Assembly: GCA_963855995.1 (NCBI GenBank)
Contig: OY979728.1
Span: 4,885,330-4,949,329 of the forward strand
DNA: 64,000 nucleotides
Direction: 5' to 3'
Source of the DNA: Muricea muricata
Taxonomy: Eukaryota; Cnidaria; Anthozoa; Malacalcyonacea; Plexauridae
The translations under genes were made by a program, and so were the position numbers. Shown here one piece after another: positions 1-64,000 of this stretch (its first letter is position 1; the number at the start of each line of letters is the position of its first letter). Below the pieces are notes generated by a model. The model made no database searches, was not told the origin of the DNA, and saw nothing but the letters and a program-made list of their open reading frames with translations.

Positions 1-3000
1 GTTTTCTGCTTGGAAGGTTTACTGTCATAGGTTCCCTCTTTGCTGGCAGATGACTTTCTTGCACAGATTCTGAATTGTCTTGAGGTGTGGGGTTGATGGT
101 GGCGGATGGTAATACGTCACATTTTGCACTTTTTACTGCAGGTGGTGGTACCGGTGGTAGTGTTACTTCTTCATCCAAAGAAAAGAGTGGATGATTATCA
201 AACCGTGAACCTAAAGACTCCCATCCGACACCTGGTTGTTGGATGACGGCGCATATATGTTTACATGGTAACTTATTCTTCCTGTAATCAATGCATTGAC
301 ACGTCGGTAGTTGGTCGTCAGATCCTAACCACACTTGATAGTATTGTTTAAGACTTCGTACTGAAAACAGTTGCGGGCGAAACTTGAGTAATTTGCACAT
401 TTTCAATTTCAGTGTTGATTCTTTTCATTATGTGTTCCACAACGCTCTTGGGTCTGTTGTGTAGATACTTAGGTACACGGCTATCATAACACTTATAAGA
501 ATCCGTGCACTTAATGTTGTTTTCTTTATATCTTTGAGAGCAAGAAAAAATAATAAGTTAATCAGATGTAGCCTGCTTTCCCTTATTATACTGAGGGATT
601 ATGTGCGAGGTTTTACAAGCGTTGGCCGGGAATCGAACCCGGATCTACTGCTTAGAAGGCAGCAATGCTTGCATTTACACCACCAACGCGATAAATGCAG
701 ATTAGAATGTATCTTAACAAAAGTAAATTCACTTTTGAACTTCGGAACACTCACATGATTGAAATGAAGATATAAATTGAACTAAACAGAACACTTACTT
801 CTTATAGCTGTCCGGTAAGAATTGCTTCAGTACTATCTCTACCAGATCAGTAATCGTGTTATTTCTTCGGCCTTCTAAGTAGGATTGTTTCAACCAGTTG
901 TTCTGTCTTTCAATTCCATTATTAGTGTAGATAGCAACACGTAATGATTCCTCTCGGTAAAAACGGACCCATTTCTGGTGACGAAATTGAGAAAGTATAT
1001 CGTTACCAGATCTATTCAGGATGTATTTTTTACAAGTAAATTTTTAGAAGAAAATTATTGTACTTTGACAAGGGAAGGGAAAACATTTTTAACCAAGACA
1101 CAAACTAGATTTATTAGCAGTAATTAAGTCATCTTATGCGAGTGAGAAATTGAAGTTATGTAAAATTGGAGATAAACGTGAATGTATACTTAGTTTTATA
1201 ATAGCAAATGTGTCAAAGGACAGACTCATCTGGGCGATAAAGGTAGTGAATCAATCCTTCGATATGTTTGCTGCTTATTATCCGCTACCGACACTGGCCA
1301 CGGTTTAAAGTTTTGTAGTACCTGCAGATGCAAACCCCAAAACTCTGTGAAGGTATTTTTGGAGTTGGATTGATTGTCTCCACACATGACTCTCTTTTAG
1401 GGTGCGAATGTTTTCCTTAAGAGCATATTCATTAGCACTTTTGGCGATTTTGCGAAGATATAGCAGTACTTCTGCTCTGTTTTCACTAACACCATTGGTG
1501 CCTTTGGATACCCACTCATTCCAGGCTTTCTCACGGTGAAAATCACAGACATGTACATGTGTTCCTGTAAATTGATTAAGAAAGATCTTATACAGAAAAT
1601 TTTGGACGAAGATCACAGTAAATAAGACAAAGTGTACAACCACCACGCAAATCTAATTTTGGAGATACTCATTTTGGGAGTACTATCATTAGTTACCCAC
1701 TGCTTATGCTGTACTTACTTGGAAAACATTCGTTAATTGCCGCGATTTCAGCCAGTGAGAAGTCCACCATCATATTTCTGGGATTCCACCGGGAATTTTC
1801 TTCTCTAATGATTTTTAGAACTTCTGAAATAGAGCCAGCATCTTCATTTTCCGGAATAAAAACAGCAACAACAATATAGCCGACATTGGAGCGAACACAC
1901 AAAAAGAATAGTGGCAATGCGTATCTATAATCAAAACATCAAACAAGTAATTACGGGTTACAGTAAAAAAGCACCACTAAATAAAGGCGTTTTACAGTCA
2001 GGTATCATTGTCCACTAAAGACACTTGGCACACAATTCTTTGACAAAAACGTTCTCTTACTATGGAACGTATTTAAAAGTACTGTAACATTTTATCGCAA
2101 ACCATGGTTTACATAATACTGTATTGTATAACCAGCCAATGTCATTGAAGTCATTTTGCACTTTTATATTAACTTTCTTGTACCCTGTTTAATACCAGAC
2201 AATATTACTTTTCAGAGGGACATTATTTGGTCTTGATGGATACTGCACCTGCAAGTTCTGCATGTAGCATCCATTAAGCACATCTCGTGGCCATATAACA
2301 ACAGGAGACGTTTCATCCAGTTAGTTTGATATATAAATAGGAACTTTGTTTTGGAGTCATCTTCTGCTGTTGATGGCTGAAACAAAATTGCATATTATTA
2401 ATTTATTACTATCTGTGAAATTATCAAATTTCTTTGAACAATGCTTTATTGTTGTATAGTTTGGTTATGTAATTACCCTATAAAAAATAAAATCATTTGG
2501 ATTTTCTTCCTTCCATTCTTTGCATTTTAGGTCGAGGTTTGTTTGATCATCTGGTGCTTGGCGAGATCCAATTCGGGACGCATACAAAATGTTACAAATG
2601 TCATTGTCTGTTGGATAGTAACGCCTGCTAAACTCAGGTGGAGGTTTTTCTCCATGGAACAACTCTGTTTTGATAAATGTTTTGAGATGACGACGCACTT
2701 CTGCTGTACTACGTACACCGATAACTTCCATTTGCCTGATTTTCTCAACAACACGTGGATCTAATTGTTCACGCAAGCTTGCTCCCTAAAATTTTTTAAA
2801 TCATACATATTTCATAAAATATTTATACTTTTCATTTTTTTTAACATATTTTGGCACCATGACCATTTGATTGCTCACAACCATAATAACAATGGTGTCT
2901 TCAAAATTTTTCCACATGTACCTCGCCTTCTGTCCAATGAAACCTGTGACTAGCCACATCGGGAACCTTTAATACAAATACATCAACAAACTTCAACTGC

Positions 3001-4474
3001 TCCCCTGCTTGCAAATCTGACTTCAAAGAAATGGATGCTTCTCTCATTTTTCTTTGTGGCTTTGCTCCACTTGGTGTCACTGTGATCTATATAATAACTA
3101 AACAAAATTAGTGCCTCACAAAAATTGTGGGAGAGGGAGAAGTACCAATGGAGTACTTGACAATTCTGATAAAAAATATATGTACTGTACTCCAAATATT
3201 ATATAAACACTGTAAATGCTACACATTGCACATACCTTGTATTTTGGAAATTTTATAACCCTAGAAAAAATCAATTTACTTGGGCATCCAAGCTTCTTAG
3301 TTGGCTGAAAATGCTTTCGTATAAAATGTTTTTCTAAATGTATGGTCATGCATCTTGAAATAAAAACCAGAAACAATTTCACCTGGCGCCAAACTGCATT
3401 GATAGCACACAATGATATAGTTATTACAATAGTCTACCTCCTTTTCTTCTTCTTGCTATTGTCTCCTTATTTTTGCCTTTTTATCAATATCATCTCCCTG
3501 GTGACACTGGTAGTTGGCTGCTCCAACACAAATAAAAGGCACACCATCAAGTGGAAATGAGGTACCCTCTGATGCTACCATGCTCCATTGTACTCTTGTT
3601 CCTTTTTTTAATTCAATAATTTCTTCAGCAGTTTTATCTTGTAAAATAATAGTTAAGAATACAAATAAATTCATTTTTTAACAAATAAAACTTATATCTT
3701 GCCAAACAATACAGTTATATTCCAAACTTCAAAACATGTACACAATGTCACCCTTCTAGAAATCTGCATGTTACCAGGTCAGCAACAGTTGTTCAAAATT
3801 TTTACATGATTACATATATTAGGCAATTACTAAGCATATTTAAAATTTCAACTTGCAAGACTATCTTAATGTCAACAAATACATCGCAAGAATTTGCGTA
3901 TACAGCTAATTCAATTAAGGTTGACATCGACAATAGTCAAATGTACAATATGATCGATCAAGTGCCAAAAGAATGATTCTTTGCATGCATGTGGATGTAA
4001 AAAAATATTATACTATATAGATACTATATTTGTAATCCAGCAAGGCTGCTGTGTTGATCTTATCTAAAACTGTATTATTACCATCATTTTTTTATGCTCA
4101 TGCATATCGCACATTTGCCATTTGACTATTGTTGATGTAAACCGTAATTGAATTAGCTGTATATACACGCAAACATATGATGAAATTTAATGTTTATGAT
4201 ATCGGCAAATAACTAACAAGCATAATATATGATTGCATGTATAATGTTTATTTTTACGATATAGTTATTTACGTATATGAATATTGAATACTATTTAAAT
4301 GAGGTACCCACCAAAGAGATTATTGGAATTAACACATCTCCACCCACTTTGTGTCTCCCTTTTATATTCCTCAAATTTATCAAGCATTTCTTTTTGTGAA
4401 GAGCAGACAATACGCTGCTCACCATCGCTTTCTATCTCCGTGCTTTCTACATTTAATTGATTTAGAGAAGCCAT
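1..4474 (-). CDS. MULE-type transposase-derived protein with CARF/ALS2CR8-like N-terminus and SWIM zinc finger (C-terminus outside window)
   Basis: Exons read on the minus strand are 4474-4312, 3637-~3440, 3353-3236, 3086-2922, 2785-2477, 2376-2249, 1924-1719, 1564-1336, 1011-799 and 531 to the window edge. The first half resembles the CARF/ALS2CR8 region (a GVRST..EVRRHLKTF stretch, then a DNDI motif). A MULE DDE core follows: D in LMDAT, D in MVDFSLAE, a CDFHREKAW block, and E in NNGIERQNN. The last exon has the SWIM pattern CQCIDY...LPCKH. Two one-base frame breaks are seen. One is in the A5 run of exon 2 near 3488, where one A seems missing. The other is in the TTTT run near 363-368, where one base seems extra. 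All other phases agree. Related multi-domain genes are known in cnidarians and may be domesticated transposases. Whether this copy is functional or decaying cannot be decided from sequence alone; both breaks sit in homopolymers, which also fits assembly error. Confidence 0.75.
619..689 (-). tRNA. tRNA-Gly-like gene with TCT anticodon (possible pseudogene)
   Basis: Read on the minus strand, the 71-nt sequence has a perfect 7-bp acceptor stem (GCGTTGG/CCAACGC), a perfect T arm with loop TTCGATT, and a good anticodon stem. The body matches metazoan tRNA-Gly(TCC). The anticodon loop is CTTCTAA, giving TCT, an arginine anticodon. The D-loop lacks the usual GG and box A is degenerate, while box B is intact. 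No T-run terminator follows on the minus strand. It lies in the intron between the last two visible exons of the MULE-like gene, in the same orientation. A tRNA-derived SINE head or pseudogene is as likely as a working tRNA. Confidence 0.6.
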
Positions 4475-4663
4475 CTTGGAAATATTTCCCGCAAAAAAAA
4501 TGAATTTCCCGCGTTATTAATGATGATTTCATTGTGGAAGTACCGCTGACCGACATGTATACCAGGCGCAGATATGTGCATATGTCCACCATGATCTAAC
4601 GCCGACCCATATAGCTGTTTAATTTTCGCTTCTTTGTCTAAAGTTTCAAGTAAAATTCGCTTA

Positions 4664-5090
4664 CACAGCAAAAAATAATTTTCTTATTTTAAGAAAAAAT
4701 CTTGTTTTGAGAAATATTTTCTCAAAACAAGAAAATTTAGATTGACAGAATAGCAAGAATGTTTTTCTTGATAAGAAATTTTCTTATGAAATATTTTCTT
4801 AAAACATGCAAGTAATATTTTCTTTTTCTCAGAAAATATTTCTTAAAGCATTTCTTATTCTAAGAAATATTATCTTGTTTCAAGAGATGATTTCTATAAG
4901 TATTTCTTGTTTTGAGGAATAATTAGAAATATTTTCCTGTTTCAAGAAATAATTTTTATAAACATTTCTTATTTTGAGAAATAATTTCTTTCTTTTAGGA
5001 AATATTCCCTTGTAAGAAAATATTTCTTGAAGGAATTCTTATTTCAAGAAATATTTTTCCGAAATATATTTTGTAAATATTTTTTTTGTG
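4664..5090. mobile_element. AT-rich inverted-repeat element made of degenerate AAGAAATATTTCTT palindromes
   Basis: The element starts CACAGCAAAAAA after a TA and ends TTTTTTTTGTG, like the other TA-flanked hairpin elements in this window. Its interior is a run of short self-complementary units of the type TTTCTTATTTTAAGAAA. There is no ORF. It splits a sequence that continues from about 4663 to 5485 and is present unsplit near 8900-9045, which supports an insertion just upstream of the MULE-like gene. Confidence 0.6.
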
Positions 5091-5869
5091 CATGAAACAT
5101 AACAACATACAGTATAGCACAGAAAGGAAACGAAAATTTATTTATGATACAGTAGGTATATCATAAGATCATATGCGAACGTGTAAGTTATACAGTATAA
5201 CAGCAACCTGTGCATGCTATTGTATATGCAAGTTCAATTTGTTGAAATAGCATACAGTAACTAATAAGTAACTTCATGCATTTTTGTTGAAAGAATTAAA
5301 TGATTTTAACGCATCAAATGATGCAGTAATATATATCCTTCGGTATATTCTCATTTTGGAGAGTGATTCGTTGCAGAATACATAATCCAACTTTACATGG
5401 CTTTGGATATCAAAGTCAAGTAAGTAGAAGGATGCCAGATATGCGACAGTTGCTTCCCCAATATTCTTTATATCAGTGTAAAGTTTATTTTATAAACGAC
5501 GAATACCTTTATCTTAATTACTGGTCGTAAATTACTGCTAAAACAGTAGAGGTACGTATTAAAATTATAGCAGTAGATCGAATACTAATCCAGTTTAAGT
5601 AATCATGTTTATATCATAAGTGTAACCCTTTATAAACACAAGTAGAAAAAGATATAACAATAAAAATTATATAGTGTTCCCAAATATAACATATGTAACA
5701 GTGTCACATGAACAATAATAAACCAATCATATGTCCATGAACTATTATGCACTTTAAACCCTAAATATACTTTGACGTATAATCCTGTGATTAAAATGTG
5801 ATCATTACATGCAATGCATTTAAATTAATTTAATATGAAGTAATCACTTCTTAACAGTTTGAGTGACTT
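5091..5869. other. AT-rich intergenic sequence with a duplicated flank
   Basis: No gene is seen. The part around 5485-5600 resembles 8930-9045 (shared blocks such as TATCTTAAT and CAGTAAAGGTACG with small changes). The matching left part is at 4612-4663. This looks like one old flank sequence present twice around the LINE. Confidence 0.4.
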
Positions 5870-6699
5870 ACAATAAGGAGTCCTTGTTTAAAAGCGTAGT
5901 TTAAAATATCAGTCATTTTGGTGCCGAGTATTTTCCAGAAGCTTTTGTAAAAGTTAGTTGTAAGCCTGTCCAGTCCCGGTGACTTGTTTCATTGCATGGG
6001 TTATAATGCTTTCTGTAGCTCTATTGTTGTTGTATGTCCCTTGCATGATTGGCGAGCTTCCTCTGCTAAAGTTGGTGTTTGTACATCAAATATCTGCTTT
6101 TGAGCATTTGGATCTGTTTGTTTGGCAGAATACAGTGATTTGTAAAAAGAATGTAATTTTTTTGATATAGCCGTTTCATTATTGTCCTTGGTCAATAGTT
6201 TAATTATCTGCATGCTGTGCTTGTTTACGTTTTTCTAGAAAGAAAATGTATTGAGTACTTTTTCCTCCTTTTTCAGTATATTCAGTCTGTTCTAGTTTTA
6301 ACGCTTTCTACAGTGGCTCTTGTAAGTCAACCTGTTTTAGTTCATTTTCAGCTTGCAGATATTTTGCTAAGTCCTGGTCGTTACAAGTTGTGTTTCCTGG
6401 TTGATGATGATAGTTTTGTTAGTTTTTCCTCGAGTTCGCTATACGTTCTCGTCTCTCTTATCTCCTTTTTATACTTTGTTCTATGGATGCTTGCTGAAAT
6501 TGTCTTGTAACTTTATCCCACCAGATAAGAGGGCTTTCATAATTTTGCTCATTCTTTGGCCATGCTGTTCAAGTTTGAATTCTTTCCGTCGAATTCTTTC
6601 TTCGATTGAAATTGTTTTATAAACGTTAAAAGGTCATTTACCATTGCATCTGCCCACTTCCATTTTTTGGTTTGGACGCCATCTTTAAAAATACTTGAT

Positions 6700-6945
6700 C
6701 AGTTTGTCCCGGGATGAAAGTTCGTTGCGTTCACATGTGGAAACTTTGTCCCGTTTGGGCGAGTATCCCTGTCTGCAGAGGTGCGAGTCACCTACGGCAG
6801 TTGTTGGCCCGGGACAACTTAAAACATCATGTGAACGGAACTATAGTTTTATCTGACATGCCGAGACAATTTTTACCCCGAGACAAAAAATTTCCCGCGA
6901 TAACATGCTGTCCCGGGCTCATGTGAACAGGGTCCTAGTGGTCTT
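6700..6945. repeat. Possible small inverted-repeat element inside the LINE
   Basis: The block starts with a TTTGTCCCGGGATG stretch, has GTTCACATG near the left end and CATGTGAAC near the right end, and ends in GTCCCGGGCTCATGTG. LINE-like sequence continues on both sides. The ends are not exact. Confidence 0.35.
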
Positions 6946-7214
6946 TGTTTCTGTCAAAGTCCCAGTACATGTTATTATTAAAAACTTAACCGTTTCTGCG
7001 CCGTCATGTCCTTGTCGCTTTTTTCGGAGGTTTATTTGCGTTTGACCGTTTGTTTTTTCTTGAGTTTTTCCGTGCAGCGGTTTCAATGTTTGGTTTGATG
7101 GGTATCTTGCTTAATCGTCTATGTTGTACTGTGGTGAATCCGTCTGGGTTGTCTGAGTCATTCGTGTCCGAAGAATGTGGTCTTTTCTTTCCTTCTTGTT
7201 CATCATGTTTTGTA

Positions 7215-7926
7215 GTCCGGCAGATAGGGGTACCAAAAAGCATGTTTACTTACCATATCGAGGGGCAATTCCATTTTGGTTTTACCTTGTTCCTTTAAGG
7301 TTAGTAAGTATATTTCTGATTGCTTTTCACTTGTTCGCACAGAAATTTCTTGTGGGCTCTTGCCGACACGTTTTTTGCCGATATTACTATACATAGTTTT
7401 ATAAAACTGTATTACTGTCAAAAAAGGTGATATTCCAAGTTCAATTTTAGAAAAAATAACTTGCATCCACAGAAAGCTCGTAAAAAAACTAAATATAAGA
7501 CATTTAAATGGCCACCTTGATTTTTCAAGTGGTTTTCAAGTTATTGATCCTTCAAACTACGAAAGAATGCCAAAATCGCGCAAAAAACCTGGGCACTAGT
7601 ATAAAAATATGCTTTCAAAGGCTGATAACTCACTTAGAATTGGAAAAATAAGGGTGGCCATTTAAATGTCTTATATTTAGTTCTTTACGAGTTTTCTGTT
7701 GATGCAAGTTATTTTTTCTAAAATTGAGCTTGAAATATCAGTTTTTTTGACAGTAATACAGTTTTATAGTGATATCGGCAAAAAACGTGTTGGCAAGAGC
7801 CCACAAGAAATTTTTGTGCGAACAGCATTCAGAAATATATTTACTAACCTTAAAGGAACAAGATAAAACCAAAATGGAATTGCCCCTCGATATGGTAAGT
7901 ATATCGGCCTCTATCTGCCGGACTAT
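7215..7926. mobile_element. Foldback element with ~280-300-bp arms
   Basis: The left arm (about 7215-7517) is the reverse complement of the right arm (about 7650-7926): both contain TAGTCCGGCAGATAG, the ACTTACCATATCGAGGGGCA block, and the TTTAAATGGCCACC inner end. The roughly 130-bp centre is unrelated. Some short open frames here arise only from the arms. It is inserted in LINE ORF1 sequence. Confidence 0.75.
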
Positions 7927-9053
7927 TGGTGTTTCACTGCTGTATTCCATTCTTGAGTTTTCCGGACTGTGTCACCGCAGACTGCTGGGGATTTCTGGTT
8001 AGGATCTCACTCGTTTCTTTTGGCGTTTGTTTATTTGTTTTCTTTGCACATTCAGTTTTCTCACGTTATCGTTGGCTCTGACCAAACTCGGAACACATAG
8101 AGCAATAGGGTTGTTGACCAGAGTGGATTATTCTGCACCATTCGCCATCAATCTTAAGCGAGTTGGGAATAGACGTTTGGTTTAAAACCATTTTTTCCAG
8201 TCTGTTCCCATTTTCAAGACCGTTAATTAAATCGTGTCCAATTTTATACTTTAACCGCGTATTATCGGACTTTTTATCTTCCCGTACCGACTGAGAATTT
8301 CAATTACTTTTTCGTCTTCGATGTATGCGCGCAATCCCATCAGCGATATACGTTTGTGTAATCATAGTCAATCCAGACATGGTCTGGAAACCCGGCGAAC
8401 TTCAAAGCGTTTATAATGAGCTATCATTTTATCTTGAGCTGGCTTCACCGTGCACAAATCTTTTGAAATTTTGCTTATTAATATTTCAATAGTACGGTTG
8501 AATGCTTCGGCGAGGCAACGCTATTGGACGATTGCTTCATTATACCAAAAAATTCATTGTCTCCACCGTGCACAAGTCTGCATAAACACGAACAAAAAGA
8601 TAGAACAGAGACGCTGGCCGAGTCTCCAGACCATATCTAGATTGACTTAGGTGTAATATCCTTTTGGTGAGTTGCATCTTATATGAGAACTTGCCTAATC
8701 AAATCCAATTTCAATGACTTTTTTCTCGTCGCCTTTTTCTTTGAATTCTGCTAGATGCTCTTGCGATCTCTTGCGGAACCACAATAGACTCTGCTTTTGT
8801 CTCCCTCTCATTTCCTCTTTGATATATATAAACTGCACTTCGGTCTTCGAGCGTTACTGTCGGCAGCCACATTGGCCTTTCGCTCGCTTATAGCTGCTTG
8901 AAGCTTTTCGCTTATGTGTCTGAAGTTTCAAGTGAAATTCGCGAAACGACCTATTTTATAAAGGACCAATATCTTTATCTTAATGACTCCTTGTTAAACA
9001 GTAAAGGTACGGTTGTATTCACCGTATTTTAAGCGACAGATCACGAAGCCACA

Positions 9054-9087
9054 AGAACCAGTGCTTTCTGGTGGTATGGTCGTAGAC
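9054..9087 (-). pseudogene. 5S rRNA 5'-end fragment
   Basis: About 34 bases match the first part of the 5S genes at 9527 and 15370, with one base missing (CTTTCTGG against CTTTCCTGG). It lies outside the full copies. Confidence 0.6.
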
Positions 9088-9526
9088 AGTAGAACTTGTC
9101 AAATCTATGGTATTTACGAGCTGATTTTAGGCGCGTTTTATACCAATAGATAAACTACCCATTGGGCCATCATTGTGACATACTGTACTGATATATCGTA
9201 CGGTAACAGAATTAATGCCACTGCCTCTCTGATGTGCCAACATTGCCTAAGAAACCAAACAAGCCAAAAAATTGATGGGCAAAGATTGCACATTGTCCTT
9301 TAACAATAATTCTGAACTGGTGGCCAATTTACTGTAAGAACGAAGCAATACTAACTTTAGATAAACAAAATTACGACAGTTATAACGAAGTAGAAACTAG
9401 GTTTTATTGGCTATCATTGTGTTGAAGATTCGTTGCAATAGGCATGCAAAAATATTTACCCGGTATTCCCTGTGTACGACTTGGTATTACCAACAGATAA
9501 ATACCGTAGTTTTCATATGTTTAAAT

Positions 9527-9646
9527 GTTTACGACCATACCACCAGGAAAGCACTGGTTCTCGTCTGATCACCAAAGTTAAGCCTGGTCGGGCGAAGTTA
9601 GTACTTGGATGGGTGACCGCCTGGGAATACTTCGTGTTGTAGACTT
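9527..9646 (+). rRNA. 5S ribosomal RNA
   Basis: The 120-bp sequence runs from GTTTACGACCATACCACC to the end TTGTAGACTT and matches the metazoan 5S pattern. The internal promoter region is clear (AAGTTAAGCCTGGTCGGG, TTAGTACTTGGATGGGTGACC). A TTTTTTCTTTT run follows, as expected for RNA polymerase III termination. It is 120 bp long like its inverted partner at 15370-15489. Position 3 differs from that copy (GTTTAC against GTCTAC). A 5S-derived SINE head is possible, but no SINE body was seen. Confidence 0.85.
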
Positions 9647-10587
9647 CAATTTTTTCTTTTGCCCCATTTACACCTGCGATTGCGCTATTAGTTTTATTGC
9701 ATTTTGGGGACAGCACAAATCCTCAAATATAAATGTAATGGCACTGATATGTACAAGATAATACAAGTCGTGAAAATATATGTGTAAAACCATAGATATC
9801 GAAAGCCAAGCCTACAATGTGTATAGACCCATATCAAATACAAACCATGGATGTTGTTAACCACTTGTATGACAAGTCTGCAGACGAAAAGTTGCAAGAG
9901 CCTGATTTTAACAGACTATTGAAACACACAAGTGAACTTGTCAATTTCAGAACTATCCTGAGAGGTATGAAAAATTAGATTCATATTCTGACACTCCAGA
10001 CAACGGCGAAACCCCAAGATGGGAGTTCGATTCCTGCTCGAGACAGTTCGAATCCCGAGTGTCAGATTAATATTAATCTAGTTGAACTTGTCAAGATTGA
10101 CAAATTTATTGCAACATGTCAACAAGTTGCAACAAACTTGTCAATTTCATCAAGTTGCAACAAGTCTGTTTACCAAAAAACAACTACTAAATTGACGTTT
10201 TAGACCGTGGCTATTAAATCAAAACGTAGCTAAACTAATACATTTTCGGGGCACCCATCTGGAAAACACCTGGTTTGTGGTTTATTTGAAGGAAAATAGG
10301 TACGTTCCTTTTAAAAAAAGGTCCCAAGCAAAAGACACTCCCCTTTAGATTGTATTACAGTTTGAAATGTGAAATATCATATTCGACGATAACAAAAACG
10401 ATTAGCCTAATTATAAAGAGCACAAAGACTCTTAAACAGTTTCTTATTCTTCAAATAGTTTTCAAGTTCTTTATTCCTCAAATAGTTTTCAAACCATGTG
10501 TTCCCAGATGGGTGCCACGAAATTAAACAATTTTTGACCGCAGCCCACGGCCTATTCAGTAGATTACTAACATTTCTGAGACATTAC

Positions 10588-10784
10588 CTTGGCTCCCTCC
10601 CGGGTAAATGTTGAGGTAAGTTTGAAGCAATGTGTTCACTTCTTTGTTGAAACCCTTCAAGAATGTCTTTCAGAGCCTCAGCATTTTCCGACAACGTTTG
10701 TTGCTCTGTTAAATATTGCTTTAAATCATTTATGATGTCATGATCGACTGCTTCCAATGTACTCACTAAACCTTCTGCATATTC
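10588..10784 (-). pseudogene. Inverted duplicate of SKA1 exon 2
   Basis: The minus-strand frame is nearly the same as SKA1 exon 2 at 14739-14952: the EALKDILEGFQQR and SNLPQHLPGREP stretches are shared. It has lost about five codons before INDLKQ. The acceptor is changed from TTTTTTAG to TTTTTTAC. No neighbouring SKA1 exons lie on this strand, so it is unlikely to be spliced into a product. Confidence 0.75.
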
Positions 10785-11040
10785 GTAAAAAATATTGCAA
10801 GTATTATTGTACAGAGAGCTCGTCTGATCACCTTATCAAAACAAGAGTTTTATCTAACTCATGAGATCATTACCACTTACTATCACTATGGTAAAAACGT
10901 GGCGTCGAAGTGTCGAAGAGTTTCTGTCATATGCTATGAATAGAGACGATCTGCCACAAGAACACCTCCACCTTCTTGGCAAATGATGTCATCCCTCATG
11001 GAATAGAAGCAGCTATGTTGTCACATCAGATCGCCTCTGA

Positions 11041-13039
11041 TAAAGACACTAGATCAGATAGTTGAAATATTGGGTCATGACTTTCCGGCCTCAAATGATA
11101 AAGATAGTACAGACATGTTGGAACACGCAAAAATTATTCCGGAAATAATTTTAGAGAAAACTGACGGCAAAATGATCAAAACTGACGGCAAAATGATCAA
11201 AACTGAACATATTTCTTTATCGGGTCGGCCTAGCTCATTCAGTATTCCTCTAGAAATGCCAAAACTCAAGACCAAAACGAGCTGTTTGAAGAGTTTGAGA
11301 CAATAACCGTCCAGTCCTCCGCATCTGAAAGTTTCCGCGCCTCAACGACCGGTCCCAATACCTCCACGCTCAGATCCTTGTCCTTCGCTCTCTATGCCTG
11401 GTACCGTACGGTCAACTCCAAGTCCGAAGTATCGTAGGTTTCCATTCCAACCTGTTTTCTATGTTCCCAAGCCGAACGAGCCACGAGCATCCCCGAGCAG
11501 CAGCCGAAGTGAATAAATCAGTGAACAATGGAAAGAATATTTAATTTAGAAACGTTAGTGAAAGACTAATGCAAAGGTAAGGGGGGGGGGGGGGTATTTC
11601 AGTGAACTCTTCCAGTGAAGGGTACTCCAGGAAACGTGGCCGCCATAAAAATTGACCTTCAACAGGACTTTACGTTCAACCAATTTCTTAATATTGCTGC
11701 ACCATTTTCAATTGATAGAAAATGCTATTAAAAAAAGTAAATGGTGGAAAACGGTACTAAAATAGTTTACGTCATTTATAGCTGCTGCCGCTATATTGGC
11801 TTCACCAGAAAAAATTGGGCATTTACCTGGAGATTCCTTCCCACTATTCATAAGGTTCACTGGGGTATTTTGTTTCCATCTATGCATATCATATTTTAGT
11901 TTTCCCAAGTAGCTACCAGCCTGAAATGGTCATGTTTTCTGATTTGTTCTTTAGAAAGAGTTTTCACAGCTCATATACCTGAGTTTTCACAGCTCTTATA
12001 CCTGAAGAGAATGTCATAATTTAGACCTTAGGCAGTCTGTAGCGCTGTAGCGAAGCCAGCCAACCTGATAATCAATTTGGTCATGCTATGCAAATATTTC
12101 CGTCGTTATAGACATGAAAACGAAATTAGCACACCCGAGATCAAATTGTCAAGTTGGCCTCACTACTGTACTCAGTTATGCTGTGTTGTGCTTTTTAGAT
12201 ATTTTTTTTGGAACCGAAATTGCGAAGTATTGCTGCTTAAATGGAGACATTCAGACATTGAACCTTGATGTTATTTCATCGTATGGCAGCAGCAATCTGT
12301 GACAGACAGTGGAAAGTGATGCAGATGGAACTACCAGTAAAACATGCATTAATTAGCTTAGATAATAATGACGTTACTCTTGTACTAAATCAACTATACA
12401 TTAATAAACACGTATTTTATTTATATAATAAAAAGTTGGAAAATATGAACTGAAGAAAATTAAGCGTGTCGTAATTTGCTCTCAATATTGTGACGGATAG
12501 TGACGGAGGGGGGGGGGGGGGAGGGGTGTAAGAGGGAAAAGAAAAGGGTAGGTTAAAAGAGGATAGTTTACCTAAATCCAGTAACCACCATTCAATTATT
12601 TCTCCATAAAATTAATGCATAATAGACATGACGTCGTTGTTTTAATAGCCCCGCCCTCTCATCCCTGCAATTATTGATCAGTCCCAAACGGGGGCCCATG
12701 AGCATATGTAGTAATCAGGTCCACTGCCTAATTGTCCCGACGATGGCCTCATGGGAATAGAATTTCGCTAGTATGTGTATTTAGCATGATACTCTTGAAG
12801 ATAGAGCCTTTATGGGGTCCCGAATAGACCCTGAGCCGATTTACGATCGATAGGCTGCAGAACTCTGCCGTAAATTAATCTGAATGTCATAAAGCAAGAA
12901 ATCTCTTCGAGTTCTGCAACTGCAGTTCGAGTTTTACAACTACGAACTGTGTAGAGCCACCTTAAGTCCTAAATGGAACTGTCCGTGTAGAGTGTAGAAG
13001 TCTGGTACGATTATTTTAAATACGCGGGAAAAATTCAAA
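11041..13039. other. Intergenic region upstream of SKA1 with no convincing gene
   Basis: It holds a 20-bp tandem duplication at 11161-11206 (ACTGACGGCAAAATGATCAA unit), a second short tandem duplication at 11949-12006, and G-runs at about 11581 and 12509. About 11070-11520 is open in more than one frame and proline- and serine-rich, but no family was recognised. Confidence 0.4.
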
Positions 13040-16000
13040 ATGGCGACGGATTTAGAAGAAATTGGTTTATATTTCGAAGAGAAATGTTCGAAAGTTTCAC
13101 AGATCTTAGAGCTTGTTGGCATTGGTAGGTTGAACAAGAATATGCGCAGTCTTGTAAAACGTTTAGTTTTATAATGACGAGAGAAAGCAGCCAAATATAA
13201 AAGGCTTTCGAAGTGTTTGTAAACCGTAGATTCATTTTTTGTTTATTGTACGTACATAGCAGCATATATTTATACCTACACTAGGAAATATTTTGTGTTT
13301 CATAATTCATCGCAATGCCTTTCGGAAACCATCTTTTCCTATCAGTGGTATATATTTTGTGACCAGACATTGTATTACTGTTCAGTTTCGTGCCACACGA
13401 AGAGTGTGGTACTTCAGATAAAAATTACATACAAATTGCCTACACTAACACTAAGCTCTTATACGTCAGTTTGAATTTTCAACCGTTTATATGAAATAAA
13501 TTAGTAGATATAAGCAACTTATTATATAAGTTAGTCATGACACAATTTTATCTGAAGGGAACCACACTATTCATGTGGCACGAAACTGAACAGTAATAAA
13601 ATGTCTGGTCACAGCTGTTGAGCCCTTGAATTGCTACTATAATATGCTCTGTTCTACTATTGAGCAATCTGCCAATGGGTATTACTACAATACCTATCGT
13701 GTCTATATATATATATAAAACAAACAGATTACATTTTGCTGTTCTTATATATATATATTTAACAAATAGATACATTTTGCTTTTGTCTGTTCAGTTATAG
13801 ATACACGGTACGACGTCATAATATGGTAAGAACTAAAAGTGGCCCACGAGCCGCCTAGGCGAGGGGGTTACTGATGTTCTTACCACATGATGTCTACCCA
13901 TGTATCTATAACTGAACAGACAATGGCAAAATGTAATCTATTTGTTTAAAGTAGTGTGACGAAAAGACTTTAACATGCCATTTGACGTGATCGTGATCTA
14001 TGTAAAACAAAGCATGCCATTGGCTGTCAATAATTCTAAAATTGCTGTGATAGTGTGATTGGCTTGTCGCTGAAATAACATCAGCGTGTGTATTCTACAA
14101 TACAGTATGGAAATTAGGTTCAAATGCTGTTGACTTACAGACATGCAGAGTAACATAATACATGAAGTTTGTTTTCATTGTATTGAGCTGCAAAGCTTCC
14201 TAATCGACAATCAAAGCTGCCTAGCATTAGACAAGTAAAAAATAAGCAGGGTGTATTGTGGATCAATATATTAAATTAATAAAGAGTTCACAGGTCTGAA
14301 GTTAGTTTGTTGATGGCAGAAGTCCATTCCTCACTGACAGGTTTAGGCCAAAAAATTGCCAGGCCAGTCCCCTGAAAGAGCCTGGTCGAAGTGCATTCAT
14401 GCCCCAAGGTTTCAACTCTCTGGTCTAGTGTTTTTATCAGGGGCGATCTGACGTTACAACATTGCTCCTTCTATTCCATAAGGGATGTTATCATTTGCCA
14501 AGAAGGTGGAGGTGTTCTTGTGGCAGATAACTGCCCTCATCTCTATTCTTAGCATATGACAGAAACACTCACTCTTCTGTGCCATGTTTTTGCCATAGTA
14601 ATTGTTAGTGGAAATGATCTCACGAGACAGATAAAACTCTTGTTTTGATAGGGTCATTTTAGGGTGATCTGATCAGACCACATCTAATCTGTAATCAACA
14701 TGAGCCCTCTATTTAATAATACTTGCAATATTTTTTAGAACATGCAGAAGGTTCAGTGAGTACATTGGAAGCAGTCAATCATGAAGTCAGCAACATTGAA
14801 GACATGATAAATGATTTAAAGCAACATTTAACAGAGCAACAAAAGTTGTCGGAAAATGCTGAGGCTTTGAAAGACATTCTTGAAGGGTTTCAACAAAGAA
14901 ATGAACACATTGCTTCAAACTTACCTCAACATTTACCTGGGAGGGAGCCAAGGTAATGTTTCAGAAGTGTTAGTAATCTACTGATACTGTACATCCATTT
15001 AGGAGTTGTTTTTGGTACACGGAACTTTGCAACTTTATAAAATTAACAAGTTTGTTGCAACTTGTTGACATGCTGCAACAAATTTGTCAGTTCACTTGAC
15101 AAGAATTTGTGTGTCAACAGTCCGTTAAAATCAGGCCTCTTAAAGCAACATCTATAATTTATATATGATATGGGTCTAGGCATACTGTAGGCTTGTCAAA
15201 CCAAGTTTGTCTTTATCTTACTATGCCTTTACATATATATTTTTGGGACTAGCCTTATTTTTACATATCAGTGCCATTAGATATATATTTGCGGACTTGT
15301 GCTGTGCCCAAAATGTAATAAAACTTTTGGCGAAATCGCGCGTGTAAAAGGGGCAAAAGAAAAAAATTGAAGTCTACAACACGAAGTATTCCCAGGCGGT
15401 CACCCATCCAAGTACTAACTTCGCCCGACCAGGCTTAACTTTGGTGATCAGACGAGAACCAGTGCTTTCCTGGTGGTATGGTCGTAGACATTAGAGTTAG
15501 GCAAAACTACGGTATTTACCGGGGTTGACATACCAAATCGATTACTACCCCACAAGGCGTGAAATTATACTGAAACTTAAATGCTTACATGTATTGATGT
15601 ATTCGAACACACTAAAATGGCTAGCGCACGAAATCGGTATGTATAAAATTTGCTAGCTGTTTTATAAGAGATTTTTTTGCTCGAGTTTAAGTCCTTCAAA
15701 ACGCCACGCAAACTTGTATTTTTTTAAACAAGAATTGTTTTCCTTAGGAGAAGTTCTAATTGTTGGAGAAGTTGAAGTTGTGCATGCACAAAGCAAAAAT
15801 TACTTTTAAGCGTTAACTTGTTGTAAAAGACCCCCCCCCCCCCGGGGTTCTGAAATTTCAAATTTCTTAATTTTTCTGTTTATTTTGCAATGTAAGCACC
15901 CAAACAATCTATTACAATAAATCGTACATTGAGGCGTTTCTCCAAGTAGAAAGTGATTTCAGATTTGTTTAGTTTTTTATACATTCCATTGGCATAGAGC

Positions 16001-19000
16001 ATATTAGATATTCAATTTTTCCAAAAAATGTCTTTGTTCCCTAGAATATTGTATAAAATATTCCGTCTTTTCAGTCATAGCTGTGACAGGACAGTTCTGA
16101 AGGAAAAAGGTCAGGTTGTTTTCACTGAAACTGACAAGAAATCGAAAGTAAAACCTGTTGCAAAAGGTGCAAGCTATCATAAAATCAAATATCTTACAAC
16201 AGAAGAGTTCGACGGTGTGCCAAAGTAAGTCAAGTTCTGTTCGACTATTTATCCTGTCTGTTAGTTTGTCCATGATTCTTACCTTTAGTGGCCATAAAAT
16301 GGTACAGTACTTCTCAGACATAACCGATCACTGCATTTGTGTTTTATTCGCGTTCGGAACGCATTCCACCATGCGTTCTAATGACTAATTAGTAGAATCA
16401 TACTAGTATACTATTGCAAATGCTGTAATTTGATTGGTTACTCTACTCGCTATCGTATTCCTCGATAGATAGCGAGCAGCGAAACAATCATCTTCCTATA
16501 GAGATTTCTTTTAAAAAAATTACTTAAAAATCAAATTTTTTGTTGAATATTCCATGTTTGACCTCTGATTCTACTAAAACAATTAGATTACTCGCTCTCG
16601 ATTTCTATGCGGTGATAGTTGATTCGGGCTTCGCCCTCATCAACTATCATCGCATAGAAGTCTCGAGCTCGTAATCTAATTATTAATTAACGCGTTGCGA
16701 ACGCGTTCTATGGAGGAAACTCGGAAGCGTGTTCCCCGCTTTGGTTCACATCAGAAAATTTCGACACCGAATCAATGAAACCCAAGCTGCAACTTTAAGG
16801 TTTGACTTTTACTAGTAACATTGTGAACGCGAAGATTCGATCTCATTTTGACTTGCTTAGTCCTATTCTATGGTGGGTTTGATACGGTGCATGACAGTCC
16901 AGCTGTAAAATATATAAGCAATCCTCTTTTTATTAGAACGCATGGACGAACGTGCCGTGAAGCGCTTTCTGTTGGGCTTTGCCATTTCTGAGCAGTTCAG
17001 CAGTAATGATCGCTGAGAATATCAGTGTATCTCTTGGGATGGCTAAAATAGTGTGGTGAATTTCAAAAAGTTTCTAAACTTATCTAAATTAGATTTCACC
17101 ACGTGTACACGAATGCCTGCCTTTGCAGGTGGTATCAGGTAAATGATATTCGTTTTGCCAACAAACTGTCAACATATAGGAACAAATTATTGGCATCTCG
17201 TACCAAGCTTCACAGCAATACCATGGTGATGCATGTATGTTACAAGGTTCAGTGTGCTCACAGTTCTAATACTGGCTTCATAACAGACCTCGATATTGCT
17301 GCTATGAAATTTGCGCAGGGAAATCAAAACGTCAGTCTTTATAATGCTACTGTGCAGGATACAGACCTGGGGCCGGTTGCACGAAGGATGGATAGTGCTA
17401 TCCACTGGATGGTGATTTTTATCCTGCCTTAAAAATGCTTTTAAATGCAATAAAACTAAATATGTTTAAGCCAAATTATAAGTTCCCGCTTTAACTTTAA
17501 AAGGCTAAACACCACATTTGACATTTCAGCAAATCAACAATTTTAGGACGTTTGAAAAAGTCGCTATCCGGTGGATAACTTTATCCACCTTTCGTACAAC
17601 TGGCCCCAGTTGTGAGAAGATTGTCACAAAGTTAACAACACATATTGTTATTATTCTGATTACAATGTTGTTACAAGTCTGATTGTTTATCAAGCTTAAC
17701 AGCGTTGTTTTAAAAAACTGGAACAAGCAGTGGGAACGCAACTTGTCAACAGCTAGACTTGCCACAACTCGCTCGCTTAACCAGTCCACAATAGACTTGT
17801 TGAACTTTACCGGTTTGTTGCTGCTTGCGCGCTTTACGTGTATATCCGTGCATAAATATCTTGTGGTTTATTTTAGATATTTAAAAGGTCGTCTCACTTA
17901 CGCGCAAGTAAACTCAGCAATTGATCAACTTGACCAAGTCTTGGCTGGCAAGTACAAAATCCTCGGGACAAAAAGAGCGGGAATGAGTGAAAATACGATG
18001 AGAAAATACCGAGTATGTAGATTATTCGAGATTTTTTGTCTCTCGCACCTAAAAGTAATAATTTTCATGAATTAATTTTTTTAGGAATTCAAAGAGCAAG
18101 AAACTGTCGAGACCAAAGGTGGGCTACGTTTTATCTGCATCAATGAGATGAGTTTTAAGTTTTTAAGGCACGGGCGGGATCTCCCCCAAATTTCCAAGCA
18201 CGTTTGTTTTTTTTTTGGGGGGGTCATCATAGAGATTATAACTAACACTGGAGAGTGCATCGAGAGTAAAATTGGGGAACGCGTTGTTTTGGGAGGCAAG
18301 TTCATGTCCTGGATTTTCACTCATTCACGATCTCCGAATAAAAATCGAGCCGTTTTAGGGGGAGTTTTCTACTTCTTAAACTTTTTTACCGCGTAAAAAT
18401 ACTAAAAATATCATTCTAAACTGTTTATTGTAATAGTTCAGCCAATAGGTGCTTGGTCCTGCATCCGGGACCAGAATCCCCCCCCCCCCGATCGCCGTGT
18501 TCCTTTTGTTTTCACTCGAAAAACATTACGATGCAATCTCTAATGTTATTTATAATCTCTATGTGAATCATCACCCGGTCCGAACATTGTATCCCAATAA
18601 AATTATGGTCTCCAATAAATTATTGGGATTGTTAGGGTTAGGGTTGGGGTTTGGGTCAGGGTTCATTTTATATGCATGAAATGACAATTCCAGTAACTAT
18701 TGGAATTATCAAACGTTGTAACCAGTAATTTTATTGGAATACAACGTTCGGATCGGTTGGAATCATCCTGACTCTAACAGTGTTTCCACACTGAAATATA
18801 AAGTTCCAAAAATAATGCCAAAATTTTTATCAATGAGGGAACTGGGAGAAATGGCCCAACCCAAAATTTAGCAGTTTTAAGGTTTAGGTGGGGAGTACTT
18901 GCTTTTTAATTGTGCTCTGCTGAAGCAAGTTGGAAAAAAGGCTTTGAGTTATAATGGCGCTTTTACTTTCAGGCTGTTCTTTTTTCGTGGACAAAGACCT

Positions 19001-19127
19001 GAAAGAATTCTCAAGTTTCAAACTAGATAAAGTTGGACAATCTATCCTGAGTATCCTGAGGCATTGTGGGAAACTCAAGGAGGTACGCGGTGGAAAAATC
19101 GTTCGTTTTGTTGTTGTGCCTGCGTAA
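13040..19127 (+). CDS. SKA1: SKA1, spindle and kinetochore-associated protein 1
   Basis: Six exons join in phase: 13040-13124, 14739-14952, 16075-16224, 17877-18012, 18085-18118 and 18973-19127. They give 257 codons plus TAA, close to the 255 residues of human SKA1. The N-terminal half is coiled coil (EALKDILEGFQQR..). The C-terminal half carries the SKA1 microtubule-binding winged-helix signature: FDGVPKYLKGRLTY, then LRHCGKLKEVRGGKIVR near the end. The SKA complex couples kinetochores to depolymerising microtubules in mitosis; this role is family knowledge. The start is ATG in CAAAATGG. Intron 1 holds foldback repeats and intron 2 holds a reversed 5S gene. No polyadenylation signal was placed. 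Exon 2 has an inverted pseudo-copy upstream. Confidence 0.92.
13359..13612. repeat. Inverted-repeat (foldback) element in SKA1 intron 1
   Basis: GTGACCAGACATT...TCGTGCCACAC at the left is mirrored by GTGGCACGAAACTGAACAGTA...TGTCTGGTCAC at the right. The interior is AT-rich without coding. Confidence 0.65.
13761..13947. repeat. Inverted-repeat element in SKA1 intron 1
   Basis: Arms AACAAATAGATTACATTTTG...CTGTTCAGTTATAGATAC and their complement end at 13947. The centre is GC-rich and itself partly palindromic (GTAAGAAC/GTTCTTAC). Confidence 0.6.
14450..15489 (+). repeat. Right arm of the large inverted duplication, containing the functional SKA1 exon 2
   Basis: It mirrors 9527-11040. The two arms face each other across about 3.4 kb that includes SKA1 exon 1. 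Arm divergence is visible by eye (indels and scattered changes), so the event is not very recent. Confidence 0.7.
15370..15489 (-). rRNA. 5S ribosomal RNA (inverted copy)
   Basis: This is a 120-bp full-length 5S sequence on the minus strand, nearly the same as 9527-9646 and starting GTCTACGACCATACC. The internal control region is intact. A TTTTTTTCTTTTG run follows its 3' end. It lies in SKA1 intron 2, opposite to SKA1 transcription. Confidence 0.85.
16430..16700. repeat. Inverted-repeat sequence in SKA1 intron 3
   Basis: GGTGATAGTTGAT near 16610 is mirrored by ATCAACTATCATC near 16640, and ATTAGATTACTCGCTC is mirrored by GAGCTCGTAATCTAAT. A fragment of the same family lies near 21125-21170. 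Confidence 0.5.
17368..17608. mobile_element. Small non-autonomous inverted-repeat transposon (MITE)
   Basis: Ends TGGGGCCGGTTGCACGAAGG and the mirrored CCTTTCGTACAACTGGCCCCA surround inner inverted blocks (CTATCCACTGGAT / ATCCGGTGGATA). No ORF belongs to it. It lies in SKA1 intron 3. Confidence 0.7.
18450..18770. repeat. Inverted-repeat element with telomere-like TTAGGG units
   Basis: GGTCCGAACATTGTATCCCAATAAAATTA at the left resembles the complement of TAATTTTATTGGAATACAACGTTCGGATC at the right. The centre, 18628-18665, has degenerate TTAGGG/TTGGGG units. It lies in the last SKA1 intron, next to a C-run at 18479. Confidence 0.5.
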
Positions 19128-21497
19128 TTTAAAGACTGATTAAAAAATAACCTCTCCTATTTTAAGTAATTGATGTATGCGTTTATGTGTATAGTATCTC
19201 CTATGGGGTATATGATTATGGATGAGCTATGGATTTTCAGGGTTTATATAGGGAATCTTTTAGGGTTTGGTTTAGGATTTTTAGGGTTTATATATCGGTG
19301 TCGTTTTCTTTCACCCTATTTCTAACCCACGTGGTAACACCAAGGAAGATGACTGTGCATGATCCGTTTGACTGAGGTCGACAGAATTGCAAGTACAGAC
19401 AATTTTAGCAGTTTTATAGCAGCCTGTCTTCTTTTAGGAAATGGCTTTGAGAGGCATCTTTGTTCTGCCCATTAAATATATCAACAATGCAACTGAGAAT
19501 ATATAAACATGTTGTATGCACAAATGACGTCTTTATTTTCCAACTCCCTGTTCCCCCCGTTCTTTGAATACAAAGCCAACTCCTGTTTTTTGTTCCCAAA
19601 ATGTGGTAAAAAACAGTATTGGCGCATAAAACAGGCTTATATGTTTTCGGTCTCCTTGCTATACATACCCAGCATTGGAGGGGTAATGCCTCTCAAACCA
19701 CTCTCTCATTCAAAAGAGGCGCTGTCCCATGCATGGCTAAATATCTTCCAAGTATCTTAATTTTGATACATATGCAAACTGTTTGTACGCACTGGTGATT
19801 TTTCAAATTCTAGTTAAGCTGCCCTGACATGGGCCGAATACCCAAAATCTTTTTAGTAAAAAAAAGCTGTTTGACGTTTTCAACTTGACACCAATACTAA
19901 ACTAGTACCCAAATAACCAGTAAATATAGCAATATTCGACGAGTCCGTTCATGTCAGCGAAAATAAAGTGTAGTTATACGAAAGCGACCATTCAAGCGCA
20001 AATTCTGTATTATAAATATATGTGTAAGAACAACGTTAGAAATAATTTTTATGTTCATTTTAGCTTACAATTTTATAGAATTAATGACACTTTATAAAGC
20101 TGCCAATTATATTACGTAATATATCATACTGTATAATATATGATTGACACAACTGTCAGTACATGTATTAACAAAGACTTTGTGAACGAAATTACATATA
20201 TATATATATACAGTCGTTTACTATATTTACACAATTTAAGTACATAATATGTAAACCGTTTGAAACAGCTGTAATAATTTCTTTGCTTATACTTTGATCT
20301 GTCAATTTTGATATCCTTAAATACATAGAGTTAAATGAAATATATATCATAATTGCAAAATATACAAAAAGCTAAATAAAACTTGTGCAATGTAGATTTA
20401 AAAAATGGACACGACTCTTCGCATATAAAACGTACTATCTACAACTAGCTATCACCCCTAAACAGCAATTAAGACTGTTTTTTTTTATATTTTGTTGCTA
20501 ATAAACTCTCCAAGACGGTCTTGTCACCTTTTCCATCAAGAAACTGGTGATTTTGCTCCTCCGTTATTTCTCTGAGCAAGCTAGATAAATTTAGTTCGAG
20601 CAAGTTAAAACAATAATCCAATACATGTACAAAGACAAAAAGATCCAAAAACATAGTAAGAACCCGATTGCATGGTGGTATACTTTCGAATAGAATATAA
20701 AAAACCATAAGCGAATTTGATGGCTTCAGGTGGCTCCAATTGTTTTTTTTTAAATTTTTTTATTGGCACTAGAAATTTCCACGTGACTATTAATTTTTCT
20801 GTATTCTGATTGCTCAAGATTCGCTGTTTATAAAATGATAGTCACTGGCCAGAGACTATAGCTTTTTGCTTTTTTTCATACACTAATAAGTTTGAAGGAC
20901 ATTTATGAAGTTGTATTGGTTATTATTTGTAAACACGTTGGAACTTATACTGAAACAATTAGTCTTGGTGCTTACAAGCCTATATTCACGCGTTTGGCTT
21001 AGGCCAAAATCACCTCGCCTTTGACGAGTAATTGTTAAACCTTGGCGACTTGCAAAACAATGATTTTTCTGGTGTATTTTTTCAGTTCAAAGACAATTTG
21101 TAGTATTTTCCATCTCATATTCTACTGAAACAATTAGATTAAACTCGCTCTTGACTATCACCGCATAGAAAATAATTCTTAACGAACACGATCTATATAA
21201 ACCAAATTCATGTTTGCGAAATAAATAATTTACTTGAACACTTGCATTCATACATCAAGATTCAATAGAAATTTTCAATGGATGGAAGTTAAAATTTAAG
21301 TCAGATGCCTTTTGACAATTTTTTGTCATGTTGTGCCACTCAAAAAATTTCGAATTCTTTAGGAATCTTCAGATGTGCGAGACTTTTTAAAGATGTAAAC
21401 CACTCGCGATCGTTTTTTTTTTATCTAAATATCTTTTTCGACTGTTATATAAGTAAGGTTTCACCACCGTCAGTGAATAAGAATCGAAAAATGTTTG
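19128..21497. other. Region between SKA1 and the ANO8-like gene
   Basis: No confident gene is seen. TTTAGGGTTT-type repeats occur at about 19235-19290. An open minus-strand segment near 20469-20590, ending in a lysine-rich tail and TAA, could be a terminal ANO8 exon, but its phase could not be matched. The rest is AT-rich. Confidence 0.4.
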
Positions 21498-24400
21498 TCA
21501 TGTATGAGTTGATAAACAACAGCAAACCTTTTCGGTTTTCTCTGCCTCTCGTCGTTTGTATTCAACTTTAGCAATTTCGTCTTCAACCCATTCTGGCACG
21601 TCAGGAATGGCATATGATACTGCAAACTTAATGGCCAACACCAGGTGCTAAGAACAACATAGAATGAAAAAATGTTGAGGTCAATCAAGTCATTTTTGAG
21701 GCTGAATTAAACAATGCAAAACGCATTTTCGTTAACCTATCTGACGTTAGTTCTGGTAACTTAAGGTGGTCTATATCTTTGAAAATCATGATGAATCAAA
21801 TTTGATTGAATGTGTCTGACTGACGCAGAATAAGTCACTCTTACAATCTGTGTTGCCATAGTAACCTTGAAATGACTTACAATATAGTAAAACATGGGTA
21901 CAATCGTATTTAAAGGTTTTCGGAAACGTTCGGGGGAAAAGGTGGTAACAACCACATTATATACACACATATACTTGCATACCTCTATAACAATGATAAG
22001 TATGATTCTCTGTGCTGGCGTCATGTTTGGAAACATTCGTGTCAATGATCCTCCAATGCCCAGTAAAGCGAGGTTCACTATTACTGCTATCACACCCATC
22101 AATTCCATTGCATCCTAAACACGAGAATTTCACCTGGTAAGCACACATAATCATTACCCTGGTTATGCTTTCACGTATGTTTTCACGAATCATGACCTAA
22201 CGTTTCGACACTCGGTCGGTCTTCATCAGGGATCATCTGGTATTGTAGCGAGAAGGTGGAAATGTCATTGGACAACTATCTACCGTCATCTCTATTGATA
22301 GTATGATGACCCATGTTAATATGCCATAATTTCAGTCAATGTTTTAGGCAATAAAACGATTGTTAAGCCTAGTTTCCATTTGGTCGTAACTGTCGTAGCA
22401 AAATTATTCTCGACGATGTTAGTACGTGATATGGTGTAGATTTACCTTAATATGAGCTGTATTCAACTTAATCATATTAAGTGTAGATCGGCGTACATAC
22501 TCTATAACATCGGTCACTTCGATATACTCACGAAATTCACGACTAAATGGAAGCTAGGCTTATTTAGTGGTAATAACTCTAGAATCATCCCGCGCAATAG
22601 CGTGTTTGGTATCACACAGGTGCTGTCGGAACATTGAGTCGCTACTCGTGGCTGCCGTGAACATACTGTGGTAACTCCACATTTACGACAGCTTTACTCC
22701 GTAGCTTAGCAAGGCGTGACCTTCGATCGGATTCATAGATTCGATTCACCCCGGGGTGTCTACGGTAACTAATATTTGCAGGTCTGTTCTCAGTCTAAAT
22801 CGATATTGATTATCTGTCTACACATATATCGGCTATTTCCCACGCAGGATATTGTAAATTTCATTACCTGCCATGTTCCAATGTTTTCCACACGCACACC
22901 AAATGGTCTTTGAAGATTAGTGCAAAGTTTGAACGCATCACTCCGAATCTCAATGACGTTATTCAGTAAAGCACACAAGCCTGCCAGCGGAAATGCACTG
23001 GAGAACAGCACGACGTAACCAAACTGAATAAACATCTCCAAGTAATCTTCAAATGTATCCTGCGAAATATGCGAAGAGTCAAAAACATTCTAAGGTATGA
23101 GTATGTCTCACAAAAAGTGAGACCATTAACAAGTCAATTATTATGTATCATTTACAAATTCTTTAGAAGACATTAGGGCCATTTATACGAGCGAAAATAA
23201 GCCGCGGCTTAAATAGGCCGCGGCTTAAATAAGTCAAGAACACAGCCTTTTATACGCGAGTTTTATTAAATTTATTAAAATAGCCCAAAAAACTCGTATA
23301 AATAGACCATAACGAGGTCACCGAAGTTTTAAACACCCATTACCATGACAACAAAAGGAAAATTGCTCGCGTTAGAAAAAAAAGCTACACGAAATTACTT
23401 TGGACTTGCCTTGGTCGCGAACGAAGCGTTTTTACGAGGTTTTCCCGCCTAAAATTGGCCGCGGCCAATTTAAGACGAGGCCCGAACCCTGGGCTAAAAT
23501 TAGCCGCGGCTTATTTTAGTCGCAAAGAATTTGTGCGTTTATACAGACGTTCTCGACTTATTTAAGCCGCGACCTATTTAAGCCGCGGCTTATTTTCGCT
23601 CGTATAAATGGCCCTATTGTTAACATGTTAATGCTTTCGCTTTATTGGGACAGCCTGTAAAATGCAAGGTATGGGGTTATTACAATATGGGACTTAGAAT
23701 CTTATATTAAATTAGACTATCGTACTTCATAGACAAGCATAGCTGCTTCAATTTCAGGCTGTTTTGTCTTTGCTGTTTCCAGTTCTTCAGGTTTATCTTG
23801 TTTCGCGGCGTTTTCAATTCCTGCCTTCTTTGCTTCCTCTTTTTTCTTTTTCTCTTCATCCTTTTTCTTTTTCCATTCTTTCACTTTTTGTTTGACAAAT
23901 GGGACTAGAGCCTCCTTAACATTTCCGATGACTTGCTTCGTAATTAGCAAGGCGCCAAGTTGCTAAATAAAGCGTTGACATTAATTCGAATTGGTAATAA
24001 AAGAATAAAATGCTGTTTATTCACATCAAATATGAAACACATGATATTCGCTTTTGGGAACAAAAGTTATCACTTTTTAATTGAAATGACTCCTTCAAAT
24101 ATAATATCTGTAGATTGTTGAACGCATTCTGTTATCTGCTTGTAGCAAGATGTCAACACTATGAACAGACTTGTTGATTTCAACTTACTTTGGAAAGTTT
24201 GTCAAAGTTCATCAAGGAGAAAGCGATGTAGAATAAGGAGAGATAGGCGTTGAAAAATTGGAACTAAAAAAGATATGTTGTATTATAAACTGTTGCGAGG
24301 GTTTGTTCTATGTTTTATCAATTCTTTCCAAGACTTACAGAAACCAGTTTGATAATTAGATGATTTTCGTACGTTTCATCCAAACGATAATTTTCTACAT

Positions 24401-27400
24401 GATAAGAAAACGAAAATGTTTGAAGAAATTAACTGTAGGTTTTAGAATCACCCTCAAAGACATGAGAAACTTGATTCATATTAGTCTGACACTGAAGAGA
24501 ACAATGAAATATTAGTTGTCTCGAGCGGGATTTAGACTCGCATCTTCGTGTTTCTAGACCGCCGCTCTATGAATCGGGCCAACAGTGATATGTAGAGAGT
24601 CTTATCCAATTTAGGTGCACGAAATATTTTTACGACAGCTTATCGCTTGTCTTCGAGGACGCGCAGTGTTTCAATTTTATTTCAGAACCACCCTAGGGGA
24701 TATGAAAAATAACCTAGGTTGCTCGATAGACGGTTTAGAAACCCGAATAGAAAACCGGAGTACTCGAAGAAAAACCCTCGAAGCACTGTAGAGATCGAAT
24801 ACGAAGACTGAACTCACATGAAATACGACACCTTTCCTGGTTAAGTGGTGAGAGGCATAACGCGCTAATCGCAAGTCTAACCTGTGCGCCTTGTTTGCAA
24901 CTAGAATTCAAAATCTCATGTGGTCTATGGCGGAAACGATTTACTGAAATAGGCCTAGAAGTTGTTGCAAGTTTCGTGCCATAATCCTTGTATCAATATA
25001 TTTGTATCATTAAAAGAACAATTACTTCATCATTATACATCAATTGGCCAGACTTTTCAGAGGGTTTGCTTAAAGGATTGCATGACTTCATTACTGTAAA
25101 ATATTACCTTTATCATTCAATTTGTAAGCAATAGTTTTATAAATATCATCCATCTTTCCAATAGATACAGCGAGGGCAATCTTTGGTGCAAACTTTAACC
25201 ACTTGGGAGGGTTATCCATGCCATCCACCCAACGCTGAAACTCAAACACCAAGATCATGACCAGAAATACCACGACGAGAGACAAGAAAATCACGGGAAG
25301 GGTGACGCAATATCTAAAGACATTTCGCTTCCACGAAGGGTACGTTGGTTCCATTTTACCAGTAATGTGACTTGGTTTCCACTCACCCTAAATAAACGGT
25401 ATTGTATTTTCATTAGACGAGCTTGCACTGCCTATACTGGAAAGTGAAATTTTTTTACATTCTGCACAAGACAAGTAATTTTTGGGTAATTTCGGGAAAC
25501 ACAAGTTTTAAAATCGAAGATACGACGCTAAATGAATATCAGTGTTCCCACGGTCCTGAGAAAATCCTAAAAAATCATTGAATTTAGAAAAAATTCAATT
25601 CAGGAAACTCCTTGAGAATTTATAAGGACTTTGTAATTTTTAGGATTTTTTTGTCTGGGCTGGCAATAGTGTTTAACATCGATAATTTTCACATATCTTT
25701 AATTTCTTCGGCCCTTGAATTTTCGTGAAAAGTTCCTGGAAGGTAAAAGTCCTTGAATTTCAATTTCAAAAAAGAGTGATAACTCTGGAATATTCATTTT
25801 AATTTTATGAACATTTATGATATAGGATTATTCTAATATCGAATGAACTTGTTGTACCGACTTCTCGAACTGACTAGAGGGGTTTGTTCCGTCATGTCAA
25901 GGAACATTTAGGTGCGGTGTGGTAATCTGAAAATGAACATCTCAAAAGATCGAATCGAAACTTTGTTCATTCGTAAACTCAGGGTCGCTACTAACAGGCT
26001 TTGTGAGTGGTTTGTTATAACAATAAAAGAAGATAAACTATAGAAAGTGGTTTTCTAAAGAACGAATCACAAACAATGATGACTTTTGTTTCAAAAGTCC
26101 AATCCCAAGGCCTGATCATTTTAGGTTGGCATACCCAATACTCACTGTTTCGAATCCCGCTACAATTAGTGCCAAAACACTCTGGACAAAATATCAAATA
26201 ACACTGCACTGCTATATATTTGACTCCCCGTCCCCCTTTCAATGTTAAAGTGAAAAATTATGGCACAAAATGTTGTATACAACCAACAACATTGTTTAGA
26301 GTGGGGGAGGGAGGGAGCTGCTTTATCTAAGCAACCCTCTAAAAATTGGGTTACTTGTAGGTTGAGTAGCAACTGTCCAAAACAGTTTTGTCACTGATTG
26401 TAGCTCGAGATAGTGACCTTTACTTTGCGTTGTCAATAATATGAAATTAACTGGCGAAAAAAGTACAATCTCGTCCATATTTATCCAAAATTACCTCGAA
26501 TAGAACCCTCGGATCCTTCAATGACTCAGATGGCATATCTAGTGTTCCCCATCTGTAAGCAAGCTCCGCAGACTTTCGTTTCCATGCCTCCAGGTACAGC
26601 GTAGCCCAGACGATGTTGAAGATGCTGAATATAAACATGCACCAATCACGGACGACCTCACCACGTCTCATCAGACCAAACATTAAGATGCCAAATAGTG
26701 CCGGAGCGAACAGCCATTTTGTGTACAATCCAAGCCAGCCAAAATACATCGCTATCTTCACACCGAAATAATCACGGATATCATCTGGGTAAACGACAGA
26801 ATACAGTGGTTAGGAATTACGATGTGGCAACGTAATTCAGTGAGAGGGGAACTAGAAGTTTAGAAATAGGGGTACTCCGATATAGAATAAGCGTCCTCGT
26901 TATAGATTAACGTGCAATGTATGTTTTTTGATTCCCCAGCCGTCAGGGTTTTTCCGGGAATTTTCAGGACCGTGAAAGGGCCCAAAAAACTCAATCTTGA
27001 ATGGCGTTTTGAAACTCAATCTTCTCACTACAACGCTTGGCTCAGTTAATATGAAGTTGTTTGAATTAAATTTGGTACGGATAGAAATTATTTTTCAGCT
27101 TGAAACCCGAAAATTAAGAAAAAGGCTGCAAATCATTTCACAACACAAGTAAAGCTACGCATCATAACCTAAACTCAATTTTCTCGGCAAAAACGGCGCA
27201 AAGAGAAAATCCTGAAAGAAAGCCTGCTAGACGTCTACGTCGTTTACTCAATCCCGTTCCTTTTGTGCGAAAAGCTTTTCCGCAGTCTTAGTCTATTAAA
27301 CATATCGCAGGTCTTTTTCTGGCCACTCAATCGATGTTATTTGCAATGTTATTCTTATTTTGAGTCTCTCAATTGAGTTCACTTTGTTTGATATCGTGAA

Positions 27401-30400
27401 ACCGATCACTGGATCGAGCTTCCCTAAATTCTATTTCATTCCAAGAACAATGATGTATAGTAACTTAATATGCGCTTTACAAAGCCAAAAATGAGCAATC
27501 TGTTCTGGTCTGATGAAAGCAGCATTGAGGCTGTCAGCAATGTTGTTCAACATTGTTACATCTGATTGCAGGCTAGTTCAGGCTCAACAACTTGTTCAAT
27601 ATTGTTGACAACATTGAACAATGTTGGCAGCAAAACATTGTTCAATGCTGTTTTCATCAGGCCAGAACAGGTTGTTCATTTTTGGCTGTGTATCATTTAT
27701 GTCATGTTTGGTCTGCGGTCTTCTTCTCGGGCAAAAGAGACTGCACTTCAAAGCTGATCATTTTGAATTGTTCAGACTCTAAAGTGTTCATCATAACCTT
27801 CTTCTTACCTAGAGGCTGTGCTTTAAAGAACGCCTTGACCCAAGTCTTGCGAAGTTTCGCCAAATCATCGTGATCATGTAAAGGAAATATCTGCTCGATC
27901 ACTTCTTCAACGAGCAGTTTGGGAACTATGATGAAAAAACGTCAAGTAAACAAATGTATAACTCAGTAACTACAAATACCATTTTGCAGCCGACAACGAT
28001 ATCACTGTAAAAGTCAATATGTTCCACTGTATGCCGCAATGTGCGGCTGTTATCAAAACCACGATCATGAATTGCTCTTGATCATCGAGTCCCGTTGTCC
28101 TCCTAAGATCTTAAAAAGTTGTTCGCGAAAATGCCAACCCGTTGCTTAGGCTGCTAGAAAGACTAAGTAACCCTGTAAGAGGTAGTAACCCCGTAATGCA
28201 ATTGTGCAACGGGGTTACTACCTCTAATACAACGTAGCTAAACAAATATAATATGCAATTAATCACATAAGTGTTAAGCCAAACGTTGCTTAGCTTGGGA
28301 CATGTCTAGTGCTCTATGGGAAAAATGATTTAAAGAGTTTGATTTTTGTAAATTTATCTAGTGATGGCTGTTTCTCAAGCTTTAGTTATTAACCCTAGTT
28401 TAATCTGAAAACTATTTATTAATATTGACACTATAACACCAATGTAAATTTATCATCGCAAAATTTTCGATTCGTAAACTCAGATCTTTATCAGTGCTAA
28501 TGCACATATTCAACCAAATATTCAACATGCAAACTTACAAGGAACTTATTTATAAACTGATTCTCGCCTATGATTGTTTTTCATTCCTATCAGTGGAGTG
28601 CCTACAGAAACCATTCAATTTCCACCATACCTATAGTCTGTCCAGGAACAAACTTGATCCCAGCCAACTCATCTCCTTCCACTGCTCTCATATTGTTCAC
28701 CAGCTCCGTTACGATACTCTGCCTATCGCCTGACGTGAAGAACAGTTCGGGATCTTCAATATTCAGAAACTCGTCCTGGTTCTCTACTGTGAACTCGGCC
28801 ATTCCACCGTCTTTTAATTTCTTCCGTAAACCCATCTCCTCCGCTTTCTCCATGAACACTTTGATGGATGACGTCAAAAAGAACCCGTATGCAGGCTTAT
28901 CCGCCATTTGCCGCACGTGGATTTCCACTTCCGGTATGCGTGATCGCAGGCGCGATAATAACCACATGACCACGTAGTCTTCGGTTTTTGGCGGGAATAT
29001 AATGACGACATCGCTCGTCCGCGTGACCGTTGATTTCTGCCATACTTTATTTGCGATCACAAAACGGCCTGCATTTTGCAATTTCTCTGTGAAAGTAGGA
29101 AGATAATTTTAAATCCAATATTTGCAAACCATAGAAAATGGATTTAAGCGGGTCTTTATAGTTGGACATGCTCGGCTCCAAAAAGGGAATTTTTTGTATA
29201 TTATCTTTCTCAAGTTGCACATAACTTAAAACAGTTATCCGTTAACGTCCTTGTTTTGTCATGTATAGTTGTTTATATTTGGTGGGGAGGATTATATACT
29301 TGTTCGGTGTAATTCAAGCTACTGATTAAATTATTTGCAGCGCTGGCCTTATGACAGCAGTGTAGTCCAGTTATCGTCGGTGATTGGAATATATGGTGTT
29401 TTTCAGCAGAAATTCGTGCGTCTCATTACTAAGTTTTTATTTCTCAAAGCTGACTTGCATAAGCCCCCCCCCCCCCGACAGATTAAGAACGCTTTGCACT
29501 TAATACTTTTCCATTAACTATAAACATTTTTGTTAACTATAAATGTTTTTTTGTTTTATACATAATTCAGGTCAAGAAAATTTAGCAGGTTTGTTCATGA
29601 AATGTACAAACTTTTCTTGTATTTTCCATCTATCCACCGTCTGAACTAAGCGCCTTTGATACAAACTCTGCAGTAATGTAAGTAGAACATTTCATTTAGA
29701 AAAATTGGACAGAGCGAAATCTTACTTTTTGTAGACTCTGCTGGTGGTGTGGCCTCTTTGACAACACGCTCTGCAAACAGAGAAAACGTTTATTTTCTGT
29801 TAGCTTTGCTATTACGATTTAAATCTTCCTGGTCTAGCTGGATAGTTATACGCTCATGGACATAAACTTATGCATTCGATTTGACGCACAGAATAGCAAC
29901 TATACTTTATATTGTAATATTTATTTTAAACAGCAAAGATAGTATTTGATTCATTCTGCTTTTTATTGCACACAATGTTTGACCGAGAATTTACCGAGAA
30001 TTCGACTGCCAGAAATTCTTACGAATGTCTGCGTTTTGAGCAAAGACCCACCGTTGGGACTGTTAGCCTTATATTCCTTTTTACAAAACAAATAATAATC
30101 TATATGAATTTAATGTAACCATATTGTTTGTTAATCAAATATTTGGACATTTAAACGAGTTATTTGGCAATTGTATTGCATCTCTTATGAACTTCCTTGT
30201 TTATAACTAAAAGAACTTCAACAAAAGCTTCTTTTATCGGCATTAATTTAAACCTGACTGTTTGGAAAACAATAAACTTGCTGTTGCTTGCATAACCCAG
30301 CCCAACCCGCAAGCATAGCTGAGGGATGCTGTCAAAACTGTCTTAGAATAAAACAAAGCTTCTTTAAATCTCTGAATGAACTTACCTCGCACCGACTTCA

Positions 30401-30419
30401 TTCCTTCGGGAATCGGCAT
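21498..30419 (-). CDS. ANO8: Anoctamin-8-like membrane protein (TMEM16 family)
   Basis: Twelve minus-strand exons join in phase: 30419-30386, 29770-29726, 29086-28631, 27925-27809, 26784-26495, 25387-25108, 24394-24339, 24263-24189, 23962-23726, 23059-22868, 22114-21983 and 21647-21528. They encode about 678 residues; reading on without splicing gives a TGA at 21498. ANO8-type signatures are a long cytosolic N-terminus with VIEQIFPLHDHDDL, then DDIRDYFGVKIAMYFGWLG, EWKPSHITGK, AYLSLFYIAF, QFGYVVLFSSAFPL and NNVIEIRSDAF..LQRPFG. A lysine- and glutamate-rich loop (KKKKDEEKKKKEEAKKA) sits in exon 9. Anoctamin-8 relatives act at ER-plasma membrane contacts or as lipid scramblases; this is family knowledge. 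The C-terminus is short or incomplete compared with human ANO8. An upstream ATG at 30498 opens a 6-codon ORF before the chosen start. Confidence 0.88.
23174..23616. mobile_element. MITE with GGGCCATTTATACGAGCG ends
   Basis: TAGGGCCATTTATACGAGCG and its exact complement form the ends, with TA at both edges. Next to each end are AAGCCGCGGCTT palindromes, repeated. The centre is non-coding. It lies in an ANO8 intron. Confidence 0.8.
24465..24705 (-). mobile_element. tRNA-derived SINE copy
   Basis: Read on the minus strand there is a box-A/box-B tRNA-like head ending ...GCGAGTCTAAATCCCGCTCGAGA, then a body. The same sequence, including GATTCATATTAGTCTGACAC and GTGCACGAAATATTTTTACGAC blocks, recurs at 52860-53180. 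It lies in an ANO8 intron. Confidence 0.55.
27480..27690. mobile_element. TA-flanked hairpin MITE, copy A
   Basis: The right end is TTTTTGGCTGTG followed by TA. The left end, CAAAGCCAAAAATG after TA, is slightly decayed. The interior is nearly palindromic, with many AACATTGTT/AACAATGTT units and the mirrored pair CTGTTCTGGTCTGATG / CATCAGGCCAGAACAG. Copies B and C are at 53634 and 61595. It is in an ANO8 intron. Confidence 0.75.
28130..28240. repeat. Short hairpin in an ANO8 intron
   Basis: AGAGGTAGTAACCCCGT is mirrored by ACGGGGTTACTACCTCT with a short loop. Confidence 0.55.
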
Positions 30420-30774
30420 TTTTACAACGAAAAAGAACTCCTCAGGTGTGCTGTAAAATAACTTTCTCAAACTTTCCTCAGCTAAAACACGTATGCATCG
30501 CTGTGAATTCCAAGGGACGCGAGTTGCAGACAAACGATTGGCTATTCTTGTTTTTGTAAATATTAATTGGCAAACGATGTTTTATTTTTGACAGGTAGCG
30601 GTATTCTTCATCGCATAAATTACGGCAATTGTCGCATAAATTACGGTACGAAGGAAGACTTGTTCGCAGTTTAGGTTTTCGATTTAAAACGTAAGATTAG
30701 GTAGGGATTGATTAGATTTAGGATTTGGCAAGGTTATTCTCTGTCACGTGCCCAAGAACTGTGGCAATTTCAAA
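30420..30774. promoter_or_regulatory. Putative bidirectional promoter between ANO8 and AFG2B
   Basis: The start codons of ANO8 (30419, minus) and AFG2B (30775, plus) are 355 bp apart, head to head. A CCAAT-type motif (GATTGGCTA) lies at about 30537. The ANO8 side contains an ATG at 30498-30496 that opens a 6-codon ORF ending TGA, a possible upstream ORF. No clear TATA box was seen on either side. Confidence 0.55.
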
Positions 30775-33700
30775 ATGGCCGCTGAGAAACAAGAAAAAAG
30801 TCGTTTAAAAATGGACAAAATTGTTGTGTTGCCATTGGGTTCAAAAGACTTTAACACTGGTAGATGCCGTATGAACGTCTCGGCAATGAAACTGGCTGGT
30901 TTAAAACCGAGTTCCGCAGTTTGTATCGGCGTTAAAGATTGGAAGTTTTACTGCACCGTCTGGCCAAGTTTATGTCCAAATTTCGGGGCGCAGAATTTCG
31001 CACATGTTGACACTTCTGTTGTTTTAAGTACCGACAATGTTCCTCAAGTGGGCGACTTAAAAGGGTGTTACTTTAAATTATCAAATGATGTTACTCGTCT
31101 TGAAACTTGTGTGGCGAAATTGGTTGAAACTGTAGTTTATGTGGGGGTTGATATAACTGAAGGAATGGAACCTCGTCTTATGTATGATAAAGCAAGACGT
31201 GCTGCGCAAGTCAAGTGTATACTCCAGGATAAGGTGTTTACAAAACATTGCTGGGTTTGTGTGAAGAAAATGCTGAACTGTGGTCTAGCATTTACACAAG
31301 AAATTGATAGGATATTTATGAATGATGTTGAATTTGATGGAAACCAGGTTGGTTTGATTAATCCTATTAATTATGCATGAGTCAAATCCAAGCGTGCCCA
31401 TCTTCCCCCTGAGCCACCCCAGGGCATTTGCTTGTCTAGTACGTCCCAGGGGAGGGGCATGTGCGTGCGAACCTTTTCCCGGGGGTGGAGCATTTGAAAT
31501 GATGATTCTATTATTTTAGAACAAATAATAATACAAAACAACATAATCAAACCAGTTTCAAACAATATCAAAATATATGTTAATATGTTATGATATAAAA
31601 GAAGGTTCCAAATAATGTCCCTATTTATTGTTTGTAGTACCAGTAATTAGACTGTATTGAATATTGTATTGAAAATTAAAATAACACGCTAGACTGTATT
31701 CAAACCCTACAGTACTGTCCAGCGGAAACTATACATTTTTTTCGAGCGAGTTTCGAGAATGTTCGAGCGAGAAACGCGTCTCGACGCGTTGCGAAACGCA
31801 GTATCGAGGACTCTCGCTCGATTACCATAAACTCTCGCTCGAAAAGCCTTCGCGTAATCGCGCTTCTCGAATCTGGATACACTCTCGCTCGTACGCTATC
31901 CATCTAGTAACAAGAAAAACAACATGTACATTCAAAATATGCGCTTGGGTAAATTCACTATCGAATGTAAATATTCTTGAGGAAAACCTTTTTATACTTT
32001 TTTCAATTTTAAAGGCGAAGCGCGATTTCATATTTACTAGTGGTGTTTATACGAGAGACGGATAATACGTCTGGACGAACTTAGGTGAAAATTTTTGGTT
32101 TGTCTAGTAATTCGTCTGCGTATAAACGCAGGCAACAGACGAATTAACCATCCAGACGAACTTAGCAGTTAGTTCGTCTTAGTAGACGAACTTAAGCTGT
32201 TAGTGCGTCCAGACGGATAATTCGTCTGCTAGGCTATAACGCAAGCCTACTGTACGTTAGTTTATCAAGTTAAACTATAAATGTCGTGCGGTATTGTCGT
32301 GTTTAAAAGAATTGTCAGAAAAATATCACACTATCCAGTTTAAATATCCACTCATCCAACACATTTGACCATAATCAAATGTAAATTAGCTGTAGCCGAA
32401 GTGAGGCCAAAGCGCATGGATGAATGCACCGCGTGTTAAGTATATATAATCTGTGAAAGATGTTTATTGGAATGTTAACATTCGTCTTTGATGGGAATCT
32501 ACAGTACATTGTATATACCCGTTAAAAGAAAAGAACTTCTGTACGGTTGTCTAAGCATTGAAATGTTTCGTCTTTCAAGAGACTATACTAGGACTTGATG
32601 TCAGCATTGTGATGGTTAATTACATACACAGTAAGTTTGTCATTCATATCTTAAATTTTCTTTTATCAGATAAGATTTGTAGCGTTTTAAAGGCGCGAAA
32701 TTGTTTTGATTTTAACTGCTCACGTCGCGGACACTCGATACTACAGTATAATATCGCGATATTCGATCTCGAACGCATATCGAGACGACTCGAACCTTTC
32801 AACGAGATACACGAAACGCGATAGCTAACGCGTTTCGCGTGCCACCTCGCTCGAAACTCGCTCGAATGATTCTCGCTCGAACGCGAAACGCGCTCGCTTC
32901 TCGATGTATAGTTTCCGTTGGACGGTACTGTAAATCCATATTGTTTTTGAAATATGCATAATATAAATTCTGTTTAGTAATAAATTCCTTGTATGTTGGC
33001 ATAGTGATATTCAAATTAAAATATAATTTTCTGGAAACACCACGTAAGTTTATTATTATCATGTAGTAAACTTACGTGGTGTTTCCACAAAATTATATTT
33101 TAATGAATTCTGTTTATTTCATGCTTCGTATAAATCATATATATTAATTCAATAGTCGTATATATGATTTATACGAAGCATAAAATGAACAGAATTATCA
33201 TACCTATTTCAAAAACAATTTGGATTTAGGGTTTCAGATTTCAGGTGTCCCCCCGGGAGGGGAATTTGCCGACAACTTTTTGCCCCACTGCGGGGCATTT
33301 TCACATGTATTTTTTCCCCGCCCCCGGGGATTAACCACGTATTTTAAAAATTTGTCAAAAGCTCGGGGGTTGGCTCGGGGGGGGGGGGGGGGGGGATGGG
33401 CACGCTTTGATTTGACTCATGCATTAGTGGTGTGCAATTAGATTTCATTTTTGCATGCGTCTGTACTGTAAATAGAGTTGGCAATGGACCATTCCCCTAT
33501 TAGACAACTGGAAAGAGCATACTAAATTTAATGTAATTGTGAAGTTTTGGTGCCAAATATTGTAAAATGTCAAAAATATAGTCCTGTAAAGTATGCAAAT
33601 TTTGTATACTTTTGTATTACAAATGGAAAGCGTTACCACTATGGGGAAATGTGGTAATGCTTTTTGCCACGTAATACAAAAGTATACAAAATTTGCAAAC

Positions 33701-36700
33701 TATACATTACTATATTTTCGACATTTTACAATATTTTACAGCCAAACTTAAAAATTTCACCAAATTTGGAACACTCTTTCCAACTATGCTAAAATTGTTT
33801 TCGAAATTAAAAGTTTGTCTAATTGGGGAATGGTTCAACCACTAATTAGTAGGAAATTACACGGTACGAGAAGTATTAATGAAAAATCACATGCGTGTTT
33901 GGCGAAATGTGTATAATACCGCGAGTGCAAAGCATGAGTGTATTATAAATATTTCGCCGAACACAAGTGTGATTTTTCATCAATACTTTGAGGACAAGTG
34001 TTTTTTCCTATTAATATCATTTTTTAAAAAATGTTTCACCGATTTGTTTATGTTTTTATTTTTTAAAAATCCTGTGCCCGGCGGGGCACTGTGAAAATAT
34101 TCTTAACACTACACAAATGAACATTCATTGTTTGTTTTCTGTGACAGCAAGATAGATGATCCACACAAATGCCATTGCTTACATTCAACTTACATTGTAA
34201 TGCCACATTCATTGATTTGCCATTTAAAACCAGCTGAATGTGTGCGATAATAACATTTTGAGTGATTAAAAATAATGAAATTCACCGTACGATTGGGAGG
34301 TTATATTTGCATGGTTCCATTGAACAATCATGAAAGTGGAAATTTAGATTTCATATCATGTGATCGTAAAAAAGTCATGATAATTTGACGAGGTGTTATG
34401 TTAATAGTGAGTTTTCATTAGAAGTTTTTGAAGTAAACAGTCTTACGTGACTGTGGATATCAGGATGTGTTTAACAAAAGTCTGTTCTGGATAAAAAGCT
34501 TAAAGTTTCTAGATTCTTCACTAATGCTACTGTCATTCACCTCTTCTAATGAGTGTTGTATTTAACAGAGGTCGGAAATTCATGTTTTTTCTACCATCTG
34601 ACCAGAATAGTAAATTTTGAAATTTGCTATTTGCTTTTGGCCAGTCTAAATTTTATCCCAAGTCTTCCTTTTTATATCTTTTAGTGATTTAGTCTGCATT
34701 TTATTCTGAGTCTGCAGTCCATAGTCTGAGTCTGCAGTCCATAGTCTGCAGATTACACTGACCAAATAGCATTTGATGTTGCTGACCTGAATTCAAATGG
34801 CTGGTGTCATGCGCATATGGTATTGGACAATAAGACTCTCGCAGTCAAATAAGTTGATGTATTCTTTTAGGTTGGTCCTGAATCTCAAAGTATTGGAGCA
34901 GTAATATCATCAGATACAAAAATTGTGATTAAAAGTGTCAAAAGATATCAACCAAATTTCCAAAATAAGAAAAACATTTGTTTAGCAGCATATGGAGACA
35001 TTGTGACTGAAATACAAGATCTTTTATCCTTGGTAAACATGCGAGAGAAAATTCATATTGAACGTCCAAATGGTTTGCTCCTGTTAGGACCTCCTGGTGT
35101 TGGCAAGTCATCGTTGGTCTCATATCTTGCAGATTGTTGGGAAGCTGAGTTGTTTGTCCTGAATGGTGCTGATATCTTTGGAGCTCAAATGGGTGAGAGC
35201 GAGAAAAATTTGAGGAAAATATTCGAAGCTGCCAGGTTTGTAACATCATCACAACAGGGGTAGACTACAGCCAGTGTATTGGATAGGGTATATTTTTGAT
35301 ATGGGTATATTTTTGATATGGGTATATTTTTGATATGGGTATACTTCAAGTAAACTGACCATGGACAAATTTTCATATTTGACTGCAGGAGGACCAACTT
35401 GATTTATTTAATATCCTTCATTATAATTTTCTTACTTCTATATGCTTTGTTAAAATTGTATTAAGATTAGCAAAGCAATAAATTATAGTTGCACATAATG
35501 TTATCAACTTTAAAAGCAAACAATGGCTTAAGTAGAGGTAAATAAATATTATAATAGCAGTAGTAATATAGGTACCGATCAACCCTTTTTTTTAGGGCGC
35601 CGCAAGGGTACCGCAGGGCGCCGCAAGCCTCCATAGGGCGCCGCAAGGGTACCGCAGGGCGCCGCAAGCCTCCATAGGGCGCCGCAAGGGTACCGCAGGG
35701 CGCCGCAAGCCTCCATAGGGCGCCGCAAGGGTACCGCAGGGCGCCGCAAGCCTCCATAGGGCGCCGCAAGGGTACCGCAGGGCGCCGCAAGCCTCCATAG
35801 GGCGCCGCAAGGGTACCGCAGGGCGCCGCAAGCCTCCATAGGGCGCCGCAAGGGTACCGCAGGGCGCCGCAAGCCTCCATATAGGGCGCCGCACTAATTA
35901 GTTTGCGAGATTATGATTGGTTGAACCGCATACGTACATACCGTGACGTACACACCGTGACGTACACGCCGTGACGTACGCTATACCCGTGCTCTGATTG
36001 GTTAAAACAGCGTACGTATCCCCCGTGACGTACGCTATAGTCGCGCTCTGATTGGTTAATGGTTGGTGGCATAAACTATATAAATTCGCCGTCGAGTCGA
36101 GCATTCATCAATGTTAGGATTACACTTGGTTTGGTGTCTTTGGTTCAGTCAAAAACCGATTATTATTCAAGACGCTAGAGAAGGAGTGGAACGCCTGATA
36201 AAAGCATTGGAGAATCGTCAGAATACAATGGAGTGTTTACATGGTTTACCAGCATCTTCAACAGTGACGCAAAAGGGCACATTTTGGTTCTGTGGTGAAA
36301 ATCCGAGCTGTGAGTTCTTTTGCCCCGATCAAGATTGCTACATGTTTGGAAAAGCTGTGACGGCCTATCGTGAAAGTGGTTGTGTACATCCAAGGTGTTA
36401 TGGACATGGACGCCTGGCAAAGCTGCGAATGGTTAAAGATAAGAATAACCAGAACTATGGTAGACCGTTCTTTGTGTGTTCCGAAAGAGATAATCCCTGT
36501 TCCTTTTGGCAATGGGGTGATGTGTTCGAAGGTATCAAGCCCATTTGCCGACATGGTCTGATATGTCGCACCAAGAAAGTGAAGAAAGAGGGTCCTAATC
36601 AGGATCGTTTATTCTATTGTTGTCCTCATCCAAGAGAAAGTGCTTGTGACTTCTTTGAGTGGAAACCTGACGAAGACCCCCTTGAGCCAGGTTGTGTTTG

Positions 36701-39700
36701 TCTGTTTAGTATGCCACCATCTTACCGATATACAGTGAGAAAGACCGGGGAGATATTTACTAGCAAGGAAACCGATCGTAAGAAAGCGTATGACGAGTTC
36801 CTTCGCCAAAAGGAAGTCGATGAACTGATTCAGGACTTACAGATCTGCTAATGACTATAACAAAAGTGTAACTGTATATATAATTAAATAAACATTATCT
36901 ACATTTATATCGTGTTATTATGTTGTTGTTGTTCATTCGTGTCGACTTTTCTTTGAGTAAGCATGTCATGTTTAAAGGGTGGGTTGCCCTCTATAAAATT
37001 TAGAAGAATACGTTTCATGTTTGCCTGTTGCTCAGGAAAGATTGTGATTCAACAGTCGGAAATTGATGGCGGAGAAGTACCTCCACGACCTGTATTACAA
37101 CCCCGAAAGTCCGGCGAGTTTTGGCGGGGTGGAGGCTGTTTACCGTGCCGCAAAAGAAGACGGCAAGTTCCAACTATCTCGTAATAAGATAAGGACATGG
37201 TTGAGACAACAAGACACATATACTTTACATAGACCGGTCCGTTACAGATTTAAGAGAAATAGAGTCATTGTCGGGGGTATAGATAAAGAATGGGAAGCCG
37301 ATTTAGTTATTATGGATTCACTAAGCAAAGAAAATAATGGTTTCAAGTATATTTTAACTGTTATTGATGTATTATCTAAGTATGCATGGGTAGAACCCTT
37401 GAAGACAAAGTCCGGGGAAAATTTGGTTAAGGCGTTTGAAAAAATCCTGAAAAAAGGACGGAAACCTGAAAAGTTACATTCCGACAAGGGAACAGAGTTT
37501 ACAAATAGACTGTTTCAAACATTTCTAAAGAAAAAGAAGATTTTTTTCTTCACCACATATAACGAGACCAAAGCGTCAGTGGTTGAACGGTTTAATCGAA
37601 CGCTGAAGGGAAAAATGTGGAAATATTTCACGGCGAATAATACGCTCAAGTATATTGATGTCTTACAGAAATTAGTACGTTCCTATAATCATTCGAGACA
37701 TCGTAGCATTGGAATGCGACCAAGCGATGTCAATCTTCAAAACGAAAGTGTTGTGTGGGAAAGACTGTATGGTGATGAAGCAAATAAGCTTTTTAAGTAC
37801 AAATTTAGCATTGGAGACCAAGTTCGAATAAGTAAAGCAAGACGAACGTTTAAAAAGGGTTACCTACCCAGTTGGACCGAAGAGGTATTCACGATCACAA
37901 AGCGGATACAAAGAAAACCCCCTGTGTATAAAATTGCGGATTATCACGGAGACGAATTAGAAGGGACATTTTATGAACCTGAATTACAGAAAGTTATTAA
38001 GACAGATAGTGACTATTATAGAGTCGAGAGAGTAATTAAATCACGCATGCGTAATAAACAAAAGGAGCATTTTGTCAAGTGGTTAGGTTATCCAGATAGT
38101 TTTAATTCCTGGATACCTGCGAGTAATGTAAAAAGTATTTCAAAATAAACGTATATAACCAATGACATTACGGGTGTTGTGTTCATTTGTCGCTCACTTA
38201 TAGCCATGGCCAGTCAGTTTTACCTTACTCTTCCATCGAACAGTTCTATGGAATATTTTCCAGCCAACACGCTGACAAATTTTAAAACCAAACTAGCTCA
38301 ACCTTTAGAACTGACAGGAGAATGGGAAGTGGCGCTCTCCGAGTTCCAGTACCCTCGTAGCTGGTACAATTTACGTAAAGGTTTCGACAGTCATATTTAC
38401 GCCGATAGTGGTGGTCAGGGTTATTTCTTGACAAGTACTGTCCCGCATGGGTACTACCCAACCGTTAAGGAGTTTGTTTCCGCTGTGAATAAAACGTTAA
38501 AGACTGACGCAAATGGGGATATCTGGCTGACATACAATCAATTAACTCGAAAAATGACTGTACATGTGAGAAACAAGGCGAGGTTGGTTTTGACTGGTCG
38601 GTTTGCAAGTATGGTTGGATTTGATAAAAAAGAATTGGAGATAGCAAAGAATACGGAAGCCCCTTTACCTGTAGATTTAGAGGCTGGATTTCATGCCATG
38701 TATTTGTACACGGATATTGTTGAGCCACAGTTAGTGGGTGATAGTAAAGTTTCCTTGCTCAAAGTTGTCAAGTGCAGTGGCGAGTTTGGGGATAATGTAA
38801 GCGTAAATTTTCCGAATCTTCAATACGTCCCAGTGAATGTAAAGTCGTTTGAGACGGTGGAGATAGATATAAAGGATGATACACAGGGAAAAGTACCATT
38901 TGAGTTTGGGAAGGTGATCGTAACACTTCATTTCAGGCAGAGGAGATCTCCTTTATTCATATAACTATGAGGCATACGTATATACCCGACGCAAACGAAT
39001 GTAAAGTGTATTACTTGAGAAGTCAAAATGGTGGGGGCCTACGTGGTTTCCATGGAGCTAGGATACAGCGGGGGTATGGGCTTGGTAGTTTTTTCAAGAG
39101 TATTGCTCGTGTTGCCATACCTTTGGTCAAGAAAGGTGTAAACGCGCTCGGTAAAAAAGCAATAAAAACAGCCGTGAATGTTGGTCAAGACGTACTAGAA
39201 GGAAAAAGCGTAAAACAAGCAGTCGCAAGCAGAGGACGGCAAGCTGTGAATGATCTAGCAAAACAGGGTGTGGATAATATCAAACGCCAAATTGGGGGAG
39301 GTTCTAAGAGCACAAATCAGTCCGGACCCTCAAAACGTTTAAATACTAATTCTCGAAAGAAAGTCGTCACTTCCACTCGAGCAAGTAAACGGAGAACATC
39401 ACCACTCGATACACAAGAAAATATTTTTGATAGTCAACCTACTAAAAAATGGCGCAAGCAGTAAATGTCCTTCATAAAGATTCATGTGGATGTGGAAAAT
39501 CAGAACTCGAATTATTTACAGTACCACCTACACAAATTGAAATGAACAAGGGGTTTTGGGAAAGTGTTGATCCTGTTGCAAGCGTTCAAACTTCTGACAC
39601 TATTGAATTCCTTTGTGCCGCTAACCCCGACGTCTACACAGACCTGGCAAACAGCTACCTTCACGTGAAAGCAAAAATAACAAAGGCAAATGGTGCCGAT

Positions 39701-42700
39701 CTGGATGCCGACGAGCAAGTAGGCCCCGTGAACCTGTGGATGCACGCATTATTTTCTCAAGTTGACGTTTTCTTAAACAATAAACTTGTTACACCTTCAA
39801 GCACGGCATATCCGTACAGAGCGTACATAGAAACCATATTAAATTTTAGTAAAGATACCAAATCGTCGCAGCTTACATCCGCGTTGTTTTACAAAGACAA
39901 AGCCGGGAAAATGGACTCTGTAAATCCTGTGGCAAATGCCGATGCTGTGAATACCGGACTAAAGGAGCGCTATAATCTTTCTAAGGAAAGCAAAATGGTT
40001 TCCATGGAGGGAAAAATTCATTCTGATCTTTTTGCCCAAGAACGTTACATTTTGGGTGGGGTTCCTATTAAGCTCAAGCTTGTGCGAACAAGTCCTGCCT
40101 TTTCTTTGGTATCTTCAGCCGACCCAGCCGCCTACAAAGTTGTGATAGAAGATTGTATCTTCCGTGTACGCAGGGTCAATGTTTCTTCTACCGTCATGAT
40201 CGGTCATACAGAAGCCCTCAATCATACCACAGCCAAGTACCCCATCAACAGGGTTGAATGCAAAGTGTTTTCCGCCCCAAGAGGGAACTACTCTGGAAAC
40301 CAACCCAATATCTTTCAGGGTCAATTACCTGATAGAATTGTCATTGGTATGGTTGATTCCACGGCCTTCAACGGATCTTTTAAGAAGAATCCATTCAATT
40401 TTAAAAACTACGATATGACCTATCTTGGATTAACTGTAAATGGGGAACATTTACCTAGCAAACCACTACAGATGAAATTTGGTGATGCAGGAGGTGCCAA
40501 CTATGTATCGGCATTCCAGACATTGTTTGCCGGTTCAAACAAGTTGTTTCAGAACGAAGGAAATGGCATCACGCGTGACGAGTACGCCAACGGCTACACA
40601 TTGTTCGTGTTTGATCTGACAGCTGATCTTTGCGCCAGAGATCATCTGCAACCTATTAAAAATGGTAATGTCTCACTGGAAGTTCAGTTTGGTACAGCTC
40701 TTAACCTGGCTATAAATATCATGGTGCTCGGAGAGTTTCAAAACCTTATTGAGATCGACGCTAACCGCAACGTGCTCTGTGATTTTAACAGTTAAAATGA
40801 ACACCCTTCAAATTTTAAACGTGCTTCAAAGTGATCCATTCACCAAATCGGTTTTTACGAGTGTACTACCGTCGGATCGACTACCTGACACTATATCAGA
40901 AAAGCCCAAGGGATTTGTTGTAAATGTCGATGGTAGTGATGGCCCCGGCACGCACTGGGTAGCTATTTACCTGGCAGCTGATGGATTTGGAGAGTTTATG
41001 GATTCTTACGGACAAAGACCTACCTACTACAGCGAACACTTTAAAACGTTTTTAGAAAACAATAGCAGTACTTATATTTATAATAAACATGTCTTACAGT
41101 CGCCATGGTCTAATGTGTGCGGCCAGTACTGCTTGTTTTATGCATTACATAGGTGTAGAAATATACCCATGTCAACTATTACTAATATGTTCACGAATGA
41201 TAAGGAATGGAACGATACGCTTGTAAGGGATTTTATATGTAAATGGTTTTTTGTGCAATAAATGTATTAAAAGACAAACAAGTTATTTCAGTTTCATAAA
41301 TTTATTCATTTCATACGTTATACACTATTTAAACCATTTGTATGGTCGTCCAGCTTGTTGAGCCCGCCGTTTTCTAGCTTTAGGCTTAATCCCCAGCAAA
41401 GGTGCTGTAGCAACGCTACTAGCTTCTTCTAGTTCGGGTTGGTGTAGTGCCCCGATTTTATAATCTCGTATTGTTTTTAAGCGGTTCTCATTCCTAACAA
41501 TTCCTTCTGGGATATTAACATCACTCAAGGCTTTTGCGAAAAGTCTCCATCCTTGAGGATTAAAATTCTTCCGGTGACGTAGCACATCGTTAACAAGATC
41601 TATCACATTACTCCCCGGTACAGGTTTACCCTCGTATACCAGCTGGGCTTTGTCGTCCCATGTAATCAAATCTTTATTTTCCTTTAATTTCTTGACCAGT
41701 TGTCGGGCTCTAGTTTTCATCGTAGGAGGGACACTTTCTAGAATATCAGTTTCGATATTGTCGGGTAGATCAACAGGTTCTGGTTGTGTTTCCGGCTTCT
41801 CTGTAGTCGGTTTAGAGGGTACTACACTTACTCGAACCGGCTGACTCATTCTCTTATCATAATAATTCAAGTAGCGTTGAAGAATTTGACTATATAGTCT
41901 AGCTTTTTCATCTTGAGTGATGTCTTGTCTCTTAAGTAAACTATCCATTTCCGAATCTAAATGATTCACTTGAGAGGTCAAAGGTGGAACCAATGGCTTA
42001 CTTTGTGTTGTATTCTCTACCATATGCTCTGGCATGAGGACTAACCGCTTCACGTGTTCCATTATTGAGTCAAAAGACTAGCCAATTGTTCAACTATCGG
42101 TGTAAGGATTAATGACAAAAAACCTTCGCCCTTTTGTAAAAGCACTTCTCTTCGCTGGTTCAAAGGGTTCCGATTGTCAGCGACAAAACGTAAATCTTCT
42201 TTTAATGGGGTTAATCGTTTCAACACACTGGGATTAACTTTAATCGTTTTTAAATAAACGTTCATGCAGCACTCTGTCAACGCCTCTAGCAGATCGTCGT
42301 GTGCGACTTCAAGTATCGCCTTTCGTTGAGCCGGAGTACACTTTCGTAACACTTTTAAAAAGTCAGAGTTCCTTCTAAGACGAGTCGACATGACTAAATG
42401 AAACTTGTTGCGATGAAACAAATTGTTTTATGTTCGCGGTACATAAACGTAGTGTTTGTCGTTCGGAAATATGCCAGACCTTAAGCGCGTTTCATCCGGA
42501 CATGTGGGTGTTAGGTCAATAAATAAATATGAAAATGGTTCAGCTGTCGCCATTTGATATGCTTGTTGAAAATATTTGACGTTGTTGGGGTAAATTTGCT
42601 TAGCTAAATGAATAACCTGACTTGCATCTCTGACGTTCTTTGTTAACACAATATAACTGGCGTTTAATGAAATGGTGCGGTGATCTTTACTCTGATGAAA

Positions 42701-45700
42701 TAGGTTTTGAACTATGTAAATCACGCTGAGATTCCCGTGATGAGACTTTTTTGTAAATAATTTCGCAATCACCGAATCTTGCTCCCCCATCATATCATCA
42801 AATATATAAAGATTTCGCGTCTTGGGGTTGATACTGTCGAATATTACATCTGGTACACCTTCAATAAACTCAATGTTCGGAACTAATGATTTTATCTCAG
42901 CAAATGTATCCTGGTACTCGGAATAAAAATATTTAATGTTCTCAGGTGGTGGGCCAATCATCACTTGAACGTTGCCTAACAATTTCTTGACAAACGTTGT
43001 TTTGCCAGTTTTTGTACCGCCTGAGACAAGGAGGCCAAAGGGATGTGTTAGTTGTAACGAATACATGACTAAACTGAGCAACGTAAGTTTGCAAAAACGT
43101 TATATATACCATTTCATATTCTATCGCTTTGATGTATTTTCATAAGTTCGTTTAAAATGCGATCCAACGGGAGAATTTTCGCTTGCCTTAAATAATATTG
43201 TCTGTCTTTTGTCGACAAGTGATGATAATCTGCCAAATGATTAGAAAGTTTTAACAAGCCTTGCTTCCCACACAGGGGACAGTCTTCACGCAAACGCGGC
43301 ATGATACAAACTAAAAGTATTGAACTTAAACATATAACTAAATATTGTTAAACATAAAACTAAATACTGTTTTGTAAAAGTCCCGTGGAGGGACAAATTG
43401 TGTCCCGCAAGTCCCGCAAAGTGATATTAGGTTTTGCAAAAGTCCCGTGGAGGGACACAAAGTCCCGTGGAGGGACACAAAGTCCCGTGGAGGGACAAAT
43501 TAAGTCCCGCGAGTCCCGTTTCAGCAAAACAAACCGATGCCCGCTCACGAACTCGATTCTATTATTGTCCAAAACCACATATATCGTGTTATATGATCCC
43601 CCGTGTGGTCAACATTATCAATAAGTTTAATCGCCTAGGGGTAAAGTAAATAAGACACAGATGGTAATAACACGCACATATGTTAGTTGTTGAAAAGATA
43701 TATTCACAAAATAGCTATTTACAGATCTAATGGAATGGTTGAAACACCATCCTCCAAAACTTTACGCTTTGGATAAAAGTAACTAAAAGCGTTTTTAACT
43801 TGAACATATGTACACATCTTATTGTTCATAACTCTAAATCCTCTATTTACACCCGACCCACTACGTTTACTCAAAATTACATCTAAATACTTATCTTTAT
43901 TAATAACATTATTCTTTTTGTTAACCCCTTTGCAACTAAATTTGTCTTTCCCAGCCCCAAAACAATAATACGTTTTACTACATAAACTAATTATCCCATC
44001 CCCTTCCCACTCTACTTTAAATAATCCCGGCGTTCTCTTATCATACTTAGCATGCTCTACCGTGTCTGTTCGAGGAAACCAATTACATTTATCGTTTTCA
44101 AATTCATGCATCATTTCAGGTTTAACTAAATCTTCCAGACTCTCACCACTTATAGCAATATAGGCGCTGTCCGTATCCATCTCACAATACTCAAAATCGG
44201 ACCTATCTACATATTTATCTAAAAAGTCATAATAAAATTGCAACATACGTAATTTGGCGTATTGGTACACAAAGAAGCCAACTTGAAGAGGCAAGTCCAG
44301 TTTAATTTTTTTCTTGCTGCTTTGGACTTCGTAGGTATCATCATCAATGGGGTTCAGTTCGCGGAAGAATGGGGAGTTTATTAGGTTAGGTACTTCGTCG
44401 TCGTCGCAGAATTTAACCTGTCGATGTCGTTCTTTGTTAGTAATGGTTTTCCCATAGGATGAATTGCCCACGAGTTTCATTGTGTCCGCAATAATGGCTT
44501 TCGAAGGGTCGGCGTCCCCAGCGCGGCGGGCATTAGACACAGCATCACCGAATGGTTTAAAACATGGTTTAGGGCTATACTCTATCACTTGATAGACACG
44601 CGTTACCTCTAAACCATGCTCCAAATACCACTTTAAGAGAGGAGTAGCCAACAGAATTTTTTCACCTATCATACTGCCGATTAGACTTCGTCTTGGTCGC
44701 TTCATGATGTCATTCTCCTCGGCGTACACTTTCATGAATTCACCGATATCGTCTCGAGATATCTCAGTGTTTTTAAATATCGGGCACATCTCAGAAAAAT
44801 GTTCACGTAAAGGTTCCGGAACGTGAATGTCACACTCGATGCAACCAAATAATGTTTCATTTTTCACAGCGCCGAGAATAGTCTGAAGTGTCATCGTTTT
44901 TACTTTATCCAAGGGCCGTCGAAGTCGAGTAGCAATGAACCGTTGCAAGTCCTTGTTTGTTTTTTTCATATCTCGCCATTCGCATTCCCAACACTCGACG
45001 AGGTTGAAACCTTGCTTGTGGATATACGAGCTGTTTCTCCGCGTCTCCTGGAGCAACTCTTTCATGGGTTTATCTCGCGTGGTATTAACCTCTTTCCCAG
45101 CATTTAGGTGGCAATCATGCCCATGCCAATAACAACCTAATAAGAGAAAACTGAAAATTAACAATTTGCGACAAACATGTGCTACACTATCTATTTAGAT
45201 TGCTGGCGGTCCCATGGTATCTTTATATAATTAATTGAGGTGTCCACAAGTATTGTATCCCACGCAAACGCATTAAATCACTCCCACGCAATACAGCTAT
45301 TAATGTTAAAACGTGGGCTTACCGTGAAATTGATACACAGTCTGCGTCTCCGAACAGAATCCATCGACTGGAAGGCGACGAGCTCCAACTCTTTTCTCGG
45401 TATTGTTGTACCCATGTCTGATCTTTACCTGTTGTTGGTGGGCTTGCCATTCCAACCACTCGATCGCCATTTTACCGCTCCATTGCTTTTTAAAACCGCC
45501 GCTTTCCAGTCGTCGCGTATACTGTCCGGTTGGCATATCTTGCATGATCGCCCAGAGGTATAGCGCATTGGCGTCGTAACCGACCACTTTCTTGCATGGT
45601 TTAGGCTCTAGATTCTTTCGTGTCATTTCTGCGTTGCGTATAAAAGTTTTGTCTGTTTCGTGGTATCTGTTAAATATTATACTTGGGCCACCGACGTTAT

Positions 45701-48700
45701 TGTCTTTCATGGTATAGTATAAGTCTTTGTCTTTTTCGGTAAATAGCGAGAAATGCACGTTTGGAACGTTCGAGAATAGATATTTCATCGTCAAACCCGG
45801 CACACTCACACCGTCCTTAAAGATGTCTATATCCCGCTCCTTCCAAAACTCGCTCATCTTGTCAATAGCCTCGAGGAAGGGAACGACATCAAGATTATTA
45901 TACCAAACCAGAAAGTCACGAAACGTTTCCATATTGTTATCGTCCCACACGCGCTGGCAGTACTCGTATTGTTCCTCGGAAATGCCGGTGTTGGAAAGCG
46001 TTGAATGGAAGGCTTCAGGGGGCGGTAAGGTGGAAAAGTTCAATTTCTCCAGGGAGTCGACCCATTCGTATGGAAAGTATCCCTTCGTCTGCGTACACTC
46101 GTAGGCTTTGAGGAACTGGTCGTAGGAGAATCCGGGAGCCAAGTAGTTTGTGATATCGAGAAACTTCAAGTGCATTGTCTTAAGACACATATGATTGTTG
46201 TTTCTCTTTATCACAAACTTAACTTGCTCATGTTTCACGAGGTGGGCAAAGAAAGGGTTCTTGGCAGCGTTGATATCATACTTTCCGGAATTGAAGCCAA
46301 GGACAGGTAGTTCCATAAGGTAGAGCTCGAGTTTTTCTTGCAATTTTTCTAATGGGTGAACCTTTGTATTTTCTTCCCCACTTTCCTCATCCTCACTCGC
46401 CTGAAAAAAACGGAGGAAAAAATAATTAGAATAAATACTACACATATATCACAAGCCCGGAAAGATAAGTAAACCATGACTAGAATTTTAAACCTCTAAA
46501 ATTATTTACCTCATGCACTTCGTCCTCGCTTGTTTGACTAGCGTCCGCTTCATCTTGGGTCTCCTGCAAAAATAAGAAAGAGTAATAAGGATAAAGACTA
46601 CACAGATCTAGTTGACCAACAATATGGTCTATACCTGATTCAATGTGAGAAGACATTGCACCATTTCTTCCAACCATTTGTCCTCGCTACTTCCATTACA
46701 TACCTAAACACAGATATAATAAGTACAAGTCTCGAAAACACCTAGGTGGTCAAACACACAACATACCTCACTGTTTGCTATCCGTTGACTGATTTGGTCG
46801 AATACATCAGAGAAACGGTCCAACAATAGCGAATAGCTTTCCTGACTAATTTCCACCAAATAGTCGATAAATTGTTTGAGCATTTCTCTTGTATTACCCG
46901 AGGACACAAAACACTTTGGTTCATCATAGCCAGGAACATTGGAGCACACAGAGACACTCAAGGGGACATGTTCAGCTTCCCATGTCAGCTTTGCTGTGTT
47001 TCTCGGGTGCTGATCTTCTCTTTTGAAGTAACACTCAAAGTCGAATGTCGCGCGATATGGAAAGTATTTTAATTCTTCAGGAATCACGATTCCTTCATCT
47101 TCCAGTAAGTCAAAAATGGTTTGTGGTACTTTATATGCGCCACCAGGGAACACGTGCCGTACAGTCGCTTCGCAGGTTTTCTCGTGCCTGTTAAGCGCCC
47201 TCGCTGTTTTCCATAACTTGTCGCATTTCGAGCAACAGTACGTCTTTGAATACATTTTAAGGTTTTTGATATAACTGAAGTGACTTCCATAGAGATTGAG
47301 ATACATGCTGTTAGCATAATTACGGTGAGATCTTTGAATGAGTTGAGCTACAATATCCGTCTTGTCATTATCCTCATCCTCATATTCCACAAGTCGGTAT
47401 ACATAAATATTCAATTCAAATAATTTCTCCAAGTCTGGAAGTTCTTCGAGTGTAACTCCATCAAAATCCTCAAAATCGTCAGCGTAGCGTTCAAAATAAT
47501 GCTGCGTGTCGCGTTCCAAATTGTGTGCGTGACAACCACGGTGTAGAGCCAAACAACGGAAAAAACACAGTTTGTCCTCATATGGTAAACCAGTCTGTTC
47601 GTTACAGTCTAATGAAACAACAGCGGGATTCTCCAACACGTATTTGGGTAAGCGAGTACCACGGCCAATAGGGTGATCGCGAAGTTTTGTCACGTAGAAT
47701 GTAGCGTTTGTAATATCCACCACAACCCATTTAGAGTTGGGGCGTTGTTGTCGAGCCCATTCAAACACATCCAAGTTCTCCAACGCCAAACGTACTTGTT
47801 GCAAATCTTCACGACTGCGAATCAGAAAGGGTGCCTCAAACACACGATTGTTATTTGCAGAGGAATGATGATACTGCATTTGTTCCGTATCGTTATTAAA
47901 CAGTACAAAGCCAAAAGAAAGGTTAAGTTTAAACACTGTAGTCTGGTCTTGGAATATACGTTCGACATCACCAACAAGTTCCCCCATATTCAACGAGTTT
48001 AAGCGGTAATTGTACCAATCTTGCACTCGGTTGCCACGACTTTGTCTTGTCCGGATGGTGCGCCAGTTGTCTCGATGAAGTGTAGACGGTACATCAGCTG
48101 GTGGGTAGACGGGATCTTGAGGAAATGGATTGGACGTCGAAGCCCCTAGATAAAAAAAGAACATTGTTTTTAAACATCTGCGATTCGCAAAATTGATATA
48201 AACTACACCCGATGTTGAAGTTCCTAGGAAGAGAAATAGTTGAATAATATCAATTTTTATGCTCACCATCATTTACTCTCGCTCGTTTCGCTTGGGTCGA
48301 TGTAGTTCCAGTTGCCTTGCGCTTATGACCACTAACTTGACCGTCCGATGCCCCTACAGGATAAAAGTTTCAAATTTCAAGTCTCGATCATTTGTTTAAT
48401 TATAGCTGACACAACTTACCTTCGCTTACTCTTGCTCGTTTTGGTCGGGTTGTTGTTGTAGGGTCTGTTCTCTTCCGCTTCCCACCACCGACTTGATGTT
48501 TATCTCGTTGATGAGCTTGTAGCGGAAATATATTCCGAAACACCTCGCCACAAATGTTACATGTATATTCACGTTCGGCTCCCCGCCGCTCGTGTACCTT
48601 TAGATGGTCATTGAGCTTATCCTTGAAAATAGAAAATAATCCACGTTAGCAAACTCAAGTTCAAACAAATACCTTACACCAGCTTTGACTCTAGAACAAA

Positions 48701-51700
48701 ACTGCAACTAGAGCATACCTTTCGGCTAAATTTCTTATGACACCTCTGACACTCGAAGTTTTTTTCTTCATGGATTTTTTCATGGCGTCTCAACATATTA
48801 CTAGACGCAAAATCTTTATCACACAAACCACACGTGAATGGACGGTCGCTCGAATGAACTCTTTGAATATGTCGTTTCAAATCATGCGAGCGCGTGAACA
48901 CTTTATTACATTGGTCGCACTTATAACCAGACTTTTTTGGTTCATTTTGCCAGTCGTTCCATTCCGCTAGAACTTGTTCTTGAATCTCTGGCGACCATGA
49001 CTCAAACATATCGTCCACCGCCAACGCACACAGTTCACGATTCAACTCCTCATTCTCCAGCTCTTCCATAAACTGATCTCTCCTAAAACATAAAACTAAC
49101 TTCATAAGACTGCTTTAAATCCAAAATTTAATACAACATATCAACTTACCAGATATTTTCTTGATGTTGTTGGGCCATATCTTCAAACTTCTCAAAAGGA
49201 ACAGCTGTTGTAGCCTCTTGGACAAGAATAGATCCGCGAGTTAACCAAAGAGATCAAACCAAGTGTAATCCTAACATTAATGTATGCTCGACTCGACGGC
49301 GAATTTATATAGTTTTATGCCACCAACCATTAGCCAATCAGAGCGCGACTATAGCGTACGTCACGGGGCATACGTACGCTGTTTTAACCAATCAGAGCAT
49401 AGCTATGGCGTACGTCACGGGGTGTACGTCACGGGGCATACGTACGCTGTTTTAACCAATCAGAGCATAGCTATGGCGTACGTCACGGGGCGTACGTCAC
49501 GGGGTGTACGTCACGCTGTTTGACCAATCAGAGCATAGCTAACGTACGCTGTTTTAACCAATCAGAACGCGGCTATGGTGTACGTCACGGGGGATACGTA
49601 CGCTGTTTTAACCAATCAGAGCACGGGTATAGCGTACGTCACGGCGTGTACGTCACGGTGTGTACGTCACGGTATGTACGTATGCGGTTCAACCAATCAT
49701 AATCTCGCAAACTAATTAGTGCGGCGCCCTATATGGAGGCTTGCGGCGCCCTGCGGTACCCTTGCGGCGCCCTATGGAGGCTTGCGGCGCCCTGCGGTAC
49801 CCTTGCGGCGCCCTATGGAGGCTTGCGGCGCCCTGCGGTACCCTTGCGGCGCCCTATGGAGGCTTGCGGCGCCCTGCGGTACCCTTGCGGCGCCCTAAAA
49901 AAAAGGGTTGATCGGTACCTATATTACTACTAATAGCTTTATATAGCTGAACAATAAACCAGTGAGTAGAATTAAGAAATCAATGGGTGATTATTAACTT
50001 CAGAGTGTTGAGCTGCTCTTTAATGTTTAAGCTCAAGTAATTTGAGCCACAGTGCATGTTAACCACAAATGACTACAAATTTATGTTGTCTAACATTTGA
50101 TTACTTAATATCTGCATATCTGTGAATGTTCAAAGTATGTTTGATTGTATGGCGAGTACGTTTGATTATTGCAAAGCTTTTCAATTTGTGAGCTTATGGA
50201 CTGAAAGCTCTTTACATCTTGCTTCTGCAAAATTATAGTGATTGAAATAGATTTTATTGCAATTGCTTCAACTTCAGGACTAGCCTTCCCCCCCCCCCCC
50301 CCCTCGAAAATCTTTCTACTGATACGAAATGATTCTCAAATTATCAATTGCTAAAAGGTGAATCTACCTAATAGACTAGTATAATCTTGAGTGCAAATCA
50401 TGCACACATGATAGGACTACTTAGCAGTAAGAAAATATTCATTGTCATCTATAGGTCTTCCAGGACTATACTGTATGGAGAAAGATTAGACATTTTTTAA
50501 ACTTTAACTTACAATCTTTTATTACAATTTGTCAGATAATTGTTTTAGTCTTTATCTATTTCCAAATTTGCCTGTTTAGAGAAACGTCAAAGCGCATAAC
50601 AAGTGTCTTGTTTATTGATGAAATTGATGCATTATGTTCTAAACGATCACAAGGAAATGATGTTGAAAACAGAGTTACATCTCAGTTATTAACACTGATT
50701 GATGAGATGGTTGAACAATCCAGTGTTATATTGATTGCAGCGACCAACAGACCCAACTCTCTTGATTATGCTGTCAGAAGACCTGGAAGATTTGACAAGG
50801 AGGTTTGTATAAAAATATAGTTTCATTAAACAAAAGAATGCAGGAATTGATCTCCCCCCAATTTTTAGGAACAGGCTTAGCTACCCCCTGTAAAAAAATC
50901 ACCTGGTGTAATTTTAGTTTGCCCGGCGTGGTTTTAATCACGTGAATATTGTGTTGGACAATGTGTTAGAATGTTAGATTGGTTTTAAGTACAGTGTAAT
51001 TGAAGCTGTAAATTCTGTATTTTAAATAAAAATTCCATTACTATAATCAATATCTAATTAATTACAACTGATGCTTGTTGTTTTAAGTTCTTTGTAAATT
51101 TTTAAATTGTTTATGAAACGAAATTTTCTCTCACATTGCATTGGAAAGATCAGTTAAAATCACTGTTTAAATTCTTTGATAGAATTTTTGTAACTGTTAC
51201 TTTTTGAGATATTCAAGTTTATTTTATTTGTACATATCAGTAATTACTTTAAAAAAAGCTTCATTAATTTGAAAAATACTGTACTCAAGCAACACTAAAG
51301 TACCCTGGCCTAGATGGGAAACATATAGCCTGCACACATGTATGTGCAATTTCAGCTATTTTTTTCATTATTACATATATTGTATAAAAAAAGCAATATA
51401 ACAAACACTCACTGCACTGTATGACGTCGGTGGTTGTGTTATTTGCATATCCATCTCTGCGATAACTCAACAAAATGTTGGACGAAATTTCTTTTTATAA
51501 ACACTTTAAATCTTTGGAAAAAGGTGTAAAATTGGCCAAGTTTTGTCTATAACAAAAGCAAACTCCAAATTAAGTACCTAAAACGCCGGAAATGACATTT
51601 CAAAGGTTCTCGTTTTCGAAATTTCCCAGTGATTGCCCCCCCCTTGTGCCCTCTATATCCCCCCACTGCAAACTTTTTGTTCATTCCTATGCCCACGCTC

Positions 51701-54700
51701 CAAACTATAATTAAATTCAAAGGCTTTTTCATACAAGTTGGTAAATGATCATATTCAGTATATAATTTTTATACTCATGCAGTATTCCAAACTTTAAATT
51801 TTTTTTCAGTTTGTTATAGGTGTGCCAAGTTATGAGCAAAGATTAGAAATTTTGAAAAGTTTGACTATGAATCTTCCTCTATCATCAGATGTTGATTTAG
51901 AATTACTTGCCAAACAATGCCTTGGATATGTTGCTGCTGACCTAACAGCTCTCGTACGACAATCTACTCTAAATGCCTTGTCAAACACTATGGAAAGAAG
52001 TAATACAGGTATATGGACCTTTCCCCTCTTGGACAAACTTTTCAAGTCGTTAAATTTAATAGCACAGTTGAAAACAGCATTCTTAATTTAGTAAAAATGT
52101 GGAAAATGGAGTTTGCAGATTTTGTGTTACGCGCAGAAAAGGCTCATTATATTGCAACGTAGTGGTTAGACATTTCCACACGTAAAAAAAAACATAGAAA
52201 ATTCGAAAATTTCATAAGACTATATTTTCCACATTTTATAGTACTTCGCAACTAAGCTTCACAATGAAATTATGAAATAATTATGAATATATGAAATTTG
52301 GGATGTTCTTTCCAGCTGTGCTAATATATTTTCACAATTCAAAAGTTTGTCTATTAGGGGTATGGTCTATTAATATGACCGTTTGGGCATGTTTTTAAGC
52401 CTTAAAATTCCTGTTCAGAAATGCATGCTAATTTTATATTTAAATAGAAAGAAAACTTGATATCACAATGTCAGATTTTCAAAAGTCGTTCAGCACCATT
52501 GTTCCATCTACTTACCGAGGTGTGGACGGCATTGTTGAATCTGCCGCAGTGAAATGGGAAGATATTGCAGGATATAACGATGTCAAACAATCTCTCAGAC
52601 AGGTATATAATCATGGAGCTATATTTTCACTATGTAATTTCACCTTGGTGCAATTTTATGTAATTGATACACCTTGTAATTTCAATTTCATCTTGGTGCA
52701 ATTTTGTATAATTGATTACATCTTGTAATTTCAATGTCATCTTGGTGCAATTTTACATAACTTTGAATGATAATGAATGTATTTTGTCACAGTCACACCA
52801 GATGTTTTGATGCCATAAAAATATCACTTTTTGTCTGTAATAACATTCACTTAAAAATTAGATTCATGTTAATCTGACACTCGGAAAACAACGAAAAATT
52901 TTATGTCTCGAGCGAAGTTTGAACTCGCATCTTCGGGTCTCTGAGGGTCTGTTTACCTGGAAGTAGGGTGAGGGTGACCCTAGCAGAAGGGTTACCCTAG
53001 CAAGCAAGTTACCCTACTACAATATGTTTTATTAAACCGCAGCTCTACCAATCGAGCCAACTTGGAATAGCAGGGGTCTTTTCAAATTTAAATGCACGAA
53101 ATGTTTCCGTGACGACTTAAAACTTGTCTTTGCATGAGGATGCACTGATTAGTTTTTCGTATCTCTGAGGATGGTTCTAAAATATTCTTTTAAACCTGCA
53201 CAGTAAGATTTTATTCCACATATAAATTATGCTAGTCTTATCCGTAACAATACTCTATCGACGTCTGTTGGTTGCAAATGGCTGACCGGAAAAAAGACAA
53301 AATTGTATCCTTTTTGTTTTTAGGCTGTAGAGTGGCCATTTCTCTACCCGGAGTCGTTTTCACGGCTTGGATTATCTCGACCACGAGGGATATTGCTGTA
53401 TGGACCTCCGGGATGTTCTAAGACCACGCTAGTACGGGCTGCTGCCACATCCTGCCATTGTACCTTCTTATCCCTCAGTTGTGCCCAGTTGTACTCACCT
53501 TACGTAGGCGACGCTGAAAGACTTATCAGAGAGGTTAGTTTGTAGGACCATGAGTCTAAACTATGCGTTGATCTGAGCCCATGCACACATCAATGTCAGC
53601 GGTATTACCCATGACCAGTAGCCCCGTAGCCTACACAGCAAAAAACGCACAACCTGTTCTGACCTGATGAAAACAGCATTGAACAATGTTGTGCTGCCCA
53701 CATTGTTCAAGGTTGTCAACAATATTGTTCAACATTGTTACACCTGACTGCAGGCTAATTCAGGCTCATCAGCTTGTTCAGTATTGTTGACAACCTTGAA
53801 CAATGTGGGCAGCAAAACATTGTTCAATCCTGTTTTCATCAGGCCAGAACAGGTTGTGCATTTTTTGCTGTGTAGGTGGAATATTAAGGTCAATGGTAAT
53901 GTACTGTAAGAAAACCGTTAGACCTTTAACGTTCGACCACGTCCTTTAACAACATAGAAATGATAGGACATACTCTCGCATGCCCTTTGAACTCCACCAT
54001 ATTAACTTTTCCCCTCGTGCAACGAGCTCTTAACCGCGCGAATTTTTTTGCCTTGAGAGATTGGGACGAGATAAAAATGTATTCGAAACCTGCCATTTTC
54101 TGAAGACAAAATTGTTACTGAGAAAATATTTAAATACGTAATCTATGACTATTTTTATGTTTAAAACTCAAGGTGTATAAAATAATTTGTTTCTTGCAGG
54201 TATTTACCAAAGCTCGAGCTGCAGCTCCTGCCATCTTATTTCTTGACGAAGTCGACGCAGTTGTGAGAAAGAGAAGCACGGATGGAAGTAGTGGAGTTGA
54301 AGCGAGAATATTATCAACTTTATTGAATGAAATTGACGGCGTTGGAATATCAAGTAATGTTTACGAAACATTGCACAGCAGTAGGTGGGGACATGTTGAT
54401 GATTGTTTTATGCATCTAAGGTGAACTGTGCTCGGTAAACACGGGAAACAAGTCGTAACAAACCTGCAAACAAGTTGTAACAAATCTGTTCACAAGATGT
54501 GTTCGCACTTGTAACAAGCTTGATGGGGCTATCAGACTTGTCACAAGCTTGTATACAATGTGATATAACAATGTTGTTACCTTGTGTTGCCCACTTTGTG
54601 TTGCCATTTTTGTGTTGCCAACGTTGTGGCAATCAGGGCCGTGGCTAGAGCGTTAATTGGGGGGGGGGGTGTATATTCATATATTCGTGTTATGACCAAC

Positions 54701-56412
54701 TAATTTCTTTTGAAATCAGTTGTCATTAGGGTTAATTTCAAAAGAAATTAGTAGGGCATAACACGAATATATGAATATACACCCTCCCCCCCCCCCCCCC
54801 AATTAACGCTCTAGCCACGGCCCTGGTGGCAATCTTGTTGCAACAGGCCTGTTCAGAGTTGTTAGGACAACCTTGTAACAAGTCTGATATTCCCGTCAAG
54901 CTTCCTACAAGTTGTTAGCAGCTTGCTCAAAATTTCAAGTATTTTTTTTTTGAAATACCACGTAAGTTTACGTGGTGTTTCCACAAAATTATATTTTCAT
55001 TTGATATTCACCATGCAAACATACAAGGAACTTGTTCTGAACTTGTTAACGGCATGTTGACAGATTTCCCACAAGTTGTGAGACTTGTACGCGTGTGCAG
55101 GCCATTAGCGGTTGAAAGTCGTTAAGAATCTAGTCGCACGTCTTCCGGCCTGACGAGGAGAAAATGACAGGAGTGCGATGAGGCGTGCAGTGGAGTGTAA
55201 TTCCTTCATAAAATAACAAACTTTATGGGACTCAATTTTATTTTTGTGAAACTGTGAAAATATATTTTGAACTAGATTTAAATTTTAAGCAATTAATTTC
55301 TTTCCGACTGTGAAAGAATGGTTTCTACAGATTAAACATGGTAGAGCACTTCGTAGTTGAATTATCTTTTTTGTATACCCTGTGTATATCATACACGTCG
55401 AAGGAACATTTTAACGACGATTGACAACGGATTGCGACCCATCATTGAAAATCGTTTCATGTGACACTAGCTTAACCATAGGCAGCCCAGGAACGCGGTG
55501 TTTCGTCTTTACCGATGTGACGTATGCATAATTATAATTATGCATACGTCACATCGATAAAGACAAAACACCGCGTTCCTGGGCTGCCTATGGCTTAACC
55601 AACAATGTGCGTGTACTGATTAGATGTTTCTTCGTAGCAACTCTCAACAGAAGAATATTTTATTTGTGGCTGCGACGAATCGTCCTGAAGTGTTAGATGA
55701 AGCCATCTTGAGACCAGGTCGTGTCGATCGTGTTGTGTATGTACCACATCCTGACAGGGAAACTAGACTGGATATACTCAGGCTATATTGCAAGAACATG
55801 CCTACTGCAGATGATGTAAGTGCTAATAAGATTGCAGATCAAACTGAACTTTACTCGGGAGCTGATTTGAAAAACCTCTGTCGCGAGGTAAGTACAAAGT
55901 TTGTTTCAGTTTTTATCTAAAGTTTATTTTTCAATCATGACCAACAAGGCAATCATGCACTAATTCTTTTACATTTCCGTTTCGCTGCGATAGCAAGATC
56001 TATTGTTTTAAGATTATGCCGTCAAGTTTAAATAAATTAAAAGTTTAGGTATAGCACTGTGAGACAATTTTTAATAACTGCGATAACGGTATTTCCGTTA
56101 CATAGCATTATCAACCAAATATCGTAAATAAGTAAGAATACCGGTATTTGTTAGTGACATTTGTAACATCATTTATCAAGCGATAAAATTTATATTTCCC
56201 TGGTCCTTTTATGATGACCTACACTTTTCTGCGCTGATATTTCTTTAATGTTATCTTTTCTCCAGGCGGCGCTGAATGCTCTACAAGATCTGGGTGTCGA
56301 GAATTGTTCTCATGTCGAACAGAAACACTTCATCCAAGCCCTCTCTGCTATGTCACCTTCACTGTCACGAGAACAAGTGAAATCTTATGAAAACATGGCT
56401 TTATCTTGCTAA
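30775..56412 (+). CDS. AFG2B: AFG2B (SPATA5L1) tandem AAA+ ATPase of ribosome biogenesis, interrupted by a Polinton
   Basis: Exons are 30775-31347, 34871-35235, 50580-50802, 51810-52008, 52448-52602, 53324-53533, 54200-~54400, ~55638-55887 and 56266-56412 (TAA). The N-terminal domain is in exon 1. The first AAA module has Walker [10 protein letters not shown] in exon 2 and Walker [11 protein letters not shown] in exon 3. The second has [10 protein letters not shown] in exon 6, where the usual Gly before Lys is Ser, and [10 protein letters not shown] in exon 7. ATSCHCTF after the second Walker A matches SPATA5L1. AFG2B works with AFG2A in cytoplasmic maturation of pre-60S ribosomes; this is family knowledge. 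The exon 7/8 junction is ambiguous: 54400 with an acceptor after CGTAG, or 54359 with one after CAACAG, both in phase. The exon 2-3 intron (35236-50579) contains a whole 14.4-kb Polinton. AATAAA follows at about 56544. Confidence 0.9.
31374..33425. repeat. Large foldback element (~2 kb) in AFG2B intron 1
   Basis: GCATGAGTCAAATCCAAGCG at 31374 is mirrored by CGCTTTGATTTGACTCATGC ending at 33423. Inner inverted pairs include the CTCGCTCGAA-rich blocks at 31730-31900 and 32840-32930, and ATTGTTTTTGAAATATGC (32940) with its partner near 33210. Further small palindromes (33035-33110 and 33125-33182) and an inverted-repeat block at 32040-32250 (TGGACGAACTTA) lie within. The G/C runs near 33380 are part of the right arm. 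It begins less than 40 bp after the exon 1 donor. No coding was recognised. Confidence 0.6.
33487..33838. repeat. Foldback element in AFG2B intron 1
   Basis: The CCATTCCCCTATTAGACAA left arm and TTGTCTAATTGGGGAATGG right arm mirror each other, with GTATACTTTTGTATTAC and its complement at the inner edges. A diverged relative of the element is seen at about 52090-52370. Confidence 0.65.
33868..33990. repeat. Short foldback in AFG2B intron 1
   Basis: AGTATTAATGAAAAATCACA near 33871 is mirrored by TGTGATTTTTCATCAATACT. The centre contains ATAATACCGCGAGTGC/GCATGAGTGTATTAT. Confidence 0.55.
35285..35345. repeat. 17-bp tandem repeat
   Basis: The unit GGGTATATTTTTGATAT is repeated three times plus a partial copy, about 50 bp after the AFG2B exon 2 donor. 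Confidence 0.75.
35594..35880. repeat. 41-bp GC-rich minisatellite, seven copies
   Basis: Each unit is an AGGGCGCCGCAAGGGTACCGC half followed by an AGGGCGCCGCAAGCCTCCAT half. The seven copies appear identical. The GC richness contrasts with the AT-rich host. No protein is likely from the open frames that run through it. Confidence 0.95.
35895..36085 (+). promoter_or_regulatory. Left-repeat promoter: CRE-like and CCAAT motif array with TATA box
   Basis: Four CCGTGACGTA (CRE-like TGACGT) motifs and three ATTGGTT (inverted CCAAT) motifs lead to CTATATAAAT at 36076-36085, 25 bp upstream of the GRF start codon. This is a standard core promoter layout. The 3' tip is the same in the right repeat. 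Confidence 0.7.
36111..36851 (+). CDS. Triple GRF zinc-finger protein of the Polinton
   Basis: The protein has 246 residues. Three GRF-type zinc modules are visible: residues about 42-72 (C.H...FWFC....C.FF), about 91-135 (C...GRPFFVC....C.FWQW) and about 146-184 (C.H...LFYCC.....C.FFEW). GRF fingers bind single-stranded nucleic acid in TOP3A, NEIL3, APE2 and TTF2, so a role in element replication or repair is possible, but that is inference. The start ATG lies in the left terminal repeat, 25 bp after the TATA box. AATAAA follows at about 36887. It is outside the standard Polinton core set as far as I know. An N-terminal region without zinc ligands (residues 1-40) may be a leader. Confidence 0.85.
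   Translation: MLGLHLVWCLWFSQKPIIIQDAREGVERLIKALENRQNTMECLHGLPASSTVTQKGTFWFCGENPSCEFFCPDQDCYMFGKAVTAYRESGCVHPRCYGHGRLAKLRMVKDKNNQNYGRPFFVCSERDNPCSFWQWGDVFEGIKPICRHGLICRTKKVKKEGPNQDRLFYCCPHPRESACDFFEWKPDEDPLEPGCVCLFSMPPSYRYTVRKTGEIFTSKETDRKKAYDEFLRQKEVDELIQDLQIC
37066..38148 (+). CDS. Polinton integrase: retroviral-type DDE integrase with C-terminal chromodomain
   Basis: The protein has 360 residues starting at ATG 37066. The catalytic acidic residues are seen in [17 protein letters not shown] and VERFNRTLK, in the order and spacing of the rve core. A C-terminal chromodomain is clear ([10 protein letters not shown]...[20 protein letters not shown]). The enzyme would catalyse strand transfer and the 6-bp target duplication; the chromodomain may steer it to marked chromatin. 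The N-terminal helix region [13 protein letters not shown] is usual for Polinton integrases. TATAAAA lies at about 36992. The stop codon is embedded in a polyadenylation signal (AATAAA, 38144-38149). Confidence 0.95.
   Translation: MAEKYLHDLYYNPESPASFGGVEAVYRAAKEDGKFQLSRNKIRTWLRQQDTYTLHRPVRYRFKRNRVIVGGIDKEWEADLVIMDSLSKENNGFKYILTVIDVLSKYAWVEPLKTKSGENLVKAFEKILKKGRKPEKLHSDKGTEFTNRLFQTFLKKKKIFFFTTYNETKASVVERFNRTLKGKMWKYFTANNTLKYIDVLQKLVRSYNHSRHRSIGMRPSDVNLQNESVVWERLYGDEANKLFKYKFSIGDQVRISKARRTFKKGYLPSWTEEVFTITKRIQRKPPVYKIADYHGDELEGTFYEPELQKVIKTDSDYYRVERVIKSRMRNKQKEHFVKWLGYPDSFNSWIPASNVKSISK
38206..38964 (+). CDS. Polinton minor capsid (penton-like) protein
   Basis: The 252-residue product starts at ATG 38206 in a strong context (GCCATGG), 48 bp after a TATATAA at 38152-38158. 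The opening ([19 protein letters not shown], then [14 protein letters not shown]) is the conserved start of the Polinton protein that precedes the major capsid gene and has been modelled as a single-jelly-roll minor capsid protein. That structural role comes from published Polinton work, not from the sequence itself. It is directly followed, 2 bp later, by the pVI/pX-like gene. Confidence 0.8.
   Translation: MASQFYLTLPSNSSMEYFPANTLTNFKTKLAQPLELTGEWEVALSEFQYPRSWYNLRKGFDSHIYADSGGQGYFLTSTVPHGYYPTVKEFVSAVNKTLKTDANGDIWLTYNQLTRKMTVHVRNKARLVLTGRFASMVGFDKKELEIAKNTEAPLPVDLEAGFHAMYLYTDIVEPQLVGDSKVSLLKVVKCSGEFGDNVSVNFPNLQYVPVNVKSFETVEIDIKDDTQGKVPFEFGKVIVTLHFRQRRSPLFI
38967..39464 (+). CDS. Small basic glycine-rich virion-like protein (adenovirus pVI/pX-like)
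   Basis: The protein has 165 residues. A glycine-rich N-terminal stretch ([19 protein letters not shown]) leads to an amphipathic helix ([16 protein letters not shown]), followed by a strongly basic tail ending KKWRKQ. This layout resembles adenovirus core or cement proteins that are matured by the viral protease, which fits the adenain-type protease two genes downstream. Function is inferred from layout and position. Its 3' end overlaps the start of the major capsid gene by 16 bp. Confidence 0.65.
   Translation: MRHTYIPDANECKVYYLRSQNGGGLRGFHGARIQRGYGLGSFFKSIARVAIPLVKKGVNALGKKAIKTAVNVGQDVLEGKSVKQAVASRGRQAVNDLAKQGVDNIKRQIGGGSKSTNQSGPSKRLNTNSRKKVVTSTRASKRRTSPLDTQENIFDSQPTKKWRKQ
39449..40795 (+). 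CDS. Polinton major capsid protein (double jelly-roll)
   Basis: The protein has 448 residues. The conserved N-terminal sequence ([31 protein letters not shown]) and later [17 protein letters not shown] and [16 protein letters not shown] stretches are characteristic of the Polinton major capsid protein, predicted in the literature to have the double jelly-roll fold of virophage and adenovirus capsids. Size and gene order (integrase, minor capsid, pVI-like, major capsid, protease) fit. The start ATG lies inside the end of the upstream gene in another frame. The protease gene follows after 1 bp. Confidence 0.9.
   Translation: MAQAVNVLHKDSCGCGKSELELFTVPPTQIEMNKGFWESVDPVASVQTSDTIEFLCAANPDVYTDLANSYLHVKAKITKANGADLDADEQVGPVNLWMHALFSQVDVFLNNKLVTPSSTAYPYRAYIETILNFSKDTKSSQLTSALFYKDKAGKMDSVNPVANADAVNTGLKERYNLSKESKMVSMEGKIHSDLFAQERYILGGVPIKLKLVRTSPAFSLVSSADPAAYKVVIEDCIFRVRRVNVSSTVMIGHTEALNHTTAKYPINRVECKVFSAPRGNYSGNQPNIFQGQLPDRIVIGMVDSTAFNGSFKKNPFNFKNYDMTYLGLTVNGEHLPSKPLQMKFGDAGGANYVSAFQTLFAGSNKLFQNEGNGITRDEYANGYTLFVFDLTADLCARDHLQPIKNGNVSLEVQFGTALNLAINIMVLGEFQNLIEIDANRNVLCDFNS
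40797..41261 (+). CDS. Adenain-type cysteine protease
   Basis: The protein has 154 residues from ATG 40797. The catalytic set of the adenovirus/Ulp1-like C5 family is visible: His in GTHWVAIY, Asp in FMDSYG, Gln and Cys in [12 protein letters not shown]. The likely role is maturation of virion proteins. The stop codon overlaps AATAAA at 41257-41262, giving a minimal 3' end. Confidence 0.94.
   Translation: MNTLQILNVLQSDPFTKSVFTSVLPSDRLPDTISEKPKGFVVNVDGSDGPGTHWVAIYLAADGFGEFMDSYGQRPTYYSEHFKTFLENNSSTYIYNKHVLQSPWSNVCGQYCLFYALHRCRNIPMSTITNMFTNDKEWNDTLVRDFICKWFFVQ
41257..41306. terminator. Convergent polyadenylation signals
   Basis: AATAAA on the plus strand (41257-41262, overlapping the protease stop) faces AATAAA on the minus strand (TTTATT at 41301-41306), 38 bp apart. 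They separate the rightward and leftward gene sets of the element. Confidence 0.7.
41325..42062 (-). CDS. Conserved-type Polinton protein of unknown function, 245 aa
   Basis: I could not assign a family by motif. Seen features are a charged, partly coiled N-terminal half, a central proline-rich linker (residues about 85-110), a helix-rich block ([19 protein letters not shown]), a [15 protein letters not shown] motif, and a basic tail ([19 protein letters not shown]). The position downstream of the packaging ATPase suggests a virion or assembly role. The start ATG shares one base with the stop of the upstream gene (TAATG). Confidence 0.75.
   Translation of the reverse strand: MEHVKRLVLMPEHMVENTTQSKPLVPPLTSQVNHLDSEMDSLLKRQDITQDEKARLYSQILQRYLNYYDKRMSQPVRVSVVPSKPTTEKPETQPEPVDLPDNIETDILESVPPTMKTRARQLVKKLKENKDLITWDDKAQLVYEGKPVPGSNVIDLVNDVLRHRKNFNPQGWRLFAKALSDVNIPEGIVRNENRLKTIRDYKIGALHQPELEEASSVATAPLLGIKPKARKRRAQQAGRPYKWFK
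42062..42391 (-). CDS. Small Polinton protein of unknown function, 109 aa
   Basis: Start is ATG 42391; the open frame extends upstream only through a TTG. A leucine-rich helical protein with [15 protein letters not shown], an [20 protein letters not shown] block, a middle [16 protein letters not shown] and a hydrophobic C-terminus ([10 protein letters not shown]). Similar proteins accompany Polinton ATPases in other animals to my recollection, but no function is known to me. It is 36 bp downstream of the ATPase and overlaps the next gene by one base. Confidence 0.72.
   Translation of the reverse strand: MSTRLRRNSDFLKVLRKCTPAQRKAILEVAHDDLLEALTECCMNVYLKTIKVNPSVLKRLTPLKEDLRFVADNRNPLNQRREVLLQKGEGFLSLILTPIVEQLASLLTQ
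42428..43066 (-). CDS. Genome-packaging ATPase (A32/FtsK-HerA type)
   Basis: The protein has 212 residues. The chosen start is ATG 43066; in-frame sequence upstream has only TTG. TATATATA on the minus strand at about 43103 lies about 38 bp upstream. Walker A is [11 protein letters not shown] right at the N-terminus and Walker B is LYIFDDMM; a conserved Asn/Gln sensor stretch (IYIVQNLF) follows. This is the FtsK/HerA-like ATPase of adenovirus-related elements, which pumps DNA into capsids. It is the first large gene of the leftward virion set. Confidence 0.93.
   Translation of the reverse strand: MYSLQLTHPFGLLVSGGTKTGKTTFVKKLLGNVQVMIGPPPENIKYFYSEYQDTFAEIKSLVPNIEFIEGVPDVIFDSINPKTRNLYIFDDMMGEQDSVIAKLFTKKSHHGNLSVIYIVQNLFHQSKDHRTISLNASYIVLTKNVRDASQVIHLAKQIYPNNVKYFQQAYQMATAEPFSYLFIDLTPTCPDETRLRSGIFPNDKHYVYVPRT
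43114..43302 (-). CDS. Small C2H2 zinc-finger protein, 62 aa
   Basis: A single finger is visible ([21 protein letters not shown]) followed by a helical basic tail. The ATG is at 43302. It lies just upstream of the ATPase on the same strand. It could be a regulator of the leftward genes, which is inference from size and place. Short length makes it less certain than its neighbours. Confidence 0.65.
   Translation of the reverse strand: MPRLREDCPLCGKQGLLKLSNHLADYHHLSTKDRQYYLRQAKILPLDRILNELMKIHQSDRI
43303..43718. promoter_or_regulatory. Polinton intergenic region with palindromic GTCCC-GGGAC array
   Basis: It lies between the 3' end of the polymerase gene and the start of the leftward virion set, both on the minus strand. 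Three perfect 20-bp tandem units (43441-43500) each contain GTCCCGTGGAGGGAC, and another copy lies at 43380-43394. Single GTCCCG half-sites surround them to about 43525. It could be a promoter or operator-like region or an RNA hairpin array; the sequence does not say which. Confidence 0.6.
43719..49178 (-). CDS. Protein-primed family B DNA polymerase of the Polinton, ten exons, with N-terminal zinc fingers
   Basis: Minus-strand exons are 49178-49150, 49082-48719, 48621-48420, 48353-48267, 48223-48209 (15 bp), 48145-46767, 46703-46635, 46563-46510, 46400-45323 and 45136-43719. Lengths sum to 4,695 bp, exactly 1,564 codons plus stop, and all phases agree. Four C2H2 fingers fill residues about 63-170; a fifth C2HC finger is near 537-557. 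A possible OTU/papain-like site lies before it (Cys in [10 protein letters not shown] near 426-430, His in GSHFSYI near 521); this is inference. Exonuclease motifs [15 protein letters not shown] and YNNLDV, and polymerase motifs [25 protein letters not shown] and SKTYY, are all present, plus the GCYWHGHDC element. It replicates the element by protein priming, by family knowledge. The promoter is in the right terminal repeat. Confidence 0.92.
49303..49720 (-). promoter_or_regulatory. Right-repeat promoter of the polymerase gene, with a 7-codon upstream ORF
   Basis: About ten TACGTCAC motifs and seven CCAAT motifs (AACCAATCAGAGC) precede ATTTATATAG (a minus-strand TATA box) at 49303-49312. Downstream, an ATG at 49277 opens a 7-codon ORF ending TGA at 49254, about 75 bp before the polymerase start at 49178. 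The corresponding ATG in the left repeat starts the GRF protein. Confidence 0.7.
49733..49896. repeat. 41-bp GC-rich minisatellite, four copies
   Basis: It holds the same unit as 35594-35880 in inverted orientation, four copies against seven. The spacing from the element end is the same. Confidence 0.95.
52640..52765. repeat. Tandem repeat of about 45-48 bp after an AFG2B donor site
   Basis: Three imperfect units contain TTGTAATTTCA...TCTTGGTGCAATTTT. The array starts within 40 bp of the exon 5 donor (52603). Confidence 0.65.
52860..53180 (-). mobile_element. tRNA-derived SINE copy with an internal insertion
   Basis: The copy shares its ends and the CTCGAGCGAAGTTTGAACTCGCATCTTCG head with 24465-24705. 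About 75 bp rich in GTTACCCTAGCA and its complement (52963-53035) interrupt the anticodon-like part. It lies in an AFG2B intron. Confidence 0.55.
53634..53872. mobile_element. TA-flanked hairpin MITE, copy B
   Basis: CACAGCAAAAAACGCACAAC and the complementary right end TTTTTTGCTGTG are flanked by TA on both sides. The interior is nearly palindromic, with AACATTGTT units. It is in an AFG2B intron. Confidence 0.85.
54430..55100. repeat. TTGTTACAAG-rich repeat element
   Basis: Many short complementary words such as ACAAGCTTGTAACAA and TTGTTACAAG fill the block. A related block is at 59385-59730, and shorter ones lie in the inverted duplication (10085-10170 and 15035-15115). It is interrupted by a hAT-like element at 54634-54825 and a short palindrome near 54960. 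Confidence 0.55.
54634..54825. mobile_element. hAT-like MITE, 192 bp
   Basis: Ends CAGGGCCGTGGCTAGAGCG and its exact complement are flanked by the 8-bp direct repeat GTGGCAAT (54626-54633 and 54826-54833). CAGGG ends and 8-bp duplications are typical of hAT elements. The arms are about 85 bp and include G and C runs. Confidence 0.88.
55477..55592. mobile_element. Near-perfect palindromic element, 116 bp
   Basis: CATAGGCAGCCCAGGAACGC is mirrored to GCCTATG at 55592 with almost no loop (centre AATTATAATT near 55535). GCTTAAC flanks both sides (55470-55476 and 55593-55599), a probable target duplication. It ends about 45 bp before AFG2B exon 8. Confidence 0.85.
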
Positions 56413-56985
56413 CAGCAAACAAAATTATCGACATTGTCCTGGAAAACATTTTTTCCATTGGTTGAAACGACAAGTCGAAATAATGGCTTGATCGCTGGAC
56501 ATGTCGTGCAGATATCCTGAGCGTTTCTTCTACGCTAACAATGAATAAATGTACCTTTGTAATAATCGCTACCCTTGCATCATCTTGGTTGGGTTACTAA
56601 TGTGTATATGGTTGTATTTATCACTAGAGACTCATCTTCATCGGACAGTGAGAGATATTTGGAACGTAAAATGATGTACATAGCAACGGGCGTTGCTCTC
56701 ATTACTCAACATGAAGAACTTCACAGCAAAGGTAAGATGATATAACCTTACGTTTTCTTCACTTGAAAATCAGGGGACCATTAATGTTTACAGGCCTGAT
56801 CAATGATCAATGATTGCTAATATGTTTCTCCCTATCGGCTTGATTGTGCGTGTTTTTTGACTAGCAACTTTAATGCTTGTTCTAGAAGTGGGTCAGCAAT
56901 ATACATTACAGTATACAATCTGTTTTATACGATCCAAGAAATTTATTATCATCATTACAGTTTCTACACCCAATTTTTACATTAT
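56413..56985. other. Convergent 3' region between AFG2B and the ADAM10-like gene
   Basis: It contains AATAAA for AFG2B (about 56544) and, on the minus strand, AATAAA for ADAM10 (TTTATT at 56942-56947). A plus-strand exon-like segment at 56628-56731 has an AG before it, GTAAGAT after it and one open frame (YLERKMMYIATGVAL within it). Its gene is unknown. Confidence 0.5.
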
Positions 56986-59900
56986 TTACGTATGTGCTGA
57001 ATGAGTCTGGTGATAAGTTTGTAGCTGTAATCGACGGAGATATTCAATATTTATGGAGCCCAGTTGTTCAGGTTGCGCGTCATGTGGTGATAACCTTCGT
57101 ACGCGCCATTTTCGGTAACCATAGTAACTCAAGAACATGATGTTCGACGCTGTTACGATACCAATACACATGAATATATACCTGGAATGAAACAAGATAG
57201 CTTAGAATTGTTGATGTCAAAGTTTCAAACCATTTCATCTTAATTTTACCGCTTTTACATGTTTATTATATTTCATAATTAAATATGATTTTCAAATGGG
57301 TCCTAATTACATAACTATAATATATATTTATTAACTAGATAATAATATGTATATATAGAGATTACTGCATGGTTGGCGAGTGCGTGCGATTTTTATGCAC
57401 GAGTTGTGAAAGATTGCTAAACGAACGAGTGAGTTTAGCAATCTTTCACAACAAGTGCATAATAAAAATCGTACAAACGAGCCAACCATGCAGTAATTTG
57501 TTTATGCCAAACATATAGAGATTATTTCAAAACTGGAAACCTGTCAAAGGCGAACAATGTCGAAACAAAATATTGAACTCTCAATTAAACAGAATCATAC
57601 CATTTGTTTCTCCGTTATTTGGCCTAAATAGTGAGTCAAAGCTGTTCTTCTTTCTGTTTCATGTTTTTTAGTGAGGAAACTCTTCTTCTTTTAGACATAA
57701 AAGCCAAATAACCCTTTCGCTCCTTCCATAGATATCTCATATACACTAGATAGCGCATCTGCATATCAAAAGTGAAGCCAAAAATCTCAGCGGTACCCCC
57801 TCATAACAATAGGCGGCGGCCATATTGGTCGTTCCCACTCGTCAAAAAAATGCCAAAGAAAACACTATACTTTTCTGCACTTGTGTATTAAATACCTTTT
57901 AGCCGGACAAAACTGGAGTTATTGTCAACTTTGTCCATTTCCGCGATACAAAATACACAAATTATCATGCTCCGTGTCAACACTGTGGGAACGACCAGCG
58001 CCTGCGATCTGGCTTCAATTTTCGCCTGCCCACAGTGTGGGATGCACCATCCAGTGTATATGAGACATCTATGGCTCCTTCCCCAACACGGCGGCCATGT
58101 TGTGAGCAAAATAACCATACGATTTTCTTCACTAGTGAGAAAAATCGTATAGCCGTATAAACGTTGCATATATACGTATGATAGTGTGAATATGCTTATG
58201 TTAAATGTTTGATATGAGCATACCAAAGCATGTATGAGCATATCACTCGGGGATCAAGCAGTTCCTATAATTTCTGGAACTTTAATGATAAACTAACATG
58301 CATACATGTACAGGATAAAAAAACTGAACAAATCTAAAATAGCTCTGTTCTATACGTGAAGCGCCTCAATGTACGATGTTTGTTTATTAAATTGACTGTT
58401 TTTCACAACGAGTGAAATATGGCTTGCACAAGAAACTTTAAAAATGTTTAAAAGTGATTTTAGCTAGGTTGGTAGGAAATTTGTCATGTGCTATATTGCT
58501 TTTAAATTGTCAGAAAATTTCCGTGAGTCTTGAGCCGCAAACTTCCACATTTCCACAGTGCAAAATCAGCTTTGTGCTTGTTTAATTTATGCTTTACTTC
58601 ATTGCATACAATCCTAAAGGACGTGTAATTAAAACTTTTTGTCACACGGTGCAATTTTTTCTTCCAGCTTCCAACGCAATTTTTTATTGTATTAACTATT
58701 ATCATTGTCCTCAGGTTGAGCCAGCCTCTTCTCATCAGGAAATTATAATCCTCTTGAATGCACTGTTGAATCTTTGTTTATATGTTGTTATTATTATGTA
58801 TTACTTTGGCATAAAATTAAAAGCAACTCACCCAATGATAACATGCGCGACATCCTTTCGTTCGTTATATTTGTCCGTATGCTTGAGACATTGGCCAATA
58901 TCATTACAATACATATTCTTCCCACATGGTGTCTTGACGGGCAGGACTACCGTTCTACCTGTCAACTGCGAGGATGGTTCACATTCACCCTGGAGAGAGA
59001 ATCGAGGTGGATTAGCACATTAAAGGCGCAAGGGGGGGGGGGGTATTGCAATAAAACTTTTATAAAAAACTTTCATAATTTGGTGGAAAACTATTTTCAC
59101 TTTCCTGCAGAGTTTATTTGTCGTTATTTTTAGATCATTACAAATTACCCTAGATCCCTACAGTACATTGACAGGCGTCAAAATAACAGACATGGCATTT
59201 TTTTGTAATATTTACTAATAAAGAACAAAGGAAGAATATAAAAGAATGAGGCAAGCTAGGGATTCAAACCCGCAACATCAAGCACGAAAGACCGCGCTAA
59301 GACTTTTCGAATAACTAAGAACCTTTTCCAATTAGCAAGCTGTCCGCCATATTTTGTTAATTTAGTTTGCATGTTACACACATCTCATAGATTGTAGCAA
59401 GTCTGCATACAAGCCGTCAAAAAGTTGTGTTCGCACGGCTTGTTGCGAGCTGTCAACAAGTTTGGAACACGCTGTTGACAATTTGTATAGCAATTTGGTT
59501 GACATTATCAAACTTGTCACAAGGTTGTTCGCTGGCTTGTTAGGTTAGTCTGTTACAACCATTTTGTAACAATATTGTTACAACCTTGTTTCGTCATCCT
59601 TGTAACATTCTTATTATATCATGACTGTATCAGACTTGTTAAAACAAGCTTGTAACAAATCTGTTAATGCTATCAAGCTTGTTACAAGTTGTTAACAGCT
59701 TGTTCCAGACTTGTCTCAACAAACACGAAACTTAATATTTACAAAATTTTTATTGCAATATCCCTTTAAAGTGCCTGCAACATCATTGTTTTAGAGCTGC
59801 TTATTTGGAACATTTAAAATATTCTTAGAAAATGTGTGTGACCGAGGTAATATTATGTTGGTCTTCATAGGTATTCAAGATCGACTTAAAAAACAAGATA

Positions 59901-62900
59901 GATCCAGCAAATCATTATAAGTAGACCTGAGGGGCTATTTAACAGTTTAGATTTGCCATGGGATTTAACGTTTAGGGTATTGTAGCCCCTGATCTGAAGA
60001 TCCCTCGCAGTGGACCTCCTAAATTTACATGTAAATTAACCTATTTTACATCATGTGATCTGAAATGTTTCACTTTTATTGGACATTCAACAATCACGTT
60101 ATCTGGAACGAGTTAATTTACATGTGCGTTGAGGAGGTGTATTGGACGCGAGGTTTTGAAAAACTGAACATTCTCATTGGTCAAACACAGAAGCAAGAGC
60201 CAATGAAAATCACTCTTGCGAGCAATAGATGCTAAACCAATCATGTTTTTGCTTGTCTACCTACCACTGTATTGTTACAACACACTTGACACAGATAATC
60301 CATTTCAGTACAGGGGCATTGATCGAGACCATAGAAAGAGCAGATCGAACCTTTGCACTCGCCATCTTTGCACACATTTGAACCATTGTTGCAGATTTTG
60401 TTGTCAGGCTTGTGTTCAGCGATGGGACACGAACTATTACCTAGGGTATAATAAGAGTATAGTAAGTGTTGCTTTGAAAATGCTACCGGAAGCGCTTGTG
60501 GGAAAGGTTAATCACCAAAAATGAGAACCTTTTGTAAAAAAATGTGAACTATGTGGCTCCCCCAGAAGATTTCTGAGGGAGATTTCAATCTGCTTGATTG
60601 GAAGTAAATTACAAATCTTGAAAAGGTACACCATTTTATGTTATTGGCAACCTCGTTTTCTGTTAGACCATACGGTTAGACATATTTACTGAGGCGCTAT
60701 AATGCAAAAAATAAGATAACTTACAAGGAGATGCAAAGGAACATTCTGTTTCTTCTTGGCAAACTTTTATCTTTGTGTCGTTGTTAAATGTACATTCGTT
60801 CGTGCAACATGCTCCTGCTTTGGGGCTAAGTTTAAAAGAAAGGAGAATTTTTTTGAAACATTTGTAGTATTCTTCCCTTGCAAGTGACGCGGTAGCTGAG
60901 AGGCGGTTGTTGCTTTTCTTTGAGCACTTTGCAGAGCTTTTTTTGCAAATTTGCACTGAAATCAAAATCAATAACAAAAAAGAACGCTTTAGTAAATGGT
61001 GACAAAACTCTGTCCAAGATTACATCCTGAAGCTTAAGAGATTAGTATTACTCGTATGTTGTAACGTAAAATTTTACAATATATATTTGGAAACTTTCAG
61101 TAGGTGAAACAAATAGTCTGACACTGCCCTTTTACTCTCGAAATCAATACATGACAACATGAGTATTTTGCTCACCTGCATTGTGCTGTTGACTTAAGAC
61201 TACATCCGCGAATACCCAGTTCTTCATCCTTGGCGACACAGCAAGGATCCCGCATGTGACAGTCAGCCTTAGCTCCACAGTCGCATTGTTCTCCTGTCTC
61301 AATTATCTCATTACCACAATATGACCTACCGTCTGCAAAGAATCCAAATACGTTTTCCACAAGCGACAATTTTAACTTCTAAATTTATTGCAATGCAACT
61401 TAAATCTTCGTAGTAAATGTGGACGGATAAATTGTAATGCAGTCTTGGAAACATATGAGACAAAATAAAGTTTAGTTTGTACTAATGAAGAAACAGTGTG
61501 ATGTAAGCACTTCTGAAGTCTTTACTTCCAGTTGTAAACATTTTCGAAATGATCGTGCTTATAGTTTGCATTGCTAGAAATCTTTTTAATCCTACACAGC
61601 CAAAAACGAACAACCTGTTCTGGCTTGATGAAACAGCATTGAACAATGTTTTACTGCCAACATTGTTCAAGGTTGTCAACAATATTGTTCAGCATTGTTA
61701 CACCTTATTGCAGGCTAGTTCAGGCTCAACAACTTGTTCAGTATTGTTGACAACATTGAACAATGTTGGCAGCAAAATATTGTTCAATGCTGTTTTCATC
61801 AGGCCAGAACAGATTTTTCGTTTTTGGCTGTGTACTTCAAGTAAAAAGTACCACCCATTCGTATTTTTAATGTGGATTAACGATATGCTTCATTCATGCT
61901 CTAATTCAGCAATCTCAGCTAAAATGTTAAAGTATATGCCCTGAAACTGACTAGGAGTTGAGTGTATGAAATTTTGTAAGTATTCGTGTATTGCTTTGCA
62001 AAGATCGCTTAAAAGGACAGTGTAACTTCTTTTTTGATACTTTATGTAGTGTAACTTAATGCGATATGTAAATTACAACTTATGTCGTCACTGTGCCTAA
62101 TCTTTGAAATTGCTAGTTTTGTAGCATAAGATAATGAGAAACAACCAAAACTGTGCTGTACGTGTGTAAACTACGATTAACCGCTTGGTGTTTGCACTTT
62201 TGTACGGAATTTATCGATCATGTTGAAATTACTGATGATTTTTGAAAAGTTATTATACACTGATGTCATAAGTTGTGTGATTTACATATCCAATAAAGTT
62301 GAATGTCTCGTGAAGGAAGAGAGCTAGAGAAGATGTACCAAAGAAGTTACACTGTGATGTTAAGCCATCTTTACAATGCAATCGATAATTACTTGCACAA
62401 AATTTTGTTTCATAAGCAGTTTTTTAGATGTAATGCTTACGTATGAAGCAATCTTCCAGTCTTGATTCAAGTACTCTGCTCATGTCAGCGATACTGCATG
62501 GTGAAAACTTGTGGTTATTTGGGTGTGCTGTGCCACTGGAACTTTTGTACATAATGTAGTTGCCTTGAGTGCCGCCTGGTTGACATTCTTTGGGATCGTG
62601 CTACAGAAATTGTTGCATCGTAGTTAGCGTTGAAGAAACGGTTCTTTCTCCAGATATACATATGCATATGAAATCAACTTTGGTTAATCACGACCGCTTG
62701 TACTCCTGCACAAAGTTTATGTATTTGTTGTTGACTTCTTTTGTGTTTACAACCAATCTTTTTCAGTTTTTTGTTAATATGCAAGTGTAGGATTGTTCAA
62801 AATGGCCTGCTTTAACAGGGTACATATTGGACACTGCCCATATCAGGACACTGCACGCATTTCATTGTTTATAGCCTTGTATGCCCTCAATAAACACTCT

Positions 62901-64000
62901 GATATATAATACCTGCGATCCAAAATTATGACCAAATTCATGAGCTATAGTTAATATCGCCGCTCTATCTCCTCTCCTTTTACCATAATTAAGAAAAGTT
63001 GCTACTGCGGTGTTAAACGACATGCTGTGGTGGTAGTTCCAGGGCTCACATATCCCACCAACCGTGCTTGGTCCCGCTAGCCAAGCAACGCCTACCACTC
63101 CCTTGGGGAAATCTCGGTAGGTCAGCAGTAAACTGAGACAGTATTTATCATGGTTCAGTTTGCTCCAGCTTTTGAGGTATTCGCCGCTGCTAATGTTAGT
63201 TGAAGAAGAAAATATAGCTAGAGAATCATAAAGAATAAGTGTAAGTTCATTTAGCTACCTCGTTTTCAAGTGAGCGAATTTTCTCAACGGCCTACTAATC
63301 CCAAAATGTCTTGATAGTACTTACTGATGTTTAGGACAAGAGTTAGTGGTGGGCACGACATCACAAAGGCTGGTGTCGTGGTTACACATGCTAATGTTAG
63401 GATCAAGTGTGTTCGTAGAAAGGGTGGGAAATCATGGCATCATTCTCCATAGCTGTATGATTGCACAGCCCGACTGTACTGGTATAAACTTAGGTCATTA
63501 TTTCATGTTACTGAAATACAAATATAATAGAAAGAATAACCCTTAATATATACAGGAATTATCAACATAGTTATACTGATAGAAGAATTTTTCGAAGTGC
63601 AGACCAAGCATGCAACACATGAAAATGAATGATTTAACTCTTTTTTTGAAGCCTAATTTTATTTTAAATCCATTTGATCGTTTTCGTAGGGAAGTGCATG
63701 AATTTCTTGGGGATAAAAAAATAAACAATCTTCAGGAAGGGTTCCAATCCGCACATATACCTACCTCAATTTGTGAGGGAAGTATTGGAATAGAGACGCT
63801 CTTTGTTAGTAGATACCGATTAAATGTCGGTTATTAAATATTGCAACTCATCAAGTTATAAACAAACAACCTATGTTGTTTACAGACAGAATGTTGTTGT
63901 TGAGCATTTGGAGAGTTGGCCAGTGGCGTGTCTGTCATACACGTGGTTAATATGGATTTTCTACAATGCATACATACCGTCAGATTCATGATCTTGGTAG
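56986..64000 (-). CDS. ADAM10-like disintegrin metalloprotease (5' part outside window)
   Basis: Minus-strand exons seen are 64000-63978 (partial), one ending 63325, 63189-62913, 62600-62441, 61332-61176, 60825-60725, 60440-60265, 58989-58832 and 57181-56986. The zinc site HEFGHNFGSQ is at the end of the 62913 exon, and the third ligand His plus Asp open the next, giving an intact HExxHxxGxxHD site. Then come NYIMY, disintegrin cysteines (GEQCDCG, CCTNEC), CKGSICSFYGLDQC, and a last exon with one membrane span (YIFMCIGIVTASNIMFLSYY) and a basic tail of about 45 residues. Phases agree across all junctions from 63325 onward. The start of the 63325 exon, and a possible exon before it, could not be fixed. 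ADAM10 sheds Notch, cadherins and other surface proteins. The order and the single-pass tail fit ADAM10 better than ADAM17. Confidence 0.87.
57360..57497. repeat. Foldback near the last ADAM10 exon
   Basis: ATTACTGCATGGTTGGC is mirrored by GCCAACCATGCAGTAAT, with AAGATTGCTAAAC and its complement at the centre. It is in the last ADAM10 intron. Confidence 0.7.
59240..59335 (-). repeat. Possible tRNA-like SINE remnant
   Basis: A box-B-like CGGGTTTGAATCCCTAGC is seen on the minus strand near 59255-59272, with a degenerate tRNA-like stretch upstream of it. It is in an ADAM10 intron. Confidence 0.35.
59385..59730. repeat. TTGTTACAAG-rich repeat element, second copy
   Basis: The same word composition as 54430-55100 (AAGTTGTGTTCGCAC, CTTGTAACAA, AAGCTTGTTACAAG). 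It lies in an ADAM10 intron. Confidence 0.5.
61595..61832. mobile_element. TA-flanked hairpin MITE, copy C
   Basis: CACAGCCAAAAACGAACAAC and the complementary right end GTTTTTGGCTGTG are flanked by TA. The interior matches copies A and B. It is in an ADAM10 intron. Confidence 0.85.

What the first reader, a model, noticed from the sequence alone, without database searches (positions are those of the whole stretch)
35553..49937. Complete Polinton with perfect 6-bp target duplication inside a housekeeping gene intron
Both ends, the AATAGC duplication, near-identical long terminal repeats and eleven intact genes are all visible. The element lies between AFG2B exons 2 and 3, where the two exons still join in phase (AG|A codon). 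Intact genes and a perfect duplication suggest a recent insertion or a still active element. AFG2B must splice across about 15.3 kb that includes leftward and rightward viral-type genes with their own polyadenylation signals.
Basis: partly seen in the sequence, partly recalled or inferred. Interest (0 to 1): 0.88.

Follow-up and report, generated by a model that had tools for sequence, protein, structure and literature searches.

The report
Intact coral Polinton with spliced polymerase
A complete virus-like mobile element (a Polinton) sits inside an intron of a housekeeping gene, probably of a soft coral or a near relative, and its polymerase gene looks split by introns, which published descriptions of such elements say they lack.

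Summary
A 14,373-bp element (35559-49931) is flanked by AATAGC on both sides. It lies between two AFG2B exons that join in phase; the intron is 15,344 bp, 965 bp without the insert. It is a Polinton/Maverick: AGTAGT...ACTACT ends, 575/677-bp terminal repeats with 3 mismatches in 452 aligned bases, integrase, double-jelly-roll capsid protein and polymerase B, in the gene order published for vertebrate Mavericks. Best named capsid relatives are octocoral.

One part changes. Polymerase B is not one intact ORF: about seven GT-AG intervals, chosen by eye, cut it. At the best tested one, 59 of 65 relatives covering both sides are contiguous within one residue, and copies carrying it fall in one clade (100/99). 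A spliced gene is more likely than a decayed one. Two papers describe such elements as intronless. A NEIL3-like GRF zinc-finger gene is a second departure.

Splicing, activity and an empty allele were not tested; the genome search did not complete.

The parts
35553..35558 (.). left target-site duplication AATAGC
49932..49937 (.). right target-site duplication AATAGC
35559..36133 (+). left terminal inverted repeat (575 bp), begins AGTAGT; 7 copies of a 41-bp unit, CCAAT/TGACGT motifs, TATATAAA; ends just inside the first ORF
49255..49931 (-). right terminal inverted repeat (677 bp), ends ACTACT; 4 copies of the 41-bp unit, longer CCAAT/TGACGT array, same TATATAAA
36111..36851 (+). GRF zinc-finger protein, 246 aa (NEIL3-like tandem GRF); accessory gene
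   Evidence: Pfam PF06839 E 3.8e-21; solved chain 7jl5, Endonuclease 8-like 3, E 9.7e-18
37066..38148 (+). integrase: rve core plus C-terminal chromodomain; D85, D146, E180 (numbering of P0129; taken as the catalytic triad from recall)
38206..38964 (+). putative minor capsid (penton) protein, by position only
   Evidence: no Pfam hit; position matches published order
38967..39464 (+). 165-aa protein in the position of PW
39449..40795 (+). major capsid protein, double jelly-roll, 448 aa
   Evidence: two listed homologs named capsid protein or major capsid protein; predicted fold matches PBCV-1, Sputnik and mavirus capsids
40797..41261 (+). cysteine protease (PRO), weak sequence match
   Evidence: chain named Cysteine protease S273R, E 0.0014; no Pfam hit for the ORF
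41325..42062 (-). 245-aa protein in the position of PZ
42062..42391 (-). small protein in the position of PM
42428..43066 (-). A32-like packaging ATPase
   Evidence: Pfam Pox_A32 19.7 bits, below its cut-off of 22.8; P-loop GGTKTGKTT in the translation
43719..45136 (-). polymerase B, last exon (includes part of a Vsr-like stretch, KLVGNSSYGKT and DTDS)
45137..45322 (-). intron i7 (186 bp, ACG|GTAAGC ... TTATTAG|GT); the best tested
45323..46400 (-). polymerase B, middle exon
   Evidence: Pfam DNA_pol_B_2 E 6.1e-6, 25.8 bits = cut-off
46401..46509 (-). candidate intron i6 (109 bp)
46564..46634 (-). candidate intron i5 (71 bp)
46704..46766 (-). candidate intron i4 (63 bp; acceptor less pyrimidine-rich)
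46767..48145 (-). polymerase B, N-terminal exon (5' limit 48145 or 48223 depending on the acceptor of i3)
48224..48266 (-). candidate intron i3 (43 bp; with another acceptor 48146-48266, 121 bp); the weakest
48354..48419 (-). candidate intron i2 (66 bp)
48622..48718 (-). intron i1 (97 bp), interrupts a C2H2 finger
48719..49105 (-). first exon: two complete C2H2 fingers and part of a third
34871..35235 (+). AFG2B exon 2 (host), Walker A
50580..50802 (+). AFG2B exon 3 (host), Walker B

Best explanation
A complete, probably young Polinton of an anthozoan (probably octocoral) lineage, inserted by its own retrovirus-type integrase into an AFG2B intron. Shown: ends, duplication, terminal repeats, gene content and order, in-phase host exons. 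Inferred: (1) integrase joins the ends of linear double-stranded DNA to a 6-bp staggered cut; (2) protein-primed polymerase B copies the DNA from the terminal repeats; (3) capsid proteins, protease and ATPase build and fill particles. Each terminal repeat carries the same promoter-like block (CCAAT and TGACGT motifs, TATATAAA, then ATG), so I infer two inward transcription units with near-identical promoters, meeting near 41.26-41.31 kb. The polymerase unit carries about seven short GT-AG intervals and most likely needs host splicing; i7 is strongly supported, i1 well, the others by signal and phase only. I infer that i7 was gained within this lineage. The first rightward gene makes a NEIL3-type tandem GRF protein, which I infer binds the single strands or forks of strand-displacement replication.
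For: TSD and ends, TIR alignment, domains, MCP fold, gene order equal to the published two inward modules (section read). i7: of 65 homologs that match both neighbouring pieces, 59 are contiguous within one residue, 4 are offset by 2, 1 by 5, and 1 (P0159) lacks the stretch. P0137 and P0140 carry residues nearly the same as the translated 3' end of the window's interval; P0136 carries other, unrelated residues in place of the read-through sequence. These and the window lie in one clade of 8 rows (100/99) against 29 read-through rows; 5 of the 38 rows are in neither group. i1 rebuilds a C-x2-C-x12-H-x3-H finger. GRF; binding of single-stranded and forked DNA by NEIL3 GRF fingers from a passage of PMC9266487.
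Against: No RNA data: no interval is shown to be spliced. The GT and AG sites were picked by eye, so their being canonical is not independent evidence; i3 and i5 are without a stop in one frame each. i2-i6 have no homolog test except that homology to one gene model (P0166) ends 4 residues before i4 and resumes 9 after i6. Fold search of the polymerase last piece: no hit at E 0.001 or better; best polymerase E 1.4; its own sequence has no Pfam hit. ATPase is under its Pfam cut-off, PRO weak, minor capsid protein by position only. Host is inferred from named relatives of element proteins: Paramuricea 71%, Dendronephthya 70%, Porites 53% for MCP, Paramuricea for GRF; but among the 120 listed polymerase hits no named one is octocoral (best named: Oculina patagonica, 66%).
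Confidence: 0.85

Rival explanations
1. The polymerase gene is decaying: the ORF breaks are stop codons and small insertions, and the element is an immobile fossil.
For: The ORF listing breaks polymerase B into pieces. PMC8097293 reports 96% of vertebrate Maverick loci eroded, in some hosts with fragmented polymerase genes (passages).
Against: i7 falls exactly where relatives are contiguous and is shared within one clade. Clusters at 100, 85 and 78% identity have the same 448-aa downstream ORF. i1 rebuilds a zinc finger. The nine other genes are uninterrupted and the terminal repeats differ at 3 of 452 aligned bases.
Confidence: 0.1
2. The zinc-finger plus basic stretch (48267-49105) is a separate regulator gene, not the start of polymerase B.
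For: PMC11071296 mentions zinc-finger regulator genes in some adintoviruses (passage). Interval i2 could simply be retained and end the protein.
Against: Exons 2 and 3 both end in phase 1 and have no stop before their donors (read). The tail of exon 2 with i2 and exon 3 with i3 are alike (local alignment score 32.5; best of 300 single-base shuffles 23.5). The polymerase ORF begins inside intron-like sequence.
Confidence: 0.3
3. Assembly chimera: a free viral or separate genomic copy misjoined into AFG2B.
For: Junction reads could not be inspected; the own-genome search did not complete (13 identical requests).
Against: A perfect 6-bp duplication abutting exact element ends on both sides, and the same host gene continuing in phase on both sides.
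Confidence: 0.03

Closest known systems
Vertebrate Mavericks/Polintons (PMC8097293)
   Same: 6-bp duplication, (AGT)2//(ACT)2 ends, TIR length inside the reported 46-1,447 bp, size inside 12,723-24,620 bp, two modules pointing inward in the order pPolB-ATP-PM-PZ and INT-mCP-PW-MCP-PRO (section read)
   Different: [quoted passage not shown] here polymerase B appears to have about seven. A GRF protein lies in the left accessory position.
Adintoviruses / Polintoviricetes (named in passages of PMC9952930 and PMC11071296)
   Same: same kind of gene set by recall (integrase, polymerase B, double jelly-roll capsid); zinc-finger genes in some members; a MELD-virus protein (E 6.6e-18) and a protein named penton capsid protein of an adintovirus (E 1.3e-16) are among the capsid's fold matches
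   Different: the adintovirus paper is not held, so no gene-by-gene comparison; no relative confirmed in IMG/VR in 4 scans, which may leave out records near the window's genome
NEIL3 tandem GRF zinc fingers
   Same: residues 93-189 match solved chains named Endonuclease 8-like 3, E 9.7e-18 and 1.7e-15
   Different: free-standing small protein; no glycosylase domain found by Pfam; encoded by a mobile element
Vsr mismatch endonuclease
   Same: profile of the polymerase last piece and relatives matches three Vsr chains, E 1.7e-5 to 2.3e-5; HGCxWHGHxC block
   Different: lies inside polymerase B; activity unknown

Membership tests
Polinton/Maverick | 6-bp target-site duplication | tested here: met
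   AATAGC both sides
Polinton/Maverick | long terminal inverted repeats with AG.. ends | tested here: met
   575/677 bp, AGTAGT...ACTACT
Polinton/Maverick | retrovirus-type integrase | tested here: met
   rve E 5.3e-14 and Chromo E 6.9e-11
Polinton/Maverick | protein-primed polymerase B | tested here: met
   DNA_pol_B_2 exactly at its cut-off (25.8 bits) on the middle piece; the last piece itself has no Pfam hit but 14 of 36 aligned sequences do; several homologs named DNA-directed DNA polymerase. Protein priming itself not tested
Polinton/Maverick | double jelly-roll major capsid protein | tested here: met
   model pLDDT 79.1; 215 PDB matches at E <= 0.001, the 50 listed all viral capsid entries, led by PBCV-1 and Sputnik
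Polinton/Maverick | A32/FtsK-type packaging ATPase | tested here: inconclusive
   Pox_A32 19.7 bits against cut-off 22.8; P-loop present
Polinton/Maverick | adenovirus-type cysteine protease | tested here: inconclusive
   S273R E 0.0014; no Pfam hit
Polinton/Maverick | minor capsid (penton) protein | tested here: inconclusive
   position only
Polinton/Maverick | mobility or particle formation | not testable with these tools
   needs experiment
Intact vertebrate Mavericks as described in PMC8097293 | intronless genes (a reported regularity of that subgroup, not a definition of Polintons) | tested here: not met
   polymerase B is interrupted by about seven intron-like intervals; splicing not confirmed by RNA
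Intact vertebrate Mavericks as described in PMC8097293 | two inward-facing gene modules in fixed order | tested here: met
   mCP, PW, PM and PZ matched by place only
AFG2B host gene | best match to AFG2B among AAA ATPases, exons in phase across the insert | tested here: met
   margin over VCP-like chains is small

The most novel reading that the evidence does not exclude
A lineage of octocoral Polintons has become a spliced nuclear DNA virus. It gained several spliceosomal introns in its polymerase B (i7 once, at the base of one clade), so replication depends on host splicing. It also captured a NEIL3-type tandem GRF module that serves as its single-stranded-DNA or fork-binding protein, the role that DBP plays for adenoviruses. 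Surveys with intronless gene finders would fragment or miss such elements.
Probability: 0.35. Interest if true: 0.7.

Novelty: new variant of a known kind. Interest (0 to 1): 0.5.

Why it matters
Polinton remains in introns are known (a human ZBTB20 intron, PMC9004415, passage), so the insertion by itself is ordinary. The split polymerase is not: a protist survey says that endogenous viruses 'do not contain introns', with one exception treated apart, and used a prokaryotic and viral gene finder (PMC10120064, passage), and intact vertebrate Mavericks were reported without introns. If spliced, these elements must be transcribed and processed in the nucleus, and intact animal copies may have been counted as broken. 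The GRF protein is a testable candidate for a replication part.

Tried and rejected
Own-genome search for other copies: the same genome search was sent 13 times and each time the machine was busy; nothing was learned. IMG/VR: 4 scans, 0 confirmed relatives. Within the window no second copy: the left terminal repeat and 13 ORF translations found nothing at E 0.001 in the 35,552-base and 14,063-base flanks. Fold search of the polymerase last piece: no confident match (model pLDDT 81.3, pTM 0.66), perhaps because only an exon piece was folded. NCBIfam (8 proteins): integrase similar to IS481, IS3 and IS30 transposases below their cut-offs, a weak Vsr match, one irrelevant weak match.

Considered and rejected: decayed polymerase, assembly chimera. 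The separate zinc-finger gene is kept as a rival. Controls by shuffling used single-base shuffles, which are lenient for repeated sequence.

Literature: 9 searches, of which I saw the listings. In the lists shown I noticed no report of spliceosomal introns in Polinton genes or of a GRF protein in a Polinton (term absent from all 15 papers listed, of 151). Group I self-splicing introns are reported in some protist Polinton-like viruses (PMC12220804, passages). The founding Polinton paper and the adintovirus paper are not held, so earlier mention cannot be excluded. PMC8097293: passages and one section. PMC10120064, PMC12220804, PMC11071296, PMC11071308, PMC9952930, PMC12721341, PMC9004415, PMC9266487: passages only.

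Recalled, from no call: the role of adenovirus DBP, strand displacement in protein-primed replication, the catalytic triad and Vsr motif readings, the origin of S273R.
Full report
OBSERVATION. The element ends are exact. On the left AATAGC is followed by AGTAGTAATATAGG; on the right CCTATATTACTACT is followed by AATAGC. The element is 35559-49931, 14,373 bp. Terminal repeats of 575 bp (left) and 677 bp (right) align with 449 identical columns, 3 mismatches and three length differences: 123 bp, 224 bp and 1 bp. The 123 bp equal three copies of a 41-bp unit (7 exact copies left, 4 right). The 224 bp are extra copies of a CCAAT/TGACGT module on the right. The three mismatches all lie inward of both long gaps, in the inner part of the repeat.

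HOST GENE. AFG2B exons 2 and 3 join as GCT GCC AG|A GAA. The joined reading of exons 2-4 has chains named AFG2B as its two best solved-structure matches, E 9.1e-89 and 1.1e-88, ahead of VCP-like chains (best 5.5e-87) and AFG2A (1.3e-77). The margin over VCP is small, so the AFG2B name rests on best hit. Without the insert and one duplication copy the intron is 965 bp.

WHAT IT IS. Rightward: GRF zinc-finger protein, integrase with chromodomain, putative minor capsid protein, a PW-position protein, major capsid protein, protease. Leftward: polymerase B, ATPase, a PM-position and a PZ-position protein. This is the order published for vertebrate Mavericks, with the GRF gene in an accessory position; AGTAGT/ACTACT is that paper's most common end motif (PMC8097293, section read). 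The capsid protein has no Pfam hit, but its model (pLDDT 79.1, pTM 0.82) matches double jelly-roll capsids: PBCV-1 E 3.2e-15, Sputnik 5.4e-15, mavirus 1.6e-13. 2,112 proteins match it at E <= 0.001 among 5,354 candidates, the 120 best being listed; the best named are from the octocorals Paramuricea clavata (71%) and Dendronephthya gigantea (70%), then the stony coral Porites (53%). Against this, none of the named hits among the 120 listed for the polymerase piece is octocoral; the best named is Oculina patagonica, 66% (that search admits only proteins of limited length). I infer an octocoral or near host.

THE POLYMERASE. Polymerase B is spread over ORFs 43719-45164, 45306-46445 and 46704-48272. 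Reading the gaps by eye gives GT...AG intervals: i1 97 bp, i2 66, i3 43 or 121, i4 63, i5 71, i6 109, i7 186. Donors read AAG|GTATGC, AAG|GTAAGT, ATG|GTGAGC, GAG|GTATGT, CAG|GTATAG, GAG|GTAAAT and ACG|GTAAGC; acceptors are mostly pyrimidine-rich, that of i4 least so. Since I looked for such sites, finding them is not by itself a test. i3 and i5 lack a stop in one frame each; i3 at 43 bp is the weakest.

TEST OF i7. The middle and last pieces were compared, apart, with all 373 proteins then held. 65 homologs match both (the window's own three pieces were dropped). In 59 the two matches are contiguous within one residue; four are offset by 2 and one by 5; in P0159 the stretch is missing. Relatives such as P0139 and P0141 read VYQFHG-CYWHGHDC without a break. 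P0137 and P0140 instead carry LLIFSFLFLG or LLIFCFLLLG before CYWHGHDC, almost as the 3' end of the window's interval reads (LLIFSFLLLG); P0136 has unrelated residues there, and I counted it as carrying an interval by judgement. I put 37 of the 119 other listed homologs, my choice, and the window into a tree of 38 rows: 29 read through; 4 show the interval (window, P0136, P0137, P0140); 4 start downstream and say nothing; P0173 reads through with only 31 upstream residues and was left ungrouped. The 4 interval rows and the 4 silent rows form one clade, 100/99; without P0136 the other three still lie in a starred set of 5 (100/98). The simplest account is one gain of i7. The root is for drawing only, so gain rather than loss rests on the wide read-through set.

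TEST OF i1 AND THE REST. Across i1 the sequence makes C-x2-C-x12-H-x3-H; exon 1 alone has two complete fingers and exon 2 alone one. i4-i6 lie in an acidic linker: homology to P0166, one gene model, stops 4 residues before i4 and resumes 9 after i6, and P0166 has an acidic stretch of about 93 residues between. Exon 2's tail with i2 and exon 3 with i3 are alike and both have basic KRKR/KRAR-type stretches, so i2 and i3 may come from an exon duplication.

WHY NOT DECAY. The other nine genes are uninterrupted, though for the small ones no reference length was available, and the terminal repeats are near-identical. Clusters at 100%, 85% and 78% identity share the same 448-aa downstream ORF. Random decay would not be expected to place a break at a shared splice-like site. 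RNA proof is missing.

GRF PROTEIN. Residues 93-189 match a solved chain named Endonuclease 8-like 3 (E 9.7e-18). 189 relatives were found among 269 candidates, 120 listed; the two listed ones with a gene name are endonuclease 8-like 3 of Paramuricea. By eye, three of the 120 share an exact longest-contig length with listed capsid relatives (18,664; 15,821; 11,036), which suggests, without proving, the same short contigs. [quoted passage not shown] Protein-primed replication displaces single strands (recalled), so such a role is a fair guess, about 0.4.

TRANSCRIPTION. Both repeats carry TATATAAA at matching places, with 3 (left) and 7 (right) CCAAT-type motifs and 4 and 10 TGACGT-type motifs; means of 500 single-base shuffles are 0.77 and 1.18, and 0.27 and 0.34. 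These motifs sit in repeated units, so their number is not independent evidence. Both repeats then carry ATG TTA GGA TTA CAC TTG GTT. On the left this opens the GRF ORF; on the right it is a seven-codon frame before the zinc-finger exon. AATAAA stands at + 36887 after the GRF gene, at + 41257 and at - 41306, among 42 AATAAA/ATTAAA hexamers on both strands of the element. AFG2B is read in the same direction as the rightward unit, so those signals could truncate it; no data bear on that.

OPEN POINTS. Activity, copy number in this genome, an empty allele and splicing are untested. The rightward ORFs from integrase to protease are spaced by 57, 2, -16 and 1 bases, and how the downstream ones are translated is unknown.

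VERDICT. The finding is correct as an observation and ordinary as an insertion. The probably spliced polymerase and the GRF gene make it a new variant of a known kind, interest 0.5.

Noticed in passing
43719-45136 and 45323-46400 (-): Polymerase B carries a Vsr-endonuclease-like stretch: the profile of 36 sequences matches three Vsr chains, E 1.7e-5 to 2.3e-5; 6 of 36 members match Pfam Vsr at E 0.01 or better, best 0.0015. Interval i7 cuts the conserved HGCxWHGHxC block.
   Followed up: partly
43377-43518: Repeats of AAAGTCCCGTGGAGGGACA, able to form hairpins (DNA fold z -2.84, 1 of 200 shuffles as stable), between ATPase and polymerase B.
   Followed up: partly
37066-41261 (+): Five ORFs packed with almost no spacing; how the downstream ones are expressed is unexplained.
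   Followed up: no
27528-27692, 53710-53874, 61670-61834: A short host repeat, about 91-93% identical between copies, also matching in inverted orientation; perhaps a small non-autonomous transposon.
   Followed up: no
9498-11080 and 14397-15518: Inverted pair of host repeats, pieces 80-84% alike.
   Followed up: no
62862-63254 (-): ORF matching reprolysin-type metalloproteases, Pfam E 7.7e-15, with AHEFGHNFG.
   Followed up: no
17683-18075 (+): ORF matching SKA1 (spindle and kinetochore protein), Pfam E 1.6e-10.
   Followed up: no
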